A stretch of DNA of 64,000 nt, taken from positions 124,001-188,000 of the forward strand of contig JAJEKV010000027.1 in NCBI GenBank assembly GCA_021234155.1, read 5' to 3'. Position 1 is the stretch's first letter. Each line of letters opens with the position of its first letter. Below the pieces are notes generated by a model. It was not told the DNA's origin. It did not search any database and saw only the letters and a program-made list of their open reading frames with translations. Of this stretch, positions 1 to 64,000 are shown one piece after another. Both the position numbers and the translations under genes were made by a program. This DNA comes from Isoetes taiwanensis (taxonomy: Eukaryota > Streptophyta > Lycopodiopsida > Isoetales > Isoetaceae).

Positions 1-790
1 TCTACTATTCCGCATGTGACAACACCGTATAATCTCATGCCGGGATTCCCCGCCTCCATCCGTACCCCCAAATTGTCTCAATTAAGATGGTGGGACCACG
101 TCCCTTATTGCATATAGCTCTCCTCGCTTCTTGGTAGAGATGTGTGCCTTCAAATACTGGTGGAAGATAGTATAGATGCTTTCCCTTCCTTGCACATGCT
201 GGATTTTCCTCATCCTCGTGTTCATTAACTAGCAATTGTTGTAAAGATATTGCAATATCAGAGGGAACATTGATGTGCTGGCAATGCTGGAGTTAAATCA
301 CACAATATGTTTAAGTGAAGTATTTGGCATATTAATAGGGCTCTGACTAATAAATACAGCTTCTTCTTGTAACATGATGGTTGCCCATAAACATCAGTTT
401 ATTGATGTCACCAACACCCATGAAATGCCCACATTTTTTCTTAGTAAGCTCGGGTTAATAACGGGCTCCCATCGGTGCATAAATTATATTGACCACACAA
501 TTTAGGCTATTAAATGGCATCCTAATTAGTGTTGATCTCGAAATCAAGTAGTGACATGCAGTGGTTTATCAGGCTTCAAAACAAGACCAGTAAACATAAA
601 CCAGATATGATGCATTTTGAAGTCCTGTACTTTTCCCTTAACCACCTATTCAAGCCGAATGATTCTCAATTGCAATAACCATGCTTAATTTAGTACAGCT
701 TTATGAACAGTTTGTCATTTGTTCACCTTACAATTGACTATTCAATGTTGACTTGAATCTGTGCAGTATGAGTGACTTTGTGATACCCAT
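1..790. other. No gene recognised
   Basis: AT-rich spacer downstream of the PPR gene. A 66-codon open frame lies on the minus strand at 35-235, but it shows no recognisable motif, repeat or targeting signal, so I do not call it a gene. I see no structured RNA or terminal repeat. Confidence 0.4.
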
Positions 791-797
791 TTTACAG

Positions 798-3654
798 TCA
801 TACTGTCATGACTTTGCGCACCTGCATACAGTTCCACGCATCTGCTCCAGCATAGACATTGGACATCGCTATGTATGCTGTGATGCTGTAAGGATCCAAT
901 TCAAGGACATTGCATGCAGCACGTCCAGCTACATCCTTAATGCCATGAATTTGACAAGCACTAAGTAAACTTGTCCATTCAACAATATCAGGTAAAAATA
1001 GTAGATTGCTTATCAAATCCTCCACCTCATGTACAAGACCCATTCGACCAAGCAGATCGATTAGGCATCCATAATGCTCCCCCATAGGAGTAACGCCATA
1101 AGTATTACTTAGAGAAGTAAAGTAATAAAGACCCTCGTCCAAAAAGCCCCCATGATTACATCCACAAAGAAAGCTTACAAATGTGATCTCGTCAGGTCTT
1201 GTGCCAAGTTCAAGCATAGCTTGTAAGATATCTGGAACTTCCTTCCCATGACCATGTTTCGCATATGCATCGATCAAACTATTCCAAGAAACCTTATTTT
1301 TTTCCATCAATTTTTCAAAAGCATTAGATGCCTCATTTAAACTTCCACATTTCCCATACATATTCACAAGAGCGTTCCCTACAGTGACATCTGATTCAAA
1401 TCCGGCTTCATGAATATAAACACATAACAATCTTCCCTCTGCAAGTGTTGCACATACATCCAGTGCTGTAGCAAGAGATATATTATCTGGCTTCAACCCT
1501 TCCCTTTGCATCTCATGGAAAAGCATCATTGCCTGCTTCCCACATCCACATTGACTGTACGCAGCAATTATTGCATTCCATGAAATCAGATTTCGGTCTG
1601 ATATGTCATCAAATGCATTACATGCACATTCTAGACATTCACACTTTCCATACATATTGACAAGTGCAGTCCCGACAGCCACATCTGAAGCGAGAGCTGC
1701 CTCAAGAATGTCAACATGGATGGACTTGGCTTTTATCAGAGCTGAAGGGGTGCAGCATGCAGTGAGAGCGATGATGAAGGTAATTTTCTCCGGTTTTACA
1801 TCTTCTACCACCATTTGTTGAAAGAGTTTCAGGGAATTACTTTCTTGGCCATGTAGCACATATGTTGCAAGCATAGCATTCCATGAGACAACATCTCGTT
1901 CATGCATGCTTTCAAAAATAACTTCTGCATCTTTCACACTTCCGCATTTCCCATACATGTTGATGAGTGCATTTCCCACAAGAACATCAGTTTCAAGTTC
2001 ACTGTCAACGGTGCATGCGTGTAAGTGCTTGCCTCTGGAGAGGGCTGAACATCCAGCACAACCATCAAGGATAGTAATATATGTTATGTTATCTGCTTCT
2101 AGACCTTCGTTTTTCATTTCCCAAAATAATGTATGCGCTTGTTTCTCTTGTCCACTTTGAATATATTCAGTAATCATTGCATTCCATAATATTATGTCCT
2201 GCTCCATCATCCTGAAGAAAATCCTAGACGCATCTGTTACATTGCTACATTTCCCATATGCATTAATTAAGGCAGTCCCCACAACCATATCCAGTATTCC
2301 ATCATCAATAAGAAATGAATGTAGTAGCTTTACTACAGGTAAGACAACTGCGCCATCTAAAGTACTGATATAGGTAGCTTTATCAGGCCTTACACCTTCT
2401 TGCTGCATTCCTTGAAACAAATCTAAAACTTCATACTCATTTCCATATTGCGTAGAGGCCAAAATCCGAGTATTCCAAGAAATAATGTCATGATCATGCA
2501 TTATTTCAAATATCTTAGAAGTATCCTGCTCGCTGCAACACTTCGTATACATATTCATAATGGCATTTCCCAGCACAATATCAGGCTCAACTGGATTGTT
2601 AATAATGAGCGCATGCACTAATTTACCCTCTGAGAGATTAGTTTGAGATGCACATGCATTAAGAAGTGCCATGAATGTAACTTTGTCTGGTTTCAGGCCC
2701 TCTTTGTTCGTATGGCTGAAGAGCAAAAATACACGATTCCAATTCATATGCTCATATGCTCTAATTACAGCATTCCAACAGACTACATTCCTCTTCAGCA
2801 TGTACTTAAAAACCATCAATGCATCCTTCAAACTGCACAACTTATCATACATATGTATAATTGCAGTGTCAATAATGGTGTCACCTTCTCCTAGCCCTGC
2901 ACAAAAAATATAGGCATGTATCATTCTACCTTCTGCTATAGTGGAACATGCACTAAGGGTAGAAATAAAAGTTATCCTATCTGGCTTTACCCCTTCTTGT
3001 TGCATTTGTTGAAACACCTTTCATGTCCCTGCCCTGCCAATTTTGAAAAGATGTTGCAATCATAACATTCCATGAAATTAGATTATGTTCATGCATTTTC
3101 TCGAAAACACTTTGAGCTGTCTGTAGATTCCCACACTTACCATACATATTGATAAGTGCATTGCTTACAATAAGATCATTCTAGAAGCCATTATCAATAA
3201 GACAAGCATGGATCAACCTCCCATTTGCTAGCTCCTCAATGGCAGAACACGCACCAAGGATGGCAACAAAGCACACCTTATCTGGCTCCACAGTTCTCAT
3301 CATCATTCTAAACATTCGAATTGCCTCTTTTCTTCGGCCATGCCTAACATAAGCCCCCATGATAACTGTCCATGAGAAAATATTAGGATTAGAAAGTTTG
3401 TCAAAAATGTTTCTGGCATCTTCAAGGCTTCCGCAATCCCCATACATTTGAATGAGAAGGTTCCTAAGAAAAACATGCCCTTGTAGCCCATTTTTATCAA
3501 TGTGCCGATGGATTCTTCTGCCTTCTGATAAGGCCTTAGTTTTTCCACACATTCGTATTAAGGAGGCATAGAATGAATCAGTGTGATAAAATCCCTGTTT
3601 TTCAAGACAGGCCAAACCCTCTATCAGGCCCCTCTGGCTACATAAGATGACCAT
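798..3654 (-). pseudogene. PLS-type pentatricopeptide repeat gene, disrupted
   Basis: A run of PPR motifs covers the whole region. Spaced copies of GNALINMYGKCG, DVVSWNAMLA and GLKPDNIS-like segments mark alternating P, L and S repeats, as in organelle RNA-binding and editing factors. The C-terminal part, with HYGCLIDLLGRMG and WTSLLSACQIHG, matches an E-type tail. No DYW deaminase domain follows; the frame closes at 798 soon after VRKVM. The reading is broken twice. An in-frame TAG at 3181-3183 ends the first 157 codons, and the reading resumes directly with NDLIVSNALINMYGKCG. A frameshift near 3020-3045 then leads into the 739-codon frame that ends at 798. Rejoined, the family reading would be about 950 residues without introns. 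Organelle targeting is usual for the family but not demonstrable, because the true N-terminus upstream of 3654 is unclear. Either a recent pseudogene or two sequence errors; I favour a pseudogene. Confidence 0.85.
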
Positions 3655-4319
3655 ATCCTCCTTTTTTTGCCGAATCCAAGTCCCTCTGATATATTCTTTT
3701 TCAACCCCAAGTTTAACTGAAAACGAAGGTGTAATACGTTCAGTACCATATCAATTTGCAGCAACAGGTGAAGAAGGAGACTCACCCTCAAGTAAGTCAT
3801 TTGTCTGTGTTGTAGCAACCGTGCTCTGGGTTCTACGAACAAAGCTCTGCGAAAATCCTAGTCGATGAGATTTTTGAAATGGCCGGAGCATCACTAGGTG
3901 GTGACGTAGTCACCACGTGTCAATATGAAATGGTTGATAATGGGTACTCCCTGTTGTAAATGTCATCAGGTGTGTATCCTTAACCGCCAGGTTTCATTCC
4001 AGCCTCATGAGAGGGCGAAATCGGTTGAAACAACGTAGCTATCGGAGATATTTTGCCTGGAAAGCTCTAGACCTCGGATAAAATCTTCGAACTTGTGATA
4101 AACAGCTTCCAAACCTGTGATAGACTTGTTGGGCATCCTGAACCTATGATAATTGAACAGTGGAGCTTCTAAACCTAGGAAAATTGAGCTGTGGATATAT
4201 AGTTTGGGTCTGCTGATTAAGAGGGTTAATGTCTTTTGCTTGCCTATTATGACAAGGGAGATTAACCCCTTCACCTGCTGCATGCTCAGTCGATAAAACA
4301 ATTTGTGCTAGGGCTGTAA

Positions 4320-4669
4320 GAGTCTGGTCACATGAAGCTGTTGATCGGGAAGACTCCCTGTCAATCGTCTAAACCAGAAGGGTCACATGCACCCAAATGA
4401 TAGGAACGAAGCCCTATTGATAGGGATTGCTTCCCTGGGCTCCTACCCTTGGTTGAATGGATTCCTATCAACAGGAATCCGTTCGATTTCAACACGTGGC
4501 TTGTATTTTTTATGTAGCACCGCAAATTTTAAAACCTCTTGTTGCGTGAAAGCAGGAAGATGGCTCGGCGGTTCATATCCTATCGACAGCTTCATGTGAC
4601 CCAGCACAAAAAAACAGGTTCCTGTCAACAGGAAATGATCCCTGTCAACAGCTTCATGTGATCAGACCC
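4320..4669. mobile_element. PIF/Harbinger-like MITE
   Basis: A 350-bp element with terminal inverted repeats. The left end reads GAGTCTGGTCACATGAAGCT and the right end, on the opposite strand, GGGTCTGATCACATGAAGCT, both followed by GTTGA. It is flanked by TAA on both sides (4317-4319 and 4670-4672), the 3-bp duplication typical of PIF/Harbinger. Internal CTGTTGA/TCAACAG repeats make it foldable. It codes for nothing convincing; the short plus-strand frame inside (4387-4599) has no recognisable content. Probably non-autonomous. Confidence 0.75.
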
Positions 4670-4699
4670 TAATTCTAATAGTTCGTGTGGTAAGAGAAT

Positions 4700-6229
4700 C
4701 AGATGATGTTTTTTTTTCCTAATGGGAAGGTTTTCTAGTTATCATAAAAGAAAATTACATAAGAAAAAAATAAAGGACCAGAAAAGGTGCCCTTACCTGC
4801 CAAAAAGCCTTCAACAAGTGAAGGGTGTGCTGAAAATAGATGTATGCGTTTTCTTCATTGTACATGTAGCATAGCTCAGAATTCTAGAACTTTGCTCTTT
4901 ATCTAGGAGAAGTTGTTAGAAGATGATGATTTAAGTCCCATAAATTGTCGAATTGGAGGTGGGAGAGGGCACATCAACATAATACTAATATAACATATGA
5001 AATGCATCATAATGAGGGTTCTACCCCAGGCTCAGACTCCAAGGGTGCCAACTGACTGTCAGGTCCTCTAGATAACAACAGATGGAATCATGACAATGGC
5101 ATTGATAGGCATAGAACAATGGCTAGGGTAGTCCACTCACGCCCCTTCCTGTGCACACTTTGCAGATAGGCTGGAACATGCTATGTCATGGTTGTAGCCT
5201 TGCGGAGATGCAATCTCATGGAATCACCCTATGAGACTACTCCAGGTTACATCTCCTCGATCTGATGAGGCAAGAAAGGGGTGAATCCCCTCCCGGGCAC
5301 AATGGTTCCATAGATGGTTAGAGGATCGTGGCACCCCTGGTACCCCCGCATACGTACCTGACTTAACCCCCTAAAATCCACAAGCTGGCCCCGGCTGCAC
5401 TCATCGAGTCTAGGACGTCACTATAGGTACGTATCCTGTGACCCAGGGGGTGTCAGACCCATACTTGGCCCACATACAGTGATCGACTATAAGCCTAGCA
5501 CACTATAGAAAGCCTTGTAGCCATGCTAAGCAAGGTTCCACCTCTACTTCACCACCGTGTTCGTTATTTGGTGCTGAACCACAATATACCATCTCTAGCT
5601 AGGTGGGCTCTTGTGCACAGGCCGCATTTAACGGAGTTTAAGGGATCTTGCTAGGAGCATATCTACTACTAGATGGCCTTTAGGTCTCTACCCTCTAATT
5701 AATTCCTAAAATACACGAGGAACAAAAAGAGAACATCCACTACATATATATTGGTTCATCCATAACCTTAATCAAAGCATAAAATAGAGACTAATCACAC
5801 ATCTACACATAGAAGGGTTAGTTAGAAAATCAATCTATTTAGGTACTAACATGTTTCCTGGCTTGATCCGTTGTTTCTGAGAGTTTCCATGGTTAGCTGG
5901 TTTGACAGCTATGAACAAGCAGCTGCTCCTTCTCCAACTCTTCCCAAATCGATTTGGGTCAGAATTGGGCTGGAGACCCACCTGATTACTTCTCAAATAT
6001 GTAAGTAGTCTGGGCCAATCGAGTTGATCCAGGTGGCTTTACCCCATTGGTCAAATTATTCTAATTATTAATAAATAACTAAACATTTAATCATTAAATA
6101 GCTTAATTAGCTGGTATATTAGCATAGTTAACTTAAACTCTTTTAGTTTATTCCACAACGGTCCAAAATACCCATAGTGATGTGTCATGATATTTATACG
6201 TATACTGTATAAATATATGGAACATCACA
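4700..6229 (-). repeat. Probable 3' LTR of the gypsy element (far end not resolved)
   Basis: On the minus strand, a purine tract AGTGGGAAGAA ends beside TGTGATGTT at plus position 6229. This is the polypurine tract/LTR start expected downstream of the gypsy integrase and chromodomain-like region. The LTR should extend leftward for about a kilobase, but I could not fix its other end, and no second copy is visible near 25 kb to compare. The stretch holds no gene that I can recognise. Confidence 0.4.
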
Positions 6230-6871
6230 TTCTTCCCACTTAGAAGAATGATGTCCTCAGCATTGGAATTAGGTGGTTAGATGATACAACAATTAAATTA
6301 TAAAAGATTTAATATATTTAAACAAGTAATATAGAAGACACATAAATTGATCATGGTCGATCATAGTTCTGACCACAGTCCTTCCCACAAAGCTTAGAGA
6401 CAATACAGATGCAATTACAAGGGGGGTTCTCAGTGGACCATATTGGTAGAAGACAACACGTCGAAAGAAAAACATATATGAAAACAAGTATATGGGGCCT
6501 CAGTGACCCCTAAGAAGCTGCAGGGCCCACAATAACCGCTACTGACCTGCAGGTTGAGGGTACATCAGTACTTACAAAGATAATGTAAAGACTGTGGTTG
6601 AAGGGTCCACTTCCTTTTAAAAGTAATAAAGAAAAGCAATGAAAAAGGGTGACCTGTCATGCCTAAGGCTGCTATTTGTCTCGGCGTAAGGAATGGCATC
6701 ATTCCCATTATAGTCGTAGGCGAACGCATCCTATCATGCCTAAATGTTCATTTCCAATCCTAAGATGCAGTTAATCCCAACCCCTGCATGATCCCTACCG
6801 GATCAAACACTCAATTGCTTATCGTCGGAGTTGGGGTCGATAGCATCATGGATGGTCCGACCCTAGCACTG

Positions 6872-8020
6872 TCACATAAAGTCTGGATAAGCCTTATCAA
6901 GATCCGCCTTAAGAACCCACAAGATTTTAGTCCTTCGGGTTTGTTTATATGCTCGATCAAGAAGAGCCTCTGGGACGATCTCCAATTCTTCATCAGCCAT
7001 TTCCAGAAGTGTTGTTGTATCGAGGATCTCTTCTGGATCGTGTATATGCTTCTTCAAAAGGCTTACGTGGAAAAATTTATGGACCTTTATATGCGCGGAC
7101 GAATTCAACCTATAAGCTTGAGGGCCTATTCGTTGGATGATTTCAAAGGGGCCCGCCCATCGTGGCGCCAATTTCTTACAATTGCCAATCTTAAGCTTAG
7201 CTTGCTTGATCTTAATCTTCAGTCAGATAGATTCACCAACTTGGAATTCCCGTGGCGTACGATGCTTGTCTGTGACACCCTTTTGCCTACTTCTGGCGGC
7301 CAATAAATAACCATCGACTTCCTGCACCAAGGCTTGCATATCTGTAAGCAATTGTTGGGACAGTTCCAATAGGATTGTGCCATGTGTCTGGAGTAAGGCA
7401 TTGGTACCATAATTAATCATAAATGGAGACATTCTGAAAGATGTTGTTTGGTACTATTGTAGGCAAACCTCATAAATGGATATAGTCTACCCATTGTAAT
7501 TGCTTGTTTTAGACATAATTACGCAGCATATCTTCAACAATTCTATTAGCGTGTTCCGTCTGACCGATTTTCTGTGGGTGATACGCAGTACTCATGGCAA
7601 GCTTGGTTTGAATAGTGCCAAAGAAGTCCTTCCAAAAATCACTAACAAACTTAAGTTCCCGATCTGAGACGATGGCGCTTGGCATATCATGAAGGCGAAA
7701 AATCTCCTTAGAAAACAATAGTGCCATGTCCAAGGCAATATTAGTGGTGTGACATCGCAAGAAATGAGTCATCTTAGAAAGTTTGTCCACCACTACCATT
7801 AATCAAATTCCCTAAGAGTTATCGGAAGACCGGCGATGAAATCCATGGTGATGACTTCCCATTTGGCATGGGGAACTTCCAACGGTTCTAGCTATCATAG
7901 AATCTATAATTGTTCTGCTTTTGTCTGCTGGAAAAGTTGACACTTCTTAATGTACAGGCAATGTGCTTCTTCATTCCCAGCTAAAAATAGCTAGATCTGA
8001 TCTTGAGAAAGGTCTTCATG
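6872..8020 (-). pseudogene. Ty3/gypsy integrase with chromodomain-like tail, decayed
   Basis: Minus-strand fragments in order. Around 7830-7990 lies a zinc-region remnant ending CQLFQQTKAEQ, followed by the catalytic start VITMDFIAGLP. At 7509-7799 the core reads VVVDKLSKMTHF, then AIVSDRELKF, then TAYHPQKIGQTE. At 7223-7432 and 6872-7171 is the GPF-type C-terminal module (RWAGPFEIIQRIGPQAYRL, HVSLLKKHI). The tail ending ADLDKAYPDF resembles the end of a chromodomain, so a chromovirus-type lineage is likely. Several frameshifts and stops separate the pieces. The enzyme would insert element cDNA into chromatin; this copy cannot be functional. Confidence 0.85.
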
Positions 8021-8186
8021 AATCTAGCATCTCCAGCTATAGGACTATTATGTGTGTCATGGAGGATGAGCTTCCTGACCCCTGATGTTTCTGACACACA
8101 TAATTTATTCTTGTAAAAAAAGAGTTTGCCTTCCTTTTTATAATGACGAAGAGCCTCATGCTCTTTATCCGTCCTGGCTTCCTTAG

Positions 8187-9419
8187 CTAAACTTTGCCAA
8201 ATCTCGTGAAATTTAGGATCGGTCGGAAGAGCTTGATCAACTGTCTTCCCAAACTCACTGTTGAGCGTGGAGATAGCATTACAATGCGTGCGAATGACAA
8301 AGGATGCTTAGAAAAGGCATCGGCAATGACATTGTACTTGTCCGGCTTGTAGACAACGTCAAAATCATATTCCTCCAAGAATTCCATCCATCTATGTTGA
8401 CGAAAATTGAGGTGGGGTTGTGTGAATATATATTAAAGACTTTGATGATCTGTGTCCAACTAGAATCTCCTCCTAAGAAGGTAATATCTTCAAATTCGCA
8501 AAGCCCGCACAACGGCAAGCAATTCTTGGTCATGCATCGGGTATCGCTGCTCCGCGTCATTCATCTTCTATGACCCTTCCCTCTTGCATTAGTACGCCTC
8601 CCGTAGCTATCTTACTGGCATCAGTGGCAATCGACTTATCCTTTTGAGGATCCGGCAAGGTGAGAACTGGAGCAGTAGTTAATTCTTCCTTCAATTCCTA
8701 GAATCCGGACTAGACTTTCCCCTTTCAATATGTTATCCAATCCCTGACTTTTTCATGTTTTGTGAGATCAGTGAGGGGGACAGCTATCTTTGAGAAATCC
8801 TTAACAAATTTTCGATAATAACCCGCCAAACCCAAAAAACTTCCGACCATTGAAACATTTGTAGGATTGGACCATTCTTTAACAACCTCAATCTTAGCTG
8901 GATCCATGGAAATGTCGTCAGCAAAAACAATGTATATTAAGTAATCCACTTTAATGGCCGCAAGTTTGCACTTGGAGAATTTAGCAAATAGTTGATGGCA
9001 TTGCAATTTTTGTAGGGCCAGCCGAAGATGGCGTTCATGGTCCCGTAAAGTCTTATTATAAATAAATCTATCATCAAAGAAGATGATGACAAATTCATCC
9101 AGATAGTCATGGAAGACATCATTCATTAGCTGCATAAATGTCACAGGGGCATTGGTTAGTCCAAAGGGCATAACCGTGAATTCATAATCCCCATAATGGG
9201 TCCTGAAGGCTGACTTATGGACATTCTCCTTTTTTATCCTTATTTAGTGATAACCGAATCGAAGCTTGATCTTGGACAAGCATTTAGCTCCTTGTAATTG
9301 GTCCATAAGGTCATCGGCCCCCAGTAGAGCATACCGATTCTTAATAGTATGCTTATTTAGTTGCCGGTAATCAATACACATCTGTAACATGTCATCTTTT
9401 TTCTTGACAAATAGAATGG
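8187..9419 (-). pseudogene. Ty3/gypsy reverse transcriptase and RNase H, 3' part
   Basis: Going downstream on the minus strand, the first frame (9244-9432) gives ILFVKKKDD, then CIDYRQLNKHTIKNRYALL. The frame at 8725-9171 gives MPFGLTNAPVTFMQLMNDVF, a degenerate FFDD box where YxDD is expected, and GLAGYYRKFVKDFS. The RNase H/connection piece at 8187-8387 ends in VVYKPDKYNVIADAFSKHP. Frameshifts separate all pieces. The upstream RT residues are not adjacent but lie 13.9 kb away at about 23292-23340, because another element was inserted exactly here. Confidence 0.9.
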
Positions 9420-9480
9420 AACACGATTGCAAATTAAACGGGAGTGTTGCATCACTCCCGTTTCAAAGATTCCCTTTAAA
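9420..9480 (+). repeat. Left terminal inverted repeat with internal hairpin
   Basis: This terminus pairs with 23215-23291. Positions 9436-9463 also form a perfect hairpin, with 11-bp arms AAACGGGAGTG around a 6-nt loop. The right terminus lacks the hairpin but has a second, directly repeated GAAACGAGAG in its place. Confidence 0.75.
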
Positions 9481-9768
9481 AAAACACCATGTTTCTAAAA
9501 TAAGTCTTTTTTGATAGTTGTTGAGAATTTCTAGAGGTTTGCATTTTTTTTCATGCCATTTTGGCCCATCATTAGGCGAAAACTTTGTACTTATGAAACA
9601 GAAATCATAAAAATAGTGAAATTTAGGCATAGACTTGAAGAGACTGAAAGCATTACAAAAAAAAGCACCAGAATAGAAAGGAAAAAAAAGTAATATGTTT
9701 TTAATAAATTTTTGTATATCAATATTGAAGATTCATTGTAATAAATAATGATAATTTTAATATGCAGT

Positions 9769-12700
9769 CAAGGTTGTCACGTACGTCAAAATCCGTACGG
9801 GTTTCGTACGTTTTTAAAGATTTTTTGAGGTTTTTTAAAAAATTTTGAAAAAAACTTTAAATACGTTTTTTATTTAAAAAAATCTTTAAAAATCTTAAAA
9901 ATCTTAAAAAACCTTAAAAATCTTAAAAATCTTTAAAAATCTTCGAATTTTTCAGAAATACATGAAATTCCAGTAAGAGTTCTTATATCATTTAACTTGC
10001 CTTGAGAGTTCATGTCAAAAAACAGTTAAATCCTTGTTTGTACTTATAATAATAGCCCCAAAAAGAGTATGTTCAGCATTTAGCATTACATTAGCATTGC
10101 ATCCACTTACTAATAATCTCTAATAATAGTAGAAAGCTTGTTCTAAGAGCATATCAGTCTAAGACTTGCTGATTTTTTATAGCAGCGCATAAGTAGTGAG
10201 ACAACCCAACAAACAATTAAATAAATTAGAGTAAAGAAGTTGAAAATTTAAAGTAACTAGATTCATTCATCTTCCTCGTCAGAAGACTCTGTTGTACTAG
10301 CACCATCGTCATCCATTGCATCCGAGGAGTCGTCATCTAGCAGCCCATAATCAAAATCTTCTTCCTCGTAATTGTTTTCACCAAACTGATCATTTTCTTC
10401 AACCTCTTCAATCATGCCTGCAGCAGTAGACCTAGTCGTTATAGTCCTCCTTGCATTTTGTCTCACACCACGGCCTCGCCCTCGCCCTCGTCTCCCTCTA
10501 GACCTGCTTCCACTTGTACTAGCTAATTCAGCTGCTGCCCTGGATCTACTTCTTGTGATCCGACCAATATTCATGGCTTCTGCCTCTTCAAAATATGTTT
10601 GGGCCAATTGTGTATCAATATCAAGCAAAGGTGTGGGTAATTCGGGAGTCTTCTCAATATCTATCTCATCAGGATTAACCTGTCAAATCAAAATAAATTG
10701 GCTAATCTAGAAAATAAAGAATGAAAGAAATTAAGCAAATAATGGAACCTGCGATGGGAGACTATGACGAGTTTCAAAGTTGCGCACAAGCCTTAAAGTT
10801 TCTCGAATATATACTAACCGCTCTACTTGTTTTACCTTCAAACGGTTCCTTCTCTTCGTATGAGCCAATGCGTGTGCATTCCAATTTCTTTCAGCAGCAC
10901 CAGAAGAGCAGTCCTGTGGCATAAATTACGTCTCATATAACAGAAATAAAGTCTTGTTTATATGAGCATATATTGATATAAACAAGTAGATATACCTGCG
11001 ATAATATCCTACGTGCTAAGGATGCAAGTAATGGCACGGAATCTCCGTATCTTTCCCACCAAGACACGGGCTTACACTTTGCACCATGTGACTTTGATAG
11101 CTCATTCGTAAATCTGCCAACACCATTCCTGTACATATCTAGTTCATCTTGCAGTCTTTCACACTCCTCTATAGAATAAACTCGTTGAATATATGACAAC
11201 CATCCATCAGTTAACTCTTGGCTCATCATTGTCGTTTGATCTGTTGGCTTCCAAAGAGGATGCAAAATGTGGGCAACCATGTGAATGGGTTTCTTGAACC
11301 AAGTCCAACGCTCATCAAAACATTCTAGAACTTCTTTGTACCTACATCAAAAATATAAATGTAAAATTGATGTTACATGAAAGTGTACAGCAGATTTACA
11401 ACAGAATTTTTGAATGATATAAACATGAAAAAAAAAAAGATACTTTCTGAAACTCTATTATAGCAGAAATCAAGTGTGTTAGATACTTTCTGAAACTCTA
11501 TTATAGCAGAAATCAAGTGTGTTACAGCAGAAAGAAAACATGTTATAACATGCCAAACAGGGCATTCAAAAAATTTATAATAACATAAATAAATTGCTGG
11601 TACAATAAGCCACTTAAAAAACCTGAATACTTAAAAAAATCAGCAAAAACAAATAAAGAATTGACTTACTTGTGTGAGCTCGTGGCCTCGCTTGAAGCTC
11701 CATTCTCTAAAACAATTCTAGCCCTTCTCATAAACTCGTATAATAATCCCATTGTTGATCCTTCACGATCCGTGAGGCGAAGAACAGAAAATAATGGTCG
11801 CATTACTGTGATTACAAGCGAAATAGAAGGCAAAGTACTAGGATCTAGTATAATAGATTTAACTCTGACGGCATCATTCTTGCTAGAGTCGGACCAATCT
11901 CTCCAATAATTGCTAACCACGGTTTGTTCCAAGGCACTCCAAACTCTTGCAAGCCTCTCAAGCACAATGAGAATATACCCAAACCGAGTTGCACTTGGTC
12001 TAATAATCACAAGGTTGGAATAATGGCTGAAAATCTTTCTTGCATTCCGTTTCTTTGTAAATAACTTGACCACCATGCTTGCTTTCTTATGGACGTCATG
12101 AACCCAACTCAACTTTCCAATATCCTCCAATAATAAATCTAAGCAGTGTGACGCACATGGAGTCCATACAAGCTTGGGAAATTCAGCCTCTAAAAGTTTT
12201 CCCATCAAGATACAATTGGACGCATTATCAGTAACAATTTGCACTACATTTTCAGGGCCCACCTCTTTTATGGCAGAAGATAACATTTCAGCCAGCCAAG
12301 CACCATCAACAGTTATTGCTACATTACTAGAATCAATTGATTTCAAATACAAAGTTCCGTAACAACAAGATACCAAAACATTGACAAGTGCACGTTTGCT
12401 CGTATCGACCCATCCATCTGAAAGAATTGTGACGCCATATTTTGGCCAAAGTGCTTTTACATTTTCAACTTTGCGTTGCACTTGCACAAATTCCTTGCGT
12501 AAATATTTTCCCCTCATATCATGGTAGGAAATGCCAGTGTAATTTTCTCCTATTTCTGAAAATGCAGCCAACATATTTTTCCAGCAAGACATCTTTAAAA
12601 GATTGAAGGAGAGATTACCTTCGACGATGCATCTGACCAACATAGAATTGGCCTTCTCCTTCCTAATCATTGTAGCAGCATTTGATGCCTTCGATCCCTT

Positions 12701-15292
12701 CTTGAAGGTGCTTTGGCTGAAACTTGATGTCTTCTTAGGAGCAGCGGCATTAGAGTTATGAGATTGCGGAATAGAGGCAACACCCACACTACTTGATGCT
12801 TGTGGCTGAAATCCCATGTCAATGGAAGAAGATGCCAGGCCAGGAGTATGACCACCACCAATAGGCTCCTCGACCTCATCTTCGTCATCCAACAAATCAA
12901 CTGACTCAGCTTCTCTAGAACGTTTTTTAGTCCCCATATTTTTTGATTCTCCAAGTGCCTCCTGATAAACTTCTGGAGGTACTTGTTGACATGCTGATTT
13001 TCCATAACCTGCTAGTCCAGCAAGATGAGCAACAAGACGTGTCTTCGTTCCCGTGCAATAATCATCACAAAAAACACAGTTCCAACTATAAACTCCAGCT
13101 GATCCTGTATTTTTTCTGTTCTTGGTATATTTATCCCATAACTTGCTTTTCCCTTTTGCCATCGTGATGAAAAGTTCGATAAATCTGACATGCCAAGGCA
13201 TCAAAAGTCAAGACCAGAATAAATAAATAAAGAAATACAACAAGGCAATAACAAGGCTAGTTTCCAAAGAACCATATACTTGATAAGTCTGTTTTAAGAT
13301 TTAATTGATATTGATGTCTCATACTATAAGATGCATTTAGAAAACAAAAAGGGTTTCTTGAATAACATAGCAACATCCCTGCTGTTGAAAACGTTATTGT
13401 ACCTTTGATCTTGGTCTCAAGTTGGGGTTTCTTGCGTACTTCAACTAAGAAAAATCCAGCCAGTTCTGCATGCGCTCTCTCTTCTCAACTAACTTTGCAA
13501 CAGCATTGGCATTGTATACAACCTGCAATTAAGGAATCAGACAAGCTAATTTGACATACCATTGCTGAGGCTATTGAGACAAACAGGGCATTCAAGTTCA
13601 TATACAGAAAACATGTTACAGACCGTGTTATTCCTCAGCTTCTCTCTTTGAGAAATCAACAAATCTTGCAGCAGGAGTTGACCCAGCTTCCAGAGTAGGC
13701 TTTGCACCTTACAATCCTCATTTGGTTGTACAATCCAAGCTAGATTTTATTGAGCCATCAAAAAAGGAGTATGGCGCTTTTGGGCGGACTTTCTTTCTTG
13801 ACAAAATGGCATGCATCGAAAGAAAAAGAAAAACAGAATATACTACAAATGGCTGATCATTGATCAAACAAGCGAGCCCATGTGTGTGGTGGAAGATTCA
13901 TCAAAATCGAGTCATCTAATCTTAGTGAGGCATGCGGAACCAAACATCACCAACACCTCTTGTAAGCAATATTGAGAGAGAAGTAGAGAATGCGGGGTGG
14001 GGTTACTCGGGGACATCAAAGTTGTGAAAGCGGCGGGCTCCTCTTGAGGCGATGAATGAGAATAGCATGGAGCAATCTCACAAGCTCCGGATTGGCTGCT
14101 AAAGATCTTGAAACTATTGCATGAAGCAGCGTTTAAATCCGCGGTTTTAAATTCTTTAGCGGCCGGTGGGCATTGCGGTGGCATGGCACCTCATGCCATT
14201 GTCGAGACCTATATGGACTGGAATTTGGCAACCAATGTCTTCACTTTCTCCGGCACATTTGTCTTCCGCAATGGAAAACATGTGGCCCGGATTAAATTCA
14301 GAACCTTCTCCACCAAAGCAGGCTTAAATTCAGAACCTTCTTGCTGCAGGCTTGAACCCAGCAGTTGCTTCCTTTTATCAAAATGCAAGTCACTGAAACA
14401 GAAGCCCAAAGACAAAAGCTGGTTATTATTTTCACAGACTATGATGGTTTCTTATATGATTACTATTTCTCCTATCATATTTCGCTACATTTCTAGAATT
14501 TTCCAGTTCAATCAATACAGTTTTCTCACATACAAGCCATTCGACTTCCTAAAGGAGATTCATAAAATTAAATTGAAGAAATCAAACGAAAAACTTCATA
14601 GTATTTAAGATAGAAATAAGTACCTGATGGCCAAGATAGTAATCCAGATGGTTGACACGGAAGAAATGATCAATATGAAGGCTTATTGGATCATCCGGAT
14701 CAAAAATTGGTATCTGCTTGGGACTAAGACACAGAGACCAATATTTCAAGCTTGTTTTAGACGAAAAATTATACATGGAAGTTAAACTTATTCCTCATTC
14801 AGCCTGTAACTTGAAGTTCAATAACATTCTAAACACTCTCCAAACAGGTATCGAATTGTAAACAGGTCTCATCTGCAATGGATGCTACTGTGACTGTGTA
14901 ATGCAAATCAACCACAATAGTAAGCTTTTCTAAACACTAAAGCTAAGAATAAACCTTGAAAGCCAGATTATCTTGATGCAGCCATATATATGCCCTTGTT
15001 TCCTGCTATGCTAAAGAGGAAGCTCCCTGCCCACTAGTGTACAAACATCCATAATAGAATTGACAGAGGCTACAGCGGCCACGGTGAGAATCGAATCGGC
15101 TACAGCCGCCACGGTGAGGTTTTGCCACAAAATTTTTTGCTGCCCTAAACCCTAAACGTGCATGAAACTATTTTGGGACAAAAAAATTTTTTTGGACTAT
15201 TGACTAGACTAAAACATAAAAATCTTCATAAATACGTACGGATTTTTAAAAAAGTATTTTATGAATAAAAATCGCGTTTTTTAACAACATTG
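9769..15292 (-). mobile_element. Complete hAT transposon, 8-bp target duplication TATGCAGT
   Basis: TATGCAGT occurs immediately outside both ends (9761-9768 and 15293-15300). The left end starts CAAGGTTGTCAC; the right end, on the minus strand, starts CAATGTTGTTAA. Both subterminal regions carry AAATCCGTACG and many short CTTAAAAAT-type repeats. The 5,524-bp element holds one four-exon transposase gene with clean splice sites and no stop, so it may be autonomous or recently active. The 13.2-15.2 kb part is 5' non-coding DNA with no gene that I can support. Confidence 0.93.
10263..13162 (-). CDS. hAT transposase, BED zinc finger and DUF659-type, four exons
   Basis: Cut-and-paste transposase. 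Exons on the minus strand are 11670-13162, 10996-11341, 10749-10913 and 10263-10679. All have GT-AG borders and compatible phases, giving about 806 residues. I start at MAKGKSKLWDKY, where the BED-type finger region begins (WNCVFCDDYCTG, then H and C ligands). The RNase H-like core has LSDGWVDTS with the first acidic residue, VTDNASNC with the second, and the TPCASHCLDLLLEDI segment. Exon 3 has AAERNWNAHALAHTKRRNRL, the conserved glutamate/dimerisation block of hAT enzymes. The C-terminus is an RG-rich stretch followed by an acidic tail ending SSDEEDE. No disabling mutation was seen. The first intron contains a tandem duplication of about 43 bp (11441-11525). Confidence 0.9.
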
Positions 15293-15302
15293 TATGCAGT
15301 AG

Positions 15303-18300
15303 TCAAAGATCTACATCATAGTCCTCCTCATTCTTTTTGCTGCTCTCTGCCGTCTCGTCCTTCTGTTCAATCTGCTCCTTTGCTGGAGACTTAAGTTTTG
15401 TATCCTCCTCGTTCTCTGGAATGGTAGCTAAAGCTACTTCTTTAAGCTCTGCAAAGGTTGCCTCGTCGTCTAGTGAACTCGAGAATGGAGGCTGTATCTC
15501 TGAGGACGTTAGTTTAGCATAATCAGATGAAGACTTGGCCCCTAACTCTTGATTTTCATCACGGTAAAGTAGGTAAAGGCAGCCAGTCTCATCTTCACAA
15601 AATGCCACTGACCTCCTTATCAATATCCACGGCTACAGTTGCGGCCCTTCTTAAGTGCACATCGCGATAGTAGTACGAACCGAGGAGAAAGCATCAAGCA
15701 CCCAATCTCTGGGCCGAGAACATGTCGGGGAGATGGTTGATGAGCTTTTGTGGTTTTGGTAGTGATTCACAATCTGCCTTGTGCACTTGGGTCCTGCAAT
15801 TTACGTAGGCTATTTGGAAACTCTAGGGCGTTTGAAAAGTTTTGGCCAATGGCGGTGTTGAAGTGTTCCATGGACCTCTTCCCATCAAAACTCCAATAAG
15901 CTACATGAAGGTACTCTACCTTCGAGCAACCTTGGTCCTCCACCATGGTAGTTGATGTTAGTTTTTGTACCTAGTGAAGCATTTAAAGTGATGTTAGCAA
16001 AAACAAGAAAACACTTGAAAACCGAAAGCGAGGAAACACTATTCGGAATACACTCGTAATTAAAAGAAAAATAATTGTGATACGGAATAAGACTTACCGA
16101 ACAAAGGTTTTCATATATCTGCTGGCGGGAAACCAAAGTGATTTTTGAAAGCTGATTCCACCAAAGCGGTACATGCTTCGAATGGAGCGTAACTAAGCGC
16201 CAATGTTTGGCCGTTGAGATCTGCTTGATTCCTTCAATGAAAGCATTAAACTCACGAAAATTTGAAGGGCTGGTCGTCATTCTCTGGCGTCTTTAAAAAC
16301 TTAAACCGTAGGGGAAGATCAGCAATAACCAAAGTAAAGTCACGTGGCTTAACCGTTCCGACAAGGTTAGGTTGCAATCACCATGAATGATTGAATATAA
16401 ATTGTTTTGATCAAACATCACGAGAATCACATTTACGGCTCAGCAGTTCTTCTTTTCATTAATCGACCTCTCTTCACGTCTTTGTTGACCAAATTCATAA
16501 AGCCCTCGGTGCGGTCCTTATTTTTCTTTTGCTCTAAAGAAAAACAAAACAACAAGCGTCAAGAGATGGTTTGTGCGAGAGAAAAGGAATTTTGAGAGTA
16601 CTTACCCTCAAAATTTGGTGCATATTGCACAATAAAATGTTCGTCCGATGTGGCAATTAGGGTAGAGTTCCTTGCACCTTTCCATGTTTACGGCGTTTAG
16701 CTGCTCCATCAAACATGTTTGACATGTTATGACGTTCTTTGGCTGCAAGACATTAAAGAAACAATGAGATTAAGCGTAAGAATCAAGGCAAAGTAAAAGG
16801 AAAACAAATAAAAGTCAAGCTATTTGTATTACGGAATACAAAACCGTTAACTGTGATGCTACCTCGAAACAATATGCGAGAAAATAGTTACGCTGCACAG
16901 GACAAACATCTTGCTTGTCTCTAGAAAAGCAATGTGTATTCCTAATCTGATTGCTTCTCTAAAGGCAATGTGTATTCGGAATACACATGCCTTTCTTTAG
17001 AGGAGCAATGTGTGTCGAATAACAATGCTTTTCTAGAAGACAACAATATTTGTATTCAGGAATACATTGCCAGGTGTGAAGGAAGGCATGTGTATTCGGA
17101 ATACACTATATGCTTAGCCGATGTTTTTTGGGAATCTAACATGCAAAGAGTAAAGTTTGTGTCGAGAGAACTTACTTGTGCAATTCCTTTGACATTTCTT
17201 CTAGGCTAAACTCCTTATCAACAACTTTTTGGAGAAGGCGTTCGGAAGCTCAGGTGTCGGAGAAAGCCACGCATTTCCCTCAGGGCGGTAATGGTCATTT
17301 CTTTTTTTTTTAGCACGTCAGGGTTTTTTTCTTGGTACGTCTCCTTGCCCTTGCTCTTTAACTCCCTATTTCGAACATTGTAAATATCTAGATCACGGGT
17401 TCCCAAATCTGTTCAAGAAGATTTCCGCGTCAAATAGTGGGTTTGCTATTACGGAATACATTTTGTGCTTACCTTGCCATCTCTAAAAGCTAAGCGGAAC
17501 CGGTTAATGGTGGCCAATGAGAGGCGCCTTTTATTGGCCTCGTCATATTCGGCGGCATTCAATGGCACCGCCTCCTTAAGCTCCAAGGAAAAGCGGCCCG
17601 GCTTCTTAAGGTCCTCACCGTACTTTTCCTTGAAAATTACATACTCCTGATGCATAAACCGGATCTTGTCGACAAAGCTCATCTTTTAGTTTGTACTTTC
17701 GTTGTCGGCATTGTGGGTGTTGGCAGCGATTTTTTACTTCTTCATCACGTAAAGACCACGGTATGCAACGGTGTAGAGGGGCGGAGAGGTACCTCGGGTT
17801 CTTCTTTTCTTTGTAAAAGTTGCCTTCTTGCCTTGAAGCTATGATTCCCTCCCAAGGCGTAGTGAGTGTAGGTGTCGGCGTTTTCTGTCATACTCACGGG
17901 GGTTGTGCCTTTGCTCCCACGTCAACAAGGACAACTATTGGGGCCCACATGAGCATTTGGATTGCTCCTTATTACGTCCTTCAGGTTCCTCAAGTGATGG
18001 GCATAAATTTTGCGAACCTGAAGTGGCCTTTCACCGACTTCATTTTTAGGAGGAAGCTTCATTGAAAGTGGCCGGCAAATAAATGACACCTTGCACAAAC
18101 TTGTGCGGGTTAATCTCTTCCATTTTTCAGATGTTTTATCAACTTTTTTTTTTTCCTTAATAGCAACACGGGTGCTTTACCCTTCCCCTTCTTCTTCTTA
18201 GGTTCCTCGGGGACTTACGTGATTTCAAATTGGCGTGCTTTCCTTCTTTGGTTCTTTAGCAGCTATGGTTGCCCTTGGCTTTGCTAAGTTTCTTTGGCCG

Positions 18301-18900
18301 CCTGAGGGGTTCTTCCTCGTCTTGTTCACGGGAACCTCCATCCGATGACCTCCACGAAGAACTAGCATCGAGGGGTGATGATTGTGACCTTTCTCCATCG
18401 AATGCTTCGGACTCAGCGGCGGGAAAGTCCTGCTTGTGCTGGTAGAAACACGTCTAATTCTTGAACACATGCTTCTTTTTGTCAGGTAGTGTGAAAAGAA
18501 TTTATCTGATCACCGGTGGTTACCTGCCGACAATTCTAAAAATCGCGATGTCCACAACTATGAAGCCTTGGGAGGTCTTGAAAAGATAGCCTCCCCACGA
18601 CCACCTTGTCCGAGCAACTTCCTCAACATCTTTTATTGTCCCAAGGTTCTACAAGGCTTCGGTCGGGCGTACCTTTTTGTCGGCACTTTTCTGGGGCGGT
18701 ACAAAAGCGTTAGTGTCTTTGTATTTTCCATCTGCACCCACAGTTCTGAACCAACTGCGTTTGAAAGTTTTAAGTAAATAGCGAGTTCATCCGTGTCGGC
18801 GGTGTGCTTTTGTGGGTGTGGGCCAGCTTAGGCTTGTGAGATTTCTTTGATGCCCTCTTGCTTCCTTCTTCCACACTTGAAGCGTTTAAAACAACAATGT
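15303..18900 (-). pseudogene. ParB-like domain fused to beta-class DNA methyltransferase, decayed
   Basis: Minus-strand gene read across frames. An N-terminal region has ARTRWSWGGYLFKTSQG (about 18.55-18.6 kb) and a basic/acidic linker (18.2-18.45 kb). A ParB-like module follows: ERPLQVRKIYAHHLRNLKD, SNPNAHVGP (17.9-18.04 kb) and ALGGNHSFKARRQLL (about 17.84 kb), then MSFVDKIRFMHQEY (17.68 kb). The methyltransferase follows: SIIHGDCNLTL (about 16.38 kb), FTLVIADLPLRFKF at the DPPY position (about 16.32 kb), QISTAKHWRLVTLHSKHV, a target-recognition-like stretch, KPQKLINHLPDMFS (motif X, about 15.74 kb) and DWVLDAFSSVRTT (motif I, about 15.69 kb). The order IV-X-I is that of beta-class N4/N6 enzymes, and ParB-methylase fusions are known in phages and bacteria. 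Introns have GTAAG donors (near 17463, 16606 and 16098). Frameshifts, stops and lost P-P-Y and G-x-G residues show it is dead. The acidic tail stops 10 bp from the hAT. The gene may extend to 20372. Confidence 0.75.
16910..17115. repeat. Degenerate copies of the same palindrome
   Basis: GCAATGTGTATTCGGAATAC, AATACATTGCC and GGCATGTGTATTCGGAATAC recur here at irregular spacing, between coding exons of the ParB-methyltransferase relic. They share the TATTCNGGAATA core with the regular array at 19.1-19.3 kb. Confidence 0.6.
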
Positions 18901-19118
18901 TAAGGCAAATTGAGCAGCGTATTCGGAATAACATTTACTAATCTTGTGCCCTAAAGGCCAGAAAAAGACAGGAAAACAAGCAGAAATATAGTAACTCTAA
19001 GACAATTTTTTGTGCCTTAATTGGACTCGAAATTGTTATTTTAACCTTTAAAGTGGTCTGTTTTAGCTAAAAGGTGTCTTCATTAAGTGCTAAAAAACAA
19101 GAGTTTCCAAAAAGACAA

Positions 19119-19313
19119 GCAAAGTGTATTCCGGAATACACTTTGCCCTTCGGGTGAAGAGCAAAGTGTATTCCGGAATACACTTTGCCCTTCAGTGAGG
19201 TGCAAAGTGTATTCCGGAATACACTTTGCACTTCACTCGATGACCAAAGTGTACTCGAATACACTTTGCTCTTCGACTGTGAATGGGCAAAGTGTATTAC
19301 GAATACTTTGCCC
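19119..19313. repeat. Array of five long palindromes at 41-42 bp period
   Basis: Three perfect 28-bp palindromes (starts 19119, 19161 and 19202) and two imperfect ones (about 19244 and 19286) share the core GTGTATTCCGGAATACAC extended by GCAAA/TTTGC. Spacers are about 13-16 bp and usually contain CTTC. The even period and dyad symmetry look like binding sites for a dimeric protein. The array lies in the 5' part of the ParB-methyltransferase gene region, probably in an intron. Related looser copies lie at 16920-17110. Confidence 0.85.
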
Positions 19314-19719
19314 TAAAACAAATCGGGGAAACAAAAAAGAAAGTGCATTACTATGTACTTTATATGCTTACCTGTCCATTGTCTTCGCTATGTAAATCGG
19401 AATACAGCAAATGTATATTGATCGGAAGGCGCTCGGGCTGGCGACTAAATCTCTTAAAGCGGAATACGCAACTGAGGCGCTCGATTTTCCTTTTTAAAGG
19501 TAGGCCACTGTCAGTTGTGTTTTTCTATGTAATGCGGAATACGTCTTGTCCAAACACTCACGGACAAGTGTGATTTAGAATAACATCTTTGCACACACAC
19601 AAAATCTTTGCACACAAAATACTATTCGGAATAGCATTTGTATTCTTGAATATCATTAGTTCAATCGACTTGTGAGTTAGTAACAAGCCCACAATTTTTT
19701 TTGCGGTTGTTTGACATGG

Positions 19720-20372
19720 TTAACCGCCATTGAACAAACTTCCACCGCCATTTGTTTGCCCAAGTACCTCAAGCTTCCCGGATGGAACACAAGGCCCAGA
19801 TGCTTCTTCAACACCTACCTCGACAAGGTCTTTGTTGCTTCTAAGACACTCAGGAGTCCGATAACTAGCGGTTGCCACCACCTTTCCAACCCTCTCCAAG
19901 TCCGGTGGGAAAACCGCCGCCACCACCTTTCCAACCCTCACCGTTTGCCGCGTAGCAATCTTCCACCACCATTTGTACCATCCCCAGACACTACAATGGC
20001 TCGACCTCGACGACAAATTTTTCGAACCGACTACCTCCGTAGTTTGTTGTTTCTCCATCTTCACTTACACATGCCGAGGAATCGGCCGTTAAAGGCTGCG
20101 AGATCCTCCATAAACTTCTCTACCCGCGATTTCACTACAAATGAAGGCGACCTGCGGCATCTACACCTCTTCACAAAGCGTGGTGACACATGGGTTTTGC
20201 GAATTTCGATCGCTTTAAAGAGACATGTTTGAGCGAACTCCACAATGAAGGCAGCTACAACAACTTTATTTGGCACATCATATGGTGGCCCATCTCCTTC
20301 ATTCAACCTTTGCACCTCCGCCTTATCCAGAATTACGCGACTTCCGCGTGGTTTGTTCTCCTCTACAAGCAC
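19720..20372 (-). other. Coding-like minus-strand stretch, possibly 5' exons of the ParB-methyltransferase gene
   Basis: Two abutting frames (20061-20372 and 19720-20064) give SRVILDKAEVQRLNEGDGPP and VVAAFIVEFAQTCLFKAIEI, then basic and Gly/Val-rich sequence. I recognise no domain. The stretch lies upstream of the ParB-methyltransferase relic on the same strand and divergent from the DUF7869-like gene, so it could be that gene's first exons, with 20.4-20.65 kb as a shared promoter region. The opposite strand has an equally long frame, so coding status is uncertain. Confidence 0.3.
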
Positions 20373-20680
20373 ACCACTAAGGGTAGAGGGAGGTCACCCC
20401 CGAGTAGAACTCTCTTGAGGAAGATGAAGACACCAACGAAGTGCAACGAGATTACACATTCTCTAGCCAATCCACTAAGAAATTCAAGGTGGATTTTAGT
20501 TTGAGAGCATGCTCCTCTGTAGAAGAAGAAGAAACCTTATGGGCCGAGCACAAAATGAGAAGACTTTTAAGAAGTAAATCTTTGCTCATTGGGTTGCATC
20601 AACAAATTTAACGTGGCTAAATTACGAGCAATTAGAGACAACTTCTGATTCAATGACATTGGCTGACCCGGAATGCTTAT

Positions 20681-22914
20681 TTGGCCTATCATGTAAGACC
20701 AGACCGCAACACCTTCTTGCACTACATTAACCGTCAAGAAGTTTGCCAGAAATGCTTTATGGTTGTCCACCGTTTAGGGTCCACCAGAATGTCTAGAATA
20801 CACAAAAGACTGGACAAAAATCCAGCAATTGATGATCATTGTGGACCAAGAAGAGTTATAACCATGCATGCCCTTGCTGCTGTGTCGTGGATGGAGAAAT
20901 ATTTTAGAGAAACATGTGAGAAGCTGCCTAACAGTAACATGTATCATTTAACTGATAACATCACCAAAAAAGATGTTTTTAATGAGTACAAAGAGACTTG
21001 CACTCAGCTTCAGCACATCTCTTACTCACACTTCACCAGACTGTGGAAAAGTGAATTCGGTTTAGTGAAAATTCCCAGGAGACATAGAATGTCTGTTTGT
21101 TCAAGGTGTGCAGAATTAAAGAGTCAAAGAGAAACTGCAAAGACAGAGGTCGAAAGAAGTAAGCTCATGTTCTCCAATCTCTCACTTGTTTTAAAGATAA
21201 TGCTTTGACCTCATTTCTTCTACAGATATTGTGCAACAGAACCTTGCCAGACATCGTGAACAACAAGCAGCAGAGAGAAGAAAGCTTGCCAAACACAGAA
21301 AAAAAGCTCTTGAACGTCCACTGCAATATATGTCTGTTGTGATTGATGGAATGGACCAAAAAAAAACTACTCTACCGCATTTCTTGAACATTCCTAAAGA
21401 TGTGCCAGAGGAATGTTTTGTTAAGGTCCACCTTGTAGGAGCTATGGTCTTCAAAGGAAGTCTAAAGTGCAAAGTATTCTTGACGTATCCAAACTTGCAT
21501 GGTGACCCGAACCTCACAATTACAATTCTTAACAAGGTCCTGTGCGAGCAAGAGCAATTACCACCAGTGCTTTACCTGCAACTTGACAATACTACAAGGG
21601 AGAACAAGAACCAAACACTCTTTGCGTACTGTGCCATGTTAGTGGAGCTAGGGATCTTTAGAAAAGTGAAGCTGGGTTTCTTACTTGTAGGCCACACTCA
21701 TGATCAAATTGACCAAATGTTCAGCAGATTTTCTGTGCGCCTCAGAAGGAAGAAGGCTTTCTCTCTTCCTACTTTAGTTCGAATTATTGAAGATTCTTAC
21801 ACTCCCACTCCAGTGATTGATCTTCTTAAAGAGACTGCTGATTTCAGAGAGTTTATTTTCTCTCAACGTTCAGACAGAGAACAAGCTGTGAACAAATTGA
21901 ATGATCTCACCTTTCAACATCACATCAAGTTCTACTTGAAGGATGACCAGAGTTTCTTACAGGGCAAGAAGTATACCACAACTAAGGACTGGAGTCCACC
22001 AGAGGGATTACGCTTCCTTAAATATATTCCAGACACTTCCTTCGTAGAACGTGCTGAGCAACTTCCTCTCAAAAATCCTAAGGAGTCCAAGCAGAAGAAA
22101 AGTACCCCAGAGTCATCCTTAAAAGCCATAGAAAATGGAATTTCCTCAGGCTTTAAGTACTTCTTAGAAGAAGATCGAATGTGGTGGAGTAACTTCTTTC
22201 TCGAACAGAAAATTGTTGTGAAAAATATAGCTCTAAGACAGTTGCAAGAACCATTTCAATGGCCTAACACCTTCCATCAACCCCAGCACCAAGCAGGTCC
22301 AAGCAATGCTACGTTAGCACTGCAGAGAAGAAGACGAGGATCGAGTCATGTACCTCGGACCAAGACGCAGGAATGAGCCTCAAGGTAATATCACAGAAAT
22401 TACCAAGGGTATGCTAATTGCTCTTCCTACTGAGGAGGATGACAAAGGTCGACCTTTCTGGATAGCAAAAGTGCTTGACACAGTCAAGGAGGAAGGCTTA
22501 GTCACTAAACTCAAGATTCATTGGCTTGCAACACGCTCAGAAAATGCTTTTGAAGGTAGATATGAGTTAGAAATGAGAAGCCAAGGAAAAGGGAGAAAGT
22601 CCAAGAAGGTGGGTTGTAGGGATGAGCTGATCCTTAATGACGTGACTATATTATGCTATGATTTTAAATTGAAATCTGACAATCGTCTCACGGAAGGACT
22701 ATCAATTTGCTTAAAAAAAGCTTGTAATTACGAAGAAGATGATGAAGAAGGTGGTGGCAATGCTTCACCATCTGTTGATAGTGATGAGGAAGATAACTCA
22801 AGCACTTCCTCTAGTGATAGTGAAAGAAGTGAAGGTGATGAGGATGGCATAAATGAACATGATGACGTCCTGGATCCCTCTCTCATCACTCCTCACACTT
22901 TTGTACATAACTGA
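20681..22914 (+). CDS. DUF7869-like protein, candidate transposase of the 13.9-kb element
   Basis: Exon 1 (20681-21158) has a helix-turn-helix-like start (EVCQKCFMVVHRLGSTRMSR), then SYSHFTRLWKSEFG and a Cys pair (SVCSRCAELKSQRE). A 67-bp GT-AG intron (21159-21225) joins in phase to exon 2. Exon 2 has acidic segments that look like an RNase H-type active site: VVIDGMDQ, LQLDNTTRENKNQ and LLVGHTHDQIDQMFSRFS. These match the family signature known as DUF7869. The frame stops at 22374-22376, but the next frame (22348-22914) continues naturally with YLGPRRRNEPQG, FWIAKVLD and a Glu/Ser-rich tail, so one frameshift near 22300-22350 is likely. The true start lies upstream of or near 20681, where the first in-frame codon is TTG. 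The role as transposase is inferred from position and motifs; alternatively it is passenger DNA. Confidence 0.65.
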
Positions 22915-22919
22915 GTCTT

Positions 22920-23291
22920 AGAAAAAGACTGTAAATTTTGCATGTGAATATGAAGATTCTATCTTCAAATTTTGAGAATACTACAGTTTCAGTTACGGAC
23001 TTACTTCAATTTTTTGTTAAATATTTTATCCTCTGAAATTAGAGATTCTCTCGTAAAATATACTTCAAGAACATTCTATTTGCTTAGAAAAGTGACACTT
23101 TAAAAATGTCAATTCTTTGGTTGCACAAAAAAATTAGTCATTTTGGGGGGGTTCAAAATAGAATTTCATGCATCTTTTTTTTTTTAACCTAGTTTCACCC
23201 CCTTTTTGTAAAAAAAAAAAAGGAATCTTTGAGGAATATTCCTTTCGCTCTCGTTTCGATGATTTGCTCCCGTTTAATACGCAATCTTGTT
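22920..23291. other. Right terminal region of the 13.9-kb element
   Basis: Non-coding AT-rich DNA after the DUF7869-like gene, with homopolymer runs (a T run followed by an A run near 23177-23221). It ends in the right terminal inverted repeat (about 23215-23291), which pairs with 9420-9480. No gene seen. Confidence 0.7.
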
Positions 23292-23839
23292 ATGGGTGCT
23301 CCAAAAGGTGAGACACATGGGTGAATGAAATCTAGCTAAAGAAGTTCCTGCAACTGCTCCCAATCAGGCTAGCAATGGCTTTGGGCAAGCCTCTAATAGT
23401 CTCTTCTTGCTTAGAAATAGCTTCTACTGATGCAAGTCTAATAATACAAGCAACTTTATCTCTCCTGATGGCTTTATCCAACTGACGCAATGATATACAT
23501 TGTATAATCGAAATTATTGGGTTACCTGCGATAGTGACACGGGTCCCATTAGATGTGTTGAATGTGACCTCTTGCTTCTCACAGTCAATATTGGCCTTTG
23601 TGGTGGCCAAAAACTCTGGATTTGATGATAAGGTCATACTTACCAATATTCAGAATCTCCGCATCTAAAGTAACGGGTTCTCTTGGCAACTGAATGTTGA
23701 GGTTAACCCAGCAGCCCTGTATGTGATGGATAGCTCCACTAGCCAATGTAACTGGACATGGATTAGACTTCAAAAGGGTGAGCTGTAAAGCTTCGGCCAG
23801 TCTAGGAGATGCAAAATTGTATGTACTACCCATATCCAT
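23292..23839 (-). pseudogene. Ty3/gypsy aspartic protease and start of reverse transcriptase
   Basis: The protease begins MDMGSTYNFASPRLAEAL, where DSGA would be expected at the catalytic site, and continues PVTLDAEILNIGKYDLIIK. The next frame reads ANIDCEKQEVTF. The start of RT follows on the minus strand as LDFIHPCVSPFGAPI and stops at the ATGG border (23292). The rest of RT resumes at 9419. Multiple frame breaks make this a relic. The protease would have cut the gag-pol polyprotein. Confidence 0.85.
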
Positions 23840-25110
23840 GAGAATATTTCAATTGCAGCAAAAATATGGGACTCACCTTGTATGTACTCAGGTGCTTCTT
23901 CGTCGGTGAGAATGGAAGATCATATATAGCTAACATCTCATCCCATTCAACTTCGACTAGGGCTGCTTGCACTACTTGGGTCACATAGGGACAATCCTGC
24001 ATATGGTGTCCTGGTCGGAAACATAAAAAACAGGCTTTGTCTCGCCTTACCTGATCATGAGCCTCCCTAGGAATAGATTGGAGGATCTGTTGCATGGTGC
24101 CCGTGACGGTTGCTGGTTTGTCTGGGACATTAAAGATCATCTTTTTGTCGGGCTTCTGATAAGCCGGTTGCTGAGGGATCCTCGTGCTAGGAGATCGGGC
24201 TTTGTATGTCGCATAAGACTTTTCCATGCCATAATTGGAGGGATGCTGGTATGGAAATCTGGGGTAATCTTCTTCTAGACTCGACGCTTTGGCTTCTGCT
24301 TCTGCCATTGTCTTAGGGTCAATCGCGCGGACCATCTTCCTAAGAATTAGAGACGAGCCCTCAATGTAGTCCTTGGCATCGTGGCGCTCGGTAATACCTG
24401 GGACATAGAGGCGTAGACACATAAATCCATTTATGTAGGTCTGTACTAACATGTTCTTCTGTTATCTGTATCTATTGACAACGATGTGCCCTAGGAACAT
24501 AATGGGACTTAAATACTAAGACAAAAAATTTGAACTTGCAATTATCCCTAGTCAAGCCATGGGATCTAGTATATCCCTTCCACCATATACGTGCGGACTT
24601 GGTAAGATTTGTGGTGGCGACTTGACCAATGTCCTTCTCAATCATACCATACGACTTCCGGAACTCGTGCATCTCATCGAGCCAGGATTCGACATCCACA
24701 CCGGATCTGGACTTGCCTGACAACTGCACAAGCTTACGATTCTTCCATATTCTGGTAACCACTGAATCAATTGTTTTCTGGTAGTCTTTGTTACAGAGTT
24801 AACATGGTCCTCCTATGACGCTGAAGAGTTTGAAGAGTCAGAAGGATCTGAATCAGAGTCAGAGAAAGAGCAGGTGCGAGCATGTATAGAACGTGTCGAC
24901 GTAGTCGCGCAGGGGCCGGTGCAAGTGGAGGTACCAGATTGACTTCGGCTACTAGCACTTCAAGGCCATACTTCGGAACTATGGGCGGAGGGTGCCTCTA
25001 GAGGACATATGCCTGAAGTTCGGCCATTTGACGCTTCATGAAGATTAACTCTTGTTCGAGCGTCAATTGACCAGTTGCCCAAGTTGGATTCCGTATGCCA
25101 TCTATATCAG
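23826..25110 (-). pseudogene. Ty3/gypsy gag, decayed
   Basis: The frame at 24472-24762 (KNRKLVQLSGKSRSGVDVES, WLDEMHEF, ARIWWKGY) is a retrotransposon gag core. The frame at 23826-24452 has LRKMVRAIDPKTMAEAEAKA and the CCHC knuckle CFLCFRPGHHMQDC. The minus-strand reading extends up to about 25110 with EQELIFMKRQMAELQAYV, probably the N-terminal coiled coil. Stops and shifts interrupt it. No 5' LTR or primer binding site was found beyond this point, so the 5' end may be lost. Confidence 0.8.
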
Positions 25111-25713
25111 AAAGAAAAAATAGATTATAGATGGTATGTGCGTATGAAAAAAGAATGATTCATATAGTATGCTATTTTCGTTTTGGGGTTGGGGAGGGTT
25201 TTCAGGCAGTGGTTTGGCCTATGATTTCCGTATAGTATTGTATTGAAAAGGGTATAATTTGCCATCTTAGAGGAGCTTCACTGTTTGATGCTATTTTGGG
25301 TGGTCTGGAGGCCGCTTTTTGCATGGGGCGTTGTTGCAAGGGTTGAATTGCAGTGAGCCGGATTTGGAAGGCACCAGCCATTTGGATCGCTGCCCTGTGG
25401 TGTGTGTACAGAGGGAGGCCTCTGGGAGAGGCAGGCGTGCGCTTCGGCATGTGGGAAACGGCCCGCTATCATTTCTGTGGTGTTACCGCTGAAGCAATCC
25501 GGCTGGAGCTTGGAGGGCGATGGAGGCTGTTGGTGAGCGTCCTTGAATCCCTCACAAATCTCGTGTGTTTGTCTGTGCACGGTCAGTGAGGCGAAATTAG
25601 CATAGCAGGCCGTAGGTGAAAGGTGTTTCCGGAGAGGGCTGGGCAAACTTGGATTCCTGTGTGTGTGTGGAGGCTGGGGCCAGAACGCTGCAGCATGCAG
25701 ATGAGAAGAGAGG

Positions 25714-27779
25714 GTGGTGGAGCAGAGGCGGTTGTTCGATAGTTGTCCCTGCAGGTGTTGTAGAGACGGAGGTGGCGGGCCTATATTTCATTCCCTTGAT
25801 GCTGTAGGCTGTCCACCCGAGTGTAGTAGGGCTGCTGAGATCAGGAAGGGGAGCTGGAGCAGAAGGCCTGCCCCAGTTAGCTTTGCGAGGCCACAGCCAC
25901 CGCTTCGGGATGTTGTAATTGAGGGGGACGGAGGTCTGGATGGGAGGATCAAACAATTGAGCCTGGGGATGGGGAGTTCAGTGCAGAGAGGTGGAAGCGA
26001 GAGAAATGGTGGTCCAGTGCGGGGTGATGCTGGTATACCTGCCGTGTTTGAGGATCGAGTAGGTGCATTGGCACCTGATATGTGTAGGAAGGATGGAGGA
26101 AGGCGGGGAAGGGGTGGTAGAGGTGGAGGTAGACTAGGTAGTGGTGGGCGCCGAGGGGGAAGGCAGGTGAGATGCGCGCCTTCAATCACACAATCCGGTG
26201 CTGAACCTATATGGGATGAGTCTGTAGAAGAGGCGGAGCCCCGTGTCAATGTTAGGACTGCCAGGGGTGGGGCTAGGAAGCGGGGACGTGGGAGAGGCCG
26301 TAGGATCCCCAGCTTCATAGAGGAGCATGTCGGGATTGACATTGGTGGGGGGCCTGGAGAAGAAGCTGTGGAGTTGCCCGGGGTGCTAGATGCATCCGTG
26401 ACGATTGTGTTTGGGGGATGTGATGTCCCACAAGCGTTATATGATCGGATGATTGTGTTTCTGAAGGAGAAATGCAAAGCAGGTGTGGTTGCATTGGAAA
26501 GAGGGTCAGACCTTGACCATTTGCACATCCAAGCTGTGATGCGATCTGACGCGAAGACCCCATCCAGCTTGAATGTGAGAATCAAGAATTTTCTAGGATG
26601 GAACACTTGTAAACCGGTAGGGGCCATGATCCTGTGCAAAGCCTTGAGGGGAAGCAAATTGCATTGCTTCGAAGGCCTCGTGGGCTATTGTTTGAAAGAC
26701 ATGGGGAAGTTACACTTTAAAGCTCACATGCACAATGTATCTTCGGAGCAAGTGCACACTGGGAAGGAGCTTTATGCATTGTATGGGGCTGGGGAGGTCA
26801 AGCATTTGATAGTGCTTGACAATCGAAACCTCATGGCCAAAGCTTTCCACTATGTGTCATATCATGCTGGCAGGTTTAGGACTGTCTCCCTTCTTCACAC
26901 CATCAGATGCATGCTGCAGACCGGCAAGTTCAGGCTGGCAAGTTCTTGGGTGTTGCCCAATAACTCTGCATATGCCTCGTTGGAACGAGTGCAAGCAGCC
27001 TGGCGGATTATGCTGGCACCGCAGCAATGCAGCTATAAGGATGTGCGCATGGCATTATTTGGGAGCCAGCCAGGAGTGGTCCCAATAGAGCGTGTTGGAA
27101 GGAGAAGAAAGCGCTTTTGGGATGCTGCAGGCGTGTTCGAGGATGGGGAGGAGAGATCTGGAGATGGAAGCAGTAGTGATGAATTCGTCTATGCTAATAG
27201 CGGAGTGCAGCCCCCGTGTCAAGAGCCTGCTGATCCCTATGCTGATTTCATCCCGCTTGACATTAGGGATGATGAGTTTGATGTAGTTTGATGTAGCTGC
27301 TTGCCTTTACGCTTTGCTTTTATTTCATTGTGCTTCATTTAGCTAATGTCCTTGTTGTCGCAGGTGACAATGGTATGGGGGTGGGACCTCGTCATGGGCA
27401 GGAGCTAATTGTCATCACCGATAGCTCAGAGGATGCTGAATCCATTGATCAATCGGTTGTGGAGTCAGGCAATAAGGAGGAGGTGTATGATTTTGTACAG
27501 GAACTAAGAGATGCAGAGGAAGCTGTTAGGGTTGTCTGCGCAGCAGTGGGGAATCTTCGTACGGCGCTCATGGCCTTACTCGAGCAGATTGAGAGTGCTG
27601 TTGAGTTGGTTGAGGCTTGTCCTGTAGACGATGCTAGTTTTGAGAGGAAGATGCTGCGATCACACTTGAACCTCACTAGGGGCTTGCTCATAAGGGAGTT
27701 ACGTGAGCTGGAAGTGATAAGGCGCAGGCATGACACCCAGGATGCTGGGCCTAGCAAGAGGAGGACAGGTGATCGATAG
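25714..27779 (+). CDS. HUH endonuclease-like (Replitron-type Rep) protein with RGG-rich N-terminus
   Basis: The plus-strand frame 25714-27291 is uninterrupted for 525 codons and is GC-rich compared with its surroundings. Residues about 110-210 are RG/RGG-rich. The core has VTIVFGGCDVPQALYDRMIV, then ERGSDLDHLHIQAVM with the HUH pair (HLH at about residues 269-271), then FEGLVGYCLKDMGKLHF with a candidate catalytic tyrosine at about residue 325. This layout matches Rep-type HUH nickases that start rolling-circle-like transposition, closest in my judgement to Replitron proteins. No helicase follows, so it is not a RepHel Helitron protein. A second frame (27330-27779), preceded by an acceptor-like TTGTTGTCGCAG ending at 27363, gives an acidic/coiled-coil sequence that may be a spliced C-terminus or a separate ORF; I could not find a donor in phase. 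The start could be 25714 or the ATG at 25969. The virus-Rep alternative seems less likely. Confidence 0.65.
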
Positions 27780-27840
27780 TGGATTCTCCATGGCTATTTG
27801 TAGATACACTTGTGTGGTTCAGTTGTCATGCATGCTGTTT

Positions 27841-27985
27841 TGCCTATGAAGGCTTATGTAAATTATCTCTGTTGATGCTGTTGTGGTTTGAGACCATAGG
27901 TCAATGTATATATGCTGCTTTGCCTATGAAGGCTTATGTAAATTGTCTCTTTTAATGGTATTGCGGTGTTTACACCATAGACGTC
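27841..27985. repeat. Tandem repeat of about 80-bp period downstream of the HUH gene
   Basis: TGCCTATGAAGGCTTATGTA occurs at 27841 and again at 27921, each followed by related sequence ending in a CCATAG...TCAATGT block. It may belong to the 3' end of the HUH-encoding element. Confidence 0.7.
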
Positions 27986-28194
27986 AATGTGCACCTTAGG
28001 AACAATTTGAATCACTGTAATTGTAAATGATGTGGGCCATCGATCTGGCACAATGCCAAGAATATTCCCCTCCTCGACGGCTTGCAATGAAAGTTCAACG
28101 AAACGCTATAATACATGGAAAAAACGAATTTCATCCATAATTGAGTAGTCGAGCAATTTATAAGACATCAAAATTTATCCTTCTATATATATTA

Positions 28195-28222
28195 CTAGTT
28201 ATGGTGCCCGGCGTTGCCGGGC
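28195..28222 (-). mobile_element. Helitron-like 3' terminus
   Basis: On the minus strand, a hairpin with 7-bp arms GCCCGGC around a 3-nt loop (28206-28222) is followed by ACCATAACTAG and then T. The hairpin plus CTAG-T ending is the Helitron 3' signature. The element body would lie to the right (28.2 kb onward), but I could not find its TC-starting 5' end or any RepHel coding sequence, so it is probably non-autonomous. Confidence 0.55.
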
Positions 28223-30048
28223 TTTAGCAACTATCTGTCAGGAAATAGAAAAATAAAAGTCGTTACGTGTAGAGACTATTGCTAAGATGTACGAATTCAT
28301 AGATAATTTACTTGACATTTTATTGCAAGATTGTAATGGAATTGATGAAGGTGCCAATAATTCAAATGCAAATTCAAAATAGAAGATATTATGGTTGGGA
28401 GTTAATTTTCTCTCATACCTAGGTATTTATACACCCTTCACTGAGTTGTAAGCTACCATTTTTTATTTTTTATAACATGTGTTTTTTAACGTCCATATGT
28501 GCAACTTCGACAACAATGTGCAACTTCGACAACAATGCACGTTGATATTGGCAAGAATGGATATTATTTTTTCGTAATTATTTTTGTTATTGAAATTGTC
28601 TAATGACAGAATCGTCAATGTATTCACTTTGCAATTTTAATAAGAAAAACAATGCGGAAATTGGGGGCAGTTAAATCTACTTCTAAACACGAAAATTTGA
28701 AAAGACAGATCCAAAATTTATGCTCAAAATATCACCCTTAGAGGGAGTTAAATACACCAACAAAAAATAGATAGAGAAATGCAAAACACAAAATTTTATC
28801 ATGGTTCATTAGCATGCTTTAGTTCATAATGGAACTCTAACACATCAGCAAAAGGCCTAATATTGTACTTTATTGGATCCTCCTATGATATCTTCACTTC
28901 TTCGACATATAACATCTTAGCCGAGGTACGAAACGCACGTTATTGTCACACATTCGCCGCATAAGTATGGGCATGTGCTGACATAGGCATTTAATGTAAG
29001 ACTGCTTATTCAAAGTTATTACCCATTATGATTTTTATGGAATGTATGCCAAAGTTATTTTAGTTGTGGATCCCTCAAAGGTGTGCTCGAAAATGTGAGA
29101 ACTACATCCTTGATGTCTAAGGCCATGTGCCGCACACAATAAGTATGACTCACATGTATACAAAGAAACCAGAAGAACGAAATGTTGAGATTTAGATTGC
29201 GTCGCTCAGAACAAAATGCAAGTGTGAGTGACTTACCTCCATAACTCTAGACCACATGCTAGCATACTGACAAATAAGTCAACCAAATCGTATGCCATCT
29301 TCCATTCTTTCATAGTTCCATAAACAGTTATGTTGTCTTTGCTATAATTAAAATGCTATAATTATCAATACTTTCCTTATTAGGCTTAAGGAATTGAATA
29401 AGGACATTCTTGTTGCCAAAACATTGCCAACAACCTAAACCTATTGTTATGTTGTCCTCAACCTATTGTTTTTGTGATAAGAATGCTCTTGTTGCCAAAA
29501 CAAAGTTGCCATGTTTTATCCTAAACCTATTGTTTTTGTTAATCAATAGTGAACATTGTTATCCTCAACTTTGTCGGGTGTCATTGCGTGTCTATTATGG
29601 GTTACCTAATGTATTTGCAAGTCAGCTGTGGTTATAAAAACACAAACTTCATTCATGTAACTGTTATTTTCGTCTTATTGCAATTAACATAAGTCAAGAC
29701 AATTAGCCTACCAAAAATGTCAAGTGCCAAAGTGGCAAAAGCCAAAACCATTCCATACATAAAGCTCAACTAATCGCATATTATAGCCCTTCTTAAGGTG
29801 ACATGCCTTACTTTTAAGACCGATTGAATTTTTTGCCTTCAAGACTGTTATTTACATGTATTCACATGCCCTCTATTTTTTTTATCTAGGATCTCATGCT
29901 TAAGGTATAGATAGGATTGCACAATTCAGGCATCAATTGTTGTCTGGGTTGGCTATAGAGCTGCGTTGTTTTATGATATCAGAGTAATGCTTCTGCTAAA
30001 GAGTACGGCTAAGAGTACAACTCTTAGAGAAACAATGTATGTCATGAC

Positions 30049-30127
30049 AGTGCAACGTTTTGCATGCAAATGTTCAAATGGACCATAGTGCAACGTTTTG
30101 CATGCAAATGTTCAAATGGACCATAGA
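30049..30127. repeat. Tandem duplication of about 39 bp
   Basis: AGTGCAACGTTTTGCATGCA followed by AATGTTCAAATGGACCAT occurs twice head to tail. Confidence 0.9.
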
Positions 30128-30540
30128 GTCTTGACGAAGGCCCTGAATAACTTGTTCCATATTGCATATTCATCTTTTCCTTTCTCCATAAAGATTTGAC
30201 AGTATAAAAATACTCGGGTTCAGCAAGAAATATTCTCCTATGCATTTGTACTGTCCTTCAGATCTTTGAGCATGAAACAATGAAGTCTGATCAGATAAAC
30301 AAAAGATATGGCAAAACAAAGGGCTGGAATGTTAATGCTACGCAAAAAAATTCATTAGTTCTCAACATTTAGTTCAATTCCAGCATTTGCAGTTTCGCTG
30401 TCCAACTTCTCGCCATCTATTTGGTCTATTTTTTCCACCATCTATTTCCTCTAATGCCTGCAACATATTGTGTAGTGATCTTAAATCAAATCGACATGAT
30501 CAAACATAAACCCCCAATTCTAGTGTAATCAAATACATAA

Positions 30541-30660
30541 CTTATATTGGATGAAATAAGTCAGGTGCACGATATTACCTATTGTGGAGATGTTATAAAA
30601 CTTATATTGGATGAAATAAGTCAGGTGCACGATATTACCCATTGTGGAGATGTTATAAAT
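30541..30660. repeat. Tandem duplication of 60 bp
   Basis: Two 60-bp copies (30541-30600 and 30601-30660) beginning CTTATATTGGATGAAATAAG differ at only about two or three positions. Such near-identity implies a recent event. Confidence 0.9.
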
Positions 30661-33389
30661 GGGAAAGCATGCTGATGAATACATCCAATCCATATTCATT
30701 GTCCATATCCACGAATTGTCCGCATGTCAATAACGTATCTATTAGCAGCAAAATGAGGAAGCATGATTTACCTGTTGTGAAATTGCCAGAACTGGGCCAA
30801 TCATAGCATTGCAAATACCAAACCCATCTTCACTTTGAGGATCGGGTTCCAATGTTGGTGGGAGGAAAGCAGTGTTAGTGGGATGTGAATGCTCTACAGA
30901 TCGAAAATCTGAGAACAAATAAATAGGAAGGGCTCAAAAATACCGTTGGAAATACATGACATGTTTCAGCATTAAACATGTAAGAGCATTAAGCGTCTAA
31001 AAGCTGACAAACATAGGCAACTTCCTTAAGGCATTGTGGAACATGTGTAGAATTGTAGAATAGAAAGTGTCTCACCTGGAGTAGAATGGACCTGAAGAGA
31101 AGACATATGGACAAATAACGCATCAAGTCAATATTACCCGGTTGTAGATCTAAAAATTTGCTTTAACTATAAAAGTTTAATTTTACCTCACTGCCTTGCT
31201 TTGCTGAATGATCAGGCTCGCATATCAAGACTCTAGCTATGGCCCTCTAGATGCTGACCATAAAACAAATGGAACTAAAGCATTAGTAGAACTCTAAATT
31301 TCAATGCAACTATGAAGGCACAAAATTAGCTTCTCTCACTTATCATTTAGCATACCATTATTAGAGGAGTTGTAGCAACCCTAGACTCAAATACGAAATG
31401 ACTTTAAATGTTTGTTCAAAATCAAAAATAAGATCTATATTGTAATGACATAATGCAAAGGGAATATAGTGACAAACAACAAAGGGATTGCTTCAAGAGT
31501 TACCTTAATGTACAGTTGTGCTCATTGCAGTTGCTACGGAGAGCTTGTTGCGACCTCGAGATGCATCTATTGAATGCTTACATTTACGATCTGCTCCAAA
31601 CCATCCATATATTTAGATGTCTAATCCTACACAGAATCCTGCACACAACAAAAGGGATTTCAGAGCATTTCAACACAGGCTCGTATATTCTATATTCTGA
31701 TATTCATTGCACGTCTAAATGCATCCACAAAATTGAACATCTCTAGGCCATTGGATTTGTAGCTTGTTTTGCCTTCGCAGCATCGCATTGTTGAGGTCAT
31801 GTTTCCCTGTAGGCTACGGCACAGGTATATGTCGATGCCTAGGTAGAAATAGATGGGTGTACTATAAGGATATCAACAAACATTTGGGCCTTTGTTTTTA
31901 ATCAAGCAAACCGCATGGGAAAAGCTACCAATTTAGAAAGGAAAACAAAAATAAAATCTTACTCAGTGGGAGAGATTCAGAAGCTTGCCCCTATATTTAA
32001 CCTCATAAGCTTTGCAAACACGATGGTAGAGGTAGTTCCTGGTTTGAGAGTAGCCTAATAAATTCCACATTACCGAAATAATGATGTTTGCAGATCCTTA
32101 AATAAGTGGTTGCCAGGGCTAACAGAAATATGTGGTGACACTCTCATCCTTGGGTAGGCTTTTGCAAGCAGATTTGAGGAGGTGCCTCCTCGAAATCACA
32201 TTAAAAACTGTTATAATGTATAATAGAGTCTCTAAGTCCTGGCCAGTGAAATTAATCATGAGCTTCAAAGCAAAGCAATCAAAATAATATGGGAAAGCAT
32301 GAAGCAACGCTTACAGAGAGGCCCTGCACCTGCTAATTGTCTGGCTCTAAATCTGATTGATAGATCTTTCAAGTGCCTGCATCAAAAGAAAACATAGAGA
32401 GGGGCAGAAAATCCTAAAATCTCAGCTTTCAGGAAAGTATTGTATCTTGATATTTTCCTTCTTCTGATACTTTCCAAGTCTAAACCTTTTCAACCAAGTG
32501 GACCGATTTGCCTCAACAAAAAAAACAAAATCCTACGACTGCTTGAGAGATTTCGGATTTGCTTCAACCATCTCTCTTATACACGAAACAAAAAATTACG
32601 AAAAGGGAGGAAAATACCTCGCTATGATCCTTGCTGCCAGGCAAAATCATCACAGACGGAGTTGTAATGGCGATGCTCTGAAGACCTAAAGAGAGCTATT
32701 AAGGTTCTACTTGCACCAAGCTCAACCAGATGGATGAAACAACATGCTGGTGTGCTCTTCCAGAAAGAAACCTACCTCCCCCTCATGAAGAAATCTGGAA
32801 TGCACAGAAGACGTCTCTGCTCTGAGATGAGATGGGTCTAAAAAAATCCAACCGGAATAGCACAGAGATGGTCAGAACACAAACTCCTATTTCTGTCTTC
32901 TACACGCGTCTCATACCTATCAAAATCCATGCCGTCATATCCATGAAAACCCAAAACCAGAAATCTTAGCAATGACTCTTTCCCGATTTTTGGAATATCG
33001 GGAAACTTTCCCGGTAGAAAAAACCTTTAAAACCTTGGAAAATTAACCTTAAAAAAAAATCTAAAAAGTTTCTCACTTGCCGGAAAAACCAAATTTAAAC
33101 AATAGATTATTAAAAAAAAACTGGTTATATATTATTATTAAAAAAAATTGGTTACAAAAGTGGCATTTTGGAATTAGCTATACTGAGTAAAATTAGAATT
33201 ATGTATGTTTTTGGAAACTACATTTTTTTTCTGCAGTTCTTACATTACGTTGTACCACTATTTTAGCAAACCAAGTTCTTACAAAATTCCATATTTATTT
33301 GCTCCCAGCTTCCGCCTCCATAACCGACAGCCTCATCTCTGGCGAAGCAATCGAAGCTGCAAGCTGATGGCTTTGGCGATTTTAAAATT

Positions 33390-33690
33390 TCTATAAAAAA
33401 TTAAGCAGAAAATGCTTTTCAGCATTCGGATTCTCGCAGTTTTTCGTCGGACAGAGCTTTGGTGTTCGATGGAGCTTCCCCTGCAAAGAGCTCTGTAAAA
33501 ATTTAAGCAAAAGACGCCTTTGAGCATTCTGATTATTGCAGCTTCTCCCTAGACAGGGTTATAGAATTCGATGCATGCAGCTTCCCCTGTAAAGACGTCT
33601 CTAAAAATCTAGGCAGAAGATGCCTTTGAGCACTCAGATTCTTGCAGCTTTTCGCTGGCCAGAGCTATGGAGTTCCCTGGAGCTGGATTC
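33390..33690. repeat. Diverged tandem repeat, about 105-115 bp unit
   Basis: About two and a half units share the order: AAGCAGAAAATGC-like start, TTGAGCATTC, a GCAG-TTTTTCG-like block, CAGAGCT..GG..TTCGATG and GCTTCCCCTG. Divergence between units is clear, so the array is old. Confidence 0.7.
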
Positions 33691-35158
33691 AAGGCATTGC
33701 GCCCACAGATGAGAACAGAGGCATGAATATCCCATTAGCCAGGTCGCTGCCGCCATTGATAAATAAATGACAAAAGCTTGATGAGCCACATCTGCGAATT
33801 TACATTGAAGTTTCTAAGCAAACCAGATTCATGTTGAATAAAGAAAAAAATCACTGTTCTTATCTGCATGTTGATTGCCCAAAACCGTTGCTCTACTACT
33901 CCTGAGCTTTTGTTGTAACCTGCATTCAAAAGTCACCACCATAGGTCGGCAATGGCGCCAGTTTGTCTCTGGGATTCTAACAAATGCCTAAACAGATTAT
34001 TTATGGCAGCGGTGAAGCTTTCGGCCCTGTTGTAGAAAAAAATATTGTCCTTTGAGCTTCTGACCCGACCAAGCCAATCAGTCGTATTTCTCTTGAATTC
34101 CCTCGTTTTTTTCAATCAGAAGAGCTGCCATGTTTACAATTTCCGACAAATGCAAAATCCCAGTATTCCAATCAGAGTTTTGAACGGAGTAAAATGCCAA
34201 GTTTTTCTTCCCATTATCATCTGAGCCAATTAACAAACTCTAAACCATAGATATGTTTCTTTTCCAGACGGCCTCTTTGTGGATCAAACAAGAGCAAGCA
34301 GGAGTAAAACTGTGTTTTTGAAATTTTCTACCTTTTTCCTTCCAGCAACACACACGCATGTTTTGAGCAGTGTTTATCGCTTTTACTCTTCAGGATTCGC
34401 AGGCAAATCAACCTGTGTTATTGCAGAATTGCATGGCAGAATCCGTTGTTGTCTGTTTAATCCGGTGAATTTCTCTTCCCACCAATACTCCTGGATTGAG
34501 TACAATGTCAGTGGCCCTGCCGTTGCAATCTAGCTCAATGCAATTAGATTGGATATTGTAACATCTATTTTTCATGTCATGGGGTTATTATAGTTTCTTT
34601 ATACATTGGTGCGGCATTGAAGCCTCAAAGACATCACTTTTCCATGGTCTTTTGGAGTTGCATATATTTTTAGCACGCCAGCCTAACCAAGCCTACAGCC
34701 TTCCTTGCAATTCTAGCCTATCCACGTAGCGCCTCCACCTCACCAAAATCTGAGGTGGCATGTCCTGCACCTTTAGATCGTCTCTTTCACAAATCAATGG
34801 CCAAGGAAATTAGAAAATTGGCTAAAAATTGGCACGGAGATGGAGAAGGTCGCGAAATAACTTCCTCTTTCCATCTCCATCGAGCCTGTGTTTTTTATTT
34901 TTCGTGCTTTCGCTCGTGCAACGATTGAAAATCGTCTTTTTGCTTCTTTCGATCAACCCGCAACTTGCATATTGAACCGATCAAAGCTTTCTTAATGCTA
35001 AGGTGATTTGTTTTTTACCTTTTTAATTCTGTGTTGGAACAGGTTTTGATCTTAAGCAAAGGTAGCTGATACCTGGTGGGATCTGCACTTTATAATGCCC
35101 GAATTTGTCTGCGTAGAGTACCTTCCCCTCTTAATTGTTCATCGAATTGATTTGATAC

Positions 35159-36510
35159 TCATTGTTTAGCTGCTGAAATTTGAACAAGTCGTTGATCTAA
35201 TACATCAACATGGATTTTACAAGCATTAAGCAAGGGAGTCCATGTCACTATATCTATATCATTTCGTTTTGAACCTCGAAGCAAAAGTTCTGCTTCTCTG
35301 ATGCTTCCAACATAGCCCAATAGATCAATCATGGAGGTATAATGGGGAATAGTTGGCACAACTCCCATTTCTTTCACGGCATTAAAATACCATCGAGCTT
35401 CCTCATGTAGACCTGCACGATTGCATGCAATAAGAATCTCGTCTGGTTTCATTCCTTCATGTGGTATGTTCTCAAGGCATTGGACAGCCATGGGACCTTT
35501 TCCATGCTGTGCGTATCCTGCCAACATTGAATTCCATGATACCATATTCAGGTTTGACAAATTATCAAAAATCTCTGTTGCCTCCTCTATGCTCCCACAA
35601 TTGGAATACATATCTACTAGTGTACTTCCAACAATAACATCTGATTGAAGCTGCTTTTTAGTAATCTGTTTGTGAATAAGTCAGCCGTGCTCTATTGTCC
35701 CTATGTTCATACACGCCCTCAAGGAACTGGAGAATGTTCATCAGGCTTAAATCCTTTCTGTTGCATTTTCTCATAACATTGCGGGGCCAAAGTGCTATCT
35801 CCACATTGGACATATCCTGCAATCAATCCATTCCATGTCACAATGCTTTCTTCTATGCCTTTCTGTTGCATCCTGTTAAAGCATTCCATAGCTAGGCCAT
35901 ATTGACCAGACTTAGCATATCTTGAAATAAGTGAATTCCATGTTACCACATTAGGCTCGATGCCTGCTTGCTGCATATTGTTTTCAAGTTCGAGAGCTAC
36001 AACATCTGCTCCTTGCTGCGCATATCCTGATATAATAGCATTCCAGGATATTAAATCTCTACGTGGTAGCTTGTCGAAGACCTTGCATGCGTTGTTTAAG
36101 CTACTACATGTGACATGTGTCCAATTAGCGCGTTCCATACTCAAGGAACTGGAGAATGTTCATCAGGCTTAAATCCTTTCTGTTGCATTTTCTCATAACA
36201 CCAAAGTGCCATCTCCACATTGGACATATCCTGCAATCAATCCATTCCATGTCACAATGCTTTCTTCTATGCCTTTCTGTTGCATCCTGTTAAAGCATTC
36301 CATAGCTAGGCCATATTGACCAGACTTAGCATATCTTGAAATAAGTGAATTCCATGTTACCACATTAGGCTCGATGCCTCCTTGCTGCATATTGTTTTCA
36401 AGTTCGAGAGCTACAACATCTGCTCCTTGCTGCGCATATCCTGATATAATAGCATTCCAGGATATTAAATCTCTACGTGGTAGCTTGTCGAAGACCTTGC
36501 ATGATTGTTT
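35159..36510 (-). pseudogene. PPR gene relic with internal tandem duplication
   Basis: The downstream part (35159-35611) reads MYSNCGSIEEATEIFDNL, NMVSWNSMLAGYAQHGKG and MIDLLGYVGSIREAELLL, the end of a PLS PPR protein with an E-like tail. Upstream, one block of PPR motifs (DLISWNAIISGYAQQGADV, GIEPNVVTWNSLISRYAKSG, ESIVTWNGLIAGYVQCGD) is present twice, at about 35719-36140 and 36141-36510. The two copies are nearly identical apart from short deletions. Frame breaks separate the parts, so this is a pseudogene or a very recent rearrangement of a working gene. Confidence 0.8.
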
Positions 36511-36678
36511 GATCCTCTCATCTGTATTTTATTTTATTCAATCTGTAGATTCCAATTATAGCCGCTGCAGAAGCCTTAGTATTTATCACTCAATTCTCTC
36601 TCAACATGCAGCTCAGTCTATTCCAAGAATTTAAGCATTGTGTTCTCTCTAGGAAAGCCTTAGATTTGTCTACTCGAC

Positions 36679-36936
36679 ATGGCTATAGCTGAAATTGAGG
36701 CAATTGAGATGTCTCCAAATATTGTGCTTCACGAGGTGAGGTCTTACATATTCATATCTTTGAGAAGTGTTTTCTAGACATCAAATTCTTCTATGGAAAA
36801 GCAGGCAGTGGAGTTGGCTAAAAGCTTTTGTGATGCTGTGGCTCCACGTGTCATTAATGGGTGTCTTGGAAGCTATCTTCACAATCATGACGTGGATAAG
36901 AATGCTTCTGAAATAACCCGGTGTAGTCAACAATGA
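36679..36936 (+). pseudogene. NusB-like (plastid antitermination factor) 3' fragment, two exons
   Basis: Exon 36679-36735 gives AIAEIEAIEMSPNIVLHE. A 69-bp GT-AG intron (36736-36804) joins in phase to AVELAKSFCDAVAPRVINGC, then LGSYLHNHD and a stop at 36934-36936. This matches the C-terminal helices of NusB-fold antitermination proteins, with the EAVELAK and APR.INGCL pattern of the plastid-type homologues. An in-frame TAG lies just upstream of the first exon reading, and I found no preceding exons, because PPR relic sequence lies there. It is therefore probably a fragment moved by rearrangement. Confidence 0.5.
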
Positions 36937-39900
36937 TCCTTAAGTGCATCTACGCTTAATGGTGTTTGTTCTAATGATTATTTGGAGTCAGCATGAAGTT
37001 GCCTATATATATCTCTCGGCTCATGTTGTCCTAATGATGCGGCACCTGATTGTATATATACATTGTTGAAAAGGTACAGGTTGATGGGCCCCTTTTTGCT
37101 TGTGCGAGGACAAAGCGTTAGAAAACCCCGATTTGTGACTCGGCTTGAGTAATTTGGGAGATTGGCATTGTAAGCCACTTGGCCTTTTATTGTTGGTTTT
37201 TGCTCATCAAATTTTACCAGCCCAAGGATGGGCTATGGATCACCCTATAGAGATCCTATTGTCTGTTTGATGTTTTTGATCAAGCCAGAATCATTGCCAT
37301 CCTTGTCAAAGAGACACCCATGTCTGTGAATGGTACCCTCTTTTAGCATTGGCTACTCTTCAAATAATGTTGATTTTGAACTTACGGCGATCGTCGATAT
37401 GAGCTTTGGCACAAAAGTGTTCCTCCCATCATCCTACTAAAAGGAGCTGCTATGGTGAAATGACTGGAAAGATACTGATTTAGCCTCATGATGCATCTCA
37501 AGGATCCCCGATCCACCAAAGGTAGTTTACTGTGAACCATCATAACAGTGCATTACCAAATGAGTCCATCTGATGCACTAGTCGCTTTATCAATGCTTCC
37601 AGGACAAGATTAATATATCCAATGGAGTCAAACAATGAGCTTCCATGCTGGCCATTGATTATACATGCTTTAAATCAATATGGCTATTGCAAACTTTTTA
37701 CATTGTTGGATCGGAGTTCAATAGGCCAGGTCTCATGCCTGGACATAGTACATTAGCAAATATATTCCATGTTTTTCTCTTTAACTTCCTAGGGTACACT
37801 AGGGACCAATACTGTATTTATCACCTTCTGATTACAGAAATCGGCATGGACACAAGTATTTGACATGACCACTATATGCATCAGAGAAAGAATGATATAG
37901 ATGAATAATCTCAATGAAGCATTGTCTACCTATCTCCACATTGCTACGTGTCTAGAGACACCAAGCAAAGTCATCCAACTGATGATGCTGAAGATTGAAC
38001 TACAAAAGCTTATGCTGCTTGAAGCTTCTTGCATGGTGCAAAAGATCAACAAAGCAACTCATGGTGAGATGCATTTGTTGCTAATTGAAATATTCCAATC
38101 CAACAATCTGTATAAGGAGCTTAATTCCTTTTACTTTCATATCCTCAAAAATATACACAGCCCATGCTGCATTCTCAAGCTGAGCATATCCACAAATTAT
38201 GGCACTCCGGGACACAACATTCTTCTTAAGGAGGCTTTACAGACTTTGCATAACATGACTTTGTCAGGCTTCACGCTGTAAAATGTCGAATTGGGCAAAA
38301 ACTCCAATTTTACATTAGTCTTTGCCCAATTCGGGATTTTTACACGTGCTTCTTATTTTGCTTCCATTGATTTAGTAGGCTAAATTCCATGTATGCTCAC
38401 ATGCAGATGCAAAACAAGCACAAGGTTCTATAAAGTTTTATCAGAAGCTTTCAGACGTATGCCTTTTCCAATTCCACATTTCTGGACATTTGAGAATCTT
38501 CCAAAAATAGTGTTTTGCATGTACTCCTCAGACTAAAACTCCTTTTGCTTGGCTCAGTATTTATTTGCATGTGCTACACCGTTAGATTTTTAGTTTTAGA
38601 AATCAAAGGCCATCGAAATTAGAAAATCCTTGGAAAACACTTAAAGACATGTTGTGGGTCAGAAGCTCCACCACAATCGATGGTAGAGGCTTCAATGTGA
38701 CAATCACAAGGAAGACAATTAGTTCTAGCTGGAGTACACAATGTCATAATCCATAACATTCAAGTTAGTAAATTGGATGAGAGTGACACCATACATAGCT
38801 TTAGATGCTGACCTTCAAGATCAAAAGATGACAGTCACTATTTACAGAAATTGGTTCAAGGATACGATGCAACGTATGCTACATTGCAGGTAAATCCATG
38901 TTTTCCATCCAAAGTGTTGATGTAGACAAATTAGGGCTAACTTTTCTTTATTTTAATTATTTGGGCTTTCAGATGGGGATAGTAACAATCTATGCACCAA
39001 CTGGGGCTACTATGCCATTGGAGCAAGAGTACATGCAATTAGCATCTACAAACACATAAATTACTCCCTGGTTTGAAGGCGCTGGAAATGACTTAGATCA
39101 AATAGCCACAATAGAATCCATTGGAGATTTGCCAAACAATTTGCCAAACATCACCTAACCTTAATTTCTTAAGTTGTGGGCACTGATTTGGTGTTTGTTT
39201 TAGCACAAAGGATTGCTTGGTACTAGTTTAGCAAGGATTCAGGCATCTAACAAAAGCTTAATCCTTGCTATGTTTCTTCAAGGTAAGGTGAAGTCTGCAT
39301 GCATATGTTTATTTAACTTTTATTAGAACAAATTTAGTGTCTAGAAGACTTAAGTTGAAGTTTACATCACAAATCTCGAATTACATCACGTGGAACCACC
39401 TCACCTATATAGAGAAAGCTCTATGAACTAGAAGCTCAGTAATTCCAAAAGTATCCGAATGAACTTCGTTCCTCTTGCATTGATATGAATTTGTATTTGC
39501 TATATGAACATCTCCCTTTCTGGTTAATTTTAAGATTTCCAAAGAAAGAATTATGCACCTTTAACAGCTGAGTTCCTTTCTTTTCGATTCTGAGATGGCA
39601 TGAGTCTACACCATTCGATCCCCAATTTTATAAATCGAAGGATCAGCAAAATTAGAAAATAGCCAATAAAATACAATGGAGATGGGAGGAGGCGCAACAC
39701 GAGGTCTTTCATAGCTTTCAAATTAGCGAAGATCATGAGCCGCAGACGTCGACAAACTATAAGCAAAAAACTTCAACATCAACCTCTTAGAAAAAACCAA
39801 ATGCAAGAAAATAGCAAATGAAATTGAAAAACATTATATAAACCACCACCAGAGGGGGGCAACAACCTCATACTTTGCATGTAAAAAAAACTAGAAAATA

Positions 39901-42390
39901 CTGGTACCTTAAATGCAGGGGCATCATCTAAAATATTCAAACAACATGTGCTATTTGTACTTTGAAATGGTTCATCGTGATTTCATGAACAATAAAATTC
40001 AATTTAATTTTTATCACTTTGCCCTAACCAGGCTTTGAAATGATTTGAAAAAGACGTAAATGACATTTCAATTATTTTTTGGTATCCAATTTAATTCAAT
40101 TTATAATATTTTATGCCTTCATTTTCTATAGCCTCTGGCGTGCCTTTTTGCTAGTTTATTTTTATTTTTACGGCATAACTTCCATGATAGCACTAAATGG
40201 ATGTTTCTCATAATAGTGGTGCTTTTCTGTAGTCTTTTATGTTGCATGATTGTTGTTCTTTCCTTGCCATGACATTGTAGCCTCTAAGCTCACACTTATA
40301 GGAGCATTTTTTTCGACATGGATAAATATGTAAACCTTAAAATATGTATAGTATGATACGCCTTGCACACGGTACGCATGGGTGCAGAACTCCAATGTTA
40401 AAGACAGACATGTGACATTCCTTAGTGCATTTGTTATGATGTTAGCTTAAATAAAAAGGCATTCCTTAACATTGCATTTTTTATTCTACTTATGTTCCTT
40501 TACTCCCTCCATTACATAGGTACACTGTCCAAATTTTGTAGTTCGTCTCATTGAATTCCCTCAATTCATTTTTCTTTTACACAAATTTGCGTTCAAGCTT
40601 CTAAAATTACACAAAGGACTTCACATTTCATTTTTTAGATTTGTTTGCACGTCAAACTAGACAACTATATTTTCACCCATGGTTAAAATTGTAAACCTTT
40701 GGGGCATGAAGGAGATTCACTAAATATTAGCATACATACAATAGATTTTACAACTAATCATTTGCTTCCATATGGCGAGCGTAATCCTGTGCATGGCATG
40801 CTAAGGTGGTAGATTACGTTGAATTTAAAGAAGATTCTTCAAGCCAATTTGATAAATTATTTCATTTAACGTTTATAGAAATTATTTTCTCAAGTTCCTC
40901 ACGATAGAATGGAACATGCACCTAGATTTATGATTTGTTTACAATGGTGTGTTGCAAGATGGTGACCTTGAACATGCTAACAATATGGTATTTGGGTCAC
41001 GATTTTTTGCTTTGGGTTAATTTCCTGTTGCCATGTGGCACACGATTCCATTGCAGAATGGTAATTGAGTCTACCATTCCGCATCTCCGGTTTCTAGCTT
41101 GCATGATTGTCGGAGAAGAGAAAGTAAAGGCATGCGAAAACAAAGAAATACTGCTTCAAAAAATAGAGCAAGCTTTATTGGAACTTCAGATCTGGCAACG
41201 TACTGCCATAGCTTCAGACCTGGCTATGGATATGGCTTCAGCCGACCATAGCTTCAGATCTGTGCCGGTCCCGGGACCCCACCGGTCCACGCCGGAATGT
41301 CATTAAAAAAACCTTGAACCTATACATAAGGCCAAAACCTTGAGATCCCTAATGGATCCTAGAAAATGTGCAATTCTGCAATGGTGAATTTGTCTTCACC
41401 CCACTGTGTACTGAAAGCCATTAGCCAATAACCCACTAAATATTTATCGCCCATCCTCATCTACCAATTCAATGTCCTTGAAACCTGTAAATCGAAACAA
41501 ACCATCAGCCACTTAAAATCAAAGCTAAATGCGCATTTTTAAAGCAATTTGTGCATTTTTATAGCCTGATTTGTTGTAGCGGCAAGGAATTTGGGTTTTT
41601 ACCTTCCAAATTAGAATGTTGATATCATATTATGGTCCGATGAAAATTGACAGTGGAGCAATCAAAGCCAAACTTCCATCGAAAATGCTGTTCATAAGGA
41701 ATGTAAAACACAGGAATTTTAGATTTTCAAATCCCAAGAAGGAAAACATAGATGATCTTTAAATTATGTAATACAACTAACTATTCCTTGATTTTTTTTG
41801 CCTATAACAAATGCTGGGCGTATTCCTCTCCCACGGCCAAAACTAGTGTTCTTCCCAAGCTGCCTTTTTTTAATGGCTCCTGCCAATGTGGCAATAGCAC
41901 ATGGTGACCACTAGCAGCAGGCCTCCCAACCCAATCCGATGCTAACATGGCAGCTCTGCTGCTTATTTTGAAGGGGCTCCCGATTTACGGGTGCTCACGT
42001 TTTCCCAATGGTTTAAATAAATCATTGTTTTATTGTCCCGACAAATTTTTACCCACGATGTAAAATATGTTGTTGTTGCTAATAGTATAGCATATGTTGC
42101 TGCCTTTGATGTTATAAATTTTTTTTACCCATGACATAAAATATGTTATCTTCCCAAATATAATAGAATAGAATAGAATTGTTTTTATTGTTTTTATTGT
42201 TTTTTTATTGTTTTTAGGCCTATTTATCAATGCCCTTAGGCATAAATATGCCATCCACTGGCATCCCTAGCCTAAGAAATACTAAGGTGCACCATAAACT
42301 TAGAACTAGAACAACACACTGACACAGATACATGTTGGTACAACATAAATGTAACATAGAATCTCTCCATTATTAGAATACTCAGGAGCT
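36937..42390. other. Mostly non-coding AT-rich DNA
   Basis: Apart from the faint PPR relic near 38.1-38.3 kb, I see no gene. A PPR-like scrap (GDLEHANNMVFGSR) occurs on the plus strand at about 40.96 kb but is too decayed to call. Segments containing AAATTAGAAAATAGCC and GGAGATGGGAGGAGGC (39.63-39.70 kb) resemble 34.79-34.85 kb, which suggests a dispersed repeat. Confidence 0.45.
38080..38285 (-). pseudogene. PPR motif relic
   Basis: The minus-strand reading gives NVVSRSAIICGYAQLENAAW and VYIFEDMKVKGIKL, and just upstream SVKPDKVM, the pattern of one PLS-type PPR unit. Frame breaks surround it. No longer gene can be traced. Confidence 0.45.
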
Positions 42391-42399
42391 GGGCCCTGT

Positions 42400-43250
42400 G
42401 CCTTTCTCCATGGGAGTTGGAGGCTCAGGAGGTCGTCGGTGCCGGAGTAAGGTGACGCCTGGGCTGATGGTGAGGGACGCAACCTCTGGCGGGATGGCGG
42501 TGGCCCAAGGTGCTGCTACGAGCAATTTCATGCTCATCCAGGCCGCTATATCCTGGCCCAAAGCAGTAATGGCAAGGTCTCAACGTACTAGCACAAGTGT
42601 AGATGTGCGGTAATTTATCTTCTTATGACCTGCCAAAGTTGATAAGGCACGAAGTGCCCACCATAATGCCTCGGCCTCAGGAGCAAGATCCCATGCAATA
42701 AAGAGGACCTGCCCTTCCGTAAATGCTGATAAGAAGAAGAGCGAGATATGGTTACCGAGGGCCTTTGCTTCTTCCGAAGTGGAGGTCTCTACTTCATTGT
42801 CAATGTCCACAGACATTTCTTCTTCTTTGGCTTCCCGTTTCTCTTCCTAGGCATGATCCTTATTTTTCCCCTTCCTCATCGGGTTTTATAGTGACTTCGA
42901 CATCATTGATATTGGAGACGTGAGGTCCCATCGCGGCAAAAGCTTTCGCAAGAGGTTCTGATGGGGCGCCCTACAGTATCAAGTGTCGCAGCCTTAAAAG
43001 GGTATCCAGGGCTCAATATCCTCAGGCTGGAAACTTAACAATCGTTGAACCTATGGCGGGAGCTCAGTTGGAGAGAAATCAAGGAAGTCACCCATGCAAT
43101 ATTCAACAAGCTCGTAGAGGACCTCAGTCTTCTGTTTGTGCTTGAGGTTAGTGGCACGAGCAGAAGATACTCCTGCATGTTGACATAGACTATGGGTATG
43201 GTATCCAGGCCAATAAGCTTGGATCCCTACCTCCTGGATATTGGCATCTC
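42400..43250 (-). pseudogene. Unrecognised coding-like relic
   Basis: The minus-strand frames read in series KTEVLYELVEYCMGDFLDF, VQRLLSFQPEDIEPWIPF and FAAMGPHVSNINDVEVTIKP. They continue with an acidic stretch (42580-42816, DIDNEVETSTSEEAKALGN) and DIAAWMSMKLLVAAPWATAI. Composition and continuity look protein-coding, but frameshifts and stops occur and I recognise no family. An accessory ORF of a retrotransposon is one possibility. Confidence 0.3.
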
Positions 43251-43399
43251 TCAGCTATGGCGAAAGCAGCTCAATCTGATGGCTATGGCGACTGGAGGAG
43301 GTAGGAAAAGACACAAGAAAAAGGTCGGAAGGAAAAGTTACCCTTAAAAAATATAAATCCCTATTACTAAAAAAAAAGGGAGAGTATGAGCATGTATAT

Positions 43400-43756
43400 T
43401 CAACTGGTTGAAGAGGTGTAAGCTGTCACTTTAATGACAAAAACAAAGGGAATAGTGATCAAATTTATTTCCTCATCTCTATATCTTTTTCTCATTCGAA
43501 AATCTAAAATGATATTCAAATCTTGCACTTGAGAAATGACATAACTATCAACACTAGTACCACCCGCCTGCCTATCTTGTTTGCATGAAATTCCTCTAAA
43601 GTGTGGCCATTGCTCTAATCCATTACAAATTACCATCTCAAAAGTTTCGCACAATTGCATGAGCTCCCTTTCAAATGTTGAGACAATCCTCAAATATAAG
43701 TTGAGTAGCTTGCATTGCAGCAGTGCGAGTATAAAAATCACCAAGAACGACAGCAT
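43400..43756 (-). pseudogene. Endonuclease-like relic (LINE-type EN suspected)
   Basis: The minus-strand frame contains LMQLCETFEMVICNGLEQWP, then a G(I/F)(S/T)CK-like block and SVDSYVISQVQDLN. This is the spacing seen around the late motifs of endonuclease/exonuclease/phosphatase domains in LINEs (a CNG block, then VDYVI). It is short and isolated, so the assignment is tentative. Confidence 0.35.
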
Positions 43757-43814
43757 GCCCTATGTTTGAATTCAGCAATGTCATATGACCTTTGACTAGT
43801 GAATGTAACATTAT

Positions 43815-44383
43815 TAGGCTCGAGGCCTATTTTGAAGCATCTGTTCTAGGAATTTCTGAGCTTCATCTAATCTTCTTTTTGTGCTAAGCCCATTGATAAG
43901 AATATTATAAGTGACCATATTGGGTGAACATTGAAAGTCCTCCATCTGATTGAAAAGGTACAATGCTTTACCTATCATATTTTCTTCACAAAATGCATCC
44001 AGAAGGAGATTGCAAGAGCGAAAGATCCTGTGTCAACTTATTGGTCAAGAAGAATGCATGCCTCATTACTTCGCGATTTCTATAAAAATACCCAATTGAA
44101 ATTGCATATGTCAATAGTAACAGATCTACCCCACATTTACTATTCTCTTGAAAACGTTTAATGTGCCCTTCTGTCCGCCAGACCTACAAAGGCAGCTGAT
44201 AAGAGTGTCCATTGTGAAAGGAGTGACGTAGGACTTACGATCAGCCGCTATGTCATATAGCCTATGCTTCATGTGCCATTTCAGCTTTATTGGAGCATCG
44301 ATGGATGTCTTCGCTAGTAGTAACATAGTGCTAACCAAATCAAGTTTCTTCAAGTATAAAGAAGATAATTTGGCATGCATCAC
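43815..44383 (-). pseudogene. P-class PPR gene relic
   Basis: Minus-strand pieces read FTMDTLISCLCRSGGQKGTL (about 44.18 kb), CNLLLDAFCEENMIGKALYL (about 43.98 kb) and NMVTYNILINGLSTKRRLDE (about 43.88 kb). These are 35-residue P-class PPR units (TYNILINGL pattern), unlike the PLS-type relics elsewhere in the window. Stops and frame changes separate the units, and the remainder of the gene is not visible. Confidence 0.6.
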
Positions 44384-44715
44384 AGTATCGACAATTGCAC
44401 TAAGACGTTAGAGGCATTATTGAGCATAGGTCAGAGTCTCTTTAAGTATGGGTTAACTTGCATGCTACTTAAATTCACAAAACAGAAATGGACATGCCTT
44501 TGGATGCTAATGCTGCTACAAATTCTCAAGGAAATAGAGTATGCAAGTAAACTACTATTCTGAATAAGAAAGCTTGTAATCTGACAAGACTATAGTGGCG
44601 AGAGGACCGAATTGTGGCCGGTTTGGATTGTGTCCAGTTTTCTTTACTTCATTTAGTTAAGAACATTCAAATCATCAATATATCTTTAAATTGGTTGAGA
44701 TATTTAATATTTATA

Positions 44716-45746
44716 TCATATTTGATTCACATAGATGTAAACACCAATGAGTGCTAGGACTCCAATAGCAACTCCAATGGGAAGTGCAGAACTGCAAAGA
44801 AAAACAACAAGTCAATGATCATTGGAGTGTTGAAAACTTTCTTTAGTATTTTTCTCTGGACTGGCAATGAGTTTTTCTTTGCAGTGGCAATGAACATATT
44901 TTGGAAATAGTTATCGTACCCTATGGCCGAATCGACTTGCTTAAGCTTTTCTTTGCGAGCTTTTCTTACTTTAAGATCATTAGCATCCTTTGCAACCACA
45001 TCCTGATAAGGTCTGAACCGTTTCTTAGAGGCACTACAGACTGCCATCAGCCATGTTTCCCTGTCAACATTGTCCTTCAAGCAAGGAATATACAAGACCA
45101 TGCAATCCCTATAAGGACTGCAAAATAATTTAAGCAAGTGCATATCTTCTTATTGCAACTCTTTTACCTGGACAAGAGTAATCATCTGGGAGCTGCTCAA
45201 ATGGCTTTCGATCATTGTATATGTACCTATTCAGAATCCAAACGTAAATTATCCCTAACCCCACATTTGAAACACAGAATTCCAAACCCAGATTATCACT
45301 AAACCTATATGTTCCAGAACTACAATACAGGGCACCATTAAAACTCCGATTAAAGAATGCTCAATCTAGCAAAAATAGATAAAATCAAATAAAATAGAAC
45401 TGAACTTGATGAACATGAACATTTTCTGTTTGTAATTTAGGTCTATTTTGCTTAACCCTGTTTGACTGCATCAATGTTATGAAAAAATGATAAGAAACGA
45501 GATGTGAATTTACCCGCAATCTCTGCAGATATAAGCGTTTTTGGAAGCTACTCTCATGGTAATGCGAGAAGCTGTTGCTGTGAGCGCATCAGGAAGAAGA
45601 ATGGCGCCTCCATTGTAAAAGGAGCTCCTTAGAGCCAACTGGCGTGTCGGAGTTGGGAGCAAGCCTCCTACATTGCGATGGAAAACCAGATTTTCGGTAG
45701 CAGATCGAACAGGCGAAGGAATTCCCATACAGAGATCCGTCGCCAT
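44716..45746 (-). CDS. Plastid rubredoxin-like protein, four exons
   Basis: Small iron-binding electron carrier of plastid membranes. Exons on the minus strand are 45514-45746, 45168-45226, 44920-45040 and 44716-44791. All introns are GT-AG and all phases join, giving 162 residues. The first about 60 residues are Ser/Arg-rich and look like a transit peptide. The rubredoxin fold follows with two CX2C knuckles, AYICRDCGYIYND and DDYSCPVCSASKKRF, then a basic linker RKARKEKL and one C-terminal membrane helix ALPIGVAIGVLALIGVYIYV. This domain order is that of the plant plastid rubredoxin family with a C-terminal anchor. No disabling change was seen. It is the clearest intact host gene in the window. 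Confidence 0.9.
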
Positions 45747-45749
45747 AGC

Positions 45750-46508
45750 CTGCTTCTCCTTAGCACCTCTCTTTTTAGTGGATAACTAAAATGTGAACAG
45801 AAATCAAATAATTATTTTTTTGTGGCAGAAAAACATTTCAATCCATTTTTCGAGCTTAAAGACCTGACTTTTTCGATTTAAAATGGGAATATCGAGTATT
45901 CAAATGTAATAAATGTAATAATTAGTTGGCTGCCATATATTGGATAAAATCTGGACGGTTTAGATTGGCCGCAAATTCCCTCGGAATCATGCAAACCACT
46001 CTCGACGGGGCTTTTTGAGAAAAACGAATACGGAATATTCTTAGATATCCTTCCGTGCTTACTCGCTCGTAAAGGTGGTAACCACCATGCCTGAGAGAGG
46101 CCATCCCCTCCATATGCCATTTTCATATAAGAGAGGTGATTTGTCATAAGAGAGAGGGGGGTCAAGGAGATTTATGAGTGATTGAAGAGACAATCTATGC
46201 TCTTTGATGGAACACTAAAAAATGATGTCTTTCCCTCTCTTGCTCGATCAAAAAGGGCCAAACTATCCGACGAATCATGCATGTGGCCGTCTCCTTTGTG
46301 TCAAGATTCTTGCACAGAATCTTCTCCACATATATCACAACCAGCCTTGTTGATCTTAGAGGATGGAATTATTAACAACCCTAATCAAAGATAATCAAAT
46401 ATTATCTCTGCCTCCAGAATTATCATGTTAAGTAGAATTCTATTGTGCATGTCCAAGGTGTTTTTAGAAGATGAATCTCGATCAACTGGGAAGAATATTT
46501 ATGAGAGA
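45750..46508. other. Upstream region of the rubredoxin gene; small unassigned ORF
   Basis: Probably the promoter and 5' leader of the rubredoxin gene. An open frame on the plus strand, with ATG at 46197 and end at 46394, reads MLFDGTLKNDVFPSLARSKR and is Ser-rich afterwards. I do not recognise it. It could be the first exon of a divergent gene later disrupted by the LINE whose poly-A end starts at 46509. Confidence 0.3.
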
Positions 46509-47228
46509 TTTTTTTTTTTTTTTTTTTTTATTGAAGGCTGATATGTATATTTATGTATAAATAAGATTACAAAAATGACTTTTTACATGCAAGTATAACC
46601 CATTCATAGAAGGATAAGTATAAAAAGGAGTTGTTTTCACCATTCAGATACTGGCTAAGTAGCATAGCATGAAGATCAGCGAGTGAGTTCCATATACAGG
46701 GGGGGTCACCAGCAATGGACCACTTAAGGCGCTAATCCATATATCAGGCTACTGGATTAACCAATCTGCCTAATTTTTATCACAAATTGATCCTTTACTC
46801 CTGCCTTGAAAGTTAAACCAAAAAACAATAAAAAAAAAATGCTGGCTTTGGTCCCTAATTGCATGCTAAAATGACCTGGGTTTTGCACCTCAATTGTCCA
46901 CCCTGATCCTTACATGTCCGCCATAATTGTCCGCCACCCTGAGTCATGAATGGACTACAGAAATACAGACAACGGACCAGAGACTCACCTCAATGGATAT
47001 GGTTGTGTTGGTAAATTGACCACCTCTGTTACACCATTAGATAATAATTGCACCAGCAGTGCTTGCTCTACCATGGCATTGGATCTCCCCTGCACTCAAA
47101 TTGACATGTTTTCTACTAAAATATCTTCTCAATTCCTGTTGGGGGATGGAAGGCAATGATCCTTCTTAACCTTTATAGGCTAACACCCATGCATCCCCTC
47201 GGTAACACCCCAACAAATACATCAGTCT

Positions 47229-47284
47229 ATGAGTTTGGAATGTTAGACAACAGCATTTGTTGCTGTCTAACATTCCGAACTCAT
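47229..47284. repeat. Long hairpin in the 3' region of the pogo-like element
   Basis: ATGAGTT-x-GGAATGTTAGACA pairs with TGTCTAACATTCC-x-AACTCAT across a 14-nt loop. About 20 bp of stem has a single unpaired position. It may be a solo foldback insertion or a functional subterminal structure. Confidence 0.7.
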
Positions 47285-47823
47285 AAAAAAAAAATTAGCT
47301 CTGCATAAATTAAAGTGCTCTTACCTAAACCAGCTAAGCAACACCCAAGTATTCCACAATCTAAAATTCTGAATACAACAAAAACATAAACTTGTAATTG
47401 TACAATGCCATTGATATAAATAAGAAAAATGGAAGTTGTTTGATACCTTATGTTGGATGTTTAATGAGCCCATGATTAGCCAAGAATGGTCATATGATTT
47501 TAAATATTTTGTGCTACAACTAAGCCTATAAAATAGATACATTAAATCAAATTACAAAATTGTGCAACAAACAGCAAGCAACAAAATGTTGCAGCAAATT
47601 GCAAATACAAAAACCTTTATAAGGCATTCAATGACTTCGTCTTTTGCTTGGCAATTTCTAAACCAGAGCTTGTATCAGATTCATTGCCACCTCCTTGGTA
47701 TTCATGATAGACTGGTCCATCATCATCATCACCAGCTCTTCCATGAAAGCCATCGGGTAGAGAGTAGTAACCCTCTGGATCAGCCTGCCAATCACTTAAT
47801 GTTTTTGCTCTAATTTGCTTCTG

Positions 47824-50050
47824 CTACAGATAGTGATCCCAAGAGCACTCATGTGTTTCGTCAAATGAACACCCAAAGCAAGTGTCATCCTTCTCACTAT
47901 CCTGCAACTGAGCAATACATGGTTGATAAGCAGCATCTTCATGCCCATGTTCTGCTACAATTTCAGCTGCAAAATGTTCTCCAATTGCAACAGCCTTACC
48001 AGTCAGATTAGCATTAAACAATGATGTCAAATGAGGTACACAATTCATGCCAGCAGGTGCCATTTTCCTCTTTCTTAATTTCTCTTTGGCCTTTGATCTT
48101 GCTTCCAAAACAGATGTTGAAAGGCTCTTCTCTTCTCCAAACAATTGGTCAAGGCTAAACTTACATTTTCCTCCTGTATAAAAAATAAGAGCCATGTACC
48201 TTGCAGACATGATTTCATAATGTGCCTTAGCAGATTTCTGAGCCTCCTTAGTAGCTTTCAAGATTGCTTTCCTAGTTGCCTCCATTTCTTTTACCTTTTT
48301 CCTCTCAGCAGCTAGCTTCTTCTTTTCAACAATTCTTTCTTCTCTAATCCTTATAGCCTCACGCTTCTGTTTCTCCTCTTCAATCCTAGCATGAATCATT
48401 TGATCAGAGGTTATAAATAGCTGGCCAGCAAGTATCTTACATAGCTTACTTTTCTTGTCTTTAGGCCTTGTGTCAAGAACAACAACATGCGTGGCTTGTG
48501 GAATAAGAGCAGCATGTGTGGCTTGTTGAACTTGCACTTCAGGTGCAATAGGAGCCACAATTGGCACTTGTGGCTCATGATCAGGGTCCTCAAATGGGAC
48601 GGGTAAATCTTGATTTAAAACAGTAGAGGCTAGTGGATCAGCATGTAAGTTAGCTACAAGACAATGAAGAAGAGGCATGTTATCCTCATTGTCTTCACCA
48701 TCTTCATCTTCACTATCTTGCACAATGGTTTCTACAGCAAAAGGATCAGGAGATACAACATTAGCATTGAAGGGCCAGATTCCTGTTTTGGCAAAACCAG
48801 CAACTATGTTTGGACGAGTCAAAGACTCTTTGAGAGAAGTAGAAACCAGAACTGCCATGTCTTCCTTTGTTGGTTCAGTCTTTGGCTTGGCATGCATAAA
48901 AGCTCCCCTATTCCTTCTAAATCTATACTTGAATGGGGAGAAATAGGATACGTCAAGTGGCTGCAATTTATGACTGGTATGTGCAGGTAAACAAAGGATG
49001 TGGAGGCCAATACTCTTAGCATGCTGGATAGCTTTCAAACTCACATGACTTCCATATCCATCACATATGAGTAGATGTGATTTTTCAGCTGAAATTCCAC
49101 CAGGAACATTGGTTGCAAAATGATCTAGCCAGGCATCAAACAATTCATTTGTAATCCATGTTTTCTTTTGGTAGGCCATGGCAGCACCAGGCTCACACCC
49201 AGCCATCAAGTCCCTATCTCTCATCCTCTTCCCTTTGAACACATAGCAACCTGGCAGAGAATGACCTGCAGCATTTACACAACATAAAACAGTTAGCCAT
49301 TCTCTATTTTTTGGGGTTATCTCAGTTACATTTCTATCTCCTCATCTAGCGAGAGTTCTAACACCCCTCCTACCACCAACTTGCACGCCAGTCTCATCAC
49401 AATTCCAAATTGTGGCAGCAGACAAATTTAAATCAACTTGCAGCTTCTTCAAAGCAGTGTAAAAAGCCTCGAAATTAGTGGAGGTCATGACCTTAATCCT
49501 TTGGACCTCCATACATTGTGGAGACCTCAAAGATAATTGTGGATTTCTCTTCTTGAATCCTCCCCACCAAGATTTGCCAGGAAGACCATCTTTGAACAAT
49601 GTTTGCCTATTTATACACATCTCTTCCACCTTCTCCCTCAATAATTCCAATGTATGACCCTCTGCCCTCATCAGCAGATTGATAGCAGAATTGAACTAAT
49701 GCTCTTTCTTCCTCTTGAGTGAGGCATTTGGGGACAGATCCGAATTTCTCATTAGTTATGCCATTTACCCAATTCCTAAGTGTAGTTTTGGGAATGCCAA
49801 AGTGCCCAGCAGCCTTTGTTATAAACATAAGACCGTCATCAATGGCATCTATGGCCTCTTCCATTTGCTCTACAGTCCAAGCCCCCCTATACATTGATCT
49901 CACTCTTTTACTGCCAGGATTGCTAGAGCTGGATGGGTTTATCAGAAGTCTCTTTGACTTACCCTTGCAACTGGCTGCTTGCCTTGAAATGTTAGGCACA
50001 ACAGCAGCAACTGGGGGTGGGACATCTATAATTCGGTCTCTTAATTGCAT
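47824..50050 (-). pseudogene. pogo-like transposase, one stop and one frameshift
   Basis: Reads from MQLRDRIIDVPPP at 50050. A helix-turn-helix psq-type domain (YRGAWTVEQMEEAIDAIDDG, FGIPKTTLRNWVNG) is followed by a CENP-B-type HTH (CINRQTLFKDGLPGKSWWGG). The DDE_1 core has WNCDETGV, LLICDGYGSHVS and LPAHTSHKLQPLDVSYFSPF, so all three catalytic aspartates are kept. A long Lys/Glu-rich coiled coil and a C-terminal tail follow. A frameshift near 49690 and an in-frame TAG at 49342-49344 break an otherwise full-length gene of about 740 residues. The 472-codon downstream part (47824-49242) is fully open. Inactivation therefore looks recent. Confidence 0.88.
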
Positions 50051-51113
50051 GGGTGAGTAAAGAAGATCAAGCGAAAGAAGGATGCAGCAGCAAGCAAGAC
50101 AATAATACAGCAGATAATAGTAGAGAAAGAACAAAGCAATCTGAAAGAAGCAATGAAATTGAAGATAAAACACTTAGCTGCATTTACTCATCCGATTCTT
50201 GAGCCTTAAATATATCAAGTAATCCGCAAATGCAAACCAGAGTTAGTTTACAAACAAAATCATTACAAATTTCTAAGAGGGAAGAAGTACCAGCAAATTG
50301 TGAGGTCTTGATCAATCCAGCTCCTTGATGCATCTATTTAAGGGCTTAGATTTTGAAGATTAAGGTGGGAATCCTTAACATTTTCGCGCCAGCAGCTTGT
50401 AGAGTCTTCCATGGCGCAAGATTAAGGCGCCAATATCTGCTGATACACAAAACAGATAGGGTTACTCAAGAACCCTACGTAATCCGTCAAGGACGGTGCC
50501 AAAGCCATGCAAAACCGTAGCTGGACATACCTTCAACTGCAAGGGAGCCATCACAATCCATTCCGGGCCATGGAAGTGATCTGGAGGGCATATCCGGACG
50601 ATATCTCACGCAGTCCATCTCCTCGAACATAAAAACGAAAACCCTAAACTGGCTAACCTAAATCCATTTACCTTAATAGCATGGACCATTAACAACCCAT
50701 GGTTTGTCATTTTTTAGCCCCGGTCCATCCCGAAAATAAGACTTGGTCCATTGCTGGTGACCCCCCCTTAGGCACCAAACTAGAAGGGGGATCTGAGGTT
50801 AATATTTTTAATCTTTTGACCTCTTCCCCTGACCATAATAGTGAGAATGCAGAAAATGCACAGGCAGGAATCTGCTTTCGCCATATTGAATCTCCCTTTA
50901 GTATCCTTGGCTTCGCACAGTAGAGCTCTTTTGACATCCGGATTTTGGTCACAGCAGCAATTGCACAGACAAGGTTCATTATGCCCATAGATATTCGGAG
51001 GGCCGAACACCTTGAGCTATTCCTGATTGGTGCTGAGATTGATTCTCTTCCATTTGATTTTCCGCACCAACACGAAGATAAGTCCTGAAATCCAAAGATA
51101 AACATTAAGTATA

Positions 51114-51677
51114 TGTTTAGGGTCTGGGTTCGGGAGCTCCTGTAAGACAGTCCTCTGTGAGGACCCTTGGATCAAACAGGAGAATCCTTGCTGAGTGTCA
51201 CACGAGATTTTGCAAAAGAACAAGAAGAGAGAAACAGGAAAGAAAAACAACAACAGAGAAGATAATGATGCTTCCTTATCACTGAATGTACATGAGCTCT
51301 CGGAAAACGAGAGAAAGACTAGAGACAAGGACTGAAACTCATCTAAAAAATGAGTTCTAACTCTACTCATATATATAATACAATGGCCTTGGGCCCAAAA
51401 TAGATGTTTGGCAGATCTCGCTACCAACTCCTGAATCAAGGCCTGATTTCCAGGAAATCTTGTGGTGCCTTCTTTATGTGCCTGGAATCACGCGAAGTGC
51501 TTACTGTACCTCTGCAGGGCCGTCATTTATCTGTTCTTTGTCTCTTCTTCAAGGTCTTTGTCGGTATTCGGCGGGGTCTGGCCGCTCGATGCTTGACCTT
51601 GACCTGGTGGTGTCTTATTTCTGCCTTGATCCATGGTGTGCATGAATAGTCCTGTACCAGGACGTACAGGACTAACA
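51114..51677 (-). repeat. 3' LTR (564 bp)
   Basis: Pairs with 56842-57170. Identical blocks include GGATCAAACAGGAGAATCCT and TTGACCTTGACCTGGTGGTG. This copy is the full-length one and contains an extra segment (about 51341-51580) absent from the 5' LTR. Confidence 0.93.
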
Positions 51678-51755
51678 CTCCCCCCCACCAAATGACACTC
51701 AGGGGTGAGAAAAGAGGGAACGGATTCAGGAGGGGGGAACTCAACAACAGAAAAA

Positions 51756-52262
51756 TCATCTTGTCTGGTATGGGGGCGGTTGCCGGAGTGGTAGGTCGTG
51801 ATAAGCTCCTGCCGTTCCTTGAGAGCCTCGGGAGTATTTGAGACCAATTGCGGGATGTACGCCGATGAGAAAGCCAGACTGCACCATGTCTTCAAGGGCA
51901 CGGTGAACCTCTGCAGGTACATATTGACACTCCATCAGAAGACAGGTCTGAAGGCCAAAGGCACTGGCACTTGCATTAGGATTGCAATAATAAATAGGGC
52001 ACTTCCGTGCAAGAAAACACAACAGAAGGCACTTCAGGGCAGCACGAAAACCTGTTTGTCGGTGAACAGAAGGATCCAGGGAGGTGGTAGCACGCTCCAA
52101 GAACTGAGTGAGACCCCAGAAAGCGTGAGTAGGCATCTGCCAGCCTTTCTCGTTGGGGATGTAGATCCAATTGCGGGTGTGTTCCAATGTATCCCCTTCT
52201 TGCCAGACAGAGCGGCGAACAAAATGGAGATCCCACCTGAGATCAGTAGAAATCTGAGCAGC
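51756..52262 (-). other. Downstream accessory ORF of the LTR element
   Basis: The minus-strand frame gives HTRNWIYIPNEKGWQMPTHA, FWGLTQFLERATTSLDPSVH and YVPAEVHRALEDMVQSGFLI. It is the continuation, after stops, of the coiled-coil ORF upstream. I recognise no family. Its position between the accessory ORF and the polypurine tract suggests the 3' end of one long accessory protein or a second small one. Confidence 0.45.
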
Positions 52263-52419
52263 GGGTCCAGTCGGCGTGCCCGTCTATAACTTTGGTCCAA
52301 AAGAGAAGACGCCAGTCAGAGGTGAGATAGCGTCGGCATGGTGGCGCTCCCAGAGATGCATACGGATAATTATCTGGTTGGGACTGCATCGTGGGCTTCT
52401 GAGCCTGCTCCCTGAATTC

Positions 52420-53931
52420 TCAGACAAGATCAGCATCCAATGTTTGACACCATTGTTCCCAATCAGAAGAAGGCAGCATATTATGTACAGGGGGAGAAAC
52501 CCATTCCGTGGGGACAGTCTGGCTATCCAGATAGACACGCAGAGTGTTATAGCCACCAAGGTGTTGTAAATAAATTTGGGCAAATTGAATACCCTCGTCC
52601 TCGGACAAATTCTTACGGACTTGTTGCAGAGTCTCGGCAACCCAGAGAGGAAGATGATTAGCTAGCTCTGGCATGTACTCCTCTTTGAAGGTGGTGGCGT
52701 GAATAGGATCCTGCAAATATTTGTTCTCTGGTAACAACAACCATTGAGCGTATTCATTGCCACTGAATACCCGGTTGGGTCCATCATTGAACTTGTCCAT
52801 AGTATCAGCCAGATAGAAATCATGAAGGACATAAGGCATGGGTTGGACCAGGCGGAAGATGAAGAATTCAGGATCATCGCAGGTGAGGAGGCCATATACC
52901 AAGAGAGCACAGAAGAGGCATTCATTCTCAATGGAGAGATCGGGCCATATAGTGAGAAGATCGGTGCTGGTGAGGGGCTCATGAATTTTGCCGTTTGCAG
53001 AATACCACTTGAGAAGAAAAAGATGGCGACGTGAGACAACATAATCCAGATAACTGGAGGGAATGAAGTAATCCCGTGGAATTGTCATAGCAAGCTGTAG
53101 GTAGATCTCGTGTTGACCCTGCGCGTCTTCAGCAGACTGGAGAGCTTGGTTGAGCTGATGTTCCAGATCACGAATTTTGTTATCTTTGTCCATGAGGAGA
53201 CGTGACTGATCACGGACTCTACGGTGTGAGTGCGTGGCGTGGGAAGATGAGGGAGCCTGAGTGGAGAGCTGAAGTTGAAGACTAGCAATTTCCGTGTCAT
53301 CAATGAGTTTCTGCTTCTGAGCTTCAACAACCTGAGCCTGTAAAGGCGTGACCTGATTTTGAAGGGTGGAGACTCGACCTTCTAGAAGAGTGATGCGCTC
53401 ATCTCGAACTTCAACTTGGTGTAACTGACTGTTGTAATCTTTGGAGAGATCTGTATACATGGTCTGGAGATCAGTGAGGAGCTTATCCTTATCCTTGAGC
53501 TGGGCAAGAAGATCCTGGATGGTGGTCTGCAACTGAGCCTGCTGATCTGCAAGCATGGTGGTCCTTTCTTCTTCAGCTTTGAGAGCCTCACGGGTCTGTA
53601 ACAGGGCAGCGTGCTTATTTTGGAGACTTTCTTCAAGGGACTGAACTTGTGTTGTGGCAGCCTGAAGATCACGTTGAAGAGCATCTGTGGAATCCATGTA
53701 ATGTTGGATTCCGTTCATAAAATTTTCGTGGGAGTCTTGGAGCTTGATCATACATTCTTGTATCCTGCTGATACTGATAGAGGGCTCGACGGGATAGTGG
53801 AGGATGCATGGGGTTGAATTGGTAAGGACTGGTGGGGGCGGACAAAATGGGTATTCTGAGAGACTTGCTGAGAGTAGGAATGCTGGATTTCGGTGGACTG
53901 AGAGGATGAAACATTGATGATGGTTTCGCAT
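52420..53931 (-). CDS. Coiled-coil accessory ORF of the LTR retrotransposon
   Basis: The longest intact frame of the element (503 codons). After a Pro/Ser-rich start, residues about 60-270 form a coiled coil with repeated heptads (ALQRDLQAATTQVQSLEESL, LLEGRVSTLQNQVTPLQAQV). A globular C-terminal part follows (IPRDYFIPSSYLDYVVSRRH, LPLWVAETLQQVRKNLSEDE). The preceding minus-strand frame (to 53748) encodes KFLWRKFFGYSIKNTHINEQ and WPQILFHRLCYEIDRIRHSP followed by a Gln/Ser-rich linker. This is probably the N-terminal half of the same protein, separated by a frameshift near 53.76-53.80 kb. It sits where integrase would normally be, lacks retroviral enzyme motifs, and its function is unknown. 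Confidence 0.6.
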   Translation of the reverse strand: MRNHHQCFILSVHRNPAFLLSASLSEYPFCPPPPVLTNSTPCILHYPVEPSISISRIQECMIKLQDSHENFMNGIQHYMDSTDALQRDLQAATTQVQSLEESLQNKHAALLQTREALKAEEERTTMLADQQAQLQTTIQDLLAQLKDKDKLLTDLQTMYTDLSKDYNSQLHQVEVRDERITLLEGRVSTLQNQVTPLQAQVVEAQKQKLIDDTEIASLQLQLSTQAPSSSHATHSHRRVRDQSRLLMDKDNKIRDLEHQLNQALQSAEDAQGQHEIYLQLAMTIPRDYFIPSSYLDYVVSRRHLFLLKWYSANGKIHEPLTSTDLLTIWPDLSIENECLFCALLVYGLLTCDDPEFFIFRLVQPMPYVLHDFYLADTMDKFNDGPNRVFSGNEYAQWLLLPENKYLQDPIHATTFKEEYMPELANHLPLWVAETLQQVRKNLSEDEGIQFAQIYLQHLGGYNTLRVYLDSQTVPTEWVSPPVHNMLPSSDWEQWCQTLDADLV

Positions 53932-54998
53932 TGTTGCTGATGGTGCGGAGAAGAAGAAATGATGTTGGATGGTTGTTGAGTGGAGGACTGAGAAGCTGCA
54001 CCCAGATTAGTAGGAGAACCCTGACTTGGAACAAGAAGACAGTGGTCGATGAGGGTTTGCATGTGAGCACCCATAGCAGATTCTAGGTTAGAGGCAGGAG
54101 AATGACGGATGCGATCAATTTCATAACACAACCGGTGGAACAAAATTTGAGGCCAATCAATATGATGCGGAGAGTGAATGGCCATGACAGCAGTATGAAA
54201 GAACTGCTCGTTGATGTGGGTGTTCTTGATGGAGTAGCCAAAGAACTTACGCCACAAAAACTTCACAAAGCCTTCGTGAGGTTTGGCAATGTTGGTGAGA
54301 GATAATCGGGCACACATGAGATTTGCCTGCCTTGTGAACGATTTCGAAATGAGCGAACTCTTGCAGAAGTAGGACCCAACGAGCAATGCGACCGTGGGCA
54401 TGGCCTTGTTGATCAAATATAGAAGAGTTTGATGATCAACGAAGAACTTGATCTTGCTGCCTAACAAATAATGACGGAAGTGTTGGACACAAAAAACTAA
54501 GCCCAAGGCTTCCCGCTCCGTGGCAGAATAATTTCGCTCGCCAAGATTGAGTTTCCGGCTAGCATAACGGATGGGTTTATCCGTGTGCTCGTCATATGCC
54601 TGAGAGAGAACAACACCAATAGCAAAAGCCGAGACATCCACATGAACATGAAAGGGCTTGTCCCACTGAGGAGGAACAAGAACCGGTGCCTGAGTAAGCA
54701 ACAACTTCAGCTTCTAGAAGGCAGCCTCCGCCTGGGGATTCCAAGCCCAAGAGGATTCATCACCCGTGAGTTTATGAATGGGATCAGCAATGGCCGCGAG
54801 TCCAGGAATGAAGGTGGCATAGTAATTGACCTTACACAGGAAGGAGCGTGTCTCTTTAATATTGGATGGTGCATGTGCCTTCAGCACGCAACTGATTTTG
54901 GCAGGATCTGTGGTGATGCCTTCTTTACTAACCACATGACCCAAAAGAACGCCGGAGGAATAACAATTAATGCAGGCAACTCGAGAGTTGGACATCAT
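53850..54998 (-). pseudogene. Reverse transcriptase end and RNase H of the LTR element
   Basis: The frame at 54714-54998 has VLLGHVVSKEGITTDPAKI and ETRSFLCKVNYYATFIPGLA, the thumb/connection of gypsy RT. The frame at 54704 downwards has FHVHVDVSAFAIGVVLSQAY, NYSATEREALGLVFCVQHFR and DHQTLLYLINKAM, the RNase H domain. The palm with YxDD is missing. A frameshift inside RNase H (HGRIARWVLLLQEFAHFEIV in the other frame) precedes the accessory ORF. Confidence 0.85.
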
Positions 54999-55059
54999 AA
55001 AAATGAATGGCAGAAGGTACCTTGACTAGATTTGCGGCCGGAGCCAGAGGAGTGGATGA

Positions 55060-56794
55060 CGACGCTGCTTGCTGAGGTCGTTGTTGTTGAGGTGGCCGTG
55101 GTGGCTTTCTCAGAACAGGACGTGGGCCTTGTTTGCCATTGGCAACCCACAACTGATAAGCCGTGAGTCGTACTGAAGCAGTTTGATTTGTTCCTGGGAG
55201 TTGAACTTGGACTTGAGGAAGCTGAGGGTAGGCAGTGGTGGTATGACCCCATTCTTGGCAGTGGTAACACTGAGCCTTAGAAGGATCAAAAGGTTGACAG
55301 GGACCTTGACCTCGAGACTGCTAAGGTTGCTGAGATTGTTGATACTGTTGAGGTTGTTGAGCTTGATATTGCTAAGGCGGATATGATTGTTGCTGCTGGG
55401 GCGTGATTTGCACCTGGAAAACCATTTTCTATCGGAAGGGTGTCGGATGAGAACGAGTACACTCTTTCGTGGCGTGATTGCACATGTTGCACCGTTTACA
55501 ATGAGGAGGACCATTGGTGGAGTTGCATTCATTGGCAAGATGTCCTTGATATTTACAGATGTGACACTAGATCTGTGTGCGTTGACGGGCCGGCTGTTGA
55601 GGCTGAACCGCACTCTGAGGAACCATGACGGGAGGCATGAAAGGCAGTTCCCTGAGGGCAACACCTCGTGAGGAGACATTGACTGAGTGGTTGACTAGTT
55701 CGATAGCCTGCTCCAGGGTCTTGGGTCGCAGGTACTCAGTCATGAGACGGATGGCAGGAGGAAGACCTTGCAGAAACCAGACAAGAATCTGGCTTTGCGT
55801 GGGGTACTCCTGGAGCTTGCTGACCAAAATGTGAAGACGATCCGCAAAGTCAGGGGCAAACTCCGTGGGCTGTTGCTGAAGATCATTGAGTTGCTTGAGC
55901 AGAAGTTGGTCATCGTCTGTGGTGCCATAATGAGAAAGAAATGCAGTCTTCATTTCTTGCCAGTTTTGTTTCCAATGGCTTTTGTTGGCCATGAGCCACT
56001 GATGGGGGGCACCTCGCAGCGTGGTGGAAAAGATATGGAACTTGAGTTGAGGTTGAGCGTGGCCATTGAGGATAGCCAATGCCTTAAATTCCTCCATGTG
56101 AGCTTGGGCACTCTGATCCAGAGGCTTGCCTTTAGTATTGCCGAAGGTAGGATATGTCAGCTTCAGATTGTGAATAGGAGATGGAGGCAGAACTGGTGCA
56201 TAGACAGGTGGAGCATAAGCAGGAACATAGCTTATGGGATGGAACGCTGTGGGCTGAGAACAAGGTGGCATAGGAACAAAAAAACCCGGAGGGCCAGAAA
56301 GTGGAGCATCCTGTGGCGAAGGACCATGAGAGCCCTCCTCATTAAGCTTGAGATCTGTAAGATTGTAAACAGGAAGGGCGTGTTAGAAAGATGGGGAAGT
56401 CTGATATTCATGGACGTGGGGAGGGCCAAAAGAGACATGTGGATAGCCCATCCCCGCAGGGGGAGAGGAAGGTTGCGAAGGCAGGGGAGTATGACCAGAA
56501 GGAATATGAATGTAGGTGCTTTTCCGGAGTTTGAAAATAATGAGGAGTGGGCTGAACGGGGGTATGATGGGGCGACTGGGGTTGAGAGCAATGCTTACAC
56601 ACAGGGGGAGACCATGGTCGAGAATGAACACGAGGAGTAGGCGGTGCCGACTGTGCTCTTGAACGGACACGACCTCCCTCAATATCATAATCAGTGTCAT
56701 ACATATCTCGAGCAGCTTCGCGACGCTGATGGCGCTCTAGACGAGCCGCCGTTTGGCAAAGAAGTTCTTCAGGAGTGAAAGCACGAGCAGACAT
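55060..56794 (-). pseudogene. gag of the LTR element
   Basis: Starts MSARAFTPEELLCQTAARLE at 56794. After a frame change, 55567-56271 gives the gag core NLKLTYPTFGNTKGKPLDQS, LRGAPHQWLMANKSHWKQNW and EFAPDFADRLHILVSKLQEY. Cys/His knuckle remnants and Gln-rich sequence follow at 55.06-55.57 kb. Frameshifts break it. It would form the capsid of the element. Confidence 0.8.
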
Positions 56795-56841
56795 AGTGAA
56801 GAGAAGGAAAGAAGAAAGATCAGACCCGGCAGCGGTGATAG

Positions 56842-57170
56842 TGTTTAGGGTCTAGGTTCGGGAGCTCCTATAAGACAGTCCTCTGTGAAGACCCTTGGAT
56901 CAAACAGGAGAATCCTTGCTGTGTCACGCGGGATTTTGCAAAAGAACAAGAAGCGAGAAACAGGAAAGAAAAACAACAACAGAGAAGATAATGATGCTTG
57001 ATATCACTGAGTGTACATGAGCTCTCGGAAAATGAGAGAAAGACTAGAGACAAGGACTGAACGGAGGGGGTCTGCTGCCTGATGCTTGACCTTGACCTGG
57101 TGGTGTCTTATTTCTGCCTTGATCCGTGGTGTGCATGAATAGTCCTGTACCAGGACGTACAGGACTAACA
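56842..57170 (-). repeat. 5' LTR (329 bp, internally deleted)
   Basis: Matches both ends of the 3' LTR but lacks about 235 bp in the middle. The bases just inside it on the minus strand (ATCACCGCTGCCGGGTC) occupy the primer-binding-site position; the matching tRNA is not certain. Confidence 0.9.
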
Positions 57171-57177
57171 GTATATT

Positions 57178-60100
57178 TTAAGCTGCAGCATTAATCCAAT
57201 TGATATCATAGTTAATCTGCTTAATCACAGCTTCCGGATGCGTAATTTTAAAATTGAAAATGAAGTTATTACACCCTTTCCAAATCCTCCATAACAGGAT
57301 GTAAATCCTCCAGTCATTTGGGTTCTCCAGCATAAAGAAGTCCAGAGAGCTCATTAAAGAGAGGTTATAGCCTAATATATTAGAGGCTAACTCGAGCACC
57401 CATTCGGACCATATGCAGGTCCAAAAAAGGTGATCTTCGTCCTCCCTCTGCCTCAAACACATGGGGCATGTCATCTGCAACCTATAACGCTTCTGCTTCG
57501 TTGCCAGCTCTATGCCATAATTGCCACATAAAGGATTTAATCTTGGGATAAATTGGGTTGGTCCACATAAACATCAAATACCTGGAGCACCTATTAGCCG
57601 CTATTTGCCATTTGATATGTATGGAAATACTCTGCTTTCTCATGAGGTATCTGTAGGCTATCCTAACCGTGAAGCCTATTATACCATTATGATTCCAATT
57701 GAATTCCTCATTGGACCATCTGCCGTGAAGGAGCGAGGTACAGATGTTATTATATAGGATTTCACAGTTCTCTCCTTCTTCAGCTAAGATCGATTCCCCG
57801 AAGGGGATGACACCATGCTCGTTGAACAAATCCCTAATGAGAAGAATCCCTTTGGTACTCCAAAGCCTGGCTTGATCTGGAAAATGACAAGCTAAACACA
57901 GAGAAGGGTCGTTAGTAATAAGAGCAGGATTTCAAAAAATGGATTGATCCATGGAAAGCCCCTCCTTCCAAGTAAACATACCTTTAAGTGAATTCCAAGT
58001 CTTAATCCACTTCTTAATCAAAGCTGGGATGGAATTGGGGACAGTAAAGGGAAAGTAAATAGAGTGGGGCAGAACCAATCTAAGCTGCCTCCAGCCAAAG
58101 GACAGACATTTGCTTAGGTAATATCTTATAATAATGGAAATCGAGTGCTTGATCTGATTGTAAGCCGCCTTATAGAAATATTTAGTTTTAAGAGCTATAC
58201 CCTGTTTTTCAATATTAATAACCCCTAATCCACCATTTTTCTTCTTCTTGCAGCATTCTTCCATAGCAACTGGAGTCCAGCATCTCCTGTTCTGCCCAGA
58301 AGAAATATCTACCTATGATACTTTGAAGCTTGGTAGACACCTTTTTGGGAGTCAGAATCACAGAAGACTGATAAACATGAGAGGAAGAAATTACAAAATT
58401 TGCAATGATGGCACGGCCGTGCTTAGATATGTATTTAGAATTAAGGCTATCAACCTTCCTTTGGAACTTCTCGATAATATCATTCCAAATATCAGAGGGG
58501 CTGCCTTTTAAAGCATAAGGAATACCTAAGATTTTAGAAGCGCTGATGGGAAGGATATATTTACAGCCCAAGAGAGCAGCCGTTTGCTCCCCCTTTACCT
58601 GATCCTTGGCCAAAACCTTCGATTTGATGGGGTTAATGTTACAGCCCGATGAATCCCCAAAATTCTCCAAAATAGTCTGAGTGTTAATAATAGACTGGCA
58701 GGAAGGTGTCATCTGCAAAATGACCATTCAAAATCTGATCCATCTCACCATTATCTTGGAGGTTGAGGCCCTGGATCAGGTTAGTTTTTTTAGCTTCCTC
58801 CATCTTACCATGGAGGGCTTCCATAATAATCAGGAAGAGAAAGGGGGCAAGAGGACATCCCTGCTTGACTCCTCTTTTCAGGGGGAAGAAGGGACTACAC
58901 TCCCCATTGATCAGGACCGAGGATATAGAATTAATAAGAATAGCTCTAAAGATAAAATTTACCTCGTTGGAGAAGCCCAGGTCGCGGCAGCACTTAAAAA
59001 GGAAGTTCCAACTTACTGTATCAAAAGCTTTGGTAATATCAAGCTTGATGAGGGCTATGTCCTGTTTAGAATCCTTGGCCCAGTTCAACCCAATAATGGC
59101 TGTCACCATATTATCAAGAATGAATCTGTCCTTAAGATACGCTGCCTGAGAGGAACTGATTATTTTGTCCAACACTGGTTTGAGCCTCCTGGCTATAGTA
59201 CCCGAAATCAGCTTGTAAATCATATTGGATAAGGATATAGGCTTGTAACCCGAGAACGAGATGGACATATCGACCTTAGGAATCAATGTGATGAAGCTAG
59301 TGTTAATTCTGGCATCTATGCACTTTTGATTTCTAAATTCATTGGCTAAGCAAGTGATGCTGTCACCAAGAATAGGCCAGGCCTTAATGAAAATTTGACA
59401 GGAAGACCATCTGGCCCTGGAGTCTTGCCTTTATCCATCTCTCAGGCAATTTGAAGAAGCTCAGCATTCGGTAAAAGGCCTATCAATATGGGCATTATCC
59501 TCGTTGGTAATCTTAGCCTAAAGATTTATGAATCTGTCCATGATATCTTGATGGCAATCCTGATTGGTACCATTATATTGGTAAAATGCTCTGCAGCAGC
59601 CTTTTCGCAGATTCTCCTCTATGATAAATTCGTCCCCTACTTTAATATCAAAAATATGGTTCCTTTTGGTCCTTCCTTTTTCCTTAACAAAGAAAAATTT
59701 CGAGCTGCATCTTTCGTCATCTCTAATTTCTCTGATCTTGGCTTTCAGCCTCCAACCCTGAGCAATTCTAATCTCCTCTCTCTCAATTTCAGCTATAATA
59801 TTGTCCTTTGTTTCCTATAATGCATGGGGAAGGGAATCCCTTAAGTTCTGCAATGAGGCCATCTTCTGTCTGTGAATGTCTTTGCCCCACTCCTTGAGCC
59901 AATTCTTAATTGCCTTGGAGATTGTAATCCACCAAAACATCCATCCAGAGACTCCCATAGGTTTGGAAAATCTGGAGATAACCTGCTGCAACCTATCCAT
60001 GAAGTCATCCTGGTCCAGAAGGCCTGTATTTAGCTTAAAATACGTGTTTTTCCTCTTAACATCATTCAGAACCAAGATTGTCAGTTGTTGGGGGTTGTGA

Positions 60101-60792
60101 TCAGAAAGGGTATACCCTTCCAAGTTGACTACCCTATTACTATAATTCCAAAGATTTTCTGAGAGATAGAACCTGTCATGAAGGCATAGGATAGGGTCAT
60201 TTCTTTTGTCAGTCCAGCTGTAGGAATTAGGTCTCGTTCTTGCCAGCAACAGATTATGGCCCTGAATGAGATCCCTCCATGAATTCTTTTCCTAAGCACC
60301 CAAAGGCCTTAAATTCTTATTTTTCATAAAATCATTAGTGACCATGTTAAGATCCCCTCCTAAAATACACTCCTCGAAATCCAGATTATCTAAACTATTT
60401 CTTACAATATTCCAAATCCCAACCCTATCCCCAAGATTGTTGTAGGCATAGATGTTAACTAAAGCTAGCCTAGTCCTAAAAATAGTACACTAGAGAATCT
60501 GCCACCTACCATCCCTGCCATTAATCATATAAAAATTAGACATATTAAGATTATTCTTCCAAGCTATAGCAATTCCTGCAGAAGAGTCATTAGCAGGGAT
60601 AGATCATAGATTAAAATCAGGGGGGAGAGTTCTACTAATCATAACCTGATGGTTGGAGTCATGAATCTTATGCTCCTGAATAAAAAAGATGTCGGGATTA
60701 AGGGAGGAGGGGCACACTTTTAATCTATCCCTTTTAATACTATTATTTATACCCTAGAGATTTCAGGTTATACAGTTAATCTTCTTGTCCAT
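57178..60792 (-). pseudogene. LINE ORF2: endonuclease, reverse transcriptase, zinc finger
   Basis: ORF2 begins near 60792 (MDKKINCIT). The endonuclease follows with PDIFFIQEHKIHDSNHQV, ECILGGDLNMV and YTLSDHNP (about 60.1 kb). RT at 58684-59286 has YKPISLSNMIYKLISGTIAR, LIKLDITKAFDTVSWNFLF, GVKQGCPLAPFLFLI and the catalytic FADD (about 58.70 kb). The connection continues at 57932-58727 (CNINPIKSKVLAKD, SASKILGIPY). The C-terminal finger is CPMCLRQREDEDHLFWTC (about 57.45 kb). Frameshifts and stops are frequent, so it is inactive. This is the plant L1 layout. Confidence 0.88.
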
Positions 60793-60799
60793 TAATATC

Positions 60800-61310
60800 T
60801 ATACTTCCCTACCACCTTCCCAGCCTGGATGGTGGATTTCCTTAGGCTAGCTCTGCTAGGTTTTGAGTAGAATTTCTTCTTTCCTCTTCCCCTCTTTCTA
60901 TCAACCAATCCAACTATTTTCTTTAGTGTCTAAGAGGTCTTCAATCTTTTGCTCAAGATTAGTTACCTCCCATTGCTGAGGAAAGTCCGGGAGCTTGGGC
61001 AGAGAGAGAATGGTATCTTCTGTATCAATTTTAATAGAGAGGTTAATATTCTCAATCATAACCACCATACCTTTGTCAATGTTGACCCTCATCTGATCGA
61101 GCTGATCCACAGGAAAGTGAGAATTGATAGTTGGGGTATTATTCAGCTCATGCTTGATTGGCTCCTGGTCTCATGAGATGGTGCTGCAATCACCCTTCTC
61201 CTCCTTATTATGCTTTGGGATCCAGACCTGCTTATAGCCATGCTGGTTTATAGGCTCCTTCCTGTTCTGCTGTTTCTGACTGTATGACTTGGCAGATTCC
61301 CTGTTCCCCA
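60800..61310 (-). pseudogene. LINE ORF1 remnant
   Basis: The minus-strand reading gives QHGYKQVWIPKHNKEEKGD (about 61.22 kb), then DQLDQMRVNIDKGMVVMIEN and KIEDLLDTKENSW, and a basic end GRGKKKFYSKPSRASLRKST just before ORF2. The QVWIPK motif and position suggest the C-terminal part of an L1 ORF1. The 5' part is missing. Confidence 0.45.
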
Positions 61311-64000
61311 TCTATGGGTATGTTTTCATAACATTTTGTTATGTCACATACAAATAAGTCATCGATTTTATTTGGTAGATTTATGGCTAGATCATAGATA
61401 GAATTTATGATCCATGAGGCTTTTATTTCATGTTGGCTCTCATTATTAAATTCTCTACATCTTTCATTACATATTCTTGGCCATATTTCCACTACTGTAT
61501 TTAATCCAGCAGCAATTAAAGAAGCTAGATCAGAGAAAATACTTTTGTGCGCATTGGTTATCCATCTGTACTCTCTTTTGTGGGCCTCAAGCTTTCTATG
61601 ATCAGGTCATTTACTAGAGCTGCTATATCAAATTCAATCTGTTCAACTATCATGCTTTCAGTAAAGTTTGTCTTCACAAAATCAGGTCCTTCAAGCCTCT
61701 TATATGCCTCAGCTCTAATATGGTATGGACATATAAAGGACGGGTTGTTAGCCGCCTTGTCTACACCAGATATGTAGAAGTTACTTTTAAGCCACTCTAT
61801 ATTTTTTATTACTTCAGCATCTTCAATCATAAACTTAGTCATGTTACCCCTGTTGTTGTTAACTGCTTCGACGGCCAAGATTTCTGATACCAACAGAATT
61901 TCTGCTTTGCTCTTATTAATCAGATCCAAATCCTTCTCATTAAATGAGAATCTATGCAGGGAAAAGAACTGATCTATGGTGATCTTTAGTTCCTTCTTAA
62001 ACAATGGGATAGAGAATGGGTGGTCGGGTATATGGTTAAGACACATGCTAAACAGATTTCTAAGTGCCTTATGATGCACTATGCTGATGTCTGTGGTCCT
62101 GATGTGTCCTACTTCCTGGTCAATGAATTTCGCTAAAGTAGGATTGCCACAAGGGCATTTCATACTGTCATCTTTAGCAAAGACCATTTTGGGTTTATAA
62201 AATATTGCTTTAAGATTACTTACATACTTCCAACCAAAGGTTAGAATCTTCGTATATCCTAATACCTTTGTTCCCAAAGTACTTAAACAGTACCTGCTCA
62301 AAAACTTTATTGAACTTCACTTTGCTAACCATTTTAGAGAAAAATGAGAAGTGGATGTATTTCTTATTCTGTTTTCCTTTTGTGGTTACTAGAATCCAAT
62401 CGCCATCATCTCCAAGTGTCGTCATTCTCCTTATCTGTGAGAAAGTATATTGTATATGTCATGATCACAAGGATCAAATGGTATGTAATGCCTATGTAGG
62501 CATTTGAGAACTAGAGTCTAAATGCAAACTAACCCCCAGTACAAGAGTTTTTATGGACAATATCCTAGTAAAACGAACTTTATTTTCAAAAGATACTACT
62601 TCAGTAAAACACAACCAATCATTGAAACTTCATTATAGACGAAAATAGTAAAGCATAACCTTTAAAGATTTGGATCACAGAAATCAAACTGGTAGTATAG
62701 TTACTTACTTACTTACTTCACTAGATATAGGCTGCATGGTGATGTCTCGAGGGCTCTGCTTTTCTCCATATCCTTAGCCTTAGTGACTGATCCTCCATCA
62801 TTGATACTAGTTTCCTCCAGGTTAATGACATCAGTTCCATAATTGTCAGATGCTTTTGACAGAGTTGGTTCAGAGCCCCTATATAGTTTTGGAGGCATAA
62901 TTATGGAGCCATCCGGACTGTCTGGTTTGCTTGACCTTTTCCTATTCCCATTGTTGCAATTGTCGCCTTTTGCATTAAATTGTTGCTGTTTACTGATCAG
63001 GAATTTGATTGGTTTGACTGTCTTCTCTAGAATGTCAGTGAGTTTGGTACCTCCAAACTCAGCACTCAAATCAACGTTAGCATTTTCAGAGAACTTGACT
63101 GTCATCTTCATGAGTATATCCCTTACCCTGAGTTATCCTAAAAAGGCAATGATAGCATTCTTGAAGGGCTTTGTAGACATGACTGATGTAAAAAATGCAA
63201 ACCTGACTGGGATAGCCTGATCGGGAAATGCTTTGTCCAAGTTATTCATGAGGTACCATATAGCATGGTCCAGCCAAATTATAGTATCAGGACAGTCACC
63301 ATTTTCTTTTGCCATCTTGTCACATTTGCATTTAACAAACGGGCAAAAAGTCCTCCACATTTTCTTGATAAAGAATTTGTGTCTCCTTTCATCAATTCTT
63401 GCTTGATGTGCTTTTTGACCAATAAAAATCTGTTTACTGTTGCTGCATGTAAGCCCAAGGAACTTAGCTGAAAATGGCAGAGTTACCTCAAGTTTATCAA
63501 CACTACGGATGAAGTTGTCTGCGTCATTATATGCATCGGTCATTTCGTTGTCATGGACAGATGCCAGACTTTTTCAAGCTTCCATTGAGATAGGTGCAAG
63601 TACTCCCAAGTTTTTGCTCATCCATATTGCTTGCTTATATTGTCTTCCATGCGATTCAACTTCCCTGGGTGTCATGATGGGAAACCTCCCGCAGTTAAAG
63701 AAGTGTAACATATTAATGGGCAATCTTTCCTCCACAACCTCAATCCTCTCGGCTATGATAGCGTTGTCAGCAAACCCGAATGCTGCCTTTTGTTCATCTG
63801 TTAACATGTCAATGTTAAACAAACAATTGGATACATGAGCATTGGGAGCTACCATGCTCTGCGTCACAGGGGGAGTCCTGACTCTTCTAGCCGTATTGGC
63901 TGAGGGAAAGGAGAATTTTACTCCGTTGGCCCTTTCTAGGGCAGTTAGGCTCTTAATGAAAATCCTTAGATTGCTGGCTTCTCTTTCAGTTGCATTGATC
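61310..64000 (-). pseudogene. Reverse transcriptase gene of uncertain family, partial and decayed
   Basis: A minus-strand gene entering from the right window edge. N-terminal parts (63574-64000 and 63133-63543) read NMLHFFNCGRFPIMTPREVE, VDKLEVTLPFSAKFLGLTCS and DHAIWYLMNNLDKAFPDQAI. A charged linker follows (62713-63111). A splice-like region (GTAAGTAAGTAAG donor at 62716, acceptor CTCACAG at 62435) precedes the next exons. At 61558-62301 it reads CPCGNPTLAKFIDQEVGHIR and FYISGVDKAANNPSFICPYH. At 61330-61560 it reads WITNAHKSIFSDLASLIAAG, then IDDLFVCDITKCYENIPI, which looks like RT motif A. The gene is cut right after that motif by the LINE border. The DKAANN block resembles the DKG region before RT motifs in Penelope-like elements, and introns would fit that group, but I am not sure. 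Confidence 0.5.

Follow-up and report, generated by a model that had tools for sequence, protein, structure and literature searches.

Fusions of a ParB-like domain with a DNA methyltransferase have already been described in eukaryotic transposons. According to the main text of the paper on the brown alga Ectocarpus, the 21.5 kb transposon Sola1-1_Ec32 (1104-aa product) has, besides its transposase gene, an accessory gene on the other strand that combines a ParB-like domain with an N4C/N6A-type DNA methyltransferase, similar proteins are named in transposons of green and red algae, and such proteins are proposed to bind and modify their own transposon; the same main text has no word beginning with 'palindrom' and no 'binding site' (PMC12477816). 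A second point of comparison is VANC of the Arabidopsis VANDAL elements, which is described as removing DNA methylation and whose motif is a non-palindromic sequence of 9 bases (PMC5735166).

Here we describe a land-plant element with the same type of gene, found in a window of 64,000 nucleotides from Isoetes taiwanensis (contig JAJEKV010000027.1). As in Sola1-1_Ec32, its accessory gene lies opposite the strand of the (probable) transposase and joins the two domains. A eukaryotic fusion of this kind, as raised in the original prediction, is not a new idea and has precedents in brown, green and red algae. Compared by description, it differs from the 21.5 kb Ectocarpus element in its size (about 8.3 kb for a full copy), in its land-plant host and in its palindrome arrays (PMC12477816). 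With the VANDAL elements it has in common that element-specific motif arrays occupy non-coding DNA, introns and upstream regions included, and differ from one related element to the next; VANC is not described there as a methyltransferase (PMC5735166).

Anatomy of the element and its insertion site

The window contains a dead copy of an abundant cut-and-paste transposon that is probably Sola-like. Full copies measure about 8.3 kb and have 25-bp terminal inverted repeats (TIRs), 4-bp target duplications and two divergently transcribed genes. The TIRs, the identical 4-bp flanks and alignment with other copies delimit an element of 13,872 bp in the window, far larger than the 15.3-18.9 kb interval first assigned to it; without a nested hAT transposon and its duplicated 8 bp, about 8.34 kb remains. 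Its parts are as follows.

9416..9419, plus strand: target-site duplication ATGG, low side, from flank comparison
9420..23291, no strand: whole TIR transposon
9420..9444, plus strand: TIR at the methyltransferase-gene end
9761-9768 and 15293-15300: target-site duplication TATGCAGT of the hAT transposon
9769..15292, minus strand: nested hAT transposon with DUF659 and dimerisation domain, directly behind the methyltransferase stop codon
20657..22373, plus strand: DUF7869 gene with at least two exons (DUF7869 E 3.3e-52), transcription pointing away from the methyltransferase gene
22318-22911: further open frame beside the DUF7869 gene
23267..23291, minus strand: TIR at the DUF7869-gene end
23292..23295, plus strand: target-site duplication ATGG, high side

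The 4-bp flanks are identical in all six copies that show both ends (the window copy counted), and target duplications of this length are made by more than one superfamily. Among these is Sola, of which a 4-bp target-site duplication is a trait (PMC10741241). When the flanks of the window element are joined, an open frame runs through the site and adjoins reverse-transcriptase sequence. The I. taiwanensis assembly was made with Nanopore reads (PMC8566536). Exact TIR cores number 1466 in this genome, against 0 for the reversed control, and among the first 100 listed cores 13 of 26 TIR pairs span 8.2-8.7 kb.

The transposase is probably the DUF7869 protein. Counting fetched copies only, its gene lies upstream of the methyltransferase gene in the same arrangement in 7 of 10, with no DUF7869 match at the expected place in the other three; one of two copies of a diverged lineage (lineage C, below) has none within 8 kb. 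Comparison with PHROGs and solved structures returned nothing convincing for DUF7869, and the viral contigs scanned held no relative. A single-sequence AlphaFold model of the frame (mean pLDDT 36) was meaningless and was set aside.

The fusion gene and its family

The minus strand from 15.3 to 18.9 kb holds a broken, intron-bearing ParB-like/N6_N4 methyltransferase fusion gene, interrupted by several stops and frame changes. Judged by another copy, C1034, its exon 1 is likely to begin at about 18.9 kb.

17473..18114, minus strand: ParB-like domain at the end of exon 1, which in open copies shows the GGNHSFKA box and the MSFVDKIRFMHRE region
17176..17408, minus strand: probable exon 2, predicted from DNA alone, splice signals picked by eye
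16606..16742, minus strand: probable exon 3, predicted in the same way
16098..16533, minus strand: exon 4, damaged in the window copy, encoding the methyltransferase part with HGDC and (D)LPY
15303..15970, minus strand: exon 5, likewise damaged in the window copy, with KPQKLI (motif X-like), motif I (in open copies FSGSGTT), an acidic tail and the stop codon

Eight other copies share the splice signal that follows the ParB exon, and six share the one after exon 4. Of the two protein families named in the original prediction, Pfam returned the methyltransferase: a hand-joined, frame-hopping read of the window matches N6_N4_Mtase (PF01555) at E 1.5e-8 (35.3 bits, cut-off 26.7), while the hand-joined ParB part matches no Pfam family at E<=1. 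Because a read assembled by eye can be biased towards a match, homology to copies in the same genome is the firmer evidence, and exons taken open from these copies match the window at E 1.9e-36 for the ParB exon (a composite query of two copies) and at 2.4e-20 and 1e-49 for the methyltransferase exons. Together with the Pfam match, this homology bears out a spliced fusion of prokaryotic type within a TIR element.

For the methyltransferase half, joined exons 4 and 5 of C1034 reach E 3.1e-19 and 70.2 bits against N6_N4_Mtase (cut-off 26.7), and the best solved-structure match is CcrM (6pbd, E 9e-12). The motifs recur in other copies in the order first listed (LGGNHSFKARRQLY, HGDC, DLPYG, FSGSGTT), and as in CcrM-type beta-class amino-methyltransferases the catalytic motif precedes the AdoMet motif. 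The usual catalytic motif of N6_N4_Mtase proteins is (D/N/S)PP(Y/F). Motif IV of the open copies departs from it, reading DLPY, or DIPY in other lineages, where CcrM-type enzymes have DPPY, and we regard it as a variant motif of a predicted N6-adenine/N4-cytosine methyltransferase. What had been called a degenerate DPPY is thus a family feature at its second position, and damage in the window copy accounts for the rest. The same departure from DPPY could mean that the protein is catalytically dead and serves only as a DNA-binding scaffold; this is unlikely given that the variant motif IV and FSGSGTT are kept in open copies and that dN/dS is low across both methyltransferase exons. Among phages, 72 records matched the methyltransferase part, every one below 60% identity, and the viral contigs held no relative. 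The one phage methyltransferase that was opened (L035) proved to be a separate gene of about 220 aa and lends no support to a phage ParB-methyltransferase fusion.

The ParB match by sequence is weak. In open copies this half has no Pfam ParB match over cut-off; its match to the TIGR03764 profile (E 1.8e-4, 21.2 bits) is far below the curated cut-off of 143.75, and the lineage C version has no match in NCBIfam. Remote similarity does emerge through profile comparison, where hhalign against four ICE-type ParBs, which had been chosen as matches of the same query, gave 86% and 80%, with 0.1% for a methyltransferase control; moreover, the 10 listed of 11 plasmid records matched by the ParB query align at ParB genes. 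The GGNT/GGNH box and the LSFIEKA/MSFVDKI region that follows it align with TIGR03764-type ParBs of integrative elements and plasmids, but the box reads GGNHS against GGNTR in the ICE ParBs, so that the arginine is missing, and the Isoetes protein is fused to a methyltransferase. Phages gave one match only, at E 9, and no relative was found in the viral contigs or genome contigs scanned. Reading through the element by eye brought no ParA-like gene to light.

Genome-wide there are 1443 candidates, and all 150 that were scored lie above the Pfam cut-off, 124 of them with no stop in the matched stretch (as distinct from the whole gene). In three of 16 pieces, each of the three exons tested is open. 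Many copies have open methyltransferase exons with the divergent DUF7869 gene adjoining, and none was seen open over the whole gene. The decay that had been supposed applies to the window copy and not to the family. Since the median dN/dS of the fusion exons is 0.13, 0.13 and 0.08, the fusion is maintained by the element, as was originally proposed.

Palindrome arrays and their switch between lineages

Absent from the earlier account, and bearing on the link it drew to transposition and silencing, are palindromes (AAAGTGTATTCCGGAATACACTTT) that occur in the introns and between the genes, frequently at a spacing of 41-42 bp.

19127..19221, no strand: array of three exact TATTCCGGAATA palindromes at 19127, 19169 and 19210, spaced by 41-42 bp, in the region that separates the two divergent genes
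17447..17458, no strand: decayed palindrome in intron 1
17053..17064, no strand: decayed palindrome in the intron before exon 3
16827..16838, no strand: decayed palindrome in the intron before exon 3

Across the loci read, 134 core sites fall in 85.5 kb of element DNA versus 0 in 112.5 kb of flank. Palindromes in exon-covered element DNA number 0, against 113 elsewhere in the element; 9 of 10 TIR pairs checked enclose them, and the genome contains 2585 exact 18-mers (reversed control 0). Subfamilies A and B have the palindrome core in common, with a dS between them of 2.4-3.1 in the fusion exons (printed A-B pairs) and about 0.9 in a DUF7869 exon. In the diverged lineage C, whose ParB exon is 50% identical, the A/B palindromes are missing and GTATGAATTCATAC stands in the same two places, TATTCCGGAATA being the palindrome of A/B and TATGAATTCATA that of C; this switch is a single contrast, the two lineage C copies being almost identical.

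These data make it highly improbable that the arrays are functionless minisatellite expansions with the fusion gene as a passenger. Unit number and spacing do differ among copies, and centres are often TG or CA (29 and 21) instead of CG (63), but information content drops outside the palindrome, A and B keep their core in spite of the high dS, lineage C has another palindrome at the same positions, and the fusion exons are at low dN/dS. A reading of the TG and CA centres as a sign of 5mC deamination was dropped, as several occur at one place in many copies and so are not independent decay. Three deletion derivatives that keep an array beside an end (L030, L033, L034) had been picked for having palindromes and so carry no weight as evidence that the arrays are needed.

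The DUF7869 of lineage C diverged together with the fusion (58-65% identity), and therefore the transposase or a host factor could also be the palindrome reader. This co-divergence speaks for the palindromes being internal binding sites of the DUF7869 transposase, used for synapsis, with another role for the fusion; we consider such a reading doubtful, as the arrays, located in introns and in the intergenic region, are kilobases away from the end on the DUF7869 side and are not beside the TIRs in full copies. It is very unlikely that the palindromes serve a transcription factor of the host, such as a protein like heat-shock factor, as sites from which it drives the element. In favour, TTCnnGAA, a minimal heat-shock-element pair, is matched by the core ATTCCGGAAT, and arrays are positioned between the divergent genes; against this, the GAATTC core of lineage C does not fit that spacing, many sites are in introns downstream of the ParB exon, and a switch of sites along with the element proteins is not expected for a host factor.

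A candidate self-marking system

The methyltransferase-ParB fusion and the matching palindromes point to an element that may recognise its own DNA and mark it. The element has the anatomy given above, open exons elsewhere in the genome, low dN/dS, and element-confined palindromes that differ between two protein lineages. As a joint explanation we favour, with moderate confidence, a land-plant variant in which the transposon fusion would bind its own palindrome arrays and methylate the element. The ParB-like half would bind the lineage-specific palindromes of the intergenic and intronic arrays, and the methyltransferase half would put N6-methyladenine or N4-methylcytosine on the element. Such a mark might identify a copy as self, with its promoter staying active, or it might gate transposition; the action would resemble that of VANC anti-silencing proteins, carried out through a methyltransferase. 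More tentatively, and with a little under an even chance of being right, a prokaryotic ParB/parS-type module may have been turned into a self-marking system that reads lineage-specific arrays in introns and promoter and writes a base mark foreign to the host, the specificity of protein and palindrome having switched jointly at the lineage split.

If this is true, a land plant genome would harbour, in many copies, a transposon equipped with the writer of a foreign DNA mark as well as with the addresses which that writer reads, and eukaryotic elements would possess a sequence-specific DNA-marking protein. The proposal from Ectocarpus, in which proteins of this type bind the transposon that encodes them and modify it, would become directly testable, because candidate sites are now named and the natural difference between lineages serves as a control, and the finding would bear on whether 6mA or 4mC plays a real role in plants.

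The fusion gene and its relatives in the genome

The original prediction named a series of ParB-like and methyltransferase motifs on the minus strand at 15.3-18.9 kb of the window, and this series is indeed readable there across frame changes. In profile searches with hand-joined queries the methyltransferase part of that proposal held, the joined read matching N6_N4_Mtase at E 1.5e-8 (35.3 bits, cut-off 26.7), whereas the ParB part was not recovered, the query finding no Pfam family at E≤1. Homology to other copies was preferred as evidence, since a join made by eye may bias a query towards matching. Across the genome (G000; 1,658,258,908 bases in 1110 contigs, with the window at C1031:124001-188000) there were 1443 PF01555 candidates, and all 150 of those scored were above the cut-off. 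The matched stretch, mostly the C-terminal exon, was stop-free in 124 of the 150 by our own count. In three of 16 pieces (contig C1034 and fetched pieces L001 and L005) every one of the three exons tested had at least 80% of its length in a single open stretch; since the test covered neither the N-terminus nor exons 2 and 3, and C1034 shifts frame close to where its ParB exon ends, openness stands for the tested exons and not for the whole gene. Exon queries from open copies match the window at E 1.9e-36 for the ParB exon (composite query) and at 2.4e-20 and 1e-49 for the methyltransferase exons.

The methyltransferase exons of C1034 match PF01555 at 3.1e-19, with CcrM nearest among solved structures (9e-12), and motif IV reads DLPY in protein lineage A and DIPY in lineages B and C. 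We conclude from sequence similarity that the N-terminal part of the predicted fusion is ParB-like, an assignment weaker than that of the methyltransferase. It matched the integrative-element ParB family TIGR03764 of NCBIfam at 1.8e-4, far under the cut-off of that family, and the lineage C ParB part had no NCBIfam match. Among ParB-like candidates in Pfam only DUF6551 was found, under its cut-off, while PHROG returned ParB-like families at 0.018 and 0.24 and an unnamed family at 2.4e-4. The ParB query hit 11 plasmid records by tblastn, the ten listed (E 0.1-6) all falling on genes annotated as ParB family, and gave a single match in phages (E 9). Profile comparison with four plasmid-matched ParBs gave 86% (80% with lineage C added) against 0.1% for a methyltransferase control, the four having been picked as matches of the same query and the comparison thus not being independent. 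Near one family copy on contig C1045 (pieces L019 and L020 joined), positions 14647-14813 hold, in antisense, the remains of a second methyltransferase, which is more divergent and has the motif VDIPY.

Selection was estimated as pairwise dN/dS by a counting method on gap-free pieces no shorter than 80 codons, skipping stop codons and leaving out pairs whose dS was at most 0.05 or could not be defined because of saturation; the pairs are not independent. The median was 0.13 for the ParB exon (14 pairs, range 0.03-0.84, the top three values involving damaged pieces), and 0.13 (13 pairs, 0.06-0.23) and 0.08 (53 pairs, 0.02-0.22) for the methyltransferase exons. The fusion is therefore maintained as a protein during the spread of the element.

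Structure of the element and its second gene

Ten copies, each with 18 kb of sequence, were fetched from among the strongest stop-free matches, and their all-against-all alignment revealed a common block with TIR ends, the left being AACAAAGTTGCGTATTAAACGGGAG and the right the inverse of AACAAGGTTGCAAATTAAACGGGAG. In all six copies with both ends visible (five of the ten, plus the window) the 4-bp flanks are identical on both sides (TAAG, CATT, CTAA, AATA, GTGA and ATGG); in the other five one or both recognisable ends were missing within the stretch examined.

Features of the window
9420-23291: whole element, with ATGG flanking each side
9769-15292: hAT element of 5.5 kb that sits in the element's 3' part directly past the methyltransferase stop codon, flanked by the 8-bp duplication TATGCAGT
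25705-27288 (+): open frame with a Replitron_HUH domain (E 2e-20), a replitron-like element
35718-36500: 300-bp direct repeat (99% identical) and 61-bp repeat (100%) in a PPR gene region (Pfam assignment from the frame at 35162-35680)
47827-49341 (-): long open frame with a DDE_1 transposase domain (E 1.2e-21), a further DNA transposon

The element is inserted into a gypsy retrotransposon, whose reverse transcriptase (RVT_1, E 3.6e-16) lies on the low side. With the flanks rejoined over one ATGG, 14 codons leading up to the junction and 57 beyond it read as one open frame; farther away the retrotransposon is itself broken. Minus the hAT insertion the element measures about 8.34 kb, which matches the commonest size class. 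The genome holds 1466 TIR cores (750+716; reversed control 0); the first 100 in the list yield 26 TIR pairs under 16 kb, of which 13 span 8.2-8.7 kb, seven 2.8-4.3 kb and one 6.8 kb, while five are longer. Short pairs of 2.8-4.3 kb, seen on contigs C57, C112, C179 and C224 and some bearing a third TIR flavour (TTGCATATTAAACGGGAG), are probable non-autonomous relatives.

A DUF7869 gene (E 3.3e-52) lies upstream of the methyltransferase gene on the opposite strand, a divergent layout shared by seven of the ten copies fetched, with no DUF7869 match at the expected place in the remaining three. As this is the sole other conserved gene seen, its product is probably the transposase. No mention of DUF7869 was found in the open-licence papers searched. 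The 4-bp target-site duplication fits Sola, as described in PMC10741241, and the parallel with the Ectocarpus Sola transposon Sola1-1_Ec32 likewise fits this assignment. For the main DUF7869 exon three pairs only gave dN/dS values (0.19, 0.52 and 0.62, two involving a damaged copy), and the exon preceding it gave 0.12-0.21 in six pairs. Between the window and C1034 (pieces L023-L024) the DUF7869 half is 92% identical and the methyltransferase half 68-73%. On these identities the two halves would have different histories, reflecting either module exchange between lineages or a methyltransferase half that changes much faster.

Palindrome arrays and their divergence

At eleven loci (the ten copies and the window, with element extents taken from alignments), there are 134 occurrences of the palindrome TATTCCGGAATA, allowing up to one mismatch, within 85,504 bp of element and none within 112,496 bp of flank, often at a spacing of 41-42 bp. 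Sites with CG, TG, CA or TA centres number 113 in the 54,316 bp of element without exon matches and 0 in the 31,188 bp covered by exon matches, and lie mainly in the intergenic region and the first intron past the ParB exon, with few in the intron preceding exon 5. Centres in L009-L028 and the window are CG (63), TG (29), CA (21) and TA (1); the one palindrome outside the elements is centred on TA. Some TG and CA centres recur at one position across many copies and could represent a fixed variant instead of decay. In the extended consensus AAAGTGTATTCCGGAATACACTTT information falls fast beyond the palindrome.

The window has 6 palindromes against 0.16 expected, and the exact 18-mer occurs 2585 times in the genome (reversed pattern 0). 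On contigs C1-C62 it is present in nine of ten TIR pairs, and an exact TIR core is found no more than 10 kb away from 41 of the 50 listed sites. Of the nine sites lacking such a core, six (all but the three on C46) are covered by six additional pieces taken from around listed palindromes, and every one of these pieces held element-derived DNA. Three pieces, L030, L033 and L034, are deleted derivatives that preserve an array of palindromes and one end of the element but gave no exon match at E 1e-5; a short stretch of L030 still matches exon 3 at the DNA level.

Two lineage C copies, L040 and L044, are 50% identical to lineage A in the ParB exon and 61-62% in the last exon; DUF7869 is 58-65% identical in one and had no match up to 8 kb upstream in the other. 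Neither contains TATTC(C/T)(G/A)GAATA within 16 kb. They carry instead GTATGAATTCATAC, 4 and 5 times, three at 114-116 bp intervals in the first intron and the remainder upstream, a motif found at one site among 14 lineage A and B pieces with one mismatch allowed. Its 14-mer occurs 64 times genome-wide (reversed control 11), and three further loci listed for it repeat the three-plus-two layout. L041, L043 and L045 carry the usual palindrome and belong to lineage A, as does L042, a decayed copy whose only site is TA-centred. Because L040 and L044 are nearly identical, the co-divergence of palindrome and protein counts as one contrast.

Known systems and proposed mechanism

Given the Ectocarpus transposon, with its accessory ParB-like and DNA methyltransferase gene (PMC12477816), this kind of element is not new. 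In the open-licence papers searched we found neither a land-plant case nor a report of palindrome arrays in such elements, and ParB is absent from the main text of a survey of eukaryotic 6mA published in 2025 (PMC12695648). That the arrays lie in introns and intergenic DNA, away from the TIRs, favours an accessory protein over the transposase. They are similar to the targets of VANC, the anti-silencing proteins of Arabidopsis VANDAL elements, described in PMC5735166 as arrays of motifs that differ among related elements and occupy introns and non-coding regions. Most likely, the fusion would use its ParB-like half to bind the arrays and would methylate the element, and the effect of this marking would be anti-silencing, transposition control, or both.
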